NCBI GenBank assembly: GCA_030141605.1
Contig: JAQGDQ010000082.1
Coordinates: 546,501 to 610,500, forward strand
DNA: 64,000 nt
Source: Tubiluchus corallicola
Taxonomy: Eukaryota; Priapulida; Priapulimorpha; Priapulimorphida; Tubiluchidae
Reading direction: 5' to 3'
The position numbers and the translations under genes were made by a program. Of the stretch, positions 1 through 64,000 are shown in pieces. Positions within the stretch are counted from its first letter, which is position 1, and the number at the start of each line of letters is the position of its first letter. Under the pieces are notes generated by a model. That model made no database searches. It was not told the origin of the DNA and saw only the letters and a program-made list of their open reading frames with translations.

Positions 1-1995
1 GACATGTGCAGATTTAAAATCGTGTACTTACTTACAGTACTTGCCCAACATCAGATATAAGACCTGACATGGCAGAGTTTGTCAGTGTTGATGGACCGTA
101 TGGACACAAAGAATCACAGTGAAATATAAACATCATTCAAGCTTGACGAAATAAAGCTAGATCATCATTCTCGATATGAACAGCCAATAACAGTGTGCGT
201 TGGTGACTCAGTAGAAGAGCTCATTTATACCAGGTGCTGTACGTTTCCCAATCAAAACACATAATGCTGATAAGTTGCAACAGAAATCATTTCAGAAATT
301 CTACAAGAATCAAACCAACTTACCTATACCATCTGTATGTTGTTATTACACCCAAAATTCTTCTTGGTATCCAATGAGACTGAGATACAACGCGTTAAAC
401 AAAAAATAGTTGGCAATTAGGAAGTTTGCAAAACAAATTGCTTGGAAGCGTGCCAGGAATCAACGACTCAAGTAACACAGGTTTCAGATACAACACACTG
501 CACTCAACGTTGATATACGTAAGGCACCTATAAGCTAGTACCACGTGAAATAAATTATAAAATTACTAACACTGTCATTCACGATGACTACCAATGGATA
601 AACGTAGCTTACGACTAGCGCTGTATAATATTTCCATTTGAACAATTTTACTGGATCAGTGTCTAATAATGCTTGGGGATGGCCAATTGCATACAACAGG
701 CAAAGAAATTGATCACTGTTATATTTGCTGAACACGCAAGTGCTTTCTTATAAATAGATCACTGTTAAACTGGCAAAACACATACACATTAATTATTCCA
801 TAATACTGATGGCAGTCCAAAAAACTCTGAATCACACTATAACTGGTGAAACAGAAGTGCAGATTTCAGCAGATCGAGCAAATGCTTACAACAGCACAGC
901 AGTTCAGCACCTGTAAAAAAGAACAAACTACTATTAGTATAACAACAACAGCTAATTACAAATGCCCAGCTTAATGCCTACTATAAAATGATCATAAATC
1001 TGAGGGTGCAGTGTTGCACGGTAGTTGGAACACGCAAATAAACTAAAAAGTCACGAACTAAATTTAACTAATGTTTAATCAATGTGGTCACTTAAGCTAG
1101 TCGAACTACTAAATCAAAGGAAACAATTTAAAGAATTGAACCAAATGTACCAAATAAACAAATGACCAAAATAATAATAGTCATAAACGGTTTAAACGCT
1201 TACTACTTTGCACACTTTCTGTTAATTAAAGTTTCTCTTTTGACGTTAGTACTGTAATTTAAAGTTCAGGCAACCAGAATCATCCAACGTAATTTTCTAC
1301 CGTATACATGTACAGATGAGATAAGAGAACAGCGCGCTACAACAACTGTAACTCTAAAATGAACAATACACAATTACGCGCCGCGATCAGTTGTCCACAA
1401 AAGTAAACACAAATACATAACTCACCAAATCATCATTACTAATACTAGCTAAGACAATGTATACTCCTCCCGTCATTCACGTTAACGGCATACACAAATG
1501 CTTTCGCTTTCAAAATAGTGTTTATTTTGTAAACAAATAACTTGAGCGACATTATACCATCACAAAATACTCAACAGCAAACTACCAGACAAACTAAATA
1601 CAAAAGCGAAGTGTAAACCGCTTTCTGCTTTACGGTGCCAGTTCGCTTACTCTAGTACTCTGCTCACAACATCTGGCGAAAGCATTGGGCGAAACTCGCA
1701 CACCGCGAGAGAATCCGAGACGCGCACCTGCTGTAAGAAAACTACGAAAACGCACCACAGCCAACCGCTCGCTCGCACAGTGAAAAGCGGAATGACGCGT
1801 TCAATATTGTAGTTTAACTGAATAATATGAATATCATAGCTCTGGGTGCATGGATTAATACTCTGTCTGTAATAAACACGCTCTAAGTTATTGTCCGCTA
1901 ATGTAATCTATATCAGTGTAACCAAATAAAAGCCATTCCAGACTTACAGTAATTTACACTGTTTTACTTATGAAACTAATAGGACACATAGTAAG
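1..1995. other. No supported gene
   Basis: I see no exon with convincing protein similarity and no long open frame here. The stretch is AT-rich and full of stop codons on both strands. The only compositional feature is a CpG-richer patch around 1610-1800, listed separately. A gene whose coding exons lie to the left of the window cannot be excluded. Confidence 0.4.
1610..1800. promoter_or_regulatory. CpG-richer patch, possible promoter
   Basis: Against an AT-rich background this patch is visibly richer in G+C and CpG, with several CGCG and GCGC words around 1690-1795. In animal genomes such islands often mark transcription start sites. No recognisable first exon lies beside it, so promoter identity and direction are inference only. 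Confidence 0.25.
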
Positions 1996-2242
1996 GCAGT
2001 TCTTTTTAGTAATAGAACTGCTTGTCTATCGAACAGCTTACCTGAGTATATAGTGTTGGCCCCCAGTACAAATGCTTTTAAGGAAAGATATGACAGACAC
2101 TCATAATTATTTTGTAAAATAATTGAATATCATTAACGGTGACTGTAGTAATCAATTTGAAAAACATTTTTACGATGTGTACTTTTTATGTATTGAATTC
2201 ACACTTTTATCACACAATAAAATGTATTATTATTATTATTAC
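1996..2242 (+). mobile_element. LINE 3' end fragment with (TTA)n tail
   Basis: The frame 1996-2106 reads as the last 36 residues of a LINE ORF2. It contains SLPEYIVLAPSTNAFKERYD followed by a stop, and resembles the 'WNSLP...V..APS..AFK..LD' ending of CR1/Jockey-type reverse transcriptase proteins. About 100 bases of 3' UTR and an AATAAA-like hexamer follow, ending in a TTA trinucleotide array at about 2225-2242. This fits a severely 5'-truncated insertion. The family is inferred from the motif; no target-site duplication was found. Confidence 0.6.
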
Positions 2243-4408
2243 GAACCTAGTTCCTCTGTTTACCATCTAAGAATTACCTAAAATTACCATTCGATATCTA
2301 TGATCTAACACAGCTAGTCATTGCATACCTCCTGTTAATCTATTGATCAATATATCCACAGGTTTCACTTTCAGATTTAAATCAATGAGATTTTAATATT
2401 AATTTGTTTTACTATTTTAAAGACGAATTAGATCTACTGTTATAAAAGTTTTCGACATTGTATTATAAACGCTATTAATTTTATCTTTAATTGGATTTCC
2501 ACTTCAGCTTACTTTTATACCAGCACAAGTAGCTATTCATAAAATAAAGGTATTTGCGGTACATATGAAATGGTAATTAAAATATAGCACTAATGAGCTT
2601 AGACTAATCACAACCTTTAGTTTAGCTGTAATGCACATTGTTCACAGTTGACTTGCCTAAGTTGCAAAAAAGTTGCAATTGGAAGAACTATTATTAATAG
2701 AAAAGTTTTATCATCAGTCACTCTAGCTGTCACTTCATGCCACAGGCAAATTTTAAATAAACGTATATAAGGATAGCATCCACAATTCCACATAATTTAT
2801 TGTATTCTGAGTTTCTTTTTATAAATAAAACCCAATAAAATAAAAACTTGTCAAAAAACACAACTCACATGACAACATAACATATAAAAGTTGTATTAAT
2901 TTCAATTAATTACTAAGTACATGATGTGGTAATCAGGAATGAGGATTAGTAATTTGCACAAGCAACTAATTTTTAGTCCTCTACCAACGAACAAACAGAA
3001 AATTAATCATGGGAAGAATACACAAATACATCTAAAAATATTTGTGGGGATAAGTTTGTAAAGCAAACAATCATATTTTTTACATGTTTATTGTAACTTT
3101 ATTTTTATCAAATATAGACAACGGACAGATTTCAAATGATGCTTGTTAAAACAATACAAGAAATAAATGCATGTGTTTGTTACCTTGTTCTACCTTTTTA
3201 AATATTATTCTTGCCTGGCATTTCAAGAAACTTTCTTGTGTTAATGAGACACGATCAGATTCATTTTACAGCTGAATGGCAAAGTGCTAGTTTATTACAG
3301 AAGTACAGGACCATTATCGAACGACAGTACCAACTAGAGCCAGGGATGCCCAAGCATCGGGAAGCTAGAATGATAGCTTATGTCTAATCCCTGTACAGTA
3401 TACGATTTGCAATAATAATTTTAATCACGAACCACATTTCAGAATGGTCGATATGGCATCTTAAAATTTAAAGCCATCAAAGAATACCATTGAAAAAAAT
3501 ATTCATTTTTGTAGTGAACACTTCAAATCATTTTATTACGCAAAACAAATAGATGGAAAAATGCCAAATGAGTGGTCAAGGTGTGCCCTTATTGACACAC
3601 GATAGGCAATGCGGAGCCTATTCAGTAAATGGATAGGTGGCTGTCAGGAAAGCTCCTCTGGGACAGCTTCACGTCTCACTTTCTCCAGCTGTTGAGTTCG
3701 TTTAAATAAGACCTGAAAGTGACTGAACATGACTGTTGGCTTACTGTTTCATCCTAGGCGATTATTATTGATACTAAGCTAGATTTTGGTCCTGCCACAC
3801 TCATGTAAAATTGAGTTCTGAATTCAGCCTTGTAAAATGCAGCATGTAATTACCCAAATAATGATACAGTTGGCATTGGTGGCAAATTATAAATGACCTA
3901 ACCGCTACAAAATTCTGAAATGCAGAATTCCAGCTTTCTACATCAAGCACTACAAATACTATGTACACATCTTACAATAACATGAGCAAGAAAGTAACAA
4001 TAATTCGGCTATCAAACCTGATGCACCACAAAATTTACAACCTGAGAGATTGCTGACAAATATAAACAACTGAAAGTATAGCACTAACTCCAATCTCCAA
4101 TTACCATATTACAAAACAAATATCAATACAAAAAAATGTCATATAAAAGAACAATAACAGCTTTTTGAATGTATGTTGTTATGCACTTTTTTATAACTGT
4201 ACTAAACATCACAAGTTAGCAAATAGCCTCATCACAGCTGCCTATAATACAACAACAGCTTGCAGTTCGCTTCCCCACCTCCACATAACACATGCAGAAA
4301 GAAAAAAATCAGTTTTAGAAATAGTCTGTAGTCAAACAGAATGCTGACTTTGGGAGCAAAAAACAGTAAAATGTCATATAAAAACTATCACAATATGTTG
4401 CTCTAGTG
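2243..4408. other. Gene-poor stretch with one orphan exon candidate
   Basis: This is mostly AT-rich sequence without similarity that I recognise. It lies beyond the LRPAP1 stop codon in the direction of transcription, so part of it may be LRPAP1 3' UTR. Minus-strand AATAAA words exist, for example near 3110, but no poly(A) site can be fixed. The one coding-like signal is a short terminal exon at 3644-3712 on the minus strand. Confidence 0.4.
3644..3712 (-). CDS. Orphan terminal exon candidate, unidentified
   Basis: On the minus strand an acceptor (actttcag) is followed by 22 in-frame codons and TGA. The peptide reads FKRTQQLEKVRREAVPEELS at its end, charged and helix-like, which looks like a real protein C-terminus. 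The other two frames are closed or much shorter. I do not recognise the protein and cannot find upstream exons between here and the LRPAP1 stop at 4409. It could belong to a gene nested in LRPAP1, be an alternative 3' exon, or be chance. Confidence 0.3.
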   Translation of the reverse strand, partial: VLFKRTQQLEKVRREAVPEELS

Positions 4409-7400
4409 CTATAGTTCTATATGTTTCATTTTCTTCTTGATTCTTTTCTGAATATCCTTTTCAGTCTTTTCCACCTGCAATGAGGAAAAACAACAATGTC
4501 AACTTGTGACAAACTTGATGTAGATAAAAGGGACAGTAATTACATTTACTTTAATTTCACAACAGTGATTTTGTTTGTGTAAAACAATGAATGAGATTTC
4601 GGACCGTACATAAACAATACTTCTCATTTTCAACATAAAACATGCTTCTCCACAGCTTTACAATTATAATGCACAAGCTTGACATCTCAATTCACAAAAA
4701 TTTCAAAGCACATTTAGTAAATTTTTCAAGTATTTTTTTGTTTAATTGGGAGTGGATAAATATGTTTATACTTTACCTATAATTAAACATACTAAATACA
4801 ACATGCAGGAATGGCAAATACCAACAAAATAAAAACAAACATGTATAGTTTGATTATTATAGCTATATGCATTAAAACTTTTGGTAATATGACATAAAGC
4901 TGTTTCAGCAATTTTTAATCTGACGAAAGACAGGGTTTTAGTTAAAATATTTTCACACCTTAATAATTTTAAAATAAAAACTATCCATCACTTGTACAAC
5001 TAGAGTGATAATTATGTTAAAAAGTATGTTTACCTTTCGAAAATGTTCTTTGTGTTTCTCCTTTGTTTTAAAGTAGTCGTCTTTCTGCTTCTGCTTGGTT
5101 TTCGTTTCAGAATCAACCTTATGTTTTGATGACTCAACAAGCTCTTCCAGTTCTTTTAATTTTACTACTTTCCGTTCAAAATGTTCTAACTCTTCCTACA
5201 AGTAAATTTACCTTTAATGTCCCAAGTTTGTCTGCAAGTTTTTTAATGTAACCAATTTGCATATGAACTGCATAATTCTTACATATTTAAGTGACGCAGA
5301 AAAAATGAGCCGAAGTTTAGACTATAATAATATTAGAAGCAACTCACCTACAAAGCTAAAATTTCAGTGATGTATTACAAGGCATTAACTCCTAGCTGTG
5401 AAAGTTACAACTATATGGCTTTAGTACTTTTTGCCATGTTAGAAATAAATGCCAGAAAAATGTCAGCTAATCATCAGTTAATAAACAATCACTAAAGCAA
5501 ACAACAACAAAAATCAACTACTAGCTTACAATAAGGTTTTCATCACAGAAAACAAAGCATTGATAAGGATTTGTTGTGAGTCAGTTAAATAGGACTTAAT
5601 CTTTTGGACTGCCATATCTGGAATTCCGTTAAAGACAAAAGTGCAGGACCCAGAGCTGCCTGATGCAGAGGAATTAATGCTAACAATTTTTTAGTGCTGG
5701 GCCAAATGCCCCTTTTAAAGAAATGAGAAACTGTATCAGCTGTACAGTAACTGTAACTTGTTGATTTAAAACTTCCGTATCTTTGCAAAATCTAAGAAAA
5801 TGACCTTTATAGAGAACTGAATGCAATAGCAGCGTAACAATTTTCAAGGGATTCCGTTATACTCTTCTTATAATACTACAATCAAAACCTGGGCATGTTT
5901 TTTGCACCACCTGATATACCAGATGCACGTTTAAGTACATACATGTTCCAAAAGATAGTACTCAAAAATTAAAACAGTTCAACAAAGCAGAAATTAATAG
6001 ATGAAATTGTTCTGGAATACTATCGATTACCGTCCAAGACTGAGTCATGAAAACCAAAATTATAAGAAAAAAATCAAATAAAACAGCAATACCTTCCTAG
6101 TCTGTACCAAATGCCTAAATAGTACATGGTACCACCCGACTAATTATGAAAGGGTGCTGAAAATGAACATTTATATAATGAATGTATTATTGTAATCCAA
6201 GTGATCGTACAAAATAATGAAAAACTTCAAACAAATTTTGAGGCGAAATGACAAAATCACATGTAATACTCGAAAATATAATGCACTTTTGCATGATAGG
6301 AAACTGACCCTCAGAGACTGCAATTCTCTGTCAGTAAAATTTGCCATCGCTGCCAGTTGCCAAAGCTGCAACACACGCTGCTCGCTGAAGTCAACTGAAT
6401 CCTTCCAGTCAGATGTCTCCAGTCTACAACAGTAATTAATATTTTTACATAGAAGAATAATAATTCATGTAACAAAAAAAATGTGCAATGGAATGTTCAG
6501 CTGATAGCTAACAAACAGAGGAGTATTTTAGTGGCACACAATTCAATAAGCCTTTTTGCAGTTTCATTGTGCACAAGTGCAGTTGCTGTAGGTCAAAAGT
6601 TAAGTGAACCCCAGCAATGAATCTTAACTACAACCGTCACGTGAAATGTGTGTAATGCAAAGCCGTCTGCCGCATCAGTTCAGTAACTTCAGTTGTTTTT
6701 TACGAGGACTTTACTTAATTATATCTATTTTTAGTCTATGCTTAGAATGATTTACTAGCAGGATCTTGCTTGCAGACAAGAAAAAATAAACCAGGTAAGG
6801 TTCTAGCTAGCCATTAAAAGTGTTACTATTGCATAATGTAATAGTACATACTGTAGCATGGGCTGCGAGGCATTGTCAAGTGTACAAAAATGTGTTATCT
6901 GGTTCACTTAACTAATGACCTTTTCATGATCATCATCAATGGAACTGTGGAAGTGCTTATTCAGACATTTTGTCCAAAATTACTTAGTTTGTCGATATAG
7001 CGAATAGACTGCGAGTGGGACAAGTCAAAACCTGTGAGTTCATGTAGTATCGTTAGTACTTGGACTGGTCATGTATATGAACTGACTTACTGAAATATTT
7101 TAACAAATACTATGAAAAATACAAGAGTACTTTTGTAGAAAAACACACATAAGACTGAGACATCAGCACTAATTGAAGTGACAGTATGTTAATTACTCAG
7201 TGATTTAATAAATCATCTGAATTTAATCATATCCAAAAAATTGATTTAATTATAATATATTCTGTAGCTTTGGCACACGGGTAAAATTATCAAGCATAAC
7301 AAAATACCTTTGTAAAAAATGAATGGCTTTTCAATTTTTAAAATATAAAACTAAATTAAATTTACTCTGATTTTTTCTTTTCTGCTGAAAGCTGTCATTA

Positions 7401-10400
7401 ATTTTTTGAGCAAATTGCAAAAAGCAATCAGCTTATATATAAGCAGAAGATACCTTCAGCAACTTTCTCCTCATAAAATGTGGTTAAAAAATCACTTTTT
7501 AACAATCAGTCTAAGCAACAGTAGGAATGACAAAAATTTTAAATCAAGTTTTCCTAAAACTAACTTTGAGCTGATTCTTTTGAAGTTCTCTTGTAAATTC
7601 TGATGTCGCTCTTTCAAGTCAGACTTTTTTAGACGTTTTCCGTCCTCATCTTCAATGGCATTTGGCAACCTATCTAAACAAGACATTACAAATAACTAAA
7701 ATTTGTACTTTTAAGCCAGATAATGTGAGCAACAGTTTTAAATTATTAAAAAAAACAGTAATTGCAGTAAAAATAATAAAATGGTAAGAAAGCTTAATGG
7801 CAATTATAACAGCAGGTTCACAAACTCAGTCCCAGTTACACAGAGCTAAAATTATGCATATTAAGCATATCTTCTTTCAAGCCATAAATAATATAATTTT
7901 TTCAGAAAGTAACAAATACTCAGAAGCTAGGCTCGTTCTTGTTCATGCAATAAGTTGTTAGCAAGTTTTTATATTGTGACATCGCAGTCAAAACTTTTAC
8001 AATAAAATTATTTCTATGGCAACAGTATTCTAAATAACATGTTCAAAAAATAGATTCTATGACAGTGCTAAGTGGTGTCTAGGCAATCAAGCAAAAAAAT
8101 AACCAGCAAACGAGGAAGCCAATGCTTCGCATTGCAGAATAGTTTCTAAATACTAAACTGAAGTAGAACAGTACCAGTGCATAAACAAAACAAAGTTATC
8201 AGCAATTTAAAAGCAACATGTTCAACATACTTCCATCCTGTTCCATTTTATCGGCTAGTGATTGTAGTTCATCCAGCTTCTCTTGATGATGAGTAAATTC
8301 TGCTTTCAAAGCTAGTATTTCATCATCTGCAAGAATTAAAATTTTTAAATTGGATTCTTTTGCAGAAATATTTTACCTTCCACTATAGCAATAACATAAT
8401 ACTATACCTTTTTTTAACAAAATTTGAAAGTCGAATCTTTGCTCATTTTTAATTCTCTTCTTATAAGTGATAATAATGACTTAAATATTGAAGAATCATC
8501 CAAAAACTGCAGATAACTGGGCATTATTCACTATGGAATTACAGAAAAGCACTACGAAAAGTTTATAGACATGTAATAAGCCATAAATTGCATAAGAAAA
8601 TGAACCCACAGTAAAATAATTTTTGAAACCAAACTTGAATATGCTTGAAAAAGAAAATCTCGGGAAAGAGCTTAGATTCAAACTATAGACATTCATATAA
8701 CAAGTTCAAAGCCATCACCAATAGACCACACAACCCCTAGTGATCACATCCTAATGCACTCGTAATCCATACTGAACCAGGTTCATTCTATAATTAATCG
8801 ATAATCTTGAAATTACAAGTACGAAATAATTATTTCATTCAAAACTTTTAAACTAAAATGCAAAAGGTGAATAAACTAAATTAATATATATCCGCATATT
8901 CCAAATTATGAGTAAAAATCACATCTCTGACCTATTTCACAACTTCTAAATATAGCAAATACCTGAAAATCCAGATTTGAGGGCTTTATTCCATAGCTTG
9001 TTGAGTCTTTTATCAGAAAACAGATCCTTCTCTTTTATGACCTCATCTGTAACTTCATTATGCTCTAGTTTACTGCCTGTCTGACTTGGAGTGAAAATTG
9101 GCTTTACATCCTCCTTCAGTCCATAATCTTCCATCAAACCTTTAAAATATCAGTTAGTTTAAACTCAACATATATGACATCAATGCTCTTAGAAATACAT
9201 AATTATTTATAACTCGTATGCAAAAGAGAATCAGGTGAAAAACAGAGATGAAGCCGATGACGTCTGTACCCACAATACGCACTTGTACAGTACATTTTAG
9301 TTGGTGGTAGATGAGATCATTAAAAATTGTGGGTAAAAATTTTTCATTGTCATTTTGTCGGCTTGAAGAGATGAAATTTGTCATTGTAAGAACATAGGTA
9401 ATAGTTGAACTTAATAAAAATTGTAAAAAAAATTATAAAATTATAAAACAACCAATCACATGAGGAGTGGTCTTGAAAATATACATTCATAAAGCAACAT
9501 GTTTGGCTCAAAATCAAACTTGATCTGAATAAGGTACCACCTAACTAAAGAAAAACTAAAATGCTAGTATTAAAATGTTCGAGAATGCCAGATGGTGATG
9601 AAGTCTAATTTGCGATGAATGCAATAAAAAGCTTAAAACAATCCTACCGAAAAATTATAATAATCAGTTTCATCGGATATAAATATAACGTAATAAGTTA
9701 TATTGTTATACTGCTTATACACAGGGGCATAACCAGGTTCTAAAGTTAGGGAGAGCAAGCGTATAAAAAAGGCACCGTGATACATACCAAACAATTCTCA
9801 ACAGAAAGGATATATAATTCACAGTAGGCCTGCTACTAAACGATCGTGCGACCAGAATATATATTAACAAACAGATTTGGTGCCTTAGTTCAATCAATCA
9901 ACCTTAACAAATGAGTACAGGAAGGTTGGACAAACAAAGTAATGATTCCAGAAAATTCTTCCACAGCAATTCGATTAAAAAAATAAAGAAAGATTCGACT
10001 TTTATCACACAAGTGAACTAAAAAGTTACAAAATTGTTGAAAAGGTGACAACTGCTCTACGTGATACTAGCTACGCCACTGCTTATACAAAACACCTAAT
10101 CAGGCCAACAGTAAAAATACTTCTGTTTCCGTCTATTTGCCCAGGGTAGTATTTTTTATCGCGCACTCGGCCGGGAATTTTATAATTTTTTTGTACGGTC
10201 ATATACTTACTTGACGCAGTCATATAAAAGGGTTTTCCTTCAATTTAAATTGCAAAGTGCAATAATAATTATAACAATTAACATCGTACTTTCGGAGATC
10301 GCAGGATGCGGCCATGCTTTTCCACGGGCAACACTCAGCCAGGGTTGCCGTGTCGTATGATGCTCATTGTACTAGACTACTAGAGGCTAAAAAATATCGA

Positions 10401-12369
10401 ATTTTCCGCCAAATCGATGTATGAACGGCCGAGTTGTATTGCCGCTTATGCCATAATTGTCAAAACATACACGTTCATGATACAAATTAGATTATACAAT
10501 AATTGATAATTGTACTATAATTTAGTAAAGCGAAAAAAAAGCGTAAAAAAATGTGCAATTAAAAAATTTAAAACATTACTGCTAACCAGTGGGAAAAAAG
10601 CAAACGTTGATCTCAACTCATTTTAAATATTCCACGATTCAGCTTTTAACATTCACAAAGCATAAAAAAAATTCCTCCCTCCCTACTGACGCTCATGATG
10701 TAAAACCAATTTTTTTGTGGCCTGCCTCAACTGCTACATAAATTTTCTGACATCATATAGTTAAATTTTGCAAATTTCAAGCGTATTGTCTCGGACTTGT
10801 CAGTAAATTGAACAATGTTTCCTAGGCAAATTCAGTTGTAATAATTAAACTAGTTCTTACTAACAACAGCGCACTTAACTACTCACTAATATTTAACAGG
10901 AAACTTTTAGTTCTTGTACTTGTATTGATTTATTGACACTTGTATTGAATTTATTGTAATATTGCAATGAGTAAACTACTTACTTATTTATTATAACTAT
11001 GACATTGAGCGATCGTTTGCATCTGAAATATGTACAGCACATACAAGTGAGGACAACAGTAAGCAAATATAACACTAAGGAAAACAGGGAGTTACCCAGC
11101 AGACGATGACGGATTTCTGCTTCTTTTTCTCCATCAGTATCACCACCAGAATGTTTAATCTTCTTGAGTGCCAAAAGATCACCATCAAATCTTTTCAATT
11201 TTACGTACAGTTCCTTTTGTCTTTCGGTGCCAAGATTCTAAAAATAAAAACTGCAATGAAATAAATATATCATATAAATGCCTAAAACACCTACCTCATT
11301 ACTTACATTTTAGAGTGTGACAAAAAACAAAGAAAATTGATTTCTTATTGTGCAAAAAAGACAACATAAACATGTAATAGAAGAGGTAATAGCTGGAAAA
11401 ATTGTTACTGCTGCTACTCAAGTGATTCCTCGGGATCTGCTTTCTGTTCACGATAAGTTAACATTTCTCACTGCATGTGCAGAATCAACTATTCCTGGTA
11501 CCGCATACACATGTCATGTTTAGAATATTCTTTCTTATTTCTCCATGTTTTTCCTTTGATATTTATTTTTTTGTCAGGTTTTTATAATTTCGATTTACTC
11601 ATGACTTGACATTGCTTCATTTTTTTGCTTGTTATGTTGGGTTAAGTTCTTTACTTATATGTAATTATTAGTTTCGTTTTTGATGAGTTTAAATTTTCCG
11701 TTTTGTTTGCTAATTTAAATTTTGCCTCTTCTCATAGCCAAACTTATTTACTGTTTCTAAATTCAAACTCATTTTAACTTGTTGCCTCATTTATTTTAAT
11801 TTTATTAAGTTGCTGATTATTTTCATTTGTACATACCTTACATGACAGGTCACTTAATTTTCTTCAGTTTGGATAGGAGTGGTTTACTTGGTGACCCTTG
11901 GTCTTTTCGCCACCCCGTCTCTTTTCCGTCTTTATTTTAGTTTTTACCTTTTGTTTAGGTTTATTTTGTAACATTCACATGATTCAGAGACAAATAAATT
12001 TTTTACTTACTTACTTTTTGACTGTAATACTTGTTTGTATTACTTTTTGCCGACAATTTATAAAGCACGCATGTTTCTGCTCTTGGTTTCCATGTTTAGT
12101 TTTTTATTTTGAGCTCGTGCATGATAAACTAGTTGCATGATAGCACCAGCAGCACGAACCATTTTGAAATGAAATCAACAAAAATGCGCTAATATACCCA
12201 CATATTTTGCTTTCGACCAGAGCATATTCAATTTATTCATCCGAAATGGATGTTCGGGTAAAGAATCCTTTGGCACATTCTTCTCAGCCGTGTATTTGTT
12301 TTCAAAAGAATAGGTAAAAAACCAAAAACATTGCAAATATATAAAAACTCTCAATAGGGACGCCGCCAT
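4409..12369 (-). CDS. LRPAP1: LRP-associated protein (receptor-associated protein, RAP)
   Basis: This gene encodes an ER/Golgi chaperone that binds LDL-receptor-family proteins and blocks premature ligand binding. Eight minus-strand exons join in phase: 12369-12202, 11237-11096, 9139-8963, 8326-8231, 7673-7565, 6423-6309, 5195-5034 and 4474-4409. They give 344 aa, against about 357 in vertebrates. I chose the ATG at 12369 because it opens a typical signal peptide (MAASLLRVFIYLQCFWFF). An in-frame ATG at 12426 is the alternative. The family pattern is clear: FRMNKLNMLWSKA near residue 43, LNKLWNKALKSGFS in the second repeat, and VLQLWQLAAMANFTDRELQSLR in two pieces before the lysine/glutamate-rich helical third domain. 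The C-terminus HIEL is a KDEL-type ER retrieval signal (human RAP ends HNEL). The reading frame is intact. Exon 1 lies head-to-head with 4E-BP. Confidence 0.93.
9722..10081. mobile_element. hAT-like MITE in LRPAP1 intron 2
   Basis: The 360-bp element begins CAGGGGCATAACCAG and ends with the complement of CAGTGGCGTAGCTAG, giving imperfect terminal inverted repeats of about 15 bp. It is flanked by a perfect 8-bp direct repeat, CTTATACA, at 9714-9721 and 10082-10089. An 8-bp duplication and CAG...CTG ends are hallmarks of hAT elements. There is no transposase inside, so it is non-autonomous. Confidence 0.8.
11400..12018 (+). repeat. Possible retroelement 3' UTR with (TTAC)n tail
   Basis: This part of LRPAP1 intron 1 is T-rich on the plus strand. 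It carries a block at about 11876-11935 that looks like a CR1-type LINE 3' UTR, and ends at AATAAA followed by three TTAC units at about 12003-12018. Short tandem tails of this kind are typical of CR1/L2-type LINEs. No coding remnant is visible, so the assignment is tentative. Confidence 0.3.
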
Positions 12370-12710
12370 ATTTGGAAAGCGCCACGTAGCGCATAGCATT
12401 AAACTCGTATTTTTCCGTGTTTTCATTTAATTACATAAAGTATACATTTGCAAATCTTGGCAAGTAATATATTATTCGTTTCTAAATTTGCCATAAATTG
12501 TCTTACAGTTGTATCTAAAGTTATTAATTTTAAAATTCGAGTTAAATTTTAAAAAAATCTGAAAAACGCAGCTTCGGAAAAGTTCGGTATTTGCCTCGTG
12601 ACAAAGTTATGGTGCTATTTGTAAACAACATTTTGCTGTACTTTTGCATCTGCGAAGGCGATTGTTGATTTTCAAAATTTTTGTCCGAGAAGTTATTTTC
12701 AGCCAGCAAA
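12370..12710. promoter_or_regulatory. Shared promoter region between LRPAP1 and 4E-BP
   Basis: The two start codons face away from each other across 341 bp, so the interval must hold both 5' UTRs and both transcription starts. A CC(A/T)6GG word overlaps the LRPAP1 start (12366-12375), and AATATGGCGGC resembles a YY1/initiator element. Both may be chance. Bidirectional control is inferred from the arrangement only. Confidence 0.5.
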
Positions 12711-15700
12711 ATGTCAGGTCGTACTGTTTCGTGTGCAATCCCTTCTCGAAGGGTCCACATCAACGATCCTTCACAATTGCCTCACGAATATTCAGCCACC
12801 CCTGGAGGAACTTTATTTTCTACAACACCTGGTGGTAAGAAATTAGTTAATGTATAATAGTCGCCTTCCTTTGCTCTCCTACACTTTACAGTGCCTTTTA
12901 CATGTCTCGAAGATGTTTTACCTTCATACAGTTTAGGCGTGCTAGCACTATGGCAGGGGACATACTGCTTTAAACAAGTTCTTGAGTCTGAACTTGCAAA
13001 ATTATCATCAAATTTGTTCCAATAAGGAACAACTTTGTTAGCAAAGAAATGCTCTCGTATATTTGTCCTGACAGACGGAACACACAGATTGTGCTCAAGA
13101 CCTCAAGTTCTATGAGTGACAGAAAAATGAATTTCGATCGATGTGCCAGTAGTTATTCATTAGTTCATATACTTTTTTCACTAAACCTAATGATGCCCAG
13201 TGTTGTTGCAAAGTAGAAATGTTGGCAATACCTTGACTGTTACAGAGATAGCCTTTAAACAACATCATCACAGTTCCTAATGAACTTGCAGTGTTGATAT
13301 CTGTTTACACTATCTACAATGTGAGCTGGATCCGAGTCTACTGACATAAGTGTAAGGACATGACTACCAGGTGGTCACTTTTTGGTTACTCGATCGTTAC
13401 AACATTTATTTAGTGAGCCAACCAAGTTCTGTACTTGGGTGCCACAGCATTCAGCCAAGATACCTCTTGCAGCAAGTCTTAGTACTTGACTCTCAGCTTG
13501 CTTAATTGTGTTTGCCTGCCATTGACTCTCTAAAGTTGAGTGATCCCGCTGTATAAAAACGTCATGCATCCAACTTGTAACTGGTTCTTTGTGAAGCAAC
13601 GCTTTAACATTGAAAACATGGCACGATGCTTTAACATCATTGAATTTGATTAGCAAAAGGCGATTTCTTCCTTCCTTAAATGCTCCAAGTCTTGTTACAG
13701 GAGCCGATGTTGAGTCTTTATTGAGAATCTCCACTATTCTACCAACTTTAGCTCTTTCATTGTCATGGCGTTCTCTCCTATCAAGTGAACTCAATGGTTT
13801 GGGCACATTTTTAAAAATCAAGTTATACTTATGGCAATCGAGGTCATTGGGCTCTTTGATAACCAAGTTCATTTTTTTGTTAATTTCGTATAAATCCTTT
13901 TGAATTTTAACAATAGTCTGTGATTGAGAAAAATTCGTTTGTAACATTTCCAAATTATCGACATCAGCATGCAACCTATTGACCAATTTTTTTCAGCTTT
14001 TATAGTTAGTTTGGCTTCAATGTTAGCAAGCTAGTCTTTAATTTCTTTTGAAATTCTTCGAGTTTATGTTCAATGGTAATGCCATTAAGTACACCAGCTT
14101 TTGCTTTCTGCTCACAATCACTGCTATAAAAAGCAAGTTCACTTAATCTGGGACTGTCAACCAACAATTTGTATTCAATCTTAGACAGTTTCGCACAGTC
14201 TAAGGAAATCCACTTCTCACATCGCTCACAATTCATAGCCTCATACTCTACTGACCATACGGAACACATCTGATACAGAGAAACTTCTTCAGACCCACTA
14301 GATTTAGTGTCCACTAGGGTACCAGACTGCTTAATTACCTGCTTAATGACTCATACTGGAGGAATACTCTTAGTACTACCGGCATTTAACATGATTGAGG
14401 AGTAAGTATAATAAATTGCAAAGCTCAGTCTCACTATTTTAATCTATGCAAATAATAGTAGTGTCTAATAGTGTAAAACCAATTAATGATGTAAAAAGGG
14501 CTAGGCGAGCACATCCAAACCACATGAAGTGAGTCCTCTCGTTGTTTGATCCAAACATGTCAGAACTTGAGATCATCAAAAAGAACTGGACACCATCAAA
14601 AAACAGCATAATACACATGCATCTAAATCTACATTAATCGCGGACGAGGTTAGAAAAACTCATAGTCGTAATGATCAAAAACATCATTTAGACGAAAACC
14701 TAATTCAAGATAGCAAAAATCTTGTCATTTTAAACAAATTCCACTAGTAACGCTCAAAAAAATAAAAATTTTCTCTGGAACTTTCCACATCTATCTGCCA
14801 TGAGAACAAGAGAGCATCCCATGTTTTAATACAAAAACACATGATAGGTTTAAGATTTTTTTATTATGATTTGATAGATTTAAGATTATTTTATTATCAT
14901 TCTGTATATGTTCGTTTTTTAATTTGTTACATTACTTTTTCTTCATTTTACACTTAAACAGTAGGATAGCTTAATGACACAGCTGACACATTTACCTGTC
15001 TTTTATCTATCTATGTACCTTTAACAGTAGGTATTTTGTTCAACACTGACTGGTGTTTTAAATATTGTTTATTGTTATTAGCAATGTTGTTTTTTACGAC
15101 AGTAAGTAGATTTTAGTACTGCTGCTACTGCCACCACTAATAACACATTTCTCTGAATCTCTTGCGTGTGCACCCACTTACTGTGTCTTCTCTGTTTTCC
15201 TATCCTAACTGACAATAGAGTTTAATTGTCCATTAACTACAAAGATGCCATTTTATAAGCTTGTTCATGTTTTTAACTTATATTAGGTATATGAATTAAG
15301 TCTCAGGTGTAAGAAAATTGAAGGCCTTGCACAAAACACTTTTTGGTACCTAAACATATTTGGTAATTAACTTCTGATTTAATTTTGGACTAATTCTTAA
15401 TATTTCTGCCACAGTTAACATCTTTGCAAATGTGTGACACATTGTGCAATATGCAAAAATCTAGCTGAGAGATCAGTTAAAGGTCGTCTTTAAGAAAATA
15501 CGCAGAAAAAAACTAAAACTGTGGCACGCTATAGTGCTGAGTCCTAGTGTACTAGTTTCTCCTGGTATAACACAGCAAGGTGCACAGACTTGCTTGAGTG
15601 AATAAATCTCCTGGGTGTTTTGTTCTATAATTATCTGGTGCTTGAAGTACACTCAAAGTAATACCTGGACCTCAATTCAACGACTGAGTACCACTCCTTG

Positions 15701-17274
15701 CACATTTGTGAGAATTGTACACATTTTCTTGTAATGTCTAAAGTAAGTTGCACAAACTAGTACAAACTAGATCTCTCTTTCTGTTGCATAGTCCCTATGC
15801 CAGACAACTTTGTCGTATAAAGCCTAAGTTGTTTTTATATGTATTACTGTAGAGCTCAGTTTAGGCACTTATGGATTTTGTTAACTGTAAGAGATGGTGA
15901 AATTACTGCACTCAGTTTTGAGATGCTGTTTGCTGATACAGGGGTTTTCAGAAGAACAAGTGTGGCAGAAATGTGCTAATAAGGATGTATTGGAATCTAC
16001 AAAAACCTGTTACTTATAAGGAAAAGTGGAGTTGTCCCAATATAATACTATTTTAACAATCACTTACTGTAACACTCAATTGTATTTCATCGTAATTTGA
16101 TCAATGCGTTTCTCCAGTATGTCAAGCATATTTTTACTGCACTGTTTCTTCTGTATTTGTGCTTTGCTTTGTCCTTTTCAATGTTTAGAAAACTGAGTGT
16201 GTAGTGCACTTCTTTATAATTGCAGGAACGAGAATAATCTATGAAAGGAACTTTCTGCTTCAAATGAGAAACTCGCCATTGACGAAAACGCCTCCTAAAA
16301 ATCTTCCCGTAATTCCGGGAGTTACTACCCAAGCAACCACCAAGAGAGCGGAAAATAAAACAATACCAGAACATGAAGAGGCTCCCAAGGCTCAAGAAGA
16401 CACACATAAACCGAAAGGTAACTAACATATTGTTAGCAGAGTTCTTATATTTAGACCAGTTTTTAAAACAAAGAAAATTTAGGACAAAAAAGTGTTTTAT
16501 TAATAAGCAAACCAAACTAGGTCTTTTGCAAAAATCAATATTCATTTTATCACTAAACTGTTCAGAAAGAGTAAAATCTGGCTTTAGAACTAAAATGCTT
16601 GTCACTATCAATTTTTCAGTTAACAATGTTGATTTGTTGCTGTCTGTTGATTATTATTATTATCATTATTATTATTATTATTAGCATATTATTTAGTAAT
16701 TTTATTATACTTCTATATACTAATTTTATTAAGTGAGGGTAAGTCATTTAAAAAGAAATGCTTTAAAAATAGCTGCATCTGCTGCAAATTTTGCACAAAT
16801 ATTATTTTGTATCACACATAAGCTGAATTTATAATTGTTGTAAGAAAGAGGAATTTGAATTTGATAAAAGTTCCAAAAGTTAAGAATTTTGTGCAATGAA
16901 ACATGTTCATCTGACAATTAGAAAGAAAAGGCTGCTGATTGATTATCAATGCAAGTCAGTCGCATTTGCCAATTAATTCCTAAAAACAGTAGCAGGAGCA
17001 ATTTGACAAGAAGGCTTTAGAAGCCATACCTTCTTTTTGAAATTGTTCAAGCATGATCAAGCATGACATCAACTTGTGCTGCATCAAAGGGCAATTTTTG
17101 TAGCATAAATAAAAATCTACTGTCTTAATGCAAGCATATGAAATTTGGTGTCATTTGGCTTTGTGAAACTTAATTTCTAAATTTGTTGCTAGATGACACT
17201 GCTAAACATTACTTGGTTTTGTTTTATACTTTGCAGTAGATGACGATGACCAGCAGTTTCAAATGGATATCTAA
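12711..17274 (+). CDS. EIF4EBP: eIF4E-binding protein (4E-BP)
   Basis: This is a translation repressor that binds the cap-binding factor eIF4E and is released when TOR phosphorylates it. Three exons, 12711-12834, 16226-16417 and 17237-17274, join in phase to a 117-aa protein (human 4E-BP1 has 118). The priming sites are conserved as [14 protein letters not shown] (T30 and T39, equal to human T37 and T46). The eIF4E motif YxxxxL-phi is YERNFLL at 47-53. [10 protein letters not shown] supplies S58 and T63 (human S65 and T70). The protein ends in the raptor-binding TOS motif FQMDI (113-117). The N-terminal RAIP motif is CAIP here, so its arginine is lost. Intron 1 (3.4 kb) contains an antisense LINE remnant. 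Whether it corresponds to 4E-BP1 or 4E-BP2 cannot be said and probably does not apply in an invertebrate. Confidence 0.95.
12890..14340 (-). mobile_element. Internally deleted LINE in 4E-BP intron 1
   Basis: Read on the minus strand, 14314-14006 encodes a degenerate PHD-like cysteine cluster ([16 protein letters not shown]) followed by a coiled coil. After a frame break, 13986-13375 continues as an ORF1-like protein with a coiled coil and an RRM-like core (NLIFKNVP). From about 13340 down to 12900 a frame resembles the C-terminus of ORF2 ([20 protein letters not shown]), like the 'N.R..FF.NRVV..WN.LP' ending of CR1-type LINEs. The endonuclease and reverse transcriptase are missing, so the copy is internally deleted and inactive. 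It lies antisense to 4E-BP. Confidence 0.7.
16651..16683. repeat. (TTA)n microsatellite
   Basis: About eleven TTA/TCA trinucleotides lie in 4E-BP intron 2. It may be the tail of a decayed LINE, as at 2225-2242, but no coding remnant precedes it. Confidence 0.7.
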
Positions 17275-19728
17275 GCAGATTTGTGGTCCCACTTGAAATT
17301 CAGCTCTCTCTCTCTCTCAGACACCTAGTGGCATCTAGTGGGAAAAACCTTGAGTCATTGAGAAGTATCTTGTTCATATCTGGGACTTTGTAAATATACT
17401 AAATAAGATCATGTATATTATTTGAGAAATTAGACTGGTGGCTGTACGATACTATTTCATGATATTCTGTGTTGGTGAAACATATAGATATAGAAAACCA
17501 GTGCTTTAAGAATTACGTGTTTATTAAATCTTATTATAACTTTTTTCTAATGAGTTATAACATTTTGCGTATGTGTTTTAACTGTTAAAAACATTGTAAG
17601 TAGCCTTACATTTCATACAATTATTAAGCTATAACTATGTTATAAGTATGTCTAGAAAAAAATAAAAATATTATGTGTAGGACAGTGTGCTATACCATGT
17701 GCATTTTGCCCAGCATAGTAAAGTCAGTTTATGTTTTATATTTCTATTAATCAATTTCAAGCATTTAAGTATAATATATGTTTTTAATGGATACATTATC
17801 CATGCTAAGACTTGCATTACATTATCGGCCTATATGATTGCTGAGTTTGTTGGAAGATTTTGTAATGACATTGTCTTCTTTGTGATATTCATTGCAGTTT
17901 GGTTTTAGACTAGTATTATGTTGTCTTTGTTGGGCAAGCTCATGCCATTAAATAATTTAAATTTTTAATTCAGGCGATAGAGAATTTTCCAGAAATTGTA
18001 CTGTGCAAGCATTCACAATACATCACACATGAACAAATTAAAGAATTGTTATGATTTTGTTCTAGAATTTAAACTGCCAAATTTTAGCCAAGTGACTGAA
18101 TGATTCTATTCTAGTGCACACAAATTCAAGGTGACTCACAGAATGTGTTGTGTCAGCTTTAAAAGCACCTAGAGTGAAAAACTTGTACTTTAACTTTATA
18201 CCGTACCAAGTTTGTACCATGCAAGACTTTTCTAATCAGAAACATGAAGTCACATTCGAGTCGGTCAACAGGTAGACTCATGTTAGATAAGTTTTAAGAT
18301 TTGCACATTTTACTTTTCCCTGGCATATATCAACACTTGCTTGACATGCGAAGTGGGTTAAATAGAACAAGAGTTTGTCTAATTTCTAAGGTTTGCAAAA
18401 TTTGCCTAGAAAATTGTGATGATTTCTACTGCATAGAAAATCAAATGCCACATTTGAATACTGAGATGGGGCAGTAATCTCCAGAACAGAGCATAGTTTG
18501 GTATAGAAAGCAACCTGTAATTGTTGGGTCTGATTTTGGGTTAACTCTAATTATCTTTGCTTTCATGGAGGCTACTCTAGGACCACTCTTCACTGGTTTG
18601 TAGTATTCATTTTTCTGCTGTCCCTCAGTGGCTTACCCTGAACATTTATAAAGGTAGAACAGTTGTTTTTGAATTCAGTTTTTCCCTCGGTTTTCGTATC
18701 TGTGGAATTCTCTGCCAGAAAATTACTTTCCTGAAAATTACGACCTCATTCAATTCAAGAAGAATTGAATTAAACCTTCTATCACTAGCAAATTAATTAT
18801 ATGAAATCTATTTCTCTGGGCATGCACCACATCTTCAACTTTTTACACCAGCCCCTTACTTGCAGTTGCCTTTTTGGGCAATTTGTATAAAAAAATATAT
18901 ATGATAATTATCAGGTGTATAGTATCTACTGTATATAAAATGCTGCTAATACTCTTATTAAATTGTAAATTGCAAAATTTTTGCAAATTTTATTTTAATA
19001 GAAAGTGGTTTCGTTATCTGCCAAACAAACTTTCACTGTTAAGTAAAATTAAAGCAATTCTGCACATAGTACGCCCATTCACAGTTAATTCAAAAACACG
19101 GTGCTGTAAAGGCTTTGTACAGGCGTGCACCTTGGATGTCAAAGACCTAAACGCCTAAATGCTTCGTTGAGCTGATAGCATATAGGAACTAACAATACAG
19201 CTAATGTGGATAGTACATGTATATTGGACGATTTCTATGTGGTCTTGAATGTAGGCGTGCGTCGTACTATCATTTAATTGTGTTCCACGTCATCTGATGA
19301 TTGTTCATTTTAGTGTGCCAATGAATAATGCTACATACAGTTTAAAATATTAATACTATTTAGCAGGTGATCACATAATTTATTTAACGTATCATAGAAT
19401 TCACTCATACAATAGGCATAAATACCATCTATTCTATTTGCCAGACATCGTTGCGTGATTACTGCTTACATTGAATTTGGGTTCCAGGGCCCAGATTAAT
19501 TTACGCGTGGTAAATTTACGGGATGGTGTCGTACGACCGCTAAGACTGAACAGAATCGTATTCATGTAGCTGTCTTTGGGTGCACTTAAGTCCATCTCGC
19601 CAGTTGTCATAACTTCGCTGTTTGTTGGAATTCATAAAAGTGTCTTGAATATTCTCATTTGGGGAAAATGGATCTTATTTGCAGACAGCTGAATTAAAAT
19701 CTGAATATTCTTATATTGTTTGTCATAG
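17275..19728. other. 4E-BP 3' UTR, then no supported gene
   Basis: The 4E-BP stop is followed by a CT-rich run near 17305 and a 3' UTR-like stretch with an AATAAA signal at 17661, about 390 bases downstream, which I take as the likely poly(A) signal. Beyond it I find no exon with recognisable similarity before the small candidate at 19729. Confidence 0.5.
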
Positions 19729-19981
19729 ATGTCACCGTCAATACGCTGGCTTGATTTTAAGCTGATTGCGCATCATTGTAGTAGTAGGCATATTCTGACA
19801 CTGGACGGGTAAGTATAACTTTACCTCACACCTTTGTTATTTGTTCGTTTTAGTACTATGTAATTTGTAGACCTAATAAGAAAAATGTGTTATTTAATTT
19901 AGGGATGAAGAAGAATTGCGAGTCAATAATAAGTTTTGGCTTACTGATAGTGGCACAAATATGTGGGCAGAGCTTTGGTAA
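19729..19981 (+). CDS. Tiny two-exon candidate, unidentified
   Basis: Exon 19729-19808 starts MSPSIRWLDFKLIAHH and ends at a strong donor (gggtaagt). Exon 19903-19981 follows an acceptor (aatttag) in the matching phase and reads DEEELRVNN then KFWLTDSGTNMWAELW before TAA, with AATAAA directly behind. Joined, this gives 52 aa. Phase agreement, a consensus donor and amphipathic non-random residues suggest a real coding unit. It could equally be the last two exons of a larger gene, because a tcatag acceptor stands just before the ATG. A competing frame, opening at an acceptor near 19684 and containing CHRCHRQY, runs through the same first exon. I do not recognise the family. Confidence 0.4.
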
Positions 19982-20850
19982 AAATAAAATTTATGAACTA
20001 TAGCTGTGCCAAATGACAACTCTTTGTGTGAAAGCACAGGTTGCTATGATTTTTTCTTGATAAAATCCAGAAATCTATAATAAACTTCTACCAGCTTTGT
20101 TGATCGAGCTAGCGTTACGTTCAAATTTGAATTGTTTACAAAACACCATATGCACTGTTAAACGTTGGTTACATTGACTGAAAAGTTGAAGGTAATATTC
20201 AACATCATTCTTTTCCCACGACGTGCAAGAGTAGAAGGAGAAAAACCATAACAACACACTCAATACTATTTGTGTTTTTTACACAGTTCGGAACCCTGCA
20301 ACCGAAATTCAGCATTCAGCTGCAAGGCAAGTCCTACTCAATATTGGATGCTGATAACTTAACTCATTATCAGTGCGAAGCCTCTAAAATGAGGCAAAGG
20401 ACCAGCAGAAGTAAATTAGTTACCTTCGGACGTGTGTACAACTTCCCTCTTCGAGTAAAATAATTAACGTGGCCAATGACTTAAAACTAGAATGCATAAA
20501 CTATGTTTGTTTAATGACCCAAATCGATGGTATAGGGTTAAGACTAATCAAAACAAAGATACAGTTACTCGTGGCTTTACACAAAGTCAATATAATTATA
20601 AACCAGCCAGTTACGCAAATGCATTTAAAAGATTACCATTATTACCAACTCTTGTAAATTATTCAAATGACTCTGATAAACCTTCAGCTGATACTAAGCC
20701 CATTCAAAAAGAGGCATTAAAATCAGAAATTGAAAATCTGTTTACCGGATTAGTAAAAGAATTCATTTCTAAGTTTGTATAAAATTGAAAAACTATTAAA
20801 CAGTTTATTAAAGACACGAATGAACTAAACTGTAAATAACTGTAATAAGC

Positions 20851-23800
20851 GTGATATATTATACATATATTTTAATCATGAATTTTAAACGAAAAATTTT
20901 AAGTTTTACTGAAAATAAACGAATATTGTGTAAAGAATGTACAAACTCAAGACAGATGTCTCCAGTGCCAATCTCTGGTACACTGAAACGTGTATGCACG
21001 TCTTGCTGCGTAATAATATCACAAAATTGGATCGAAAATAACTCGTGCGTAAATTTTTGCTATTCTGCTTCTATTTTACAGTTTTCATATGTGAGAAAGT
21101 GCACACTTTCAGATACTAGAGATTTATATTACAAGTTTCAGTACTCCCCTACTTTATTAAACTGGATTAAAAATAATTGTAACCATGATTATTTTCTAAC
21201 AGTATTAAAAATGTTGCTTATAATTGGTTGTACTGAAACTAATCCAGGTCCCTTAAACCAAACCCCCACGCAAAACCACATTGACCTAGAGCTGGCAGAT
21301 TTTATGCAAAAACATAAAAAGAATTTGAAATTTCTAGGTATCAATATACAAAGTCTGACAAAAAACATGCATTGCTTAAAGACACAGTTCGTTCATCTGA
21401 AAATTTAGTCGTTGGAATAACCGAAACTTGGCTACACAAGCAAATACCTAGTGCCTCCATACAACTGCCTCATCATACACTCATACGTCGAGACCGTCCC
21501 ACACATAAACGTGGGGGAGGGGTTGCAATATACATCCCAAAACACATGACATTTAACGAAGCCAAAGGAATTAAAACTAACAAAATAGAATCAATTTGGT
21601 GTAATATTGAAAACTACATTGTAGGTGTCATTTATAAGCCACCAAATCAAAAATATAAAGCTTTTCTAAAACATTTTGAAATTGAACTCGAACGTGCTGT
21701 GCTTGAAAATCAACCAGTTTTATTAATGGGGGATTTTAATATCGATATTAGTTCAACAAATACTGCTCAGTGCAAAAAGTATAAAGAAGTCTTGGACCAA
21801 TATAACACACAAATACTAAACGTAAGTAATAAACCCACAAGAATCACTAAAACATCATCTACTACCATAGACCACTTTATCTCAAACGCTAAAGACAATT
21901 TCCAAGTACAAGAAAACTTCTCGTGTGATTATTCTGATCATGATTTTATAATAATAGTAGACAAAAAAGAACCAACCAAAAACAATACAGGCACAGTCTG
22001 GAAATTATTTCAAGATACTTTAACCAAATTGGACTGGAGTAATATTTACACAATGACTGACATTGACATACAAATAAACACATTAATAAATAATATGGAA
22101 TACTGCCTGGATATCTATGCACCGTATAAAAAAGTTAAAATACATCAGCAGCAATCTAATGCAAAATCTGCTTGCCCTTGGACGGATACAGAACTCGCAA
22201 GACTAAGACACAATAAAAATGAATTATATAGAACATATTTACATTTAAAAGGTAAAAGCAATTACGATAATTACAAAAAGGCACGAAATAAATTTAATAA
22301 CTACAACAGGAAACTCAAAAATAAATATTATATTAATAAATGCAATGATGCAACTACACCTAAGCAAAAATGGCGATTAATTAATGACGTACTTAACAGA
22401 TACAGAAACGATCAATTACAAATAAACAGCTTACGAGAAAATGACAGTATGATATCTGATCCAGTTGACATTGCTAACAAATTAAATTCCACATTTATCA
22501 ATCTCGGAAAATTTGACAACTTGCCACGCCAACATAAGGCAAATATACACAATAAATACAAAAACCTATCAGTAACACAATCCACTTTCTCATTTACCAG
22601 CGTCACCGAATACGACATCTTTAGAATATTAAACAGTTTAAATATAAATAAAGGAAGTGGACCCTCAGACATGCCAATAAAAATCTTAAAAGGCTGTGCC
22701 AGCATCATTACTCCTCATCTAACATATATCACAAACCAAGTCTTAATGCGCTCAGAATTTCCAGCAGTGTGTAAACAAGCAAACATAACTCCAATACACA
22801 AGAAAGATGCTAACGATGACGCTAAAAACTACAGACCAATTTCAGTAGTGCATGTACTAGCCAAAGTATTTGAAAGAGTTATCTACAACCAAATAAATCA
22901 TTACATTGAAAATAATAAGTTACTGTCAAATCATCAATTCGGTTTTAGAAAACTACATTCTACAATAGACGCAATAATTGATGCCACTGAAAAGTGGCGT
23001 TACAACTTAAATAAAAACAAATATATAAACAGCAGCATTTTTAGATCTAAGTAAAGCTTTTGACAGCCTCGATCACAATTTACTACTAGACAACTTACGC
23101 CAACTAGGATTCGATTATACTTCTCTCAAACTAATTAATAATTACCTACACAATAGAAAACAAGGAGTCAAGCTGAACAAACACACTTTTTCAACATGGG
23201 ACACACCACAGAGAGGCATCCCGCAAGGTACGATATTAGGTCCTTTACTCTTTTGTTTATATGTTAATAAAATTCATTTAGTTTTACATAATTCAGACTT
23301 AACACAATATGCCGATGATACAACTATCTATACAGCACACGCAGACTTTCTAACATCAAAAAATAATCTAGAAGAAGACATAACAAATATAAATGCAGCA
23401 TTTAACTATTTTGGTTTAAAAATGAATGATGATAAGACAGAATTTATGGTAATATCACCCAAATCACATGACATTACTTCTTCTAATGCAACACTAAAAG
23501 TAGGTGACTGTTCCATAGAACAAGTAAAAAATGTAACATTTTTAGGCATTTGTCGATAATAAACTCACTTGGGATGAACAGTTTCAACAAATACACAACA
23601 AGATGGCATTAAGCACGGCATTCTTACGCCAAACCAGAGGCCATCTGACCAAGAAAACAAAAATTCTCATCTACAAAAGTCTAATATTACCACATTATCT
23701 GTATGGTTGCACTTTACTTCAAAACGTTAGGAATGAAAACTTTAGAAAACTAAATACAATGCAAAACTACGCACTTAGATTAATTCATGGCTATTCTAAT

Positions 23801-24139
23801 AAAACTGCTAAACAACATGCTGCATCTGCAACAAGCTTAAGAACGTCCACAAAAATACCAATATTAGAAGCCTATCGAGATTACAAAACACTGATATTTC
23901 TTTATAAATATATCAACAAACTGAGCATCCCATTTATAAACAATCCCTTAGCATTCATTCCTGATACCACTTTAAACAATAGAACACACAATTTAAAGCA
24001 AATTACAGTAAACAATAAATTTGGAACTAACTCCATATCAAAACAGGCCATACATTTATGGAACTTACTACGCAGTGAAATAAAACTAATAGAATCTCTC
24101 CACCACTTTAAAAAGAAATTTAAAAGAATATCAATATAA
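20851..24139 (+). pseudogene. LINE endonuclease/reverse transcriptase, frameshifted
   Basis: This is the polyprotein of the LINE above, in four overlapping frame segments: 20851-21408, 21372-23054, about 23038-23560 and about 23555-24139. The endonuclease part shows GITETWL, GGGVAIYIP, LMGDFNID and a YSDHDFI ending, all standard for APE-type LINE endonucleases. The reverse transcriptase shows NYRPISVV, QFGFRKLHST, DLSKAFD, GIPQGT and QYADDTT. The C-terminal part ends WNLLRSEIKL...FKKKFK. Each segment stays open apart from single-base frame slips, so decay is recent or mild. The slips could also be assembly errors in an AT-rich, A-run-rich copy. Confidence 0.85.
21211..21252 (+). other. 2A-like motif in LINE leader
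   Basis: The codons read MLLIIGCTETNPGP, immediately upstream of the endonuclease. The core ExNPGP of co-translational 2A 'skipping' peptides is intact, with a hydrophobic run before it. The usual DV/DI before the glutamate is CT here. 2A-like sequences at this position are known in LINEs of sea urchins, molluscs and other invertebrates. Activity of this variant is unknown. Confidence 0.65.
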
Positions 24140-24548
24140 CATGTTTCAACTTCCACATTGTGCATCTGGTACTAATTACACAGACTCAATTTTCATCTAC
24201 CCCCGCCCCTAACTCCATAAAACGATTAAAAATGTAAAATTAAAAAAAATTATGTAATGTAAAACATGTTTCCGTTAATTGTATCATGTTAAATGTATAT
24301 ATAGTGTAAAATATGTCTTGTAAAATTTAATGTTTTTTTTGTAATATTGTTTTGTAAAAATATTTTAATATTGTGTTTGTAAATATGCTCATTTATTGTA
24401 TATAATTAGGCCTTAGTTTTACACTTTAGTTTTTTTTAGTATGCACTGGACGCATTTGTCTTGAACAGTGTTGTTATTTTAACATTACGCTGAGGATTAC
24501 TCAATTTTATTATAATGAGTGAGCCATTTTAATGACAAATAAAGAATT

Positions 24549-24549
<1 letters not shown>

Positions 24550-24585
<36 letters not shown>
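24550..24585. repeat. (TA)n array, LINE tail
   Basis: About seventeen TA units directly follow the LINE 3' UTR and its AATAAA. The array is best read as the expanded microsatellite tail of that element. Confidence 0.85.
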
Positions 24586-24590
<5 letters not shown>

Positions 24591-24979
24591 CGCCCAGAGC
24601 GAGAATGGTTTAATCAAAATCCCACATACTGTTTGCTCCCGACGTGCGGGTTATAGCAGTTTTCTGCCAGGAATTTGAAAATCTATTAATCTTAATCTAA
24701 GTTAGCTTGTTATGTGTATCCAGAATATGCCTCCTCATATTTTATATATTTATTCTACGTCTTCTTGTTATTTTTAGAGAAGGCCATAATTACTGTGTAC
24801 TTCAATTTAAACCACCCACCACAGCTTACAGGAAACAGCAAGCAGCAAGAGCAAGTAAGACTATTGCCGGGAAGTATACATGGAATCGTGGAAACAACTT
24901 GCAAAGCTGCTGCAAAACAAAATATTTCAAGTTTAGTTAATTAATTATTAAAAATTTCTGACTTCAGATGTGCCATACA
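24586..24979. other. 5' region of methyltransferase copy A
   Basis: This lies between the LINE tail and the EGF-methyltransferase start. The last 30 bases or so match the corresponding region of the second copy. A good splice acceptor (tttctgacttcag) ends at 24967, so a 5' non-coding exon may exist upstream. The second copy lacks that AG. Nothing else is recognisable. Confidence 0.4.
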
Positions 24980-26011
24980 ATGTGGAAGAAAGGTGCATTA
25001 ACTGTATTGGTAATTGGTTTAACACTGTTCTTTTGTGTTACCATATTTCATCCCCGACAACTAATAAGAATGAGTGGTCAAGACAGGTCACTTTCTTCTT
25101 GGGAAAATGATAGCTCCATCAATGACTTAAACAAATTCAAGTGCGCAGATCATGGTAGCTGGTATTTTGACTACTGTTTTTGCCACCCAGGATATGTAGG
25201 AAAAGATTGTTGTGAGAGATTACTTTTTGACAGGGAAACCACGAAAGCATGTCCAAACCTTGCACAGAAAATAACGTATGGCAAATTCATGAAGGCTGAA
25301 AACATCTCGGCGACTTGCTTTTCCCAGCGAGAAAGTGGCGTCGTACAAGTGCCACAGTTTCTTTGGAAAAAGGCACAAACCAATGAGCTAAAAATATGGT
25401 CACACACAAGAGGGAAAGGTGACAGATTTGCTGAGCATTACGAAGGCTTCAATCAATATCGCAAAGTCCCAGTTCAGCTGGGAAACTTGGTTGAAATTGG
25501 TGCTGGTCCATTTACTCAAACGTTATACCTCATGAAAGCAAGACATGATGTTAATATTTCGCATGTGACACTAGTTGAGCCTATGGCTGACATTTACATG
25601 AAGACAGTTCCAAGGTGCACTTATAAGTCTGGAAGTTTATGGGGATATCCAACAACTATTGTTTCTTCTCCTGGTGAAGTTTATATGCAAACGAATGCGT
25701 TTGACACTGTAGTGAGCATTAATGTTATAGAACACGTGCAGGATGCATTGGAATTTCTGCACAACATCTACACTTGCCTAAAATACAATGGCACGCTAAT
25801 TTGGCATGAAAGGTGGAATCCTGTGCCTAAACATGGTCAGAAATATGATCAACTGCATCCTATTCAAATATCTCGTTTAGTAGTTGAGAAATTTTTAATG
25901 GGTTTTGAGCCACTGTATGTGAGTACAAATCCTACTTCAGCTGCTGTTAAACGAGCAAACAATCAAACAGGTATATATTTTATAGGGCTTAAAAAATCTA
26001 GTTTTAGCTGA
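24980..26011 (+). CDS. Membrane-anchored EGF-like/SAM methyltransferase, copy A
   Basis: An intronless frame of 343 aa starts at MWKKGAL, the start conserved with the paralogue at 37061. An in-frame ATG four codons upstream is not conserved. Residues about 6-24 form one hydrophobic segment after a short basic N-terminus, a type II signal anchor. Residues about 55-78 form an EGF-like module (CADHGSWYFDYCFCHPGY then GKDCCERL). From about residue 150 the protein is a class I Rossmann methyltransferase. Motif I is NLVEIGAGPFTQ (about 169-180), the ribose-binding acidic strand is TLVEP, and DTVVSINVIEHVQDALEFL resembles the Methyltransf_11 post-motif region. Several N-glycosylation sequons (for example NIS, NGT) agree with a luminal or extracellular domain. 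Substrate and pathway are unknown. AATAAA follows at 26047. Confidence 0.85.
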   Translation: MWKKGALTVLVIGLTLFFCVTIFHPRQLIRMSGQDRSLSSWENDSSINDLNKFKCADHGSWYFDYCFCHPGYVGKDCCERLLFDRETTKACPNLAQKITYGKFMKAENISATCFSQRESGVVQVPQFLWKKAQTNELKIWSHTRGKGDRFAEHYEGFNQYRKVPVQLGNLVEIGAGPFTQTLYLMKARHDVNISHVTLVEPMADIYMKTVPRCTYKSGSLWGYPTTIVSSPGEVYMQTNAFDTVVSINVIEHVQDALEFLHNIYTCLKYNGTLIWHERWNPVPKHGQKYDQLHPIQISRLVVEKFLMGFEPLYVSTNPTSAAVKRANNQTGIYFIGLKKSSFS

Positions 26012-26218
26012 CATTGTTTAGAATGAATAACTTTTCGATACTGTTTAATAAAAGTTTATAATAAACAGATTTTGCGCAATGCACTAACGGCACTGTTGCT
26101 TCTGTTTCTTATTCCACCACTTTCTTTTTTTGCAAAAATTATTACCTCTCACTTTCTTATTCTTTCGAACCCTTTCAAAAATTTTATAGTGTGTGAGAGA
26201 AGTCTGAATTGTGTCAAA
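26012..26218 (+). repeat. 3' flank shared with methyltransferase copy B
   Basis: The 3' UTR and about 150 bases beyond align with 38084-38290 after copy B, including the words ttgcaaaaat, tctcactttcttattct and agtctgaatt. Similarity stops abruptly at about 26216, where the repeat block starts. The duplication that produced the two genes therefore included the 3' flank. Confidence 0.7.
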
Positions 26219-27600
26219 TGGCGCGCGGTAAAAAATGGCACAGGAAAAAAATGACGCAAATGGAAAAGCACGTAAAAATGCCACAGGAAAAATGACACAT
26301 ATGTTATTTTCATGCAGTTGATTTCTATAACAAAACTAGAATGCACTCAGTAGGAAGCAGATCTCTGCTGAAGCCAATCAATCCTAAACTTATTCGTCTG
26401 ATTCTTCTGGTTAAAAAAATAACACAAAGATAAATAAATAAACATACAAAAATGTACCTGTAGACTAGCAAAAGACTCACAAAACATTTGTTCAATAAAG
26501 TATTTATAATCAATAATGTCCGATGGTTCCACATAGTGTTTATCTACCTTTTCGTCCAATAATTTTGGAGATGGTAATAGACTGACAAATGTATACGTAT
26601 TTACATACCAAGTCATCTTGTTACACATTAAAAAGCAACGTTACACAGTTTTACAAGCGAGAATCTCTCGCGGCGATAGCAAAAAAAGAAGCACTAAACA
26701 CTCACTCTGAGGCCTTCATAAAGTGTTTCATGAATGTTTTTTTTACGTCGTGTTCGGTCAAGTTTGCGAAAAAAGAACTGGCGAAAAGATTCTCACTTTG
26801 GCCCCAATACTCACCTTTCTTTACAAAGTTTCTTGGAAATTTGTTAGGTAGTTTTTGCGTTATATGCTTATTGCCTTACACAAAAAAAAACAATCAAACA
26901 AACAAGCAAACTGTGTTGAAGCGTAACTTCCCTGGCAGAGGTAAAAATCGATAAGATAATACCACCCCCCCCCCACCCCCCACTGTAGCCCTAAGCCTAA
27001 ACACGTATTTTATTAAGCGTGTCATTTTTTCCTCTGCCATTTTAGCTACTTTTCCATTCGTGCCATTTTTCTTTTGACATTTTTCCTTGCCATTTTTTCC
27101 AGTGCCATTTTTCCTTTGCCATTTTTACCTACATTCCCACATTCAGGCAATACACATTTATAAACAATTTGTGTAAGTGATGTTCGGTCAAGTTTTGCGA
27201 AAAAAACTGGCGAAAAGATTCCCATTTTGGCAACCCATATCCGCCTTTCTTCACAAAGTTTCTGGGAAATCTGTTAGATAGTGTTTGCGTATTAGTCATA
27301 ACAGACAAAAAACAACCAAACAAACAGACAAACCAACAAACAAACTGTGATAAAGCATACCTTCCCTGGCAGAAGTAAAAATAACTAAAATAATTATCCA
27401 CCCCCCACTGTAACACTAACCACAAACACATTTTACTAAGCATGCCATTTCTGCCTACTCCATTTGTATCATTTTTTCCTGTGCCATTTTACCGTGCAAT
27501 TTTTCCTGTGCCATTTTTACGTGTGCAGTTTTTACCTGCTTTTCTATTTGTGTCATTTTCCCTGTGCCATTTTTACTGTGTCATTTTTTCTTACATTCAT
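26219..27600. repeat. Composite repeat with inverted TGCCATTTTTCC arrays
   Basis: Degenerate 12-16-base units around TGCCATTTTTCC form an array at 27021-27132 and another at 27441-27595. They appear in reverse orientation (GGCACAGGAAAAA) at 26219-26298. Between them a unit of about 430 bp is tandemly duplicated, from about 26748 and from about 27178. Both copies share 'gttcggtcaag', 'actggcgaaaagattc', 'acaaagtttct' and a C-run. Open frames here, such as minus 27129-27443, are low-complexity and I do not call them genes. The whole may be a non-autonomous transposon with subterminal repeats. Confidence 0.6.
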
Positions 27601-28665
27601 CGAGTACAGTAGACAGTTAGAATGTGCCGTATTTTTCGCTTAACTCATGTTCATATTTTCCCACTCGTAACGACTCATTTCAGCGTTAGATTGGAATTAA
27701 TTTGCATTGCATCATCGCCATATAATTTAATGATTTTCAAAGGATTTAAAATAAAGTTTAATAAACAATCTAGAATGAAAACATCCTGAGCCTTATGTTG
27801 GAGCCTAAATTTCCCCAATAAATTAAGCTCCTTCACAAGATTTTTTACAAATTCTTTTATGGCAGGACCGGATCTTCGTTTATTTTTAAAATAATCCTCT
27901 GAGATTAAATACAGAATAGGCAGAGGTCACCACCAAATGCATGTATAATTTGCATCCTCTATTATGGTTATTCTAGGAAAAATGGGAAGTAAATTTTTCT
28001 GGCAAAGAAGTCTGCGAAGTTTTTGTCGGGGAAAAAATTTTCTGGCAAAAAACTTTTCTGTTAAGCGAGTCTACCCCGTCATCACCCAGCAGTACTGGCA
28101 ACTAGCCCACACAGCCGATCCGTAATAATTTTCCCTGCAAATGCATTTCCATTTTAACGTAAGCAGTTAAATTTGCGATAATCTGGCCTACTAATTATGA
28201 TTTAATAGCAAAGCAAGGGATAGCTGTCTGAATTCATCACGTCAGTAAATTAACAAGATAAACTACTTAGAAATCACGCAACACACAAACCTTATAATAC
28301 GCAAAGTTTCAGTGTATTTGCATAGTACTAAATCTTAGGAAATTCCTTAACAGATTATTGTGAAACGTGGTTTTCACCAACACTTTCAATAATAAAAGTT
28401 TCAAACCTCTTTGTGCTTCTGCTTAGATAAAGTTAATAATGATCAAGATAAGAAAGTCTTATTTTGAGTTGCTGTCAATTTTGAAACCATCTTCACTATG
28501 GCTTAACTGAACCTCAATTTCACAGGCATGATTTACACTGGCTCCTGGATTATGTCCTTGGCAACTCGGTAGGTCCAGAGCGGCACAGCGATAGGCACTC
28601 TGCACTCGAAACACTCCCCAGGCTTCACTGCAACTGTCACTCAAACGGCTTTGAAAACGTCTTGA
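27601..28665. other. No supported gene; GC-richer right end
   Basis: The left part is AT-rich with two T-rich blocks at 27960-28080 that resemble a decayed inverted-repeat element. From about 28460 base composition rises. A 61-codon minus frame at 28644-28459 (cysteine-rich, starts MSDSCSEAWGVFRVQ) stands head-to-head with the plus frame at 28666. I do not recognise it and treat it as uncertain. Confidence 0.35.
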
Positions 28666-28887
28666 ATGGCAACTTACGGTCTCGTTGCAATCACAATTGC
28701 ATCTACGTTTACAGTTGGCAGTTTGTTCTATGGGTTAACAAAAAGGGAGGCAAAAAATGAGAACACAATTAGTTCGGGAATAAGGAACAAACAGTTTCGA
28801 GTGATAGCCACGGAGAAGGCGAGGTGGTCGAGAAAACAAATCATCATCCAGCAGTGCACTTTCAGTGACGCGCACATTGCTTTCTAG
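28666..28887 (+). CDS. Small predicted membrane protein, unidentified
   Basis: The 73-aa frame begins MATYGLVAITIASTFTVGS and continues LFYGLTKREAKN, so residues about 4-24 could be one membrane segment followed by a basic, polar tail (TEKARWSRK). It sits in a GC- and CpG-richer patch (28460-29080) that could equally be a promoter region. The peptide looks like a small mitochondrial or ER membrane protein, but I recognise no family. No intron or poly(A) signal can be fixed. It may be chance. Confidence 0.3.
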   Translation: MATYGLVAITIASTFTVGSLFYGLTKREAKNENTISSGIRNKQFRVIATEKARWSRKQIIIQQCTFSDAHIAF

Positions 28888-29926
28888 TGCGGATTAACAT
28901 TAAAATCAAAAGTATAATCCGGAAAGATCCGATCACGTTTTTCTCATCCGCATCCGACCCGCATTTTTCTTTACTATGCGATACTAAATCCGGTCCCCAG
29001 GAACGTCACTCGTTGTTTTCAAGTCCCGGGACAGTAATTCCCTTCGAGCTACGCATGGCTATTTCAATTATGTCATGATAGGTGAGGTTCGTGAGTCCTT
29101 CAAGCGCTTAGTGAGGCTCTTGAAGATTCGCTTACCTTTGCGTTTAGCTCTTTGATTATCGCATCATTAACTGTATTTTCTTCTTAGATTCACAGTTTCT
29201 TCATATTAGTGTTTGTATACTGGTGACACAGGAAGTTTTTCTTTTCTATCCAGATTTTTAAGCCAATACTTATTACTTTCTTTAAGTATGCCAGGCTTTC
29301 CACATCAAGTTCTGTGGCTAGTGCTACTGATGAAATAGTTTTTTTAGTATATTAATGCAAAGTATAATGGTTCCATTAAGGATTTGGTACACACATGTGT
29401 AAGGTATAATAATCGCATTATCGTTAAAGAGTGAGTTTTAAAAGTTCTGTTACTGTTTTGAAAACTTATCAAAATGCAAAACCTGAAAAAATGCAACACA
29501 AGTTTGTAATTTTAATTTCTGCATGTATTTGAAGCAGAATTATTTCAATTTCTGAATGTTTTAACATCACCAATACTACAGATGCACATATCATATACAG
29601 AAAAAATAAAAACTAAGTAGCACAAGACAGTCTTAAAAACGTCTAAATTAACTTTTTGGAGACTAGTGACATAGCAGTTATAGAGCTATTACACTATTAC
29701 TTCAAGTGATTGCACTATACTATTACTATTAATTCAGTAAAATTCTCTAAATAAAGTAAAAAATATAACAAAATTGATAATGACACTTCATGAACACTAC
29801 ACATATTTTACATAACACATGAATGCCAAAAAAGACTATGAATTGAAAATATTTAAGACATACAAGATTTTGGTTGCTGTGGTACACAGTACTCCTAGTG
29901 TTTGGGTTTACCAGAAGTCAGGTAAA
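28888..29926. other. No supported gene
   Basis: The first 200 bases keep the raised CpG content of the preceding patch. The rest is AT-rich with no exon I can recognise. Confidence 0.4.
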
Positions 29927-30218
29927 TCAAGCAGCATAATTATGCTTAGACATTATGCAACATTTCTTGTTAACGTAATCATCTTCTAAAACAACAGCAT
30001 TCCTTCCTAATAACGTCTGCAAAATGCTTATTTTTTCTTCAAGCTCAGATTTGGTTACGGATGTTGATGGTTGTCTTTGTTTTCGTTTTTTTGTTGAGGA
30101 AAACCAACATAGCTGTTTGTCTGCTTTACTAGGAGCAGCTTTGTTGCTGTTGGCTATAGGAGCATGTGGCTTCCTCTGCATAGCTTTTACTAGGGCAGCA
30201 ATTCCTCGCAGCTTTTCT
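29927..30218 (-). CDS. Terminal exon candidate, unidentified
   Basis: On the minus strand the frame opens just after a TAA at 30221-30223, next to possible AG acceptors (30220-30217), and runs about 96 codons to TGA at 29927. The product is basic and then helical (LRGIAALVKAMQRKPH, TKKRKQRQPS, ELEEKISILQTLLGRN), with a possible nuclear signal KKRKQR and a short leucine-rich helix. This composition is more gene-like than the surroundings. Upstream, a LINE begins at about 30345, so earlier exons are missing or displaced. I do not recognise the family. It could be a transposon fragment. Confidence 0.35.
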
Positions 30219-30344
30219 CTTTAATTTGTTGAAATATAGCACGATCATTAGTCTCTTCCAACATACTTCACAATATAACATATTCCTAATATCTACATGT
30301 TTGTCTTCATCATGCCCGCTGTTTCTTGCTGTTCTTCCTTGCAC

Positions 30345-32092
30345 AGAGTTATAAGTTTATAAGTTTTATAAGTTTATTTATTTCCACTCTGCATCTAACA
30401 ATTATAATAAAAATACAGATAATTTCACTGAAGTAAATGTAAATATAAATTCAGTATTATCCAGATTTTACAAAATGCAGCATATACATGTGCAAATTAC
30501 ATTACAGAATAATTTTGATGCATATAGTTTGAGCCTAAAAGCATAGCTTGACAGGCCAAACTGTACGTGGAAATCTTAAAAAAATGATTAATAATTGAAA
30601 TAATGAAATAATGATAATATATACATAAAAGTGGGGGGGAGTAGTGAATGACAGATGAAATGGAGCAAGAACTAAGAAAAACTGTGATCATGATTATAAA
30701 GTGTTCAGTAACCTGTTGAGCATAGTCACGTTATATTAAGATTACTGTGGAAAAAGAATGCAGGTTATTACCATTATCAAATTGTGTTACTCTTAATACT
30801 TTTGAAATATTTCTTTTCTGACGGTTTTTTTAAAAGTTGAAAGGGAGTGACTACATTTTGAATTGCAGCTTAGTCTATTCCATAGGACTGGTCCCATATA
30901 GCTAATGAAATGTTTCGCCATATTTGTCCTACAACGTCTTGGTATATATTCATTATGTCTGGTATTGTATTTTTTTACATTTATCTTGACTGGATTTTCA
31001 AAAAAAGTTGGAAATAAGTTGTTGTTGGTTCTATACATGTATATACATCCATTAAAATTAATAACATCATCCAGAAGTAATATTTGACATTGCTTAAAAT
31101 GTGTAGTAGTAATTGTGCTCCTTTTGTCTAGTTTGAAGATTTAGTGTCTAGTTAAAAATTTTTGTTGTAAAACTCTTAAGCATTCTAAATTTGTAGTATA
31201 AGTAAAGCCCCATAATGTTGTGCAGTAATTTAAATATGATAATATTAAACTGTTGTATAATGTTAGAAGATGTTCGGTGTTCAGAAAGTTTTTAATATAT
31301 GAGATAATACCTATATTTTTTGATATTTTCAATCTGATCATGAATATATGTGGTCGCCAGTCTAGATGCTCATTCAGGATTAATCCCAGAAATTTCAGTT
31401 CTTTAACACGTGTAATTCTTTTATGGTCTATTATTAAATCGTGGTTCGCCTGAATTGGTTTATTTCGGGATCTAAACAGAATGTATTTTGTTTTTGATGA
31501 ATTTAGTGAAAGTTAAATGTTTTGAACCATATAGCTAGATCATGTAGAACTGTATTTATGTAGCCAATATTGATTTCTATTTTATGAAAGCTAAAAAAAT
31601 GCTTGTATCATCAGCAAACAGAAATAACTGTGATTTTTAACACAAAATTTGATGTCATTAATATAAATTAGAAAAAGTAGTGGCCCAAGGACTGAGCCTT
31701 GGGGCACGCCACATTTGATTGGTGCTACATCTGAAAAAGCGTTATTATATTTTACTGTCTGAGTGTGCCCTGTTAAATAATTCTTTAGCCACATATGAGG
31801 CAAACCTCTGATACCGTAACAGTACAACTTATTTAGCAGAATGTCATGGTTTACTGTATCAAATGCTTTTGATAGGTCACAAAATACTCCGTAGGATGTG
31901 CCATTTTTTTCAACAGTATTAATGATATTTTCTATAATTTTTGTTAAGGCTATTTCGGTGGAGCTACCTTTTCTGAAACCAAATTGTTTATTACTCAGTA
32001 TTCTTTTTTTTATTAAATAATGATTGTAAAAAACTTTTTCTAATATTTTTGATATAAAAGGTAATAAGGACACTGGTCTATAATTGTTCAGC
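30345..32092 (-). mobile_element. CR1/Jockey-type LINE, 3' part (outer, interrupted)
   Basis: Minus-strand reverse transcriptase: NNYRPVSLLPFISKILEKVF, QFGFRKGSSTEIAL, VFCDLSKAFDTVNHDILL and GVPQGSVLGPLLFLIYIND at 32092-31591. Decayed C-terminal pieces follow at 31341-31141 and 31038-30793 (GPVLWNRLSC). A 3' UTR ends in an imperfect (ACTTATAA)n tail at about 30350-30376. The protein upstream of NNYRPV is found at 35147-35415, so this copy was split by a later insertion. Several frame breaks make it inactive. Confidence 0.85.
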
Positions 32093-35000
32093 TCGTGTAC
32101 ACCTAGCTCGTACACTGTGTACAGATGTTAATATGATGGGTTCTAAGTTCCCTGATCATTCACTTATAGAAATGACAATTGTACCTAATTATTCTACGGA
32201 GGAGTATAATGACAATAATGATGCACATTCTGTAGGTGATGATGATTTGTATGACAATGTGCCAGTTGATGATAAATATTACAGAAGATATTGTATGACT
32301 GATATTTCTGACCAAATGTTCTCATCTGACATGTCTAAACAAGCATTGGCTAATTGTATCCAAAACATACAATCTTTTAGAGATGGTCAAACTGAAATTG
32401 ATAATCTTTATAGTGAATTTTGTCAATTGTACTACAGTGAAATGGACGAATGGTTGAGATATAGAGATGTGAATCCCAAAGCCAAGAAAAGGCTTAGGCA
32501 CTCAATAAAACCATTTTGGACAGAGGAACTTACAGATTTATGGAAAAGTTTATGTGATGCTGAGAAACAGTATTTATCCCTTCCTCAGCACAGTAGTGGA
32601 CGAAAACAGGCTAGGAAGGTATTTATAGACTGTCAACACAAATTTGATCAGATTTATAAAAAGGAAAAAAGGAATTATCAAAGGCAAAAAATTTGTGACA
32701 TTGAACAATTAAATGTTGATGATCCCAAGTCCTTTTGGCAAGAGATCAAAAAACTTGGTCCACAAAGTAAGCAAGAGATACCAATGGCTGTATATAATGA
32801 AGATGGGTCCATTAATGTAAATCATGAAGATGTACTGAATAAATGGAAGCATGAATTTAGTACACTTTTCAGTGGACCTACTGAGTGTGGCACCTTCAAT
32901 GATGAATTTTATATAAATGCAATGCAACAGAAAGCAAATTTGGAGTCTCAACTTGATTACTTAAATTCCAACATGTTTTTGAATAGGGATATCACACAGG
33001 AGGATGTAGAGAAAGTTGTGAGGAGGGCCAAAAATAAGAAAGCAGTTGGGTATGACAATCTCCCTAATGAGATTTTAAAGCTAAATCAGTCTATTAGTGT
33101 GCTCTCTGTTTTATTTAATAAGATATTTAACACTGGAGTTATCCCCTCAGTATGGAAATATGCCATTATAAAACCCATACCCAAAGGTTCTCTTATAGAT
33201 CCCAAATTGCCTATGCAATATAGGGGAATTTCTTTGCTCTCCACAGTGTATAAATTGTATACTGGTGTCATTAATGTGAGATTAGCTGCATACATGGAGG
33301 AGAATGGTATTTACTGCGATGAACAAAATGGCTTTAGGTCGAAAAGATCTTGCACTGATCATATTTATGTGTTAACATCTATACTGAGAAACAGAATGAG
33401 TATGAATAAGAGCACATATGCTTGTTTCATCGATGCTGAAAAAGCATTTGATCGTGTAGATCGTGATCTCCTGTTGTATAAGTTGTTATGTCACAATGTG
33501 GATGGTAAAATGTATAGCAGCATTAAGAATATTCTTTCAGATACCTATAGTGCTGTGAATCTAAATGGTATCCTCACTGATAAATTTAAATGTGAATATG
33601 GTGTCAGGCAGGGAGACACTTTGTCACCAACCCTGTTCAGCTTGTATATAAATGATATGGCAGATGATGTAAAGTCCCTAAATATTGGTATTCCTGTTGG
33701 TAATGATAAGATTTGTATTTTAATGTATGCTGATGACGTTGTAATTTTAGCAGAATCTGAAGAAGATCTTCAGAAAATGTTAGATAAGATCACTGAGTGG
33801 GGAAAGAAATGGAGAATCAAATTTAACAGTAAAAAGTCAAATGTTGTCCATTTCAGAAAACCCCAAGTGAATCAAACTGATGTACTATTTAAACTTAGTG
33901 ATCAGATTTTGAGCACTGTAGATAGGTATAAGTATCTGTGGATTTATCTTAATGAACATTTAGATTATAAGGTTACAGCACAAGTACTGGCAGACTCAGG
34001 CAGTAGAGCTCTGGGTGCCTTGATTGGTAAATATAAAAGTTAAATGGGCTGGGTTATTATTCCTTTACTAAGTTATTCAATGCAGGTGTATGTCCTATAC
34101 TTGATTATGGTTCAGAAGTATGGGGATATAACAAGTACCCTAAAATTGATACTGTCCAGAATAAGGCATTAAGAATATTTCTTGGTGTTCATAATTTTGC
34201 TGCTAATCAATGTATACAGGGTGATATGGGATGGTCACCATCTTCAGTTAGAAGAAAGTCATCTATGATAAGGTATTGGAATCGTCTTTTAACACTTGAT
34301 AATTCTAGACTTGTTAAGAGAATATTTCTTTGGGACCGTAATACCAACGTTGGTTGGTCATATGAAATTTCTAAAGTCCTAGAGGAAGCAGGGTTCCAGC
34401 AAGCTTTTGTTAATATGGATACTGTACCTCTTAGCAGAGCATGGGCACAGCTGTATGAGAAACAATGTGTTGATTGGAAAGCAAAAAATGCAGATTACCC
34501 TAAACTTAGAACATATATATTGTATAAGAACAGCTTTGGAGTAGAACCATATGTTTATATTAATATGCAAGGAAAATACAGGTCTGTGCTTGCAAAGCTA
34601 AGAAGTGGTACTCTTCCCCTGGAACTGGAGCATGGTAGGTTTAGAAATGTTAAGGTTGGTGAACGTTTGTGTAAGATATGTTGCTGTGGAGATGTAGAAG
34701 ATGAATCTCACTTTATGTTTGTTTGTACACATTATAGACTAGAGAGAGAAGAATTTTTCCAAGATATTAACATGGACCCGGAACAATTAGATAATGTAAA
34801 TAAATGGAAATATATTATGTCAGAAGAGAATGTCCTTAGGACTGCAAAATATGCTTATATGATTTTTAGAATGAGGCAAAGCAAGATATATATTTAATAC
34901 ATGACTTGTCCATTCAGGTATATGTTAAAATTCCATATTATATATTTTTTATTTATTTGATATTCTATGTAAATGAACTGCACAGTTACTATGTGATAAA

Positions 35001-35138
35001 TTTTCATGAAATTGACTTGTAAGCCCAAGTGGGCTGGAAACAGCTTTAATAACATTTTACAGTATTAATTAACACATGAATTATTACATTGTTATTATCA
35101 TATGTTTATGTCAATAAAGATATTCAATCAATCAATCA
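32093..35138 (+). mobile_element. Second LINE inserted into the first, nearly intact RT
   Basis: A 3046-bp insertion is flanked by the 8-bp direct repeat TGTTCAGC at 32085-32092 and 35139-35146. It is 5'-truncated inside the endonuclease (FPDHSLIEMTI). A long frame runs from 32133 to 34043 with reverse transcriptase motifs CFIDAEKAFDRVDRDLLLYK, GVRQGDTLSPTLFSLYIND and MYADDVVI. One frame slip near 34040 separates the C-terminal part ending at 34897, which has a CKICCCGDVEDESHFMFVC zinc-knuckle-like cluster. The tail is (TCAA)n at 35123-35138. The GVRQGD motif places it in a different clade from the host LINE. Confidence 0.92.
32133..34897 (+). pseudogene. Reverse transcriptase of the inner LINE
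   Basis: The coding part of the inner LINE is almost continuous. It comprises 636 codons to 34043, then a single frame slip (restart around 34045), then the remaining C-terminal region to 34897. The order is endonuclease tail, linker (KPFWTEELTDLWKSL), fingers/palm RT with FIDAEKAFD, VRQGD and YADD, thumb, and the C-terminal Cys/His region. The loss of the endonuclease and one frameshift make it non-functional, yet few other lesions exist, so the insertion is young relative to its host. Confidence 0.88.
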
Positions 35139-35146
35139 TGTTCAGC

Positions 35147-35415
35147 GACATGGGATCATCTGATTTAAACAAAGGAACAATAATTGATTCTTTCAATTTC
35201 ACTGGTATTTCACCTGTAAGAAAAGATAAATTAAATAAATATTGCAAAGGTTTAGAGATGTAATCGATGGTGTCTGTTAATACCACTCAAGACACGTGAT
35301 TGCTCTGTATAGTAGCTTACTTTTATTCCTTTAAAAAGTTAATATTAGTTATTAGTAATCTGAATGTCGCCTACAATAGATGAGTCATTTACAAATTCAT
35401 TTAGTTCTCATATAA
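35147..35415 (-). mobile_element. Outer LINE, 5' part beyond the insertion
   Basis: On the minus strand this reads ISKPLQYLFNLSFLTGEIPV then KESIIVPLFKSDDPMSLN, which continues directly into NNYRPVS at 32092 once the inner LINE is removed. Further upstream the frame is broken by several stops (NEFVNDSSIVGDIQITNN is still legible). The copy is 5'-truncated near 35415, next to a TAAA-rich run. Confidence 0.85.
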
Positions 35416-35745
35416 ATAAATAAATAAATTTTTACATTGCACGTTCATCCGAACGATAGGCAGCAGCACTACAAACTTTTCTGATAAGCTGAAGGCATCT
35501 ACAGTTTCAATTATGCAAAATATAATCAAAACTAGGTGATCGAGCAAAAATTCACAGTTTAAAAATGAGTCCTGCATCTTACTTTACCCGAACAATGTTT
35601 CTAAGTGAAATTTGCAAAACTTTGTTTTCTATTTGCCTGAAAAATTGTTAGTTAGTTTACAGCTATAATTTCTTACCATTTTTAGTAATCCTGACTGTTA
35701 GTCTTGCACAGCATTTAAATCCTTGCCTCCCTGAGCCTTGCACTT
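35416..35745. other. No supported gene
   Basis: AT-rich sequence beginning with a (TAAA)n run at about 35412-35430. It would be 3' UTR if the minus-strand candidate at 35746-36362 is transcribed. Nothing else is recognisable. Confidence 0.4.
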
Positions 35746-36362
35746 TCATCTGCCGCTTGCCTTTGCTTCATCCTCTCCTGTCCACTCCACCTCTGTGACA
35801 CTGATAATACTCGAATTTTGCATTTTTGGTTTGATGTTGGCCAGAATCCTTCACATATCGATAATTTTGTCTTCTTCTTTATCATGCTTCCACTGATGAA
35901 AACCTGTAAATGAGTAAATAAGTTTATAATTATAGTTACGTTTTACTTTTTTAAATTCAAATTAGCAATCAAAAATACTAAATACAAACATTTACTTCCA
36001 AAAGCATAATTTTATGTTGACACCTGACACGTCTGTATCTAACTACTAGTTAACTTATTAATTAACCAGATGTCCAGTGTAAATGAGCTAAATTAATTTA
36101 AAAAGTTCATTACATAATAGTGTGTAGTTACACTTACGAGTACAATAAACTAGTTACACAACTGAGTAAAGTGAAGCTTACCATCTTCAGACAAAAAGTA
36201 CAATAGCATCATTTCTTCGTCGACATTAGATAAGCCTTTACAGGAGCCTCTTTTCAGGAGTTGTTGAAGATCTTTCCTTGAATGTTTAGCATCACAAAAC
36301 TCACAAGAGAACACAATTTTGCAGGGCCATCTTCGTCTTGAAAATGGATTGCAAGACTTGCA
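35746..36362 (-). pseudogene. Two-exon zinc-ribbon-like fragment with in-frame TGA
   Basis: The minus exon 36362-36182 is open for 60 codons between a good acceptor (catttcag) and donor (gtaagc). It begins CKSCNPF and contains CEFCDAKH, a CxxC...CxxC arrangement like a zinc ribbon, and ends MMLLYFLSED. The next exon starts at 35903 in matching phase (FHQWKHDKEEDKIIDM) and meets TGA at 35853-35851. Thirty-four further in-frame codons look equally protein-like (NIKPKMQNSSIISVTEVEW) before the next TGA at 35746. A second frame of this exon is also open for about 60 codons. I do not recognise the protein. It may be a real C-terminus, a pseudogene, or a recoded stop. Confidence 0.4.
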
Positions 36363-37060
36363 CTGAAATGAGACTATGATTAATAATAAATGTATTTACG
36401 TATACATATGAATATGCACAAGTAAGCATACAAACAAACAAGGCAGGGCAGATGCACACAAGCGTCAATTTTAAAAATGACTATTCAAAATCAAATTTCA
36501 AAGTCAAAAGTAGCTTTTACAAAATTAAAAGATCTTTTTAAGCAATATAAAAAGCTCGCAGTGAAATCACGTACGGGTTCATCTAGCAAAAAAATGATTT
36601 TCCTGGCCTTTTTATCCAGAAAATGCTTGTAAAAGAGTCACTAAAGAGTGGGTAATAACCAGTCAGGTATCATCATTACCACTGGTAGCATCAGCATGCA
36701 CAACATGGCTTTAATGTTTGACTTATTTGTGTAATATTCACACTGCTGAACGACGCTAGACTGCTAAATGTTGTTTGGCCAACTAACACCTTGTTGAACG
36801 ACGCTAGAACGGCTTTTCGTAAAGTCATTAACTCACGGTTGTATATTGCCACCTACCAACAAAAATTGATTAACTTGCCTTGCGTCTTACGTCTACGAAC
36901 GAACCGACACGTGATTTTGCATAGAAACAGTAGTTAATTATCAAAACAAATATACTCGTCCTCTGTCAGCTATGTAAATAAGAGATAACGGGCATATCCG
37001 TGCTCAGACGTTAATCTGTTAATTAATCATTAAAATTTTCTGATCTTGACGTGCCGTACA
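36363..37060. other. 5' region of methyltransferase copy B
   Basis: No exon is certain. A minus-strand frame near 36640-36500 (begins HFLDKKARKIIFLLDE) could be an upstream exon of the preceding candidate. The words gaacgacgctaga occur twice (36747, 36795). The last 30 bases or so before 37061 match the same region of copy A. Confidence 0.35.
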
Positions 37061-38083
37061 ATGTGGAAAAAAGGTGCATTAACTGCGTTTGTAATTATTT
37101 TAATACTATTCTTTTATGTTAGCATATTTTATCCTCAACAACTAGGAAGGAGGAGTAGTCAGGACAAGCTCCAACTGACTGATAGTTCCACCAAGGACTT
37201 GAACAAATGCAAGTGTGCAGATCATGGTAGCTGGTACTTTGACTATTGTTTTTGCCACCCTGGATATGCTGGAAAAGATTGCTGTGAAAGACTATTTTTT
37301 GACATGAAAAGCATGAAAGTATGTCCAAACCTTGCCCAGAAAACAACGTATGACAAATTCATGGAGGTGGAAAATATTTCGGCGACTTGTTTCTCCCATC
37401 ATGAAAATGGCATCGTGCAAGTGCCACAGTTTCTTTGGAAAAAGGCACAAACTAGTGAGCTAAAAATATGGTCACGCTCAGGAAAGCAAGGTGACAGATT
37501 TGCTGAGCATTATGAAGGCTTCAATTGGTATCGCAAGGTCCCAGTTCAGCTGGGAAACTTGGTTGAAATTGGTGCTGGTCCATTTACTCAAACATTGTAT
37601 CTGATGAAAGCCAGACATGATGTTAACATTTCACATGTGACACTAGTTGAGCCTATGGCTAACAAATACATGAAAACTGTCCGAAGGTGCACTTATAAGT
37701 CTGGAAGTTTACAGGGTTATCCAACAACTATTGTTTCGTCTCCTGGTGAAGTCTATAAGCAAATGAATGCATTTGACACTGTAGTGAGCATTAATGTTGT
37801 AGAACATGTGCAGGATGCATTGGAATTTTTGCACAACATCTACACATGCTTAAAATACAATGGCACACTAATTTGGCATGAAAGGTGGAATCCTGTGCCT
37901 AAACATGGTCAAAAATATGATCAAATACATCCTATACGAATATCTCGTTTAGTAGTTGATAAATTTTTAATGGGTTTTGAACCACTGTATGCGAATACAA
38001 AACCTACTTCAGCTGCTGTTAAACGAAAAAAGAATCAGACAAGCATATACTTTGTTGGCCTTAAAAAATTTAATTTCCGCTGA
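37061..38083 (+). CDS. Membrane-anchored EGF-like/SAM methyltransferase, copy B
   Basis: An intronless 340-aa paralogue of the gene at 24980, collinear over its whole length. It has MWKKGALTAF, a hydrophobic anchor (about residues 6-24), and the EGF-like module CADHGSWYFDYCFCHPGY then GKDCCERL. The methyltransferase motif NLVEIGAGPFTQTLYLMKAR, TLVEP and DTVVSINVVEHVQDALEFL follow. Differences cluster in the linker after the anchor and in the short 140-150 segment, while the methyltransferase core is nearly unchanged. That suggests selection on function in both copies. Same orientation as copy A, 12 kb away, with mobile elements between. The frame has no stop or frameshift. Function beyond methyl transfer is unknown. 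Confidence 0.85.
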   Translation: MWKKGALTAFVIILILFFYVSIFYPQQLGRRSSQDKLQLTDSSTKDLNKCKCADHGSWYFDYCFCHPGYAGKDCCERLFFDMKSMKVCPNLAQKTTYDKFMEVENISATCFSHHENGIVQVPQFLWKKAQTSELKIWSRSGKQGDRFAEHYEGFNWYRKVPVQLGNLVEIGAGPFTQTLYLMKARHDVNISHVTLVEPMANKYMKTVRRCTYKSGSLQGYPTTIVSSPGEVYKQMNAFDTVVSINVVEHVQDALEFLHNIYTCLKYNGTLIWHERWNPVPKHGQKYDQIHPIRISRLVVDKFLMGFEPLYANTKPTSAAVKRKKNQTSIYFVGLKKFNFR

Positions 38084-38617
38084 GGTTGTTTACAAGGAAT
38101 AACTTTTCATAACTGTTTAATTTATGTTTATAATAAATTGGTTTTCTGCAATAATACTGTTGCATTTTTTTCTTACTCCACCATTTTGTAATTTTTGCAA
38201 AAATGATTTCTTCTCACTTTCTTATTCTCTCACACATTTTCAAAGGTTTTACCAACATAGTGCATGAGTTAAGTCTGAATTCTGTCATTTTCTTGATTTA
38301 TTATTTTCCTTCATTCACTGTTAATTTTCATTTTTTTCTGTTACCCTGGAACTTCTGTTTCTGAAAAATATTATCACAAATGCATTAGCATTTTATCCTC
38401 GTTCATTTAATTATTCAGTTTTCCCTATGTTTGTCTATCCCTAACATCCACATGAAACTTTAACAAAATTTTAGTGATTTGATTCAATTTTGCGCAGCAA
38501 TCCAATGGATTTAAAGATGGAACCGTGGCCACCGTTTGAGAGGAAAAATATAGACTGCACCTAACATCAAGCTTGAGCGTGAGAAAGGCATTCTGTCGGT
38601 ATAGAAAATCTATAATA
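38084..38617. other. 3' flank of copy B
   Basis: The first 200 bases are homologous to the flank of copy A. An AATAAA-like word occurs near 38132 (ataataaatt). After about 38290 the sequence is unrelated to copy A and holds nothing I recognise up to the LINE tail. Confidence 0.5.
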
Positions 38618-39245
38618 TTGCGATTGCGATTGCGATACTCGACTCTCTCCACCTATCCGAGGCGGGCACCTTTATAGGGTGCAAAGTCTCTTCTTCTTTA
38701 ACGCTGATCTTTTATTTGTCTTTTCCAAGTTTAATGTCTTTATTTGTCTTTATCCTGTATTCCATACATTCGTTCACTAGATTTCTAATTTCTAGCAATC
38801 CTTCCTTTTCACTGTTCATTAATACTTCCGAGTTCAAAATTTTTTTCCATTCTCCATATCTGTAACATCTAAGCATATGTTCAGTAGTGTCATCATCTTC
38901 CTCACACACTGGGCATAATAACTGATCCTTAAACTCATTCTTGTAGTTCCCCTTAACTTTAATCATATTCAGTCTTATTTTCGATATATCTTTAACCTCT
39001 TCTGGCTTGCATGTGTCTATGTAATTTTGTCGTTTCCACTCGGTATGCCTTAAAAATCTTAATTTAGTGCTGCTCCTGCATTTTTCTGCACATTCGCTCT
39101 TTATACAACGTTCAATCTTATTCTTTATTTCTTTCTTCCATTCAGACTTTTTCATGACCTTCACCCTTTCTTTATTAGCATCTATGGTATATATTTTTGC
39201 AGTCTCAAATACTTCATTATACCATGACCTTTTGTCATACATCAT
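38618..39245 (-). mobile_element. LINE C-terminal fragment with (ATCGCA)n tail
   Basis: The minus frame 39245-38712 encodes 177 residues of a LINE C-terminus. It has KKSEWKKEIKNKIE, a conserved linker, then LLCPVCEEDDDTTEHMLRCY, the Cys/His knuckle found near the end of many LINE reverse transcriptases. After the stop come about 75 bases of GC-richer 3' UTR and the tandem tail (ATCGCA)n at 38618-38636. The copy lacks the reverse transcriptase core and is 5'-truncated. The frame itself is open. Confidence 0.75.
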
Positions 39246-40399
39246 ACCATGAACATATTGACTATGTTGATTTACAATGTCAACTTCGACCTTTCAGCTT
39301 CAAGACTTTTGTTTGACACCGGTTTAATGGTTGCGTCCTATAACGTGGGTTTTTTTTAAATTAAGTCCAATTGTAAGAATCTAACTGAATATGAAAAGAA
39401 CTTACGACGACGTTGGCGGCAAGACAGTTGAGTACGTTCCGATAAGTAAGTATAAATGATAATAAGTTGAATGACGTAATGACCAGGTGCACGATTTGGG
39501 CACTTTCTGAAATTTTGTTTTGAAACCTATCGAAGTTAGTAGCAGGTATAATGTGCACACAGGACTATATGTGGTGCCTGCTTAAGTATAACCAGGAAGC
39601 GGTCCTCGTGTGTACATACATACTGGCATTGCTGAGAATCCTCTCAGGCTTGTAGCCTTTCTCTAAGTTAATAATGCTCTTTTTTGTTTATGTACTTGAT
39701 TTGTAGTGTGTTATTTATGTATAATTCTAATAAATAAATAAATTTAATCTGAATCTGACTTATAAATCCGCTGCAACACTGCTCACTGTATCAGATACCC
39801 GATTAGCCTTATCCATTCCCATGTAATCAAATGGCATTGTGTTGTTGTTAGATATAATCAAAATTCAAATGTTATTCCACTTAGATTTAGACAATGACAT
39901 GGCGTAATATTGGACATTTACTGAAAAATTTATTTGTTTGAAATCTTTATAGATAGGAATTTTATTTGGGTTATTGCCACAAGCTCATAACGTGTCAAAA
40001 AATTCACATATTTTCTGATGGCAACCCAATATTTGCACATGGGTATACATAGTTTATGAAGCAGACGTGGGTCATTCACCAATTAGACATTGTACCAGTA
40101 CTTGATAGGCTTAATTTTGATACTAATACCCTGGTTGCAGTGGCAGCAACATGAACAGCCAACATGTATATGAAAATAAACAGCTTAATCCTCATTCACA
40201 ATTCATCTAGCCATGAATCATGCAAATGAAAAGTAGACCAACACTTCATTTTTTGTATGTACAGTTTGACCTTGAGTGTGTGTATAGTTTGGTTCCTAGG
40301 TGTTCAAGTTGTCCAAAAATTAAATATGTTTTGGTAATCCAACCTGCCTAGTTTGCCAGCAAATAGAACCCAGTTTTCATGTGGTATTCTTACAATTCC
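39246..40399. other. No supported gene
   Basis: An (AAAT)n-like run with AATAAA words at about 39728-39745 may be the tail of another decayed retroelement covering 39550-39745. No coding remnant supports it. The rest is anonymous AT-rich sequence. Confidence 0.4.
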
Positions 40400-40407
40400 A
40401 CCTCATC

Positions 40408-40859
40408 TAGGGTTGCCAGACGTCCCTTATATACGGGACATGTACCATATTTGATAATTTTGTCCCTTGTCCCTTACTGACCTTTCAGGGACACTCAAAT
40501 GTCCCATATTTAGTTCATTTTCAAATTTCGTAACAAAAATATTTTTTTGCAATAATTTCACATTCCCAGAATTTCTTTTAGTTATCTACATTGCCTGTAT
40601 TAACTGATAATAATATTTCTCTGTTATCTATATTAAATAAAAATATCCAAATGATTTTACTTTTACAGAATTTTTTAGCTTGTAATTGTTTTAAAACGGT
40701 AACCCATTTGAATCCTTGCTTTGTGCTTTTAACTTATGTCTCTACTTTTATATGATATTTTGGTCTGGGTGTGTGGGCATGTATAAATTTATACCTATTA
40801 ATATATAGAGAGATTTTAAGAGTGTCCCATATTTCTGATTTTCTAATCTGACAACCCTA
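40408..40859. mobile_element. hAT-like MITE
   Basis: This 452-bp element has inverted ends: TAGGGTTGCCAGA on the left and TCTGACAACCCTA on the right. It is flanked by an imperfect 8-bp duplication, ACCTCATC at 40400-40407 and ATTTCATC at 40860-40867 (6 of 8 identical). Subterminal 'GTCCC..TAT' words recur inside. No transposase is present. The ends resemble hAT/Charlie-type elements. Confidence 0.75.
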
Positions 40860-41217
40860 ATTTCATCATCTATCAGACTTTCTATCAAGACAATAAGAAT
40901 ATTTCTTAAATAAAGTCAAACTAGAAATCTTTTAGGTATTAAACTAAAAAACCCTAAGACTCTTTTTTCCATCTGGGCATCATAGGTGGCTCTCCTAAAG
41001 CATTTTTATCACTTTTTTAGACTTTATTTCCTAAGATGATGTAACAACAGTTACTTCAGTCGAAGTCCATCCTTTAACCAATAAATTAAGTTAATTAATT
41101 CTTGGCACTTGTTTGTAATGTGAAAGTAGCATGGGCGTGGTTTGTTTGAGCACCAAGAAATGCGGGTAGTTATTGTTCGAAATTTATTTTCTCAAGGATT
41201 CATGCAAAGTTGCAAGT

Positions 41218-41361
41218 CCAAAGACTGCGAAATGTATTTGTGTTGTGTCCAGGTGAGCAAAACATGTCAGATTTAAAACACTGTATAGGCAAAAACTATG
41301 CACAAAGACTGTGAAATGTAATTGTGTCCAGGTGAGCAAAACATGTCAGATTTAAAACATT
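41218..41361. repeat. Two-copy tandem repeat, about 86-bp period
   Basis: The words caaagactg, gaaatgta, tgtccaggtgagcaaaacat and gtcagatttaaaaca occur in the same order at 41218-41280 and 41304-41361. It is a simple local duplication without coding content. Confidence 0.8.
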
Positions 41362-41640
41362 GAATCGGAATGAGGAATAATGTAGATGCATGGAATATTA
41401 CATACGAGTATAGTAAGCATATATTTATTACTAGAACCAATTTTTGAATATAATTCACTTAATTTGTTGAAAAACTGATCAGCATTTGTATACCAGATAT
41501 TAATTCCTTTAGCTTTAATAGGTTTAACATGATTACAAGTTGTCACTCGTACACTACACAAATTACAGCAGGATGGGGAAGTAAATGAGAGACCAGTAAA
41601 ATACATATTCTTATATACAGTTGCAATGCTATACTTCATT
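41362..41640 (-). mobile_element. LINE endonuclease fragment, inverted copy
   Basis: The minus frame reads HVKPIKAKGINIWYTNADQF then FNKLSELYSKI, the first strand and helix of an APE-type LINE endonuclease. Positions 41435-41541 form an inverted repeat with 41944-42055. It lacks everything downstream of the first endonuclease motifs. Confidence 0.65.
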
Positions 41641-41943
41641 CCCTGGAATAAGTAAATGCGTAAGCAGATGATCTACACAGTGAGTGAAACTGCTTTGACC
41701 TTACTGATGACTGAAATTCACTGTACCTCTTTGGAATTTCACTTTGCAATTAAATTAAAATAATCTTACTAATTATTTGTTAACACCATACATAACCTTC
41801 AAGCAGAGAAAGCAAAGGAAAAGCAAAAATTAAGAGAGAAGAAATAAATGGAACCAACAAAAAACTGGTACATAAACTATGGGAGCAGCAATTAAGCCAT
41901 ACCGTAAATGACCCCACTCCTACTTTGGAACGAAAATGCAAAA

Positions 41944-42906
41944 AACTTGTAATCATGTTAAACCTATTAAAGCTAAAGGAATAAATATCTGGTATACAAA
42001 TGTTGATCAGTTTTTCAACAAATTAAGTGAATTGTATTCAAGAATTAGTTTTTGTGATAGAACTATTCTTGTGATAGCGATTGCTGTTCAAACTGATTTA
42101 TAAATTTGGATGCGAATCTCTACAAGAGCGTGCGCTTTCTATGTTATACTGTGGATCCCCAATATATGTTTCAACTGGACGCGGCATTTGTTTATATGTG
42201 CACGACTCTATAGATTACATCAATATTCCCTGTAAATATTATAAAATAGCCTGTGGTATCAAAGTAAGATTGTTGGGTAAGGAACCTTTATCATTGGTGC
42301 TAGTCTATAATAGCTCGTCTTCTTTACAAGGAGAGAATGAAGCCTTAATTAAGTTTATAAATTATCATCAGTTACAAAGTTGTGTCCTGATATTGAACTT
42401 CTGTTTTTTACATGTGATCAAGTTTGATTACACCTTGGGAATCTGAATCATTGTAAATCATCACCTGACATTTTTTGTAAACGTATTTTAAAAGAATGTA
42501 AAGATTCTCTTTGTGTACCGATAATAAATATTATTAATGCTTCTTTTACTATGTGTGAGATACCAAGTCAGTGAAAAAAGCACATATAATTCCTATTTTT
42601 AAAAAAAGAGATAAAATAATTTATCTATTTGGAATAAGCTTTCCTGCATGAGTTAGACTTTCATCATCAGTGAACATTTTCAAAAATTTGTTAGATGAAC
42701 ATTTTAGAGAGCACCCACTGAAATATGATCATCGAGCTTTGTTATCCCTGCCACCTCCACATGTGCTCGATCATATATTGTACTAAATCAATGTTCTGTA
42801 TGCTTGTCAGAAATTTGTATTGTTAACCATGTGTTCTAAAGTTTTTCGGAACTACATGAAAAATAAACTACTACTACTATTACTACCACCACCACCACCA
42901 CTACTA
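41944..42906 (+). mobile_element. Decayed LINE with endonuclease, RT start and 3' end
   Basis: The plus strand carries the same endonuclease start as the inverted copy. It then has a GRGICLYVHDSIDYINIPC...KEPLSLVLVY endonuclease core (42081-42446) and, after a frame break, RT-proximal residues (ILKECKDSL, IPSQ.KKAHIIPIF) at about 42475-42600. The remainder of the reverse transcriptase is deleted. From about 42610 a LINE-type 3' end follows with AATAAA and a CTA/CCA trinucleotide tail (about 42867-42906). It is clearly inactive. Confidence 0.7.
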
Positions 42907-43259
42907 ATTAACAAATGAAATTGACCTCTTAATTTACCAAATTCACTTGTTTGTGAAGAGGACAATGGTACACTAAATGTTCATTAATTAGGTAATATAA
43001 AATATTGACAGTTCAATGTAGTATAAACTTATGAAACTTAATTATGTTTATTATTTTCTCAATAATTAGTGGATTCTAAAACACCAAAATTACACAGCAT
43101 CAAATAATCTTTTAATTTGAAAATCGCAATTGCAAAAAAATTTTTACACCAGATACTAGAAATTAAACATAACAAACTGTTGAGGAAATTATTAATCAAA
43201 TACTGTTAATTATGATACATATCATATGTACATACGTGGATGTTCTAATCATAACACTG
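42907..43259. other. Downstream region of the sulfotransferase gene
   Basis: This is the 3' UTR and flank of the minus-strand gene. A minus-strand AATAAA (TTTATT at 43046 on the plus strand) lies about 210 bases beyond the stop and is a plausible poly(A) signal. Confidence 0.5.
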
Positions 43260-46200
43260 TCAACTGTATAGCCAGTAAATGTCTGGTATATCAGGCTGTC
43301 TTTTTAACCTTAGGAGTTCTGACACTTCCTTTATGTAACCTCTTGTAACATTTTTTATGCTCTCCGAAAATGGGTCAAATGTTGCATCTTGTGTAATGTC
43401 ATTTGATTTTCGCTTGAACGATCCTTGGCTGTTTTCCAGAGTGCAGTTAAATCGCTCGGCAGACACATCCAAATTCAAAAACTTTATTACTCGACGAAGC
43501 TGCACAGCTAAGTTTGTTTTCATGTCTTCATAGTGAACAACGAGAAGATTCCTGACAACTTTCAAAAACGTTGTATTGATCTCATACCAAAATCTTGTTT
43601 GTTCATTTGCAAATCTCCCAAAAACTGCAAAATAAAGTACAGAATTGAGCTGTACACCAAAACTTTTATTCATGTTTTTACCATTGCTAATGGTCTACAT
43701 GGCAGTGTCAACAGATCTGCTTTGACCAGTGTCAACAGTGCCTACATGGCAGTGTCAACAGATCTGCTTAGCATGTAAGTCATTTTGATGATCAAAAATT
43801 GACATGATAGTTGCCTGCACTTTTTAGAGTGAGAAGACACATTGCTTTAAGGCTTAACCTGATACCACAACTTTGATTAGGAATGTAGGCCTATTTGGAG
43901 ATTTTTTCTTTCTTACAAAAATACATTTATATGACACCATTTTGAGTATTTGGTTGTGTTTTTGCTTGAAATCTTAGAAGCCCTATTTTTTTAAATTAAA
44001 ATATTAAAACCCAATTAAAAAACATTTCAGGATGAGGGCCTGGTTCACCACCTTCATGACTTTTTAGCAATAACAATTCATGCAGTAACTTGATTAGTGA
44101 AAAACACATTCAGTGAACAAATTCAGTCCATACTGTACTCTCAATGATGAAGGTTATGTGATGTACTTAGTTTCTAAAGGCTACCCCCTTAACTGAAGAA
44201 GTACCTTTTTATGCGAGGTGTCTTTCTTATAATCAAGTGACGATATCAAAATCATGTGTTCTCTGCATCCAATCCAGTTATGCAAGCTTTCCCATGGATA
44301 AAGCCAAGCAGTGTCAGCATTTTATATTTTCCTTCTGTTATAAACAGCGTCTACACATGCTACTTACTTTCTTTCTTGAAATCCTCTCTTGACAGTGTTT
44401 GGGTATGAGAATTTCCTTTCAGGCTGCCATCTTTACCACGGAATCTCCGCTGGAAATCTGCAACTGTGGCTCTAAATGGATTGCGTATGAGCAGTATGGC
44501 ACCGCCATGTTTGTTGTAAATATGGGCATCCTGGCTGAGATGTGACTTAATTAAAATCACTATACCCTGCTCAATACTCTTCATTTCGCCCAAAAAACCT
44601 GCATAAAGAATGATGTTGAACTGTATATAGGCAAGATAGATGGGGTACAAAAGTTTCTGGTTAGATTTACCACAATTTCTGCCTCAATTTTGTATTATTT
44701 AAGTAATTATAGTTTAACAGTTTTTCTGCTGGGCTCACAGACATATTATATGATCTAATATAGATAAAATGTAGTAAAATGTCATGGATGCCATCTTCTT
44801 TTCTGAAGACTGAAGAACGTGGCAAGCCTGGCTTCAGAATAGGACACTTGGTAATCTCAGTAATAGACAGTTGCAAACTGTTGCTACACAAAATTAATAA
44901 GGTTATCCAACCCAGTGTAAAGTTAAAGTTTGATACTAATGTATTCAGGTGTGTTTTCCATCAACTTTGATTAGTTTGATATGGGTGGTGTTTACCAGTG
45001 AAATCAGCAAATATACACTAACAAGATTACAAGATTTTGTTCACACAGAATATAATGTGGTAGGCATATGGTAGACCCTTTGCTTCAAAAAGATCAATAA
45101 TTCATTTTCAGGTCCTGCATCACAAACTCCTAATTTATAGCGTGCTAACATCTTGATTATATACATGTTAAATGCAAGTACGATGAGCAAAACCTTTCTG
45201 GTATAGGTTGCTGTCATGGTATTCGCTTCCCGTGAAGACTCCGCTCAAAAGTTCGACTAAGTGGCGCATCCATGTGTTCCCCGATCCAGGCAAACTAGCT
45301 AATCCCTGCTTCTTGTATGTATGTAGAGGTGCTAGCTCGATTATCCCACATCTTTGGTCTGTCAATCGCACAATATCCATTTTAAAATTTTACGAAAAAA
45401 ATGAGTTTTTTATCATATAAATGCATAATAGCAACATCTGAAAAATTTTGCAACTCTACTAGGACTCGATCCCCAGACCACCTGCTTCCAGGTAGCTGCA
45501 TTGACTATTACTGCATAACTTTTCTGCATAACTCAGTAAAAGACTCAGACTCAGTAGTGACTAAGAATACCACTTAAATCGGATTAGTATTGATTGTTGA
45601 CTAAAATTTAATTTTTCCATTTCGTGTCCTATTGAAGACTGATTTGTTGAACAAATATTGTCTGTGACAGTTTAGATGCTAATGCATAACTGTCAATAAT
45701 AACTGTAATGCTAGCTTTGTAAGTAACTTAAACATTAGCTTTCGAAAAATGCAAAATGTACATCTTTCAAATGTTCTTTTCGGTGTGTGACTATTGGATA
45801 AGAACATACCCTCAACTCTTCTGATAACCTTCTTGTGATGGTTGATGAGGTATAAAGGCATTCGATTTCTGGCACAGGCATTTGGCATTTTTCCACGTCG
45901 CCATATTACTCCTCTGGAATTCAATTTTCCACAGTAGCAAGTGCGGCTGTTTGAGTCAATCACAACATTTTTCCATGATGTTTGAACTCTACCAAATAAT
46001 ATTAGCTAATATAGTACCTGTGAAATATTAACTGGCTCTTAGTTTTCTAATTATTGATCTACATTTTATATAAGAATTTGTAAAGTTACATTGCTAATTC
46101 AAGTTCATGGTACTACGACCATTTAGCTACTGCAGCCACGAAGTGAGGGATCCTTAAAGGTTGATCATATTGTTGTTGTTTTTGTGGTTATTGTTGCTGT

Positions 46201-47586
46201 AGGTGTTGTTGCTGTTGGTGTTCTTTTTTCACATTTATCTTTGAATGCTATCATCGATACAGTTACAGTTTCATCGTGGAAAACTGAAATTTTGCATGAA
46301 AATACTGCGGACCATTGTGCCTGAATTTTCGTTTTCCTAATACGGCCCTCAGATATGTTGGTTAAATGGATCACACCCATTAAATGGTTCTGCCCTATAT
46401 GTTGTTACATTGTTGCGCATATTCTAAATTTTTACGAAAAAATAGACCATGACAACAGTAAAACATTTTCCATGATTTTCTTATGGAAATCATTAACTTT
46501 CCAAAAAATGAGCAATAGGACATGCCACATCCAAGAACATTGGTGCTCCTGTTTTAGTTGATTTTTTATTTTGTACTATGCAGCAATTACAACCATCCAT
46601 TGAAACTTCCTGTTGAAATACATTATGTTATTTATGTACAATACTCTAGCTTACATTGTTATATTTACCACAGAAATCGTGTGAATCTTTCAAGGATTTA
46701 GCTGCACTTTTTACATTTACTGTAATGTATCTGCTGTCTTTCAAGGTGGGCTAGCATCTTATATATTTTTCTCAATGTGATTTAAACTGCTGTTTTCTCA
46801 AACTCTAATCGAATCAGAATCAAGTGATTAGAAGGCGAATGTTATGGTTATTTTCAATATTTTGAAATATTTTTGGATATTTTTACCTTTTAAAGTCTTT
46901 GCATCTTGAAATACACTCATCGTGAAAACTATCAACACCGATTCCAATGTCTATTGTGAAAAGGCCATTTCTTGAATTAATGTGTGACAGTGACATGCAG
47001 TTTACAAAAGTAACTAGAAAGAAATACATCAAATTCAAACAAAAGTTCATGTAATGTGGATACACCACTAATTTCAAAATAGTCGGAACATTTGTTTACT
47101 TTAAAATGATTTGCTAAAATTTTTATGAAATCTAGCATAATGAATCCGTATATTCTAAATACGTGTAACAAATCGCAACATTTGTTGATGTAATTAAAAC
47201 TACTTAGATGCAAAATCATTTTTTAAGAGAAATGAGAAAGTATGCATAGGTTGAAACATTACTTCTTGCAGGAGAAATTAAAGAAAAACCGTGATAAAAT
47301 ATAAATTTATTTTCGTCTTACCATCTTTCATGCTTTTAACTCGAGATGCCTTCTCAGCAATCGAAGAACGTTGCTGACTGGATGTGTGTGACTTAGTAAT
47401 AGTCGTATCGCTAAACTCCTCATTATTGTAACTCTGAGAGTGCTTACTCAGTGCCATTGACAGTAAGCATACATTGATAAGCAAAACTACTATGAAAATT
47501 ACTATCCATATTTTTCTCACACGTAATAACATTATAGAAGTGCTGCTTTTCATACATGGCCGGCTTATTGATCTTAGTAGCTTCAT
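43260..47586 (-). CDS. WSC-domain sulfotransferase (WSCD-like)
   Basis: This is a probable Golgi type II sulfotransferase of the WSCD family; vertebrate WSCD1/2 are reported to sulfate sialic acids. Six exons join in phase: 47586-47322, 47013-46887, 45988-45810, 45358-45194, 44598-44368 and 43624-43260, giving 443 aa. A signal anchor spans about 27-46 (IWIVIFIVVLLINVCLLSMA). A single divergent WSC domain (about 90-180) includes CMSLSHINSRNGLF, DECISRC and TCYCGKL. The PAPS 5'-phosphosulfate loop is LASLPGSGNTW (about 211-221). The 3'-phosphate region is AILLIRNPFRA (about 279-289), and NLLVVHYEDMKTNL plus FKRKSND close the fold. Vertebrate WSCDs have about 570 aa and two WSC domains, so this one is shorter. 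The ATG is followed by a basic stretch, as usual for type II proteins. Confidence 0.88.
45455..45520 (-). other. tRNA-like sequence, possible SINE/tRNA relic
   Basis: On the minus strand the sequence contains GGATCGAGTCC, close to the Pol III B box (GGTTCGANTCC), preceded by a weak A-box-like TAGTCAATGCAG. An arm-like ACCTG..CAGGT hairpin lies between them. The anticodon loop does not fold canonically, so this is at best a tRNA-derived relic within WSCD intron 3. Confidence 0.3.
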
Positions 47587-48973
47587 ATGTTACTGATCCA
47601 TCACTTGCTGTTTTCATGTTAAAAATGAGAGAGCGAGCGAGGTCCCTGACACCTTGCTATCAGACCAGTTCTCTGCTTATATTACACACCAAGGCATCAA
47701 TTATGCGTCCCCCTGGGGAATAATTGTCGTCAATCATATTGGTCTATCGTTTCGCCTCCGTTATGACGTAACTACAGTCAGCGGCATTCGGGTCATCGGC
47801 TTGCAACTCTCTGCAACATGACAACTATAATGTCTGATCGTACACAAAATTTGCAAGGCAACAATTATTTTTACAAGAAATTAAAACTTCAAGTAGCCAA
47901 AAAATTTAAACAATTCTTTACAATTTAAGCAGGTGAATGAAACGACGGTTTTCTGTCAGCTAGTCAAAAACCTGTGAGTCTAGCACACTATATTTGTTTA
48001 TAGGACTTTTATCATTAAACTTTTTAGAAGAAAAGACAAAAATATAGAGATGAGTAAAAGATATTTATGATAAGATATTATGTTAAGATAAAGTAGACTA
48101 AGTTTCAATGTAAAAGGATTAAAATGACATATTTTCAGTGACTGTAGTTATTTATATACCTTAGATAATTTTAGAAATTTAGAAGGGGCAAACAGTTGAG
48201 CAATTATTGCTTGTTCTTAATGATAGAAGTTAAACAAACTGAGTCTGGTCGGTGAATGGATAGATGGCTGCCAGGTTCAGTACCTGCAGTGGTAATCTAC
48301 CTCATCGTAGAAAGATGTATGTATCATACATTCTCAGAGGATTGCCCTTATTAAAGAATGATAGGTTCCTGTCCCTCCATAAGCATGTTACGCAGATGAA
48401 TCACATTTCTGCAGTGTGTTTTGTCAATAATCTTTCCACTTATGTATTGAACACTGCATTGTTCGTCATTGAAATAGAAATCAAGCATTGAACAATGTGC
48501 ATAATCATACAGCGTGCATTCCTCAGATTAACAACATATCATTTGCATAAACTGCTTCAGTGATTTCTTTAATGTCAGCTTAACATGGAAGAACATTACA
48601 GCGGTAGACCTTGGAAAATGATTTTTTAATGATGGCGTTGAAATTTACAAAAGCTGCTATGAGTTAATAGATTATTCAGCATATTATGCAAGGTGATGTA
48701 CTCACGAAAATTGTAAATTTCCTCTAGATAATTTTTTTATTAATGCCCAATGAAATTATTCACAACGTTGCCATAAATATTTTAAAATTCATAAATTATT
48801 TGCTTCTCATACATAATTAGGAAATTAAAAAAAGCTAGTCATTGTTAGCACAAAAACGTTTGACAAAACACAAGTTAAACTCAAGTAGAAGTGTGGGAAT
48901 TGTGAAATATTGTAATAACTAAAGAAGAAAATCATTTTGTTATTAATTCATATTATTAATGATTATTTTATAG
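47587..48973. other. Divergent upstream region of WSCD and USP39
   Basis: A GC- and CpG-richer stretch at about 47630-47830 sits directly upstream of the WSCD start and is the likely promoter, perhaps bidirectional. USP39 needs at least one more 5' coding exon ending in phase 1. I could not identify it here. Frames such as 48264-48491 do not resemble the USP39 N-terminus. Confidence 0.4.
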
Positions 48974-51900
48974 AAACCGATTCAGCTCTGAAAACAGACA
49001 GAAGTCGGAACTGTCCATATTTAGACACGATCAACCGCAGTATTCTCGATTTTGACTTTGAAAAGCTCTGTTCGGTCTCTCTATCGCACCTCAATGTTTA
49101 TGCATGTCTCGTTTGTGGAAAATACTTCCAGGGTGAGCTTCTTTATCATTATTGTTTGTTTTGTTTACTAAATTGGACAGACCTACCTTTACTACAGTAT
49201 TGTGGATCAATGACTCTCTTATATTAGCATGTGAATTGCCTTCATAAAGAAAATTTTTAAAAGGTGTTATCTTTTTTTACTGTGAACATTATGAACATTA
49301 TAAACGTTGAATTACCGGTACTTAAGGTGTCAGTGCAGATTTAGTGTGGTCATCGAATTGCCATTATACAGGGCGCACTGTGCAAATCTGTCTGTATCAA
49401 CTTGTTTGATAGATTTCCTTTCCTCTGGGGGCTCAATAGTTGGTCTTTTACTAACTTCATCTCACAACAGATTTTTGTTAAACTTGCTAAATTGTCTGCC
49501 TCATACAAAGTCATCCTCTATTTGTGTGTGGGTTCGATACAAAAACCTATATCAGGCAAAACCAAACCAGACCAATAAAAAGCAATTGTTTTGTCACGTG
49601 TCATCTGCTAATAGTTTACTGATGACAAAGATTGATACCTATGAGAGAATTGTTGTCATGCGCATACAAGTTGTGTCTGAACATGGTTTGGGTCAAACAG
49701 GTTTTTGCAGACAGATTTTTTACCGTGTGCAACTAGTATTAGGTCGAAAAATTTCTACTTGTTACTATCATTCATTTGCGTAGGAATAGTCGAGCAACTG
49801 TAGTTTCTCAACTTTAGCACTGTCACTAAAACTGGTCATTTAGATTCTCATATAAATCTTCATGATTGTGAACTTAGTATTGAATGTGTTAAATATTTTA
49901 TCTATATTTTTTATTGTTTTCTTTAGAAATCGTATTCCTATTGAACTTAACAGTAAAAGTGAAAACTTGAAAAAATTCAGTATGTGATATTACTGAATTA
50001 TGAAATCAGTAACTGGGTTTAGCCTTAGCCATTAGCTGATGCTATTTATACTTATGCCTATATAACTTTATTATCTTTGCTTTTTTCAGTGTAGGAGCTT
50101 TAACTTTCAACTGTCTTTAAAAGTGCTTAATGCTATACAGCACTAGCGCTGATAATCTGTTATTACACTTACTGGACTCTGTATGGTATAATACTGGTAT
50201 GTTTATAGGATTTGTCAGTGCATTTTTTGTATTCGATGTCTATCAAAGCATTATCTTTTTAATTAATTTAAGGTCATTTTTCTTAGGTCGAGGTCAGAAG
50301 TCACATGCCTATACCCACAGTGTGCAAAACGGACACCATGTCTTCATAAATCTCCACTCATTACGATTTTACTGCCTGCCAGACAATTACGAAGTTATCG
50401 ATTCCTCCCTGGATGATATCAAGGTTTCCCACAAGTCACTAGCGTTATCTCACCAGTCACTAGTATTAGAAATATTTATACCATTAAACATTTATTTCTT
50501 TTTGATTTCACCCATAATGATCTATACTGCCTATGAAATGTTGAATAAAAGAAATGTATCATATTTTGCACGCTTGCACTGGTCTTAATGTAAAAAGCAT
50601 TCATTGTTCTTAATATGCACATGAAAGTATAATTGCACACTCAGTGACATCTTTGTCTCTTTTCTCTTCTTTTATTATGTATCCATTGAAATGCGCAATT
50701 GAACTTCCCAGGTGTTGTAGAGAGTTTCAAGTAAAATTTGCAAATTTGTTTTTTTTTCAGTATTTGCTCAATCCAACATTCACTGTGGAACAGATACAAC
50801 AGATTGATACAAACACCAAATTATCTCGTTCCATAGATGGCAGCACTTATCTGCCAGGTGTCGTAGGTTTAAATAACATTAAAGCTAACGACTACTGCAA
50901 TGTGATACTACAGGTATGGTCTGCAACCGTTCTGTTTTGTCTTCCATCTTGAGATAGTTTAGATGTTTTTGCTTGTTCGTTGTATCGTTGGCAGGGTTGT
51001 AGCTGAAAATCAATTCGGCGTCGGATAAAACTAGAAAGATTAAAGGAAAGGACAAATTACCTAGTGTGTTGGATTTATTTCACTGCTATCACTTGAACTT
51101 AGCAAAAATATAACAAAGAAATTTGCAAAAAAACGGTCTCTAAAGCATTCGATTTCATAACGTAACTGGTGGACTTCCTGACTTTTTGTAAAATTACCTT
51201 TTGCTACTGGCTGTTATGCCTTATTTCATGCCTTAGCATGCACTGTTTAAACTAATTCAAACTTCTGCAGCTTATCTAATATTTATGCAAAAATAACACA
51301 AAATTATATATCTAATTTTTTGTAAAATCTTGTACTTTTGGCGGAAATTGGCAGTGTGCTGCTTTTCTTCAATGTCTCCACGACGTCATTGGTGGAAGAT
51401 TGGGCATTCAAACTGAGAGTCCCCAAACATGAAATGTTCACGACTTTAAAGTAGTTTTACTAATTACACGAGGCACTTACCACACTTTTTATTTTTAGAC
51501 CCTTCTAAGATTTTTTGTGAGTGCTGAAATAGAGGCTTGGCTGGCTTTTCCTTTAACTGATGCAGACTTTAAACTTGCTGGTTGATAAAAGAAAACACAA
51601 AAAGAAATATTAACAACTGAATACAAGTTAGTGCACTTGCTATAGCGACTACGTGAAATGTGGTGTACAACATGTTTCATTAAGTTGCCCTTATCATTCA
51701 TTTATCATTACCAGGTATCAGTTAGTTAGCCTTCAATATTGGATTTTAGTGACCTTAGCAGTATTTGTCGCGAAGAAGCTTTCTATCTTGTCTGTTAGTT
51801 AAATTTGTATTACTTTTATTAGAAATTTCCAGTGGAAAAGAAATGTTTTGACTGAAGCTAATAATTTACTCACTACAACAGAAAGACAAATCTAATTCCA

Positions 51901-54900
51901 ATTTTTCATTGTATAGGCCTTGTGTCTGGTTAAACCTCTCAGGAATTACTTTCTTCGAGTTGAAAACTACCAGCACGTGAAGCGTCCTGCCGGCGATCAC
52001 ATGATGCTGCTTGTTCAGCGGTTCGGTGAACTCGTGCGCAAGATCTGGAATCCAAGAAACTTTAAGACGCACGTGAGCCCTCACGAGATGCTGCAGGCTG
52101 TGGTTTTATGCAGTAAAAAACGGTTTCAGATAACAGAACAAGGTGAATATTGTAATTAAACACCCAACAAAGAGTTGTAAATTCTTATATGCACTGTATA
52201 TGCTACGTTATCATACACAGCACTGTAAAATGTCGAAAAAAGGAATCTGTACAGAGTTAGTAGGTAAGGTTTAGACCTCTACAGCAAATCATTGTCCTCA
52301 CATTTTTTTATTATTATCATTTCTTATGTATTCGTAGTTCTATACCTATTTCACAAAACAAGTACAAATAATGCATCCGACAAAAGGCCCATTAGACCAT
52401 TAGCACAGTAACAAAGAATGACTACAAGAAAAACAAAAAAAAATAAACTGGCTGATACATACTTTGAAATACCTTTCTTTTCCTAATTATTAAGACCAGG
52501 TAAGTGACTATCATTAAATAGTAATTAATCGGCTGCAGGTGAATTGACATGGTCACTGTTATAAAAAGAAGATTACTTTTTGATGATACCACTTATCTCC
52601 CTTGCTGAATTAAAAATAATATAAAGGTTTCCAGTACCTCGGGTGGGTGGAAACGTGATGTTACTTTTGCAATTCCTTCCATCTTGGAATGAATATATAT
52701 GGAAAATCAGGCTAAGTTATACCATAATTAATAACAATCTGGCTTCATGTTTTGAAATTTCATTACAGTTTTTTATGGAATGACAAAGCTGTAGGCTTTT
52801 TTAAAACACATTTATAAACCAACTGTGGTATTTAACCGTAACAGTGACACAAAGCTAATAGTATTTTTTCTGCAGGTGACCCAATTGAGTTTATATCTTG
52901 GCTTCTTAATTCTTTGCATTTAACTCTGGGTGGAAGCCATACCAAACCAAAACCCACGTAAGTTAAATATAAAAAATAAAAATTCACGATATTAAATATT
53001 AGTTTTATTCAATAAATTTTAGTTTTTTGTGCAGGAAGTAGGCAGAGAGCCTAACATTCTGAATGACTTTGTAACTGTGACTGAGGCCGATTGAGATTAA
53101 TAGCCCTTCTCGTATCTATGTCTGAGGCTTCTCGCTTTTCGCTGTTAGCCAAGAGTGTCTACAGATCGTGTTATTTGCAGTGGCATTACTCCTTTTAGGT
53201 TTTGGCTTTTGAGTGTAGAAATTTATAAATTTTTGTCAGTTAGACAAAAATTCTCCTTACCCAAACGTCGCTACTGTCATAAGGTCGTTAGTGTTTAGGA
53301 CTGTAATGTAAAACAATGCTGCCAGAAATTATTTTTTATTTATAAAATGTAGCTACACATCAACTGTGCCAACTCATCGTGCCCATGTTCTTAAAACTTT
53401 GTTCTCTTCTAGTTTACTTGAGAGGAAAAATGTGACTTTATAACTATAAAATGGAACCTTTTCTTAATCATGAGCAGCTGTAATTTTATTAAAGTGGCTA
53501 AATACTTGATGACACAACTTCAGTACTTGAAATTCACAACATCACTCTGTAAATCAATCAGTGGATAATAAACACTTTTATTAAAGCTTTTGTTTTAAGT
53601 GAACTGTGTATGGAGAATATTGAAGTGAAAGTAAGAACAAGCATGTTGAAGTCAGTCAGCTGACGAAACCATTTTTTTAATATTTACGAGAACTGAGATT
53701 ATGTATCAATGACGTTAAGAAGGCTGGGTGTACACGAGAGCATGGGTTGAGGCCTTGGGGGTCAACGACCTAAAGATATTAGACGGTTCAAAGAACCCTG
53801 TTATAACTTTAGCCATTCCTGAAATTTGTTCGTTTTATGCCGTTTTTACTGTTTTTCGCAGTATATAGATTTTTATGTGTTGCTTTTCATTTAGCCAGAC
53901 TTCCAAAACATTCCAAGGCAAGATGTTGATTTAGAATATCGTTAAAAACTTTGGAAATTACTAATTTGTTCGTTTTACGCCATTTTTACTTTTCCTTCTC
54001 AATACATGGTTTTTTATGGGTTTGCTTTTTATTTTAGCCAGATTTCCAAAACGTTCCAAGGCAGAATGCTGATTTACACACGCAAAATGTTGCCAGTCGA
54101 CATTTCAGAAGAAGAAAAGGCAGAGCTACTTGCTTCCCCAGAATACGAAGGTAGATCTACTTGTAGTATTTGCTGATTTGAAAAACAAAAAATTTGAAAA
54201 GCCGTCCATTTAGGCTTACAAATCACTATTACAATAACTACATGTACATTATAATTATAAAGAGAACTGATTCGAGTGATACTATGTGACTATTGTTAGT
54301 GAACGTATTACAGAATTAATTTTTAATGTATACAGCATTAAATCAAACAATTAATGCCATAAACATTTGTTCAATTATCTAAAATTTAAGCTTTACCTAG
54401 TTACCAAGTATGCTTTTTTATGTACTTCGGCACACTGAAAGCTGGAAGCAGCATTCAAAGACAGGCCCTACTTAGCTCATGTTTGCATCATAACTAGAGT
54501 CTGGCTTATCTTCAAGAATAGTCTTCTATGATGAGTCATTGAATGGGCAGAGGTGTGTTTATATCCTCCCTCTGTGATGTCAACAGCCAGGATCAGTATG
54601 GCAAATGAAACCGCTCAGGTCACGTCGAAGTATGCACTCGTAATCACTCTGCCACAACCTCATCAAGCTGTTAAAAATATTGAACTGCACCAAGCTAAGT
54701 GGTACCAGAAATCAGCAGTTACCTTATGTACAATTCATTCGAGTGAACTCTATTGTATTTACAGAATCTTGTACCGAAGCTCCATTCTTGTACCTGACTG
54801 CAGATCTACCACCTGCACCAATCTTCCAAGATGACATGAAGCAGAATATTATTCCACAGGTATTTGGGATTAATTACAGCTCATTAGTAATTAGAAGAAT

Positions 54901-57900
54901 ATTGTTTGCTAAATGCTATTATAATAAGTTTTGATGTCCTAGTTTTCAACACTAGTTTTCAGCACTGTTCTTCATTACAGTCATTGTCAGTTACAGTGAA
55001 ATAACAGCTATAACAAATGTCCACATGCTTATAGATATTTTCATTGCAGTCTTCTTTCCGTATCGTTTTGACAGAATTCTGTTGTCGTTTAAATAGCTAA
55101 TGTACAATCTGCAAACTTTTTGAAAACTCCTGATAGTTATTGACCTAGCGTTAGTAGGTCTTCTTCAAAAATATATTATAAAATACTTGAATCATCCTTA
55201 GCGACCAAAAGTAATGATAACCTGCAAAATGTAACAAACGTCAGCTTTTCAACTGTTATGTGAAATCGTGCAGTTGCACCTTGCTATAACTTCTAAAACA
55301 ACTAGAACAATTCCAACGACAACGTTATCAAGGAAAATGCAACATAATTTTGTCAAAACATTGGAAGGCTGTAATAAAGTGTATATTTGTTGAGCTATTG
55401 TTATGTCGTTTAAATTCTCCAATTTCACTTGCCCTGTGAGTTAATGTGCAAAAACCAATATTTGGTTTGGCAGTGTCTACTCACTGACTGAACAATAGTT
55501 CCTGTTTTAACATGTTTGACCTTCAGTGACGGCCCAAATAACTTTACGCATAATACTCCACTGTCAGGGTTAAGTTTGGGTTAGCGTCCAAATTCTCATA
55601 TAGAGCAAAATTAAACATGAAATTGCACATCATTAACACAGAAACATGAACATAGACATTATACACAATTTCATAAACACAAAATTGGAGAATAAACACG
55701 AAACAAGAAAGAAAGTGTAATTGTCAATTTTTACCTTGTTAAACCAACACATTGCTTGCAGGTTAACAGAGCTTATTTAAAAAGCCAAAGTAGATGTCTT
55801 ATGGCACTTTCAGACTAGCAAGTTTTCTGTTGTAAGTTTTCTCTCTGACAGTAAACTCACAAATGTGAACTGCTTTGTGACTTATGTCGGCAAGTTATTT
55901 CAAATTATAAACTCTACAACAGTTGCTGGGAGTTGATTTCCTGTAAGTTACTGTCCACTGTGCAGTGAACAAGAACTGAGCATCAGCTTGCGCTTACTGT
56001 CAGAGAGTAACTAATAGCAAGTTTTGCCCTCGCTTCCAAGTTACTCGCTAGTCTAAACAAGTTTACTTGATGAGTTGCTAAGCAAACAAAAAATAGTGTA
56101 GCCCATGCCATGATGGGGCAAGTTGGTTATTATGTGTTATTGTAGTATTCTAATTTTCTTAAAGTGTATTTGCTACAATCATTTCAGTTCCACTTGGGTT
56201 TGTATCACTATGCAAACCATTGCAAACGAATAATCTGTCTGATCACAAGCTTTTTCTCTTAGGTACCACTCTCAAGTATCTTGGCAAAGTTTAATGGAGT
56301 CCAGGAAAAAGAGTACAAAACGCACAAAGACTCTTGCGTGAAGCGATTTGTAATCACAAAGCTTCCTCGGTATATCATTCTCTGTATTAAGGTATGTCTT
56401 CCTATAAACTAACAGTGCCAAAAACATATTAAGTTTTACTTTTTTAGTACTAGTGCTAGAGTTTTTAGTAAAGAAAACAATAGTGCCAGTGTTTTTACTT
56501 TTTTACTTTTCTACAAGGGATGTGAAATTGATTAGCTGTTACACAACATCTTGCTTTCTCGCCTTGGAGGTCTGATTTTTCTTATGTAGATAGATCAAGG
56601 GGCATTAAGTTTGATCTGTACTAACATCTGAGAAGTTTTAAAGTTTCACAGATTTGCATACTCTCAAGAATCCTTAAGAAGTAAAACAATGCTGAATAGT
56701 AATAGCTGAGTAGATGCAAATTACTGCACATCGAGTATACATTGTTTTTTTAGCTTGATAAAAGTTTTTCATTTTCTGGAGTATATTCAATTGTTTAGGC
56801 CAAATAATAGCTTTTTAATAAAACTATAGGAACTTGTCCATGTTCACAACAACATAGGTGAACTCGTTCCGTGCTTTAATTTAATTATACTATTCCAAAA
56901 TTCCTAAATTGCTGGCATGTGCGTGACTTTTAACAGCCTAACAAACCAAAATTTGCATAGTAATTTCTGACTATAGGAAACTGTTTAAAAAATTTGTGTA
57001 TTTGGTGCAAATTAAAATGTATTAGTTTTAGATAGCAGCCTAATTTTAGACCCTAGCAATGGTAAGGTAAGGCACCGAATTCCACAGGAACTACTCATTT
57101 TCCTGTGCAGAAAAAAATCTGAAAAAGCAACACTGAAAAACTGCAAAATGAAGAATAAAAAGTACAGTAGCGAGTAAAATCAGCATATTGGTTCTCTCGG
57201 TAAAACTGTAGTTCCTTGCTATTATCCTGGCACATATGCCATGGATGTGTTTTTGCTGCCTAATATTTTATGATAAATAAAATAATAAATTTAAACTCTT
57301 GCTTATTCAGACTTTTTGCACTGATGATGTTGTTTTAGCTTTTATTGTATTTAATTAATAGTTTGGAATGCATAATTGAAAAAACTGCACCATTTACTAT
57401 TTTATATTCTTGCAAAATGCTCTTTTGTTTTAGTGAAACTGCTGTTGTGCACTTTTAAGTATTAAGTATGACTGGTTTTATTATTTCTGTTATTTCAGAG
57501 GTTTAACAAGAATCTCTTTTACGTGGAGAAAAATCCCACTATCGTCAACTTTCCTATCTCGTATGTAAAATTTACTATAAATTTACTGGTAATTGTTCTT
57601 AGATCAGAAATAAGACTAACAACATTGAGATGAGCTGAAATATTTATTGAAATAATTTTTTAGGGTAATTGCAGAGGCCCTGAGATTTGCATTTTAGCAT
57701 AGCATTATGGGTAGGCAGAGGGCCATTGTAGGAACCTTCATAATTTGAAATTTTCAAGTTTTTTCAACCAAAGCGGAAGCGTCTTTGATTCGATTCACGT
57801 AGGAATTGGTCAGAATCAGGCTTTTATGAACTAGAGTGCACATATAGTTTTATACTGAATCTTGTATGACACTAAGTTTCATTGCACCATTGCTTCACTG

Positions 57901-60900
57901 TATGATACACAGTTCTATAGCTCGTCATAAGCGGTGCTGAAGACATTTTTCGTTTATTTCAGAATGTGTTTTCTTCCACGTGCAATTTGATACATTAAGT
58001 ACACGATTCTAAAAAGATATTAACTAGTATGGTGTTGAAAAGCTTAGTTTTACTTAGGGCAGCATTGTTAAAATCTGACACTTTATAGTATGGTTCTATA
58101 GCAAAATTATTGCAAAAGCATTATTACATGAAGAGCAATTAAAGGCTCTTGTGTTCCATTCAAGCAGTTTTCAATTTTCAAAAATCATATTTTGCATTCA
58201 GTGCTGGTTTAAATCTCAATTACTTTTCCCTCATGACATGAGACAGTGTTTACAGCAGTCTTTTCTTTGAAGAGCTAGTACTCACCCTAGTAGCGCAGCA
58301 TGTGAGATGAACATGCCAAGTCATGATGATACTCTAATAAGAATTTGTGTCCTTTCAGAAAAATTGATTTTGGTGAAATTTTGTCAGAGGAAGTTAAACA
58401 GCAGCATCCCTTCACAAACTATGATTTGGTTGCTAACATCGTTCATGATAGTCCACCAGGTGCAGAAGCAGGCCAAGGTAAAGCTGGTACTTACAGAGTA
58501 CACATCCTACACAGGGTAAGTTGTTTCCACTACTTCTTTGAACTTGGAGCTGAGCATTACACTGAATTTGTTAAGTTTATATTAAAATTTTGATATATGT
58601 AGCAACTATTAGCTACAGTTTTTTCAAGTGTTCCTAGTGCTTCCCTGTCGGTAAAAGTGCCATAATTATTTTGGAATTTAGATGATATTGCCATCCAAAG
58701 GCTGTGACTTATACGTCTAAGTTACACATATCCAAGCATTATCAAGAAATCTCTGTTGCGAGCGGCTTTATGTCACCTTCGCTATTATAATTATTGATTT
58801 CGTACTTGGCTAACTTGTTGATGCCCACCCCTTCAAATACTGCAAAATATTAAAAATTTTGCCATGACTTTAAATATCCTTACGCTGGAAGTAAAACCCC
58901 AGATGTGTAAAATTTGTTTAAACTTCACTAAAATTTAACTTTGTTGTGCTTTTCTGGAAAACAAGCTAGAGTTCAGGTGTCAGCTTCCTAATAATTAGTA
59001 GTTTTAAATGTTTTGAAAACAAACGGATTTGGAAATCTTACTTTTGCTTCTGTCAGTGTTTCGTTAGCCTAAAATTCATTACATGATTAATGACTGGTGG
59101 ATTAATACATAATTATTATTGATTCATGTTTTAGGGAACGGGAAAGTGGTTCGAGATGCAAGACTTGCACGTTACTGAAATTCTTCCTCAGATGATTACC
59201 TTATCTGAAGCATACATACAGGTAATGTTTGTGTGGTAACTTCCCCAGGGTCTGCTTGTAATTAAAACTTTAAGCTGTGTTTAAATCAATAAATTCAAAA
59301 ACGGCCAAATTAAGCACAAGGTTGAGAAATATTGCGACAAATTCTGCCAGAATTCCAGAATAAGAATGCCAGAATGCATGAACTCACAATGTACGGTCCA
59401 CGTTTGAATTGATGGTCATATCTCTGCAGGACCCCCTGTTTTCGCTCTTTATTAGCGATAATGTTCAATATGATGTCTTTTTCCTTTAGTTTTTTTATAC
59501 TTGTGCGGAACAATAGCACGTGAGGGAAGCACAATTTGGTTCACAGCCCAAGCAACGTGGTGTTTAGCTGTTGTGCGCATGTGGCATGACCATGCGCACA
59601 TGTCTGAGATAACATGCTGCACGCTAGCATCTGCTGCTAAGTAGAAAAGTACTGTCTCCAACACCGTAACAATTACCACGTGCTTACCGTATACCTTCAT
59701 ATTCTAGGATGTGACAAAGTGTAAACTTAGCGTATGTCCTTAAAACATAAATTATTTAATAATGGACGCCTTGCATCCCCAAGAAATAAGTTCTGTGACT
59801 GCAAATTAACTACAACAGCTTAATTTTTCGCAGTTGTCTCTTCATGAAAACGTTGCAGTTAAGCAAAGAGGCCGTTCAGCACCTGATCTTCAAAAATAAC
59901 TACAACATCAAAATTACATATTTGTTACGTTTTACACAGTAACGGCTGAAGCAGCACCCCCACTAATTTTAGCTACAAGCCGCCACTACATTGCATGCAC
60001 AGGTTCTTTGTAATGACAACACACCATGTTACAGCCACTTTTGAGGCAACTTGCAGCAAGGTTTTAATAAAGGTTTATTGTTATCTTTAGCAGTATTATG
60101 ACCTACCAAGTCAGTGAATAATTGCGCATCAATGACTGAGTCTCACCAAAGCATTACTTGCCTAACAGTGCCAGCTTTTTTATGCAGCACATAGTCATTA
60201 TATAAAATACACTCTTAGCACCAGCCACACTGTAAGATTTACATAAATTCACTATTTCAGAAATGTAACGTCTTTGGTGACTACAAAGCTGACTTTTAAT
60301 ACAAAAAATGTAGAACCTGTCTGCAGTTGGAATCAATAGTCACTTTTGTTCAAAAGATGTGGTACATCTCTAAAGAAGTCCTCAATCACAGTAAATCTGC
60401 AGTCTATTCTTTGTTGAATAGATATGAATTTTTGCCTGTCAATAAAGCTGAAGGTCACCAACCCGGGCTCATTCAGTTAACGACAATCACTAAAACGACA
60501 ATCACATACATGCTTAGTCTATTCTTCACAAACCGATTATCTGCCTCTGCGGGTCTCGGCCAATGTCTCCTCGCTGTCACTTCAATGCTTCTAGTTAAGT
60601 TTCACTTGGTTCAGCCTGCAATTTCTTGTTAATTCACTTGTATTAAAAGTACTCCCATATCTCTCTCCCAAATGCAAACTGGTTTACGCATAGTACTTGT
60701 TTTGCTGCTGCTTCTCAGTTTTATGTTTGATACTCTTAAAAGTTCAGTATTTTCCCTAAACTTCATACATGAGGAATTTTTAGCAGCAAATTGTTTTCCC
60801 TTAAAATACATCATCACATGTTGTAAGAATATCAATAATACTGCTTGTCACTACTACATTAAGTATTACTGTTAGTACTGTACTGGATTTTCATATTCTT

Positions 60901-61270
60901 ACCTTGTAACTGTAGCCGAGGTGCTCTATGCAAAAAACATATATTTTATTGGATCCTTTATGAACTATTAGTTGCTAGTCTACCTTTTGCTAGTCAATGA
61001 GAAATTGGATCAACTTTTTTTATCAGTAATTAGGTGTGTGATTTAAACCCTTGGTGCTCCAAGTAACCATTGCACCACAGTTTTTCACAGTTCTCGCTTT
61101 AGCTTCTAGTTTTATTCCACATTTACAATTATTTTTGGATCAGACCCAACACAAAGTGGTTTATTAAGCTTCATTTATCATAAACACTCCTTGTGAACAA
61201 CACAACTGTATTTAAATTTTCTTCGGTTTTTCGGTTTTTACAGATATACGAGTTGCGAAAAGACAGATGA
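48974..61270 (+). CDS. USP39: USP39, spliceosomal inactive ubiquitin hydrolase (5' end missing)
   Basis: USP39 (yeast Sad1) is needed for U4/U6.U5 tri-snRNP recruitment. Twelve exons join in phase: 48974-49132, 50287-50423, 50761-50913, 51917-52142, 52876-52957, 54038-54150, 54765-54859, 56263-56391, 57499-57560, 58359-58515, 59135-59221 and 61244-61270. They give 474 aa plus a missing start. A UBP-type zinc finger comes first (NCPYLDTINRSILDFDFEKL, ACLVCGKYFQG, HAYTHSV, FYCLPDNYEV). A USP fold follows. The Cys box reads NNIKANDYCNVILQ, with aspartate where active USPs have the nucleophilic cysteine, and GTGKWFEMQDL stands where the histidine box would be, as in other USP39s. The protein ends SEAYIQIYELRKDR. 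AATAAA is at 61355. The arginine/serine-rich N-terminus was not found; its exon should end with one base of a split codon. Confidence 0.93.
53825..53947 (+). pseudogene. Partial duplicate of USP39 exon 6 and its upstream intron
   Basis: About 140 bases upstream of exon 6 (54038) stands a second copy of the intron end and the first 38 or so exon bases. It has the same 'tttgttcgtttta', 'gcttttcatttag' acceptor and 'CCAGACTTCCAAAACATTCC' start. In the USP39 frame this copy reads about 11 codons and then TAG. It has no donor, so it is a broken tandem pseudo-exon. Confidence 0.8.
55810..56060. mobile_element. Possible MITE in USP39 intron 7
   Basis: The left end contains TTTCAGACTAGCAAGTT. The right end contains AAGTTACTCGCTAGTCTAAAC, whose complement matches it with few differences. 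Further subterminal 'aagtta' and 'aagttac' words recur in both orientations. Length is about 250 bp and no coding capacity is present. The exact ends and target duplication are not clear. Confidence 0.5.
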
Positions 61271-62479
61271 AAAGAATGACAAGTGGATGGAAACATCAAT
61301 AACCCTCAATTTTATCAGTTTTCACAGACTGATTTCTACCTGTACATTAAAGTAAATAAATTTTAGTTCTGTAAACACGAACTGTTTCTTTTGTGCCCGA
61401 TTCACGATATCGCAATTAATGAATGTTCGTTATTCATTTTGTCAGCTCAAAGTGCATTTAAACTCAAAGGTTGCTACTGTAGTGACAGCGCAAATCCAAA
61501 GACCAGCATACCAGATTATATCAAGTCAGCAATTAAATCAGATAGCCAAAATTTAATAATCAAAATTCTGAGGTCCAAAACCCAAATTAGCACGCACACG
61601 CGTGCGCGCGCTATCACATTAAGCAAACCTAACTGTGAGGAAAACTAATGTTAAATTATTTTGTATAAATGTAAACTAGCAACAATGCTTGATATCCGGT
61701 CAGGTTAGTGGTTACATTAAATTTGTTAGATCTAAATGAGCCAAGTGTGGGTCCACTGGCAGGATATTAAAACATGTTTAGTGACGTCACTAGAGTCAAA
61801 TGTTTGCCACTTGGCAAATTTCTTAAAGCGCATCTCCTGACACCTGACACATAGCTCTTAGGAATTAAATCTGTCTATGCAAAAAACAGTTCCTTTCTTA
61901 ATGTATATTCTCTCACACACTAATGTGATATTAAAATGAAGATAGGCTATGTAAATTATTTTGCCTTGTGATGATAACCAATATGCAAAAACTTAACTTA
62001 TTATTAGAATCTCCAAACGCTACAACAGTTACTCTACAGAATGAAAGAAGTCATGTATAACAAAAATGTATTTTTGTCCTAACTCGGAAAAACCGACAAA
62101 GAGTGTCAAATTTAGCTAAATACATAAAAACTGAACATTTTGTTAAGTGATTTATGTGAAATTATAATCAAGAATATCATATGCACAGTAATTTTTCAAT
62201 ACACCTATGCTTCATTACACTAGCTGCAAACTTGCTATTGTTCATTAAGCTATAAAGTTTGAAGCAAATCATTTTAATACTTACAGGGTACTGCAGATAA
62301 ACTAATGATTAGTAATATGTACATACTCGTTACATACAGTTTAATGATCTGCAGTCATTTACAGCAAGAAGTTCGCTTAAAGCTTTCCAATACAGTCTGG
62401 TTTTGAAGGAAACAAAAACCAATTCAAAACATTAAGTACACATATCACATTTAAATTAAAAATAATCCAGTAGCAGAAG
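61271..62479. other. Convergent intergenic region USP39/HAT1
   Basis: It contains the USP39 3' UTR with AATAAA at 61355-61360, a short alternating CA/CG run at about 61592-61612, and the HAT1 3' UTR on the other strand. No other gene is visible. Confidence 0.5.
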
Positions 62480-63286
62480 TTAAGGTCTTAGCCTGTCTAA
62501 CCGTTCAACTGTATGCCGATATTCCTTCTCCGTCTCCTCGTAGAGTTTCTGCAGTCTATCTAACCGATCTTGGGGGGACAAATTATCAAATGTGGCATTT
62601 ATTTCCTCTGACGAGAGTGCCTTTTTTAGTTTTTCGTGAAACTGTTTGTATTTACTGAAAGGTTTATTGAGCCTGTTTTTCACATCGAGACGATAAATCT
62701 TGTACTCGCTTTCGTCTGACGTGTTCGTTACTCGAAGACGGAGGATTTCATAAACCCGCCTTGCCTGCTTCTTATTAATACGTAACTTCTCCCGAGCCTC
62801 TGATGCCATTGCACTCGAGAATCCTTCCTTCAATCTATCTGAATTGAATGCTTCCAATTTAGAACAGTTTTTGGCGTCGACGTAGTCACGAATGCGCATG
62901 AAATCATCCGAAGGATCCTCGACCGTAATGTCGACTACGTCAGAAACATGAATTATATCATCATACACGGCTTGGAGCAGACGAGATCCAAGACCCTGCT
63001 TCTGGAATGGAGGCAGGATAAGCATCTGACTAATCCTTGGCCTAATTTTCTGCAAGGAAAAAATTGCTTGCATAAAATTGTACTGAAAACGAGCAGAAAC
63101 TCGCATTTTAAATGCTAAAATTTGACAGGAAGAAAAACGGTTCTTATTTTTTTACTGTCAGTTTTAAATGCAATAATTTTTACCTTTGGATATGCATAGT
63201 AGTTATAAACGGTCATGTAACCGGCTATGCTGTATATCGGATTGCCTTCGGTCACATTTTTTTCAAATATAAGATAGTAATTCCAT
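62480..63286 (-). CDS. HAT1: Histone acetyltransferase HAT1, last two exons (partial)
   Basis: HAT1 is the catalytic subunit of the type B complex that acetylates newly made histone H4 at K5 and K12. Two minus-strand exons are present: 63286-63184 and 63049-62480, joined in phase 0. The first contains WNYYLIFEK and GYMTVYNYYAYPK. The second begins KIRPRISQMLILPPFQKQGL, where QKQGLG is the acetyl-CoA binding Q/R-x-x-G-x-G motif. It continues with DITVEDPSDDFMRIRDYVD (the active-site region) and ARRVYEILRLRVTN, then a coiled C-terminal helix ending VERLDRLRP. The N-terminal half must lie beyond the right edge of the window. The gene converges on USP39. Confidence 0.93.
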
Positions 63287-64000
63287 CTATAAATTATGAA
63301 AGAAAATAGTTTTTTAATGTTACTGAAAATAAAATACAATACGTAAGCACATATATAGGTTTACATTAAACTTTTATACACACACACACACACGCACAAT
63401 TCGCAAAAATGCACATGCACAGGCAATATTTTAAATTGACAGTAATAAAGTACAGTCAACCTCGGGACCAGAAAACACTGTCCCTTGTATCCGAAGTTGA
63501 GTCAGACCGAGGGTGTATCTAGACCTGTACTTTTACCCATATTTTTAGGGATTATTGCTACACATTCAGTGCAAATGGTATGTAGTGATGCGAGATGTAT
63601 GTGACCGCGGAAACCGAACTCTTCAAAGGCCGAGTTTGCGAAAAAAAATGAGGTTAAAAATCGATCAATTTCGCTTTGATCATAGGGTCCCTTATATGTG
63701 AAATAATTTACCTGGGTTTCTATTACGTGGAACCAGAAGATATCGTCCCTTATAATCGAAAGTCCCTTATATCCGAGTACCTTATATGCGAAGATTTTTA
63801 CATAGGAAAAAGGTTACGAAAAATCGGGACCGGTGTTCGTGGTCCTTATAAGCGAACACCTTATACCCGAGGTTGACTGTATAGTAAACAATAAAGACTC
63901 TAAACACTACAAAGAGAAATGAGTTTGTGGATGAAGAGAGAAGCAACGATGTGAACATAATGGTAAGAACAAATCTCAAAAAAAATTAGCTGAAAATCTC
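63287..64000. other. HAT1 intron
   Basis: No further HAT1 exon is recognisable before the window ends. The interval holds a (CA)n microsatellite at about 63377-63394 and the MITE at 63453-63879. Confidence 0.6.
63453..63879. mobile_element. pogo/Tigger-like MITE with perfect inverted ends
   Basis: The ends TACAGTCAACCTCGGG (63451-63466) and CCCGAGGTTGACTGTA (63866-63881) are perfect inverted repeats of 16 bp including a TA target duplication. CAGTCAACC-type ends with TA duplication are typical of Tc1/mariner pogo-Tigger elements. Inside, words of the form 'cccttata..cga' recur at least five times. No transposase is present. Confidence 0.85.

Follow-up and report, generated by a model that had tools for sequence, protein, structure and literature searches.

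Tandem genes for putatively membrane-anchored proteins that join an EGF-like module to a predicted class I methyltransferase in the priapulid Tubiluchus corallicola

TMT1A and TMT1B (METTL7) are animal enzymes in which an N-terminal membrane segment precedes a Methyltransf_11-type core, and their substrates are thiols. To our knowledge, SAM methyltransferases facing the lumen of the secretory pathway are rare among described animal enzymes. Sugars are methylated elsewhere: the substrate of NodS, a lipochito-oligosaccharide N-methyltransferase, is a carbohydrate (a chito-oligosaccharide), and in PBCV-1 domain 3 of A064R, a class I SAM enzyme, and A061L are O-methyltransferases acting on sugars of an N-glycan (PMC9614988). 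Invertebrate glycans are widely O-methylated, snails and nematodes being prominent examples, and the O-methyl marks are targets of innate-defence lectins (PMC6272458). In 2023 the enzymes methylating invertebrate glycans were described as unidentified, and the same was stated of the one that modifies fucose in C. elegans; samt-1, a putative SAM transporter gene, is known (PMC7614267).

Here, we describe two genes of T. corallicola that may bear on this question. They lie in the window, by which we mean the whole stretch of 64,000 nucleotides that was analysed, with the following features:

24936..26216, + strand: duplicated unit, copy 1 (85% identical to 37018-38287; extends about 150 bp beyond the poly(A) signal)
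24980..26011, + strand: coding sequence of gene 1 (single exon, open frame; start aligned with gene 2)
24992..25048, + strand: N-terminal hydrophobic signal anchor of gene 1, putative (P0001 residues 9-27; Kyte-Doolittle; helix in the AlphaFold model)
25136..25216, + strand: EGF-like module of gene 1 (P0001 residues 57-83; sub-threshold profiles, signature, refolded model)
25217..25459, + strand: linker of gene 1 (residues 84-164; family-invariant CPNL, CF, Q-x-P, W, AQ..E...W and EGF residues)
25460..25822, + strand: predicted class I SAM methyltransferase core of gene 1 (residues 165-285; Pfam, AlphaFold, structure matches)
25823..26008, + strand: C-terminal methyltransferase part of gene 1 (HPI.IS and final strands; alignment, model)
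26047..26065, + strand: two poly(A) signals AATAAA of gene 1 (direct reading of the sequence)
37018..38287, + strand: duplicated unit, copy 2 (nucleotide comparison with copy 1)
37061..38083, + strand: coding sequence of gene 2 (340 aa counted from the shared Met)
37073..37129, + strand: N-terminal hydrophobic signal anchor of gene 2, putative (Kyte-Doolittle window score 2.60)
37208..37288, + strand: EGF-like module of gene 2 (P0002 residues 55-81; sub-threshold profiles, signature)
37289..37531, + strand: linker of gene 2 (family alignment)
37532..37894, + strand: predicted class I SAM methyltransferase core of gene 2 (P0002 residues 163-283; Methyltransf_23 4.2e-7, above cut-off)

The preliminary description of this DNA had proposed two intronless genes, and we found both as single-exon frames on the + strand, free of stops and introns up to the stop codons that end at 26011 and 38083. 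All the motifs it quoted (CADHGSWYFDYCFCHPGY, VEIGAGPFTQ, VEP and EHVQDALEFL) occur in both genes. The start methionine common to the two (MWKKGALT...) lies at 24980 in gene 1 and at 37061 in gene 2; counted from it the gene 1 product has 343 aa, and there is an additional in-frame ATG at 24968. The genes share about 85% of their DNA over about 1.28 kb and 82% of their protein sequence. Because this similarity passes the poly(A) signal and there is no poly(A) tail, the duplication was DNA-based, and we rejected a retrogene origin of the pair. LINE reading frames are found on the flanks of both genes. About 5 kb downstream there is a WSCD-like sulfotransferase (assigned by eye), likewise of a presumed Golgi glycan-modifying type.

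The genes had been taken for a paralogous pair. They are paralogues, but the genome carries more than a pair: 12 intact single-exon copies spread over 11 contigs, the window genes included, which probably represent 10-12 loci, some perhaps being haplotigs. All modules are kept in all 12, all match the Methyltransf_11 and Methyltransf_23 families, and no intermediate forms were found in the genome. The proteins also carry conserved N-glycosylation sites. A genome search for remote members, with the most divergent copy as query, recovered these 12 and beyond them only noise (E 0.27 or worse). Two further close pairs are similar in collinear pieces over about 10 kb. We take genes 1 and 2 for recent tandem duplicates in a multigene family of invertebrates that is older than the pair and consists of single-exon genes for putative membrane enzymes; uncharacterised orthologues elsewhere are likely. 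Inspected by eye, the Hox homeodomains of this genome have a lophotrochozoan look, and searching it for COX1 turned up no mitochondrial contig. When 84,980 prokaryotic genomes were scanned with the family alignment, 33 matched the pattern but no relative emerged, and none was found in the scanned viral contigs or by tblastn of phage records. We discarded a viral origin; the viral structure matches are general methyltransferases.

Pfam recognises the methyltransferase in both window genes, with 31.6 and 30.1 bits for Methyltransf_11 (PF08241, cut-off 21.2) and 29.8 and 30.3 bits for Methyltransf_23 (PF13489, cut-off 27). Three elements are invariant in the 12 copies: the G-loop pattern E-x-[GA]-A-G-P, the acidic end of strand 2 (EP) and the post-motif N-x-x-E-H; the G-loop reads VEVAAGPR in two of them. 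The AlphaFold model of residues 57-347 (pLDDT 77.7, pTM 0.82) shows the Rossmann methyltransferase fold that had been anticipated. Class I methyltransferases head its structure matches, with NodS first (Z 16.6, rmsd 2.8 over 186 residues), a value at which, for the anchor-less model, it is tied with several other methyltransferases. NodS comes first for both models (Z 15.8 and 16.6). Foldseek's 1000 highest-ranked PDB chains include 999 with Z >= 8, and the chains listed are SAM enzymes or close fold relatives. By profile and motifs both genes encode a class I SAM methyltransferase domain, with a predicted seven-stranded Rossmann-like fold.

The EGF part of the proposal fared less well in Pfam, where no EGF profile rises above its cut-off (EGF_Teneurin 16.4 bits against 24.3, EGF_TEN 16.2 against 65), though every one of the 12 copies in the genome carries the PROSITE-type signature C-x-C-x5-G-x2-C. 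The six-cysteine pattern of a canonical EGF (1-3, 2-4, 5-6) is not there: the third canonical position is occupied by a residue other than Cys in every copy, and gene 1 moreover has Phe57 in place of the first module cysteine, which the other 11 copies retain. Judged from its sequence, the module is EGF-like, not a canonical EGF domain. Eight cysteines are invariant across the 12 copies and a ninth is present in 11, which would fit an oxidising lumen. When the anchor is included, AlphaFold does not model the EGF part (pLDDT about 30); the anchor-less model resolves it, with two predicted beta hairpins at the position of the module (strands at model residues 7-10/13-16 and 21-22/27-28, pLDDT about 73-79). 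A structural, stem-like role for the module is as compatible with these data as one in substrate guiding.

Each window protein has one strong hydrophobic segment, at its N-terminus; in gene 1 the best 19-residue Kyte-Doolittle window scores 2.45 and the next best 0.83. A type II membrane topology is likely on this evidence, the charges flanking the anchor being ambiguous as to orientation, and the segment may instead be a cleavable signal peptide. The architecture of anchor, EGF-like module and class I methyltransferase in one protein holds. The expectation of purifying selection was likewise borne out, dN/dS between genes 1 and 2 being 0.27 overall (Fisher p 8e-12), well below 1. The core had been called almost invariant and the linker variable, and the values agree: 0.10 for the methyltransferase core (residues 165-285; p 7e-9) and 0.45 for the linker (residues 84-164). 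The lowest value between the two genes is that of the EGF-like module (0.03; p 1.5e-5).

What might such proteins do? Our preferred reading, which we hold tentatively, is that of an anchored Golgi-type lumenal enzyme that methylates glycan hydroxyls. The N-terminal anchor would hold each protein in a membrane of the secretory pathway, and the remainder would face the lumen, where disulfides form, with the EGF-like module leading directly to the class I SAM methyltransferase. SAM would enter through a transporter, the methyl acceptors would be hydroxyls on glycans of glycoproteins or glycolipids, and the EGF-like module would serve as a stem braced by disulfides or as a docking piece. Sequence comparison linked the family to no characterised glycan methyltransferase. 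The fold does not reveal the substrate either, because methyltransferases for small molecules, protein N-termini and RNA are among the nearest structures and differ little in Z.

A lumenal or cell-surface enzyme methylating proteins or peptides (carboxyl groups, lysines or N-termini of secreted proteins) is rather unlikely. EGF modules often mediate protein contacts, and here the module would bind a protein partner; NRMT1/2 and NTMT1 are among the top structure matches (Z 15.5-16.4), tied with NodS. Yet, these enzymes are cytosolic or nuclear, only 13-15% identical to ours, and no common substrate motif was seen with them. We give similarly little credence to a membrane-tethered ER/Golgi enzyme whose substrate is a small molecule or lipid, with methyl transfer of the phosphoethanolamine, farnesyl, thiol or arsenic type. 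AS3MT and the phosphoethanolamine methyltransferases of plants and nematodes lead the Foldseek list, with weak profile matches to the same groups, but the likeness is at the level of the general fold (12-18% identity) and the known members are cytosolic and lack an EGF module. One might also speculate, from the altered G-loop of two copies, that catalysis is partly lost in the family, which would act structurally or in signalling through its EGF module, the most constrained region between the window genes. This is improbable: most copies keep the SAM-binding motifs and core intact, the core is itself under constraint, and E, G and EH, which a dead enzyme would not need, persist in all 12. That the copies are dispersed retrogenes or mobile-element cargo, as their lack of introns, their scatter over contigs and the flanking LINE frames could suggest, is very improbable for an intact and constrained set whose window duplication has no poly(A) tail and whose other close pairs are similar over such long collinear pieces.

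It is possible, if doubtful, that the family makes up, wholly or in part, the missing animal class of Golgi glycan O-methyltransferases, with a new enzyme architecture that has an EGF-like module built into a lumenal SAM methyltransferase, and with some ten paralogues of differing acceptor specificities. A conserved, expanded and anchored family, putatively lumenal, offers a concrete and cloneable candidate, with which the question of the glycan methyltransferases becomes directly testable.

We did not find its architecture described in the open-access literature on EGF modules with methyltransferases or on glycan methyltransferases, and the nearest known systems match it in part. With Methyltransf_11 and Methyltransf_23 the window proteins share profile, Rossmann fold, G-loop and post-motifs, but these profiles span the core only and leave out the anchor, the EGF-like module and the linker rich in invariant residues. 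TMT1A and TMT1B, likened here by description, lack both an EGF-like module and a cysteine-rich linker. Teneurin-type EGF modules (PF23106, PF25024), the best if sub-threshold match, have the tail C-x-C-x-P-G-[YW]-x-G-x-x-C in common with ours, which differs in missing one canonical cysteine, in an extra one directly after (CC) and in standing singly, not in an array. NodS is only 10-11% identical, bacterial and cytosolic, has neither anchor nor EGF module, and methylates N, not O. Domain 3 of A064R and A061L methylate hydroxyl groups on the terminal sugar of a glycan, and the window proteins may work alike, a likeness drawn from description only (PMC9614988); A064R domain 3 and A061L, however, are viral and have no link to an EGF module.

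The two intronless genes named in the preliminary description are confirmed as uninterrupted reading frames on the + strand, duplicated with part of their surroundings.

Features of the window (positions, strand where assigned, description)
20851-24139, +, LINE reading frame, endonuclease/reverse transcriptase type
24936-26216, duplicated unit, copy 1
24980-26011, +, gene 1
31591-32115, -, LINE reading frame, endonuclease/reverse transcriptase type
32133-34897, +, LINE reading frame, endonuclease/reverse transcriptase type
37018-38287, duplicated unit, copy 2
37061-38083, +, gene 2
43260-47590, -, sulfotransferase gene, exons (last exon: Sulfotransfer_1, E 2.6e-7)
62480-63106, -, exon of histone acetyltransferase HAT1 (HAT1_C, E 4.1e-27)

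Both genes start at the Met of MWKKGALT (a further in-frame ATG 12 bases upstream occurs in gene 1 and is absent from gene 2), and in both we read AATAAA signals shortly downstream of the stop codon. The two units are 85% identical and in each the similarity continues about 150 bp beyond the poly(A) signal, hence the pair arose by DNA duplication. Frames of several LINE-type retrotransposons flank the genes and sit between them.

The genes are indeed paralogues, as had been proposed, but they are only two of 12 family copies. With protein 1 as query, the assembly (343.5 Mb, 2,344 contigs) yielded 12 matches (E 4.5e-248 to 1.7e-84), the other copies being between 82% and 41% identical to gene 1. 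Every copy is a single exon with an open frame of 339-401 residues, free of internal stops, and retains the anchor, EGF-like module, linker and methyltransferase. The most divergent copy, used as query, recovered the same 12 before a gap to noise (next E = 0.27), so that the family is clearly a sharply bounded island in this genome. Two close pairs, on contigs C19/C1850 and C910/C870, have flanks whose similarity extends in collinear blocks across some 10 kb (roughly 73-95% identity). These may be alleles retained as separate contigs or segmental duplicates, and the true number is thus 10 to 12. EGF matches on contigs C1787 and C2264 have coordinates offset by 14 bases, so both haplotypes of some regions were probably kept in the assembly. 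Synonymous sites are saturated except within close groups, so the family is old, the window pair being younger (dS = 0.35). Immediately upstream of the frame of paralogue L011 (G000:C2043 in the assembly), and extending into its 5' end, lies an approximately 40-bp tandem repeat (cagcgaaaccagagctggatggtagactagagagtgctttt).

That a class I methyltransferase is joined to a membrane anchor and an EGF-like module is well supported. Methyltransf_11 and Methyltransf_23 exceed the Pfam cut-off in both window proteins, and all 12 members match these families. The full-length AlphaFold model (pLDDT 61) left the EGF region unmodelled. A second model, of residues 57-347 aligned with eight paralogues, reached pLDDT 77.7 and pTM 0.82, with two hairpins within the module. 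Its listed Foldseek and VIA-align matches were throughout SAM methyltransferases or close fold relatives (NodS, Z 16.6, rmsd 2.8, 186 aligned; NRMT2, Z 16.4; many others within one or two Z units). The predicted methyltransferase fold, proposed earlier, is secure; it gives no information on the substrate. In the most divergent pair, L019/L020 (C910 and C870), the SAM loop reads VEVAAGPRTQ instead of the usual VEIGAGPFTQ, with constraint retained, which may reflect different specificity or lowered activity.

The module itself is best called EGF-like. The signature C-x-C-x5-G-x2-C occurs in all 12 copies, with another cysteine immediately after it, but no Pfam EGF model exceeds the cut-off in either window protein, only one or two members match one even weakly, and the canonical third cysteine is missing throughout. 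Eight cysteines are invariant (C59, C70, C72, C81, C82, C95, C117, C217); a ninth, two residues N-terminal of C59, is found in 11 copies, gene 1 having Phe57. Each window protein carries one strong hydrophobic segment, N-terminal, with similar charges on either side that do not fix orientation. The invariant cysteines (including the CC), the EGF signature and the sequons that all copies contain are consistent with a lumenal or extracellular location of the domain, which we infer.

Purifying selection, with a core conserved relative to the linker, was borne out. Between genes 1 and 2 dN/dS is 0.27 (340 codons). By region, it is 0.48 for the anchor and stem, 0.45 for the linker, 0.39 for the C-terminal part, 0.10 for the methyltransferase core and 0.03 for the EGF-like module, where dS is based on few sites. 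The synonymous excess is significant (Fisher; overall p 8e-12, core 7e-9, module 1.5e-5), and the overall pattern recurs in other close pairs. Constraint on the module is at least as strong as on the core, as measured on those few sites. The module might guide the enzyme; it may instead merely brace the stem.

We found no relatives in the prokaryote genome collection, viral contigs or phages. The family being old, orthologues, probably uncharacterised proteins, are expected in other animals. Novelty is thus limited to our finding no description of the architecture in the open literature searched and no Pfam family spanning it.

The sulfotransferase gene, which lies downstream of gene 2 at a distance of some 5 kb, has exons resembling, by eye, the WSCD1/2 type (stretch at 45168-45389); it possibly encodes another Golgi glycan-modifying enzyme, its proximity perhaps a coincidence.

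As to the role, the substrate may be a protein or a small molecule; we tentatively favour a glycan O-methyltransferase as the most likely function, on the following comparisons. A lumenal class I methyltransferase on a short stem has a layout like that of Golgi glycan-modifying enzymes. Methylated glycans are known in invertebrates: those of snails are rich in 3-O- and 4-O-methyl hexose and those of nematodes carry 2-O-methyl fucose (PMC6272458). Judged by eye, the Hox homeodomains of the present genome have a lophotrochozoan appearance. In C. elegans the fucose-methylating enzyme was stated in 2023 to be unidentified (PMC7614267), and samt-1, a putative SAM transporter gene, influences glycan methylation (PMC7614267; PMC6422873). 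Among viruses, class I enzymes are known that O-methylate the sugars of N-glycans (PMC9614988).
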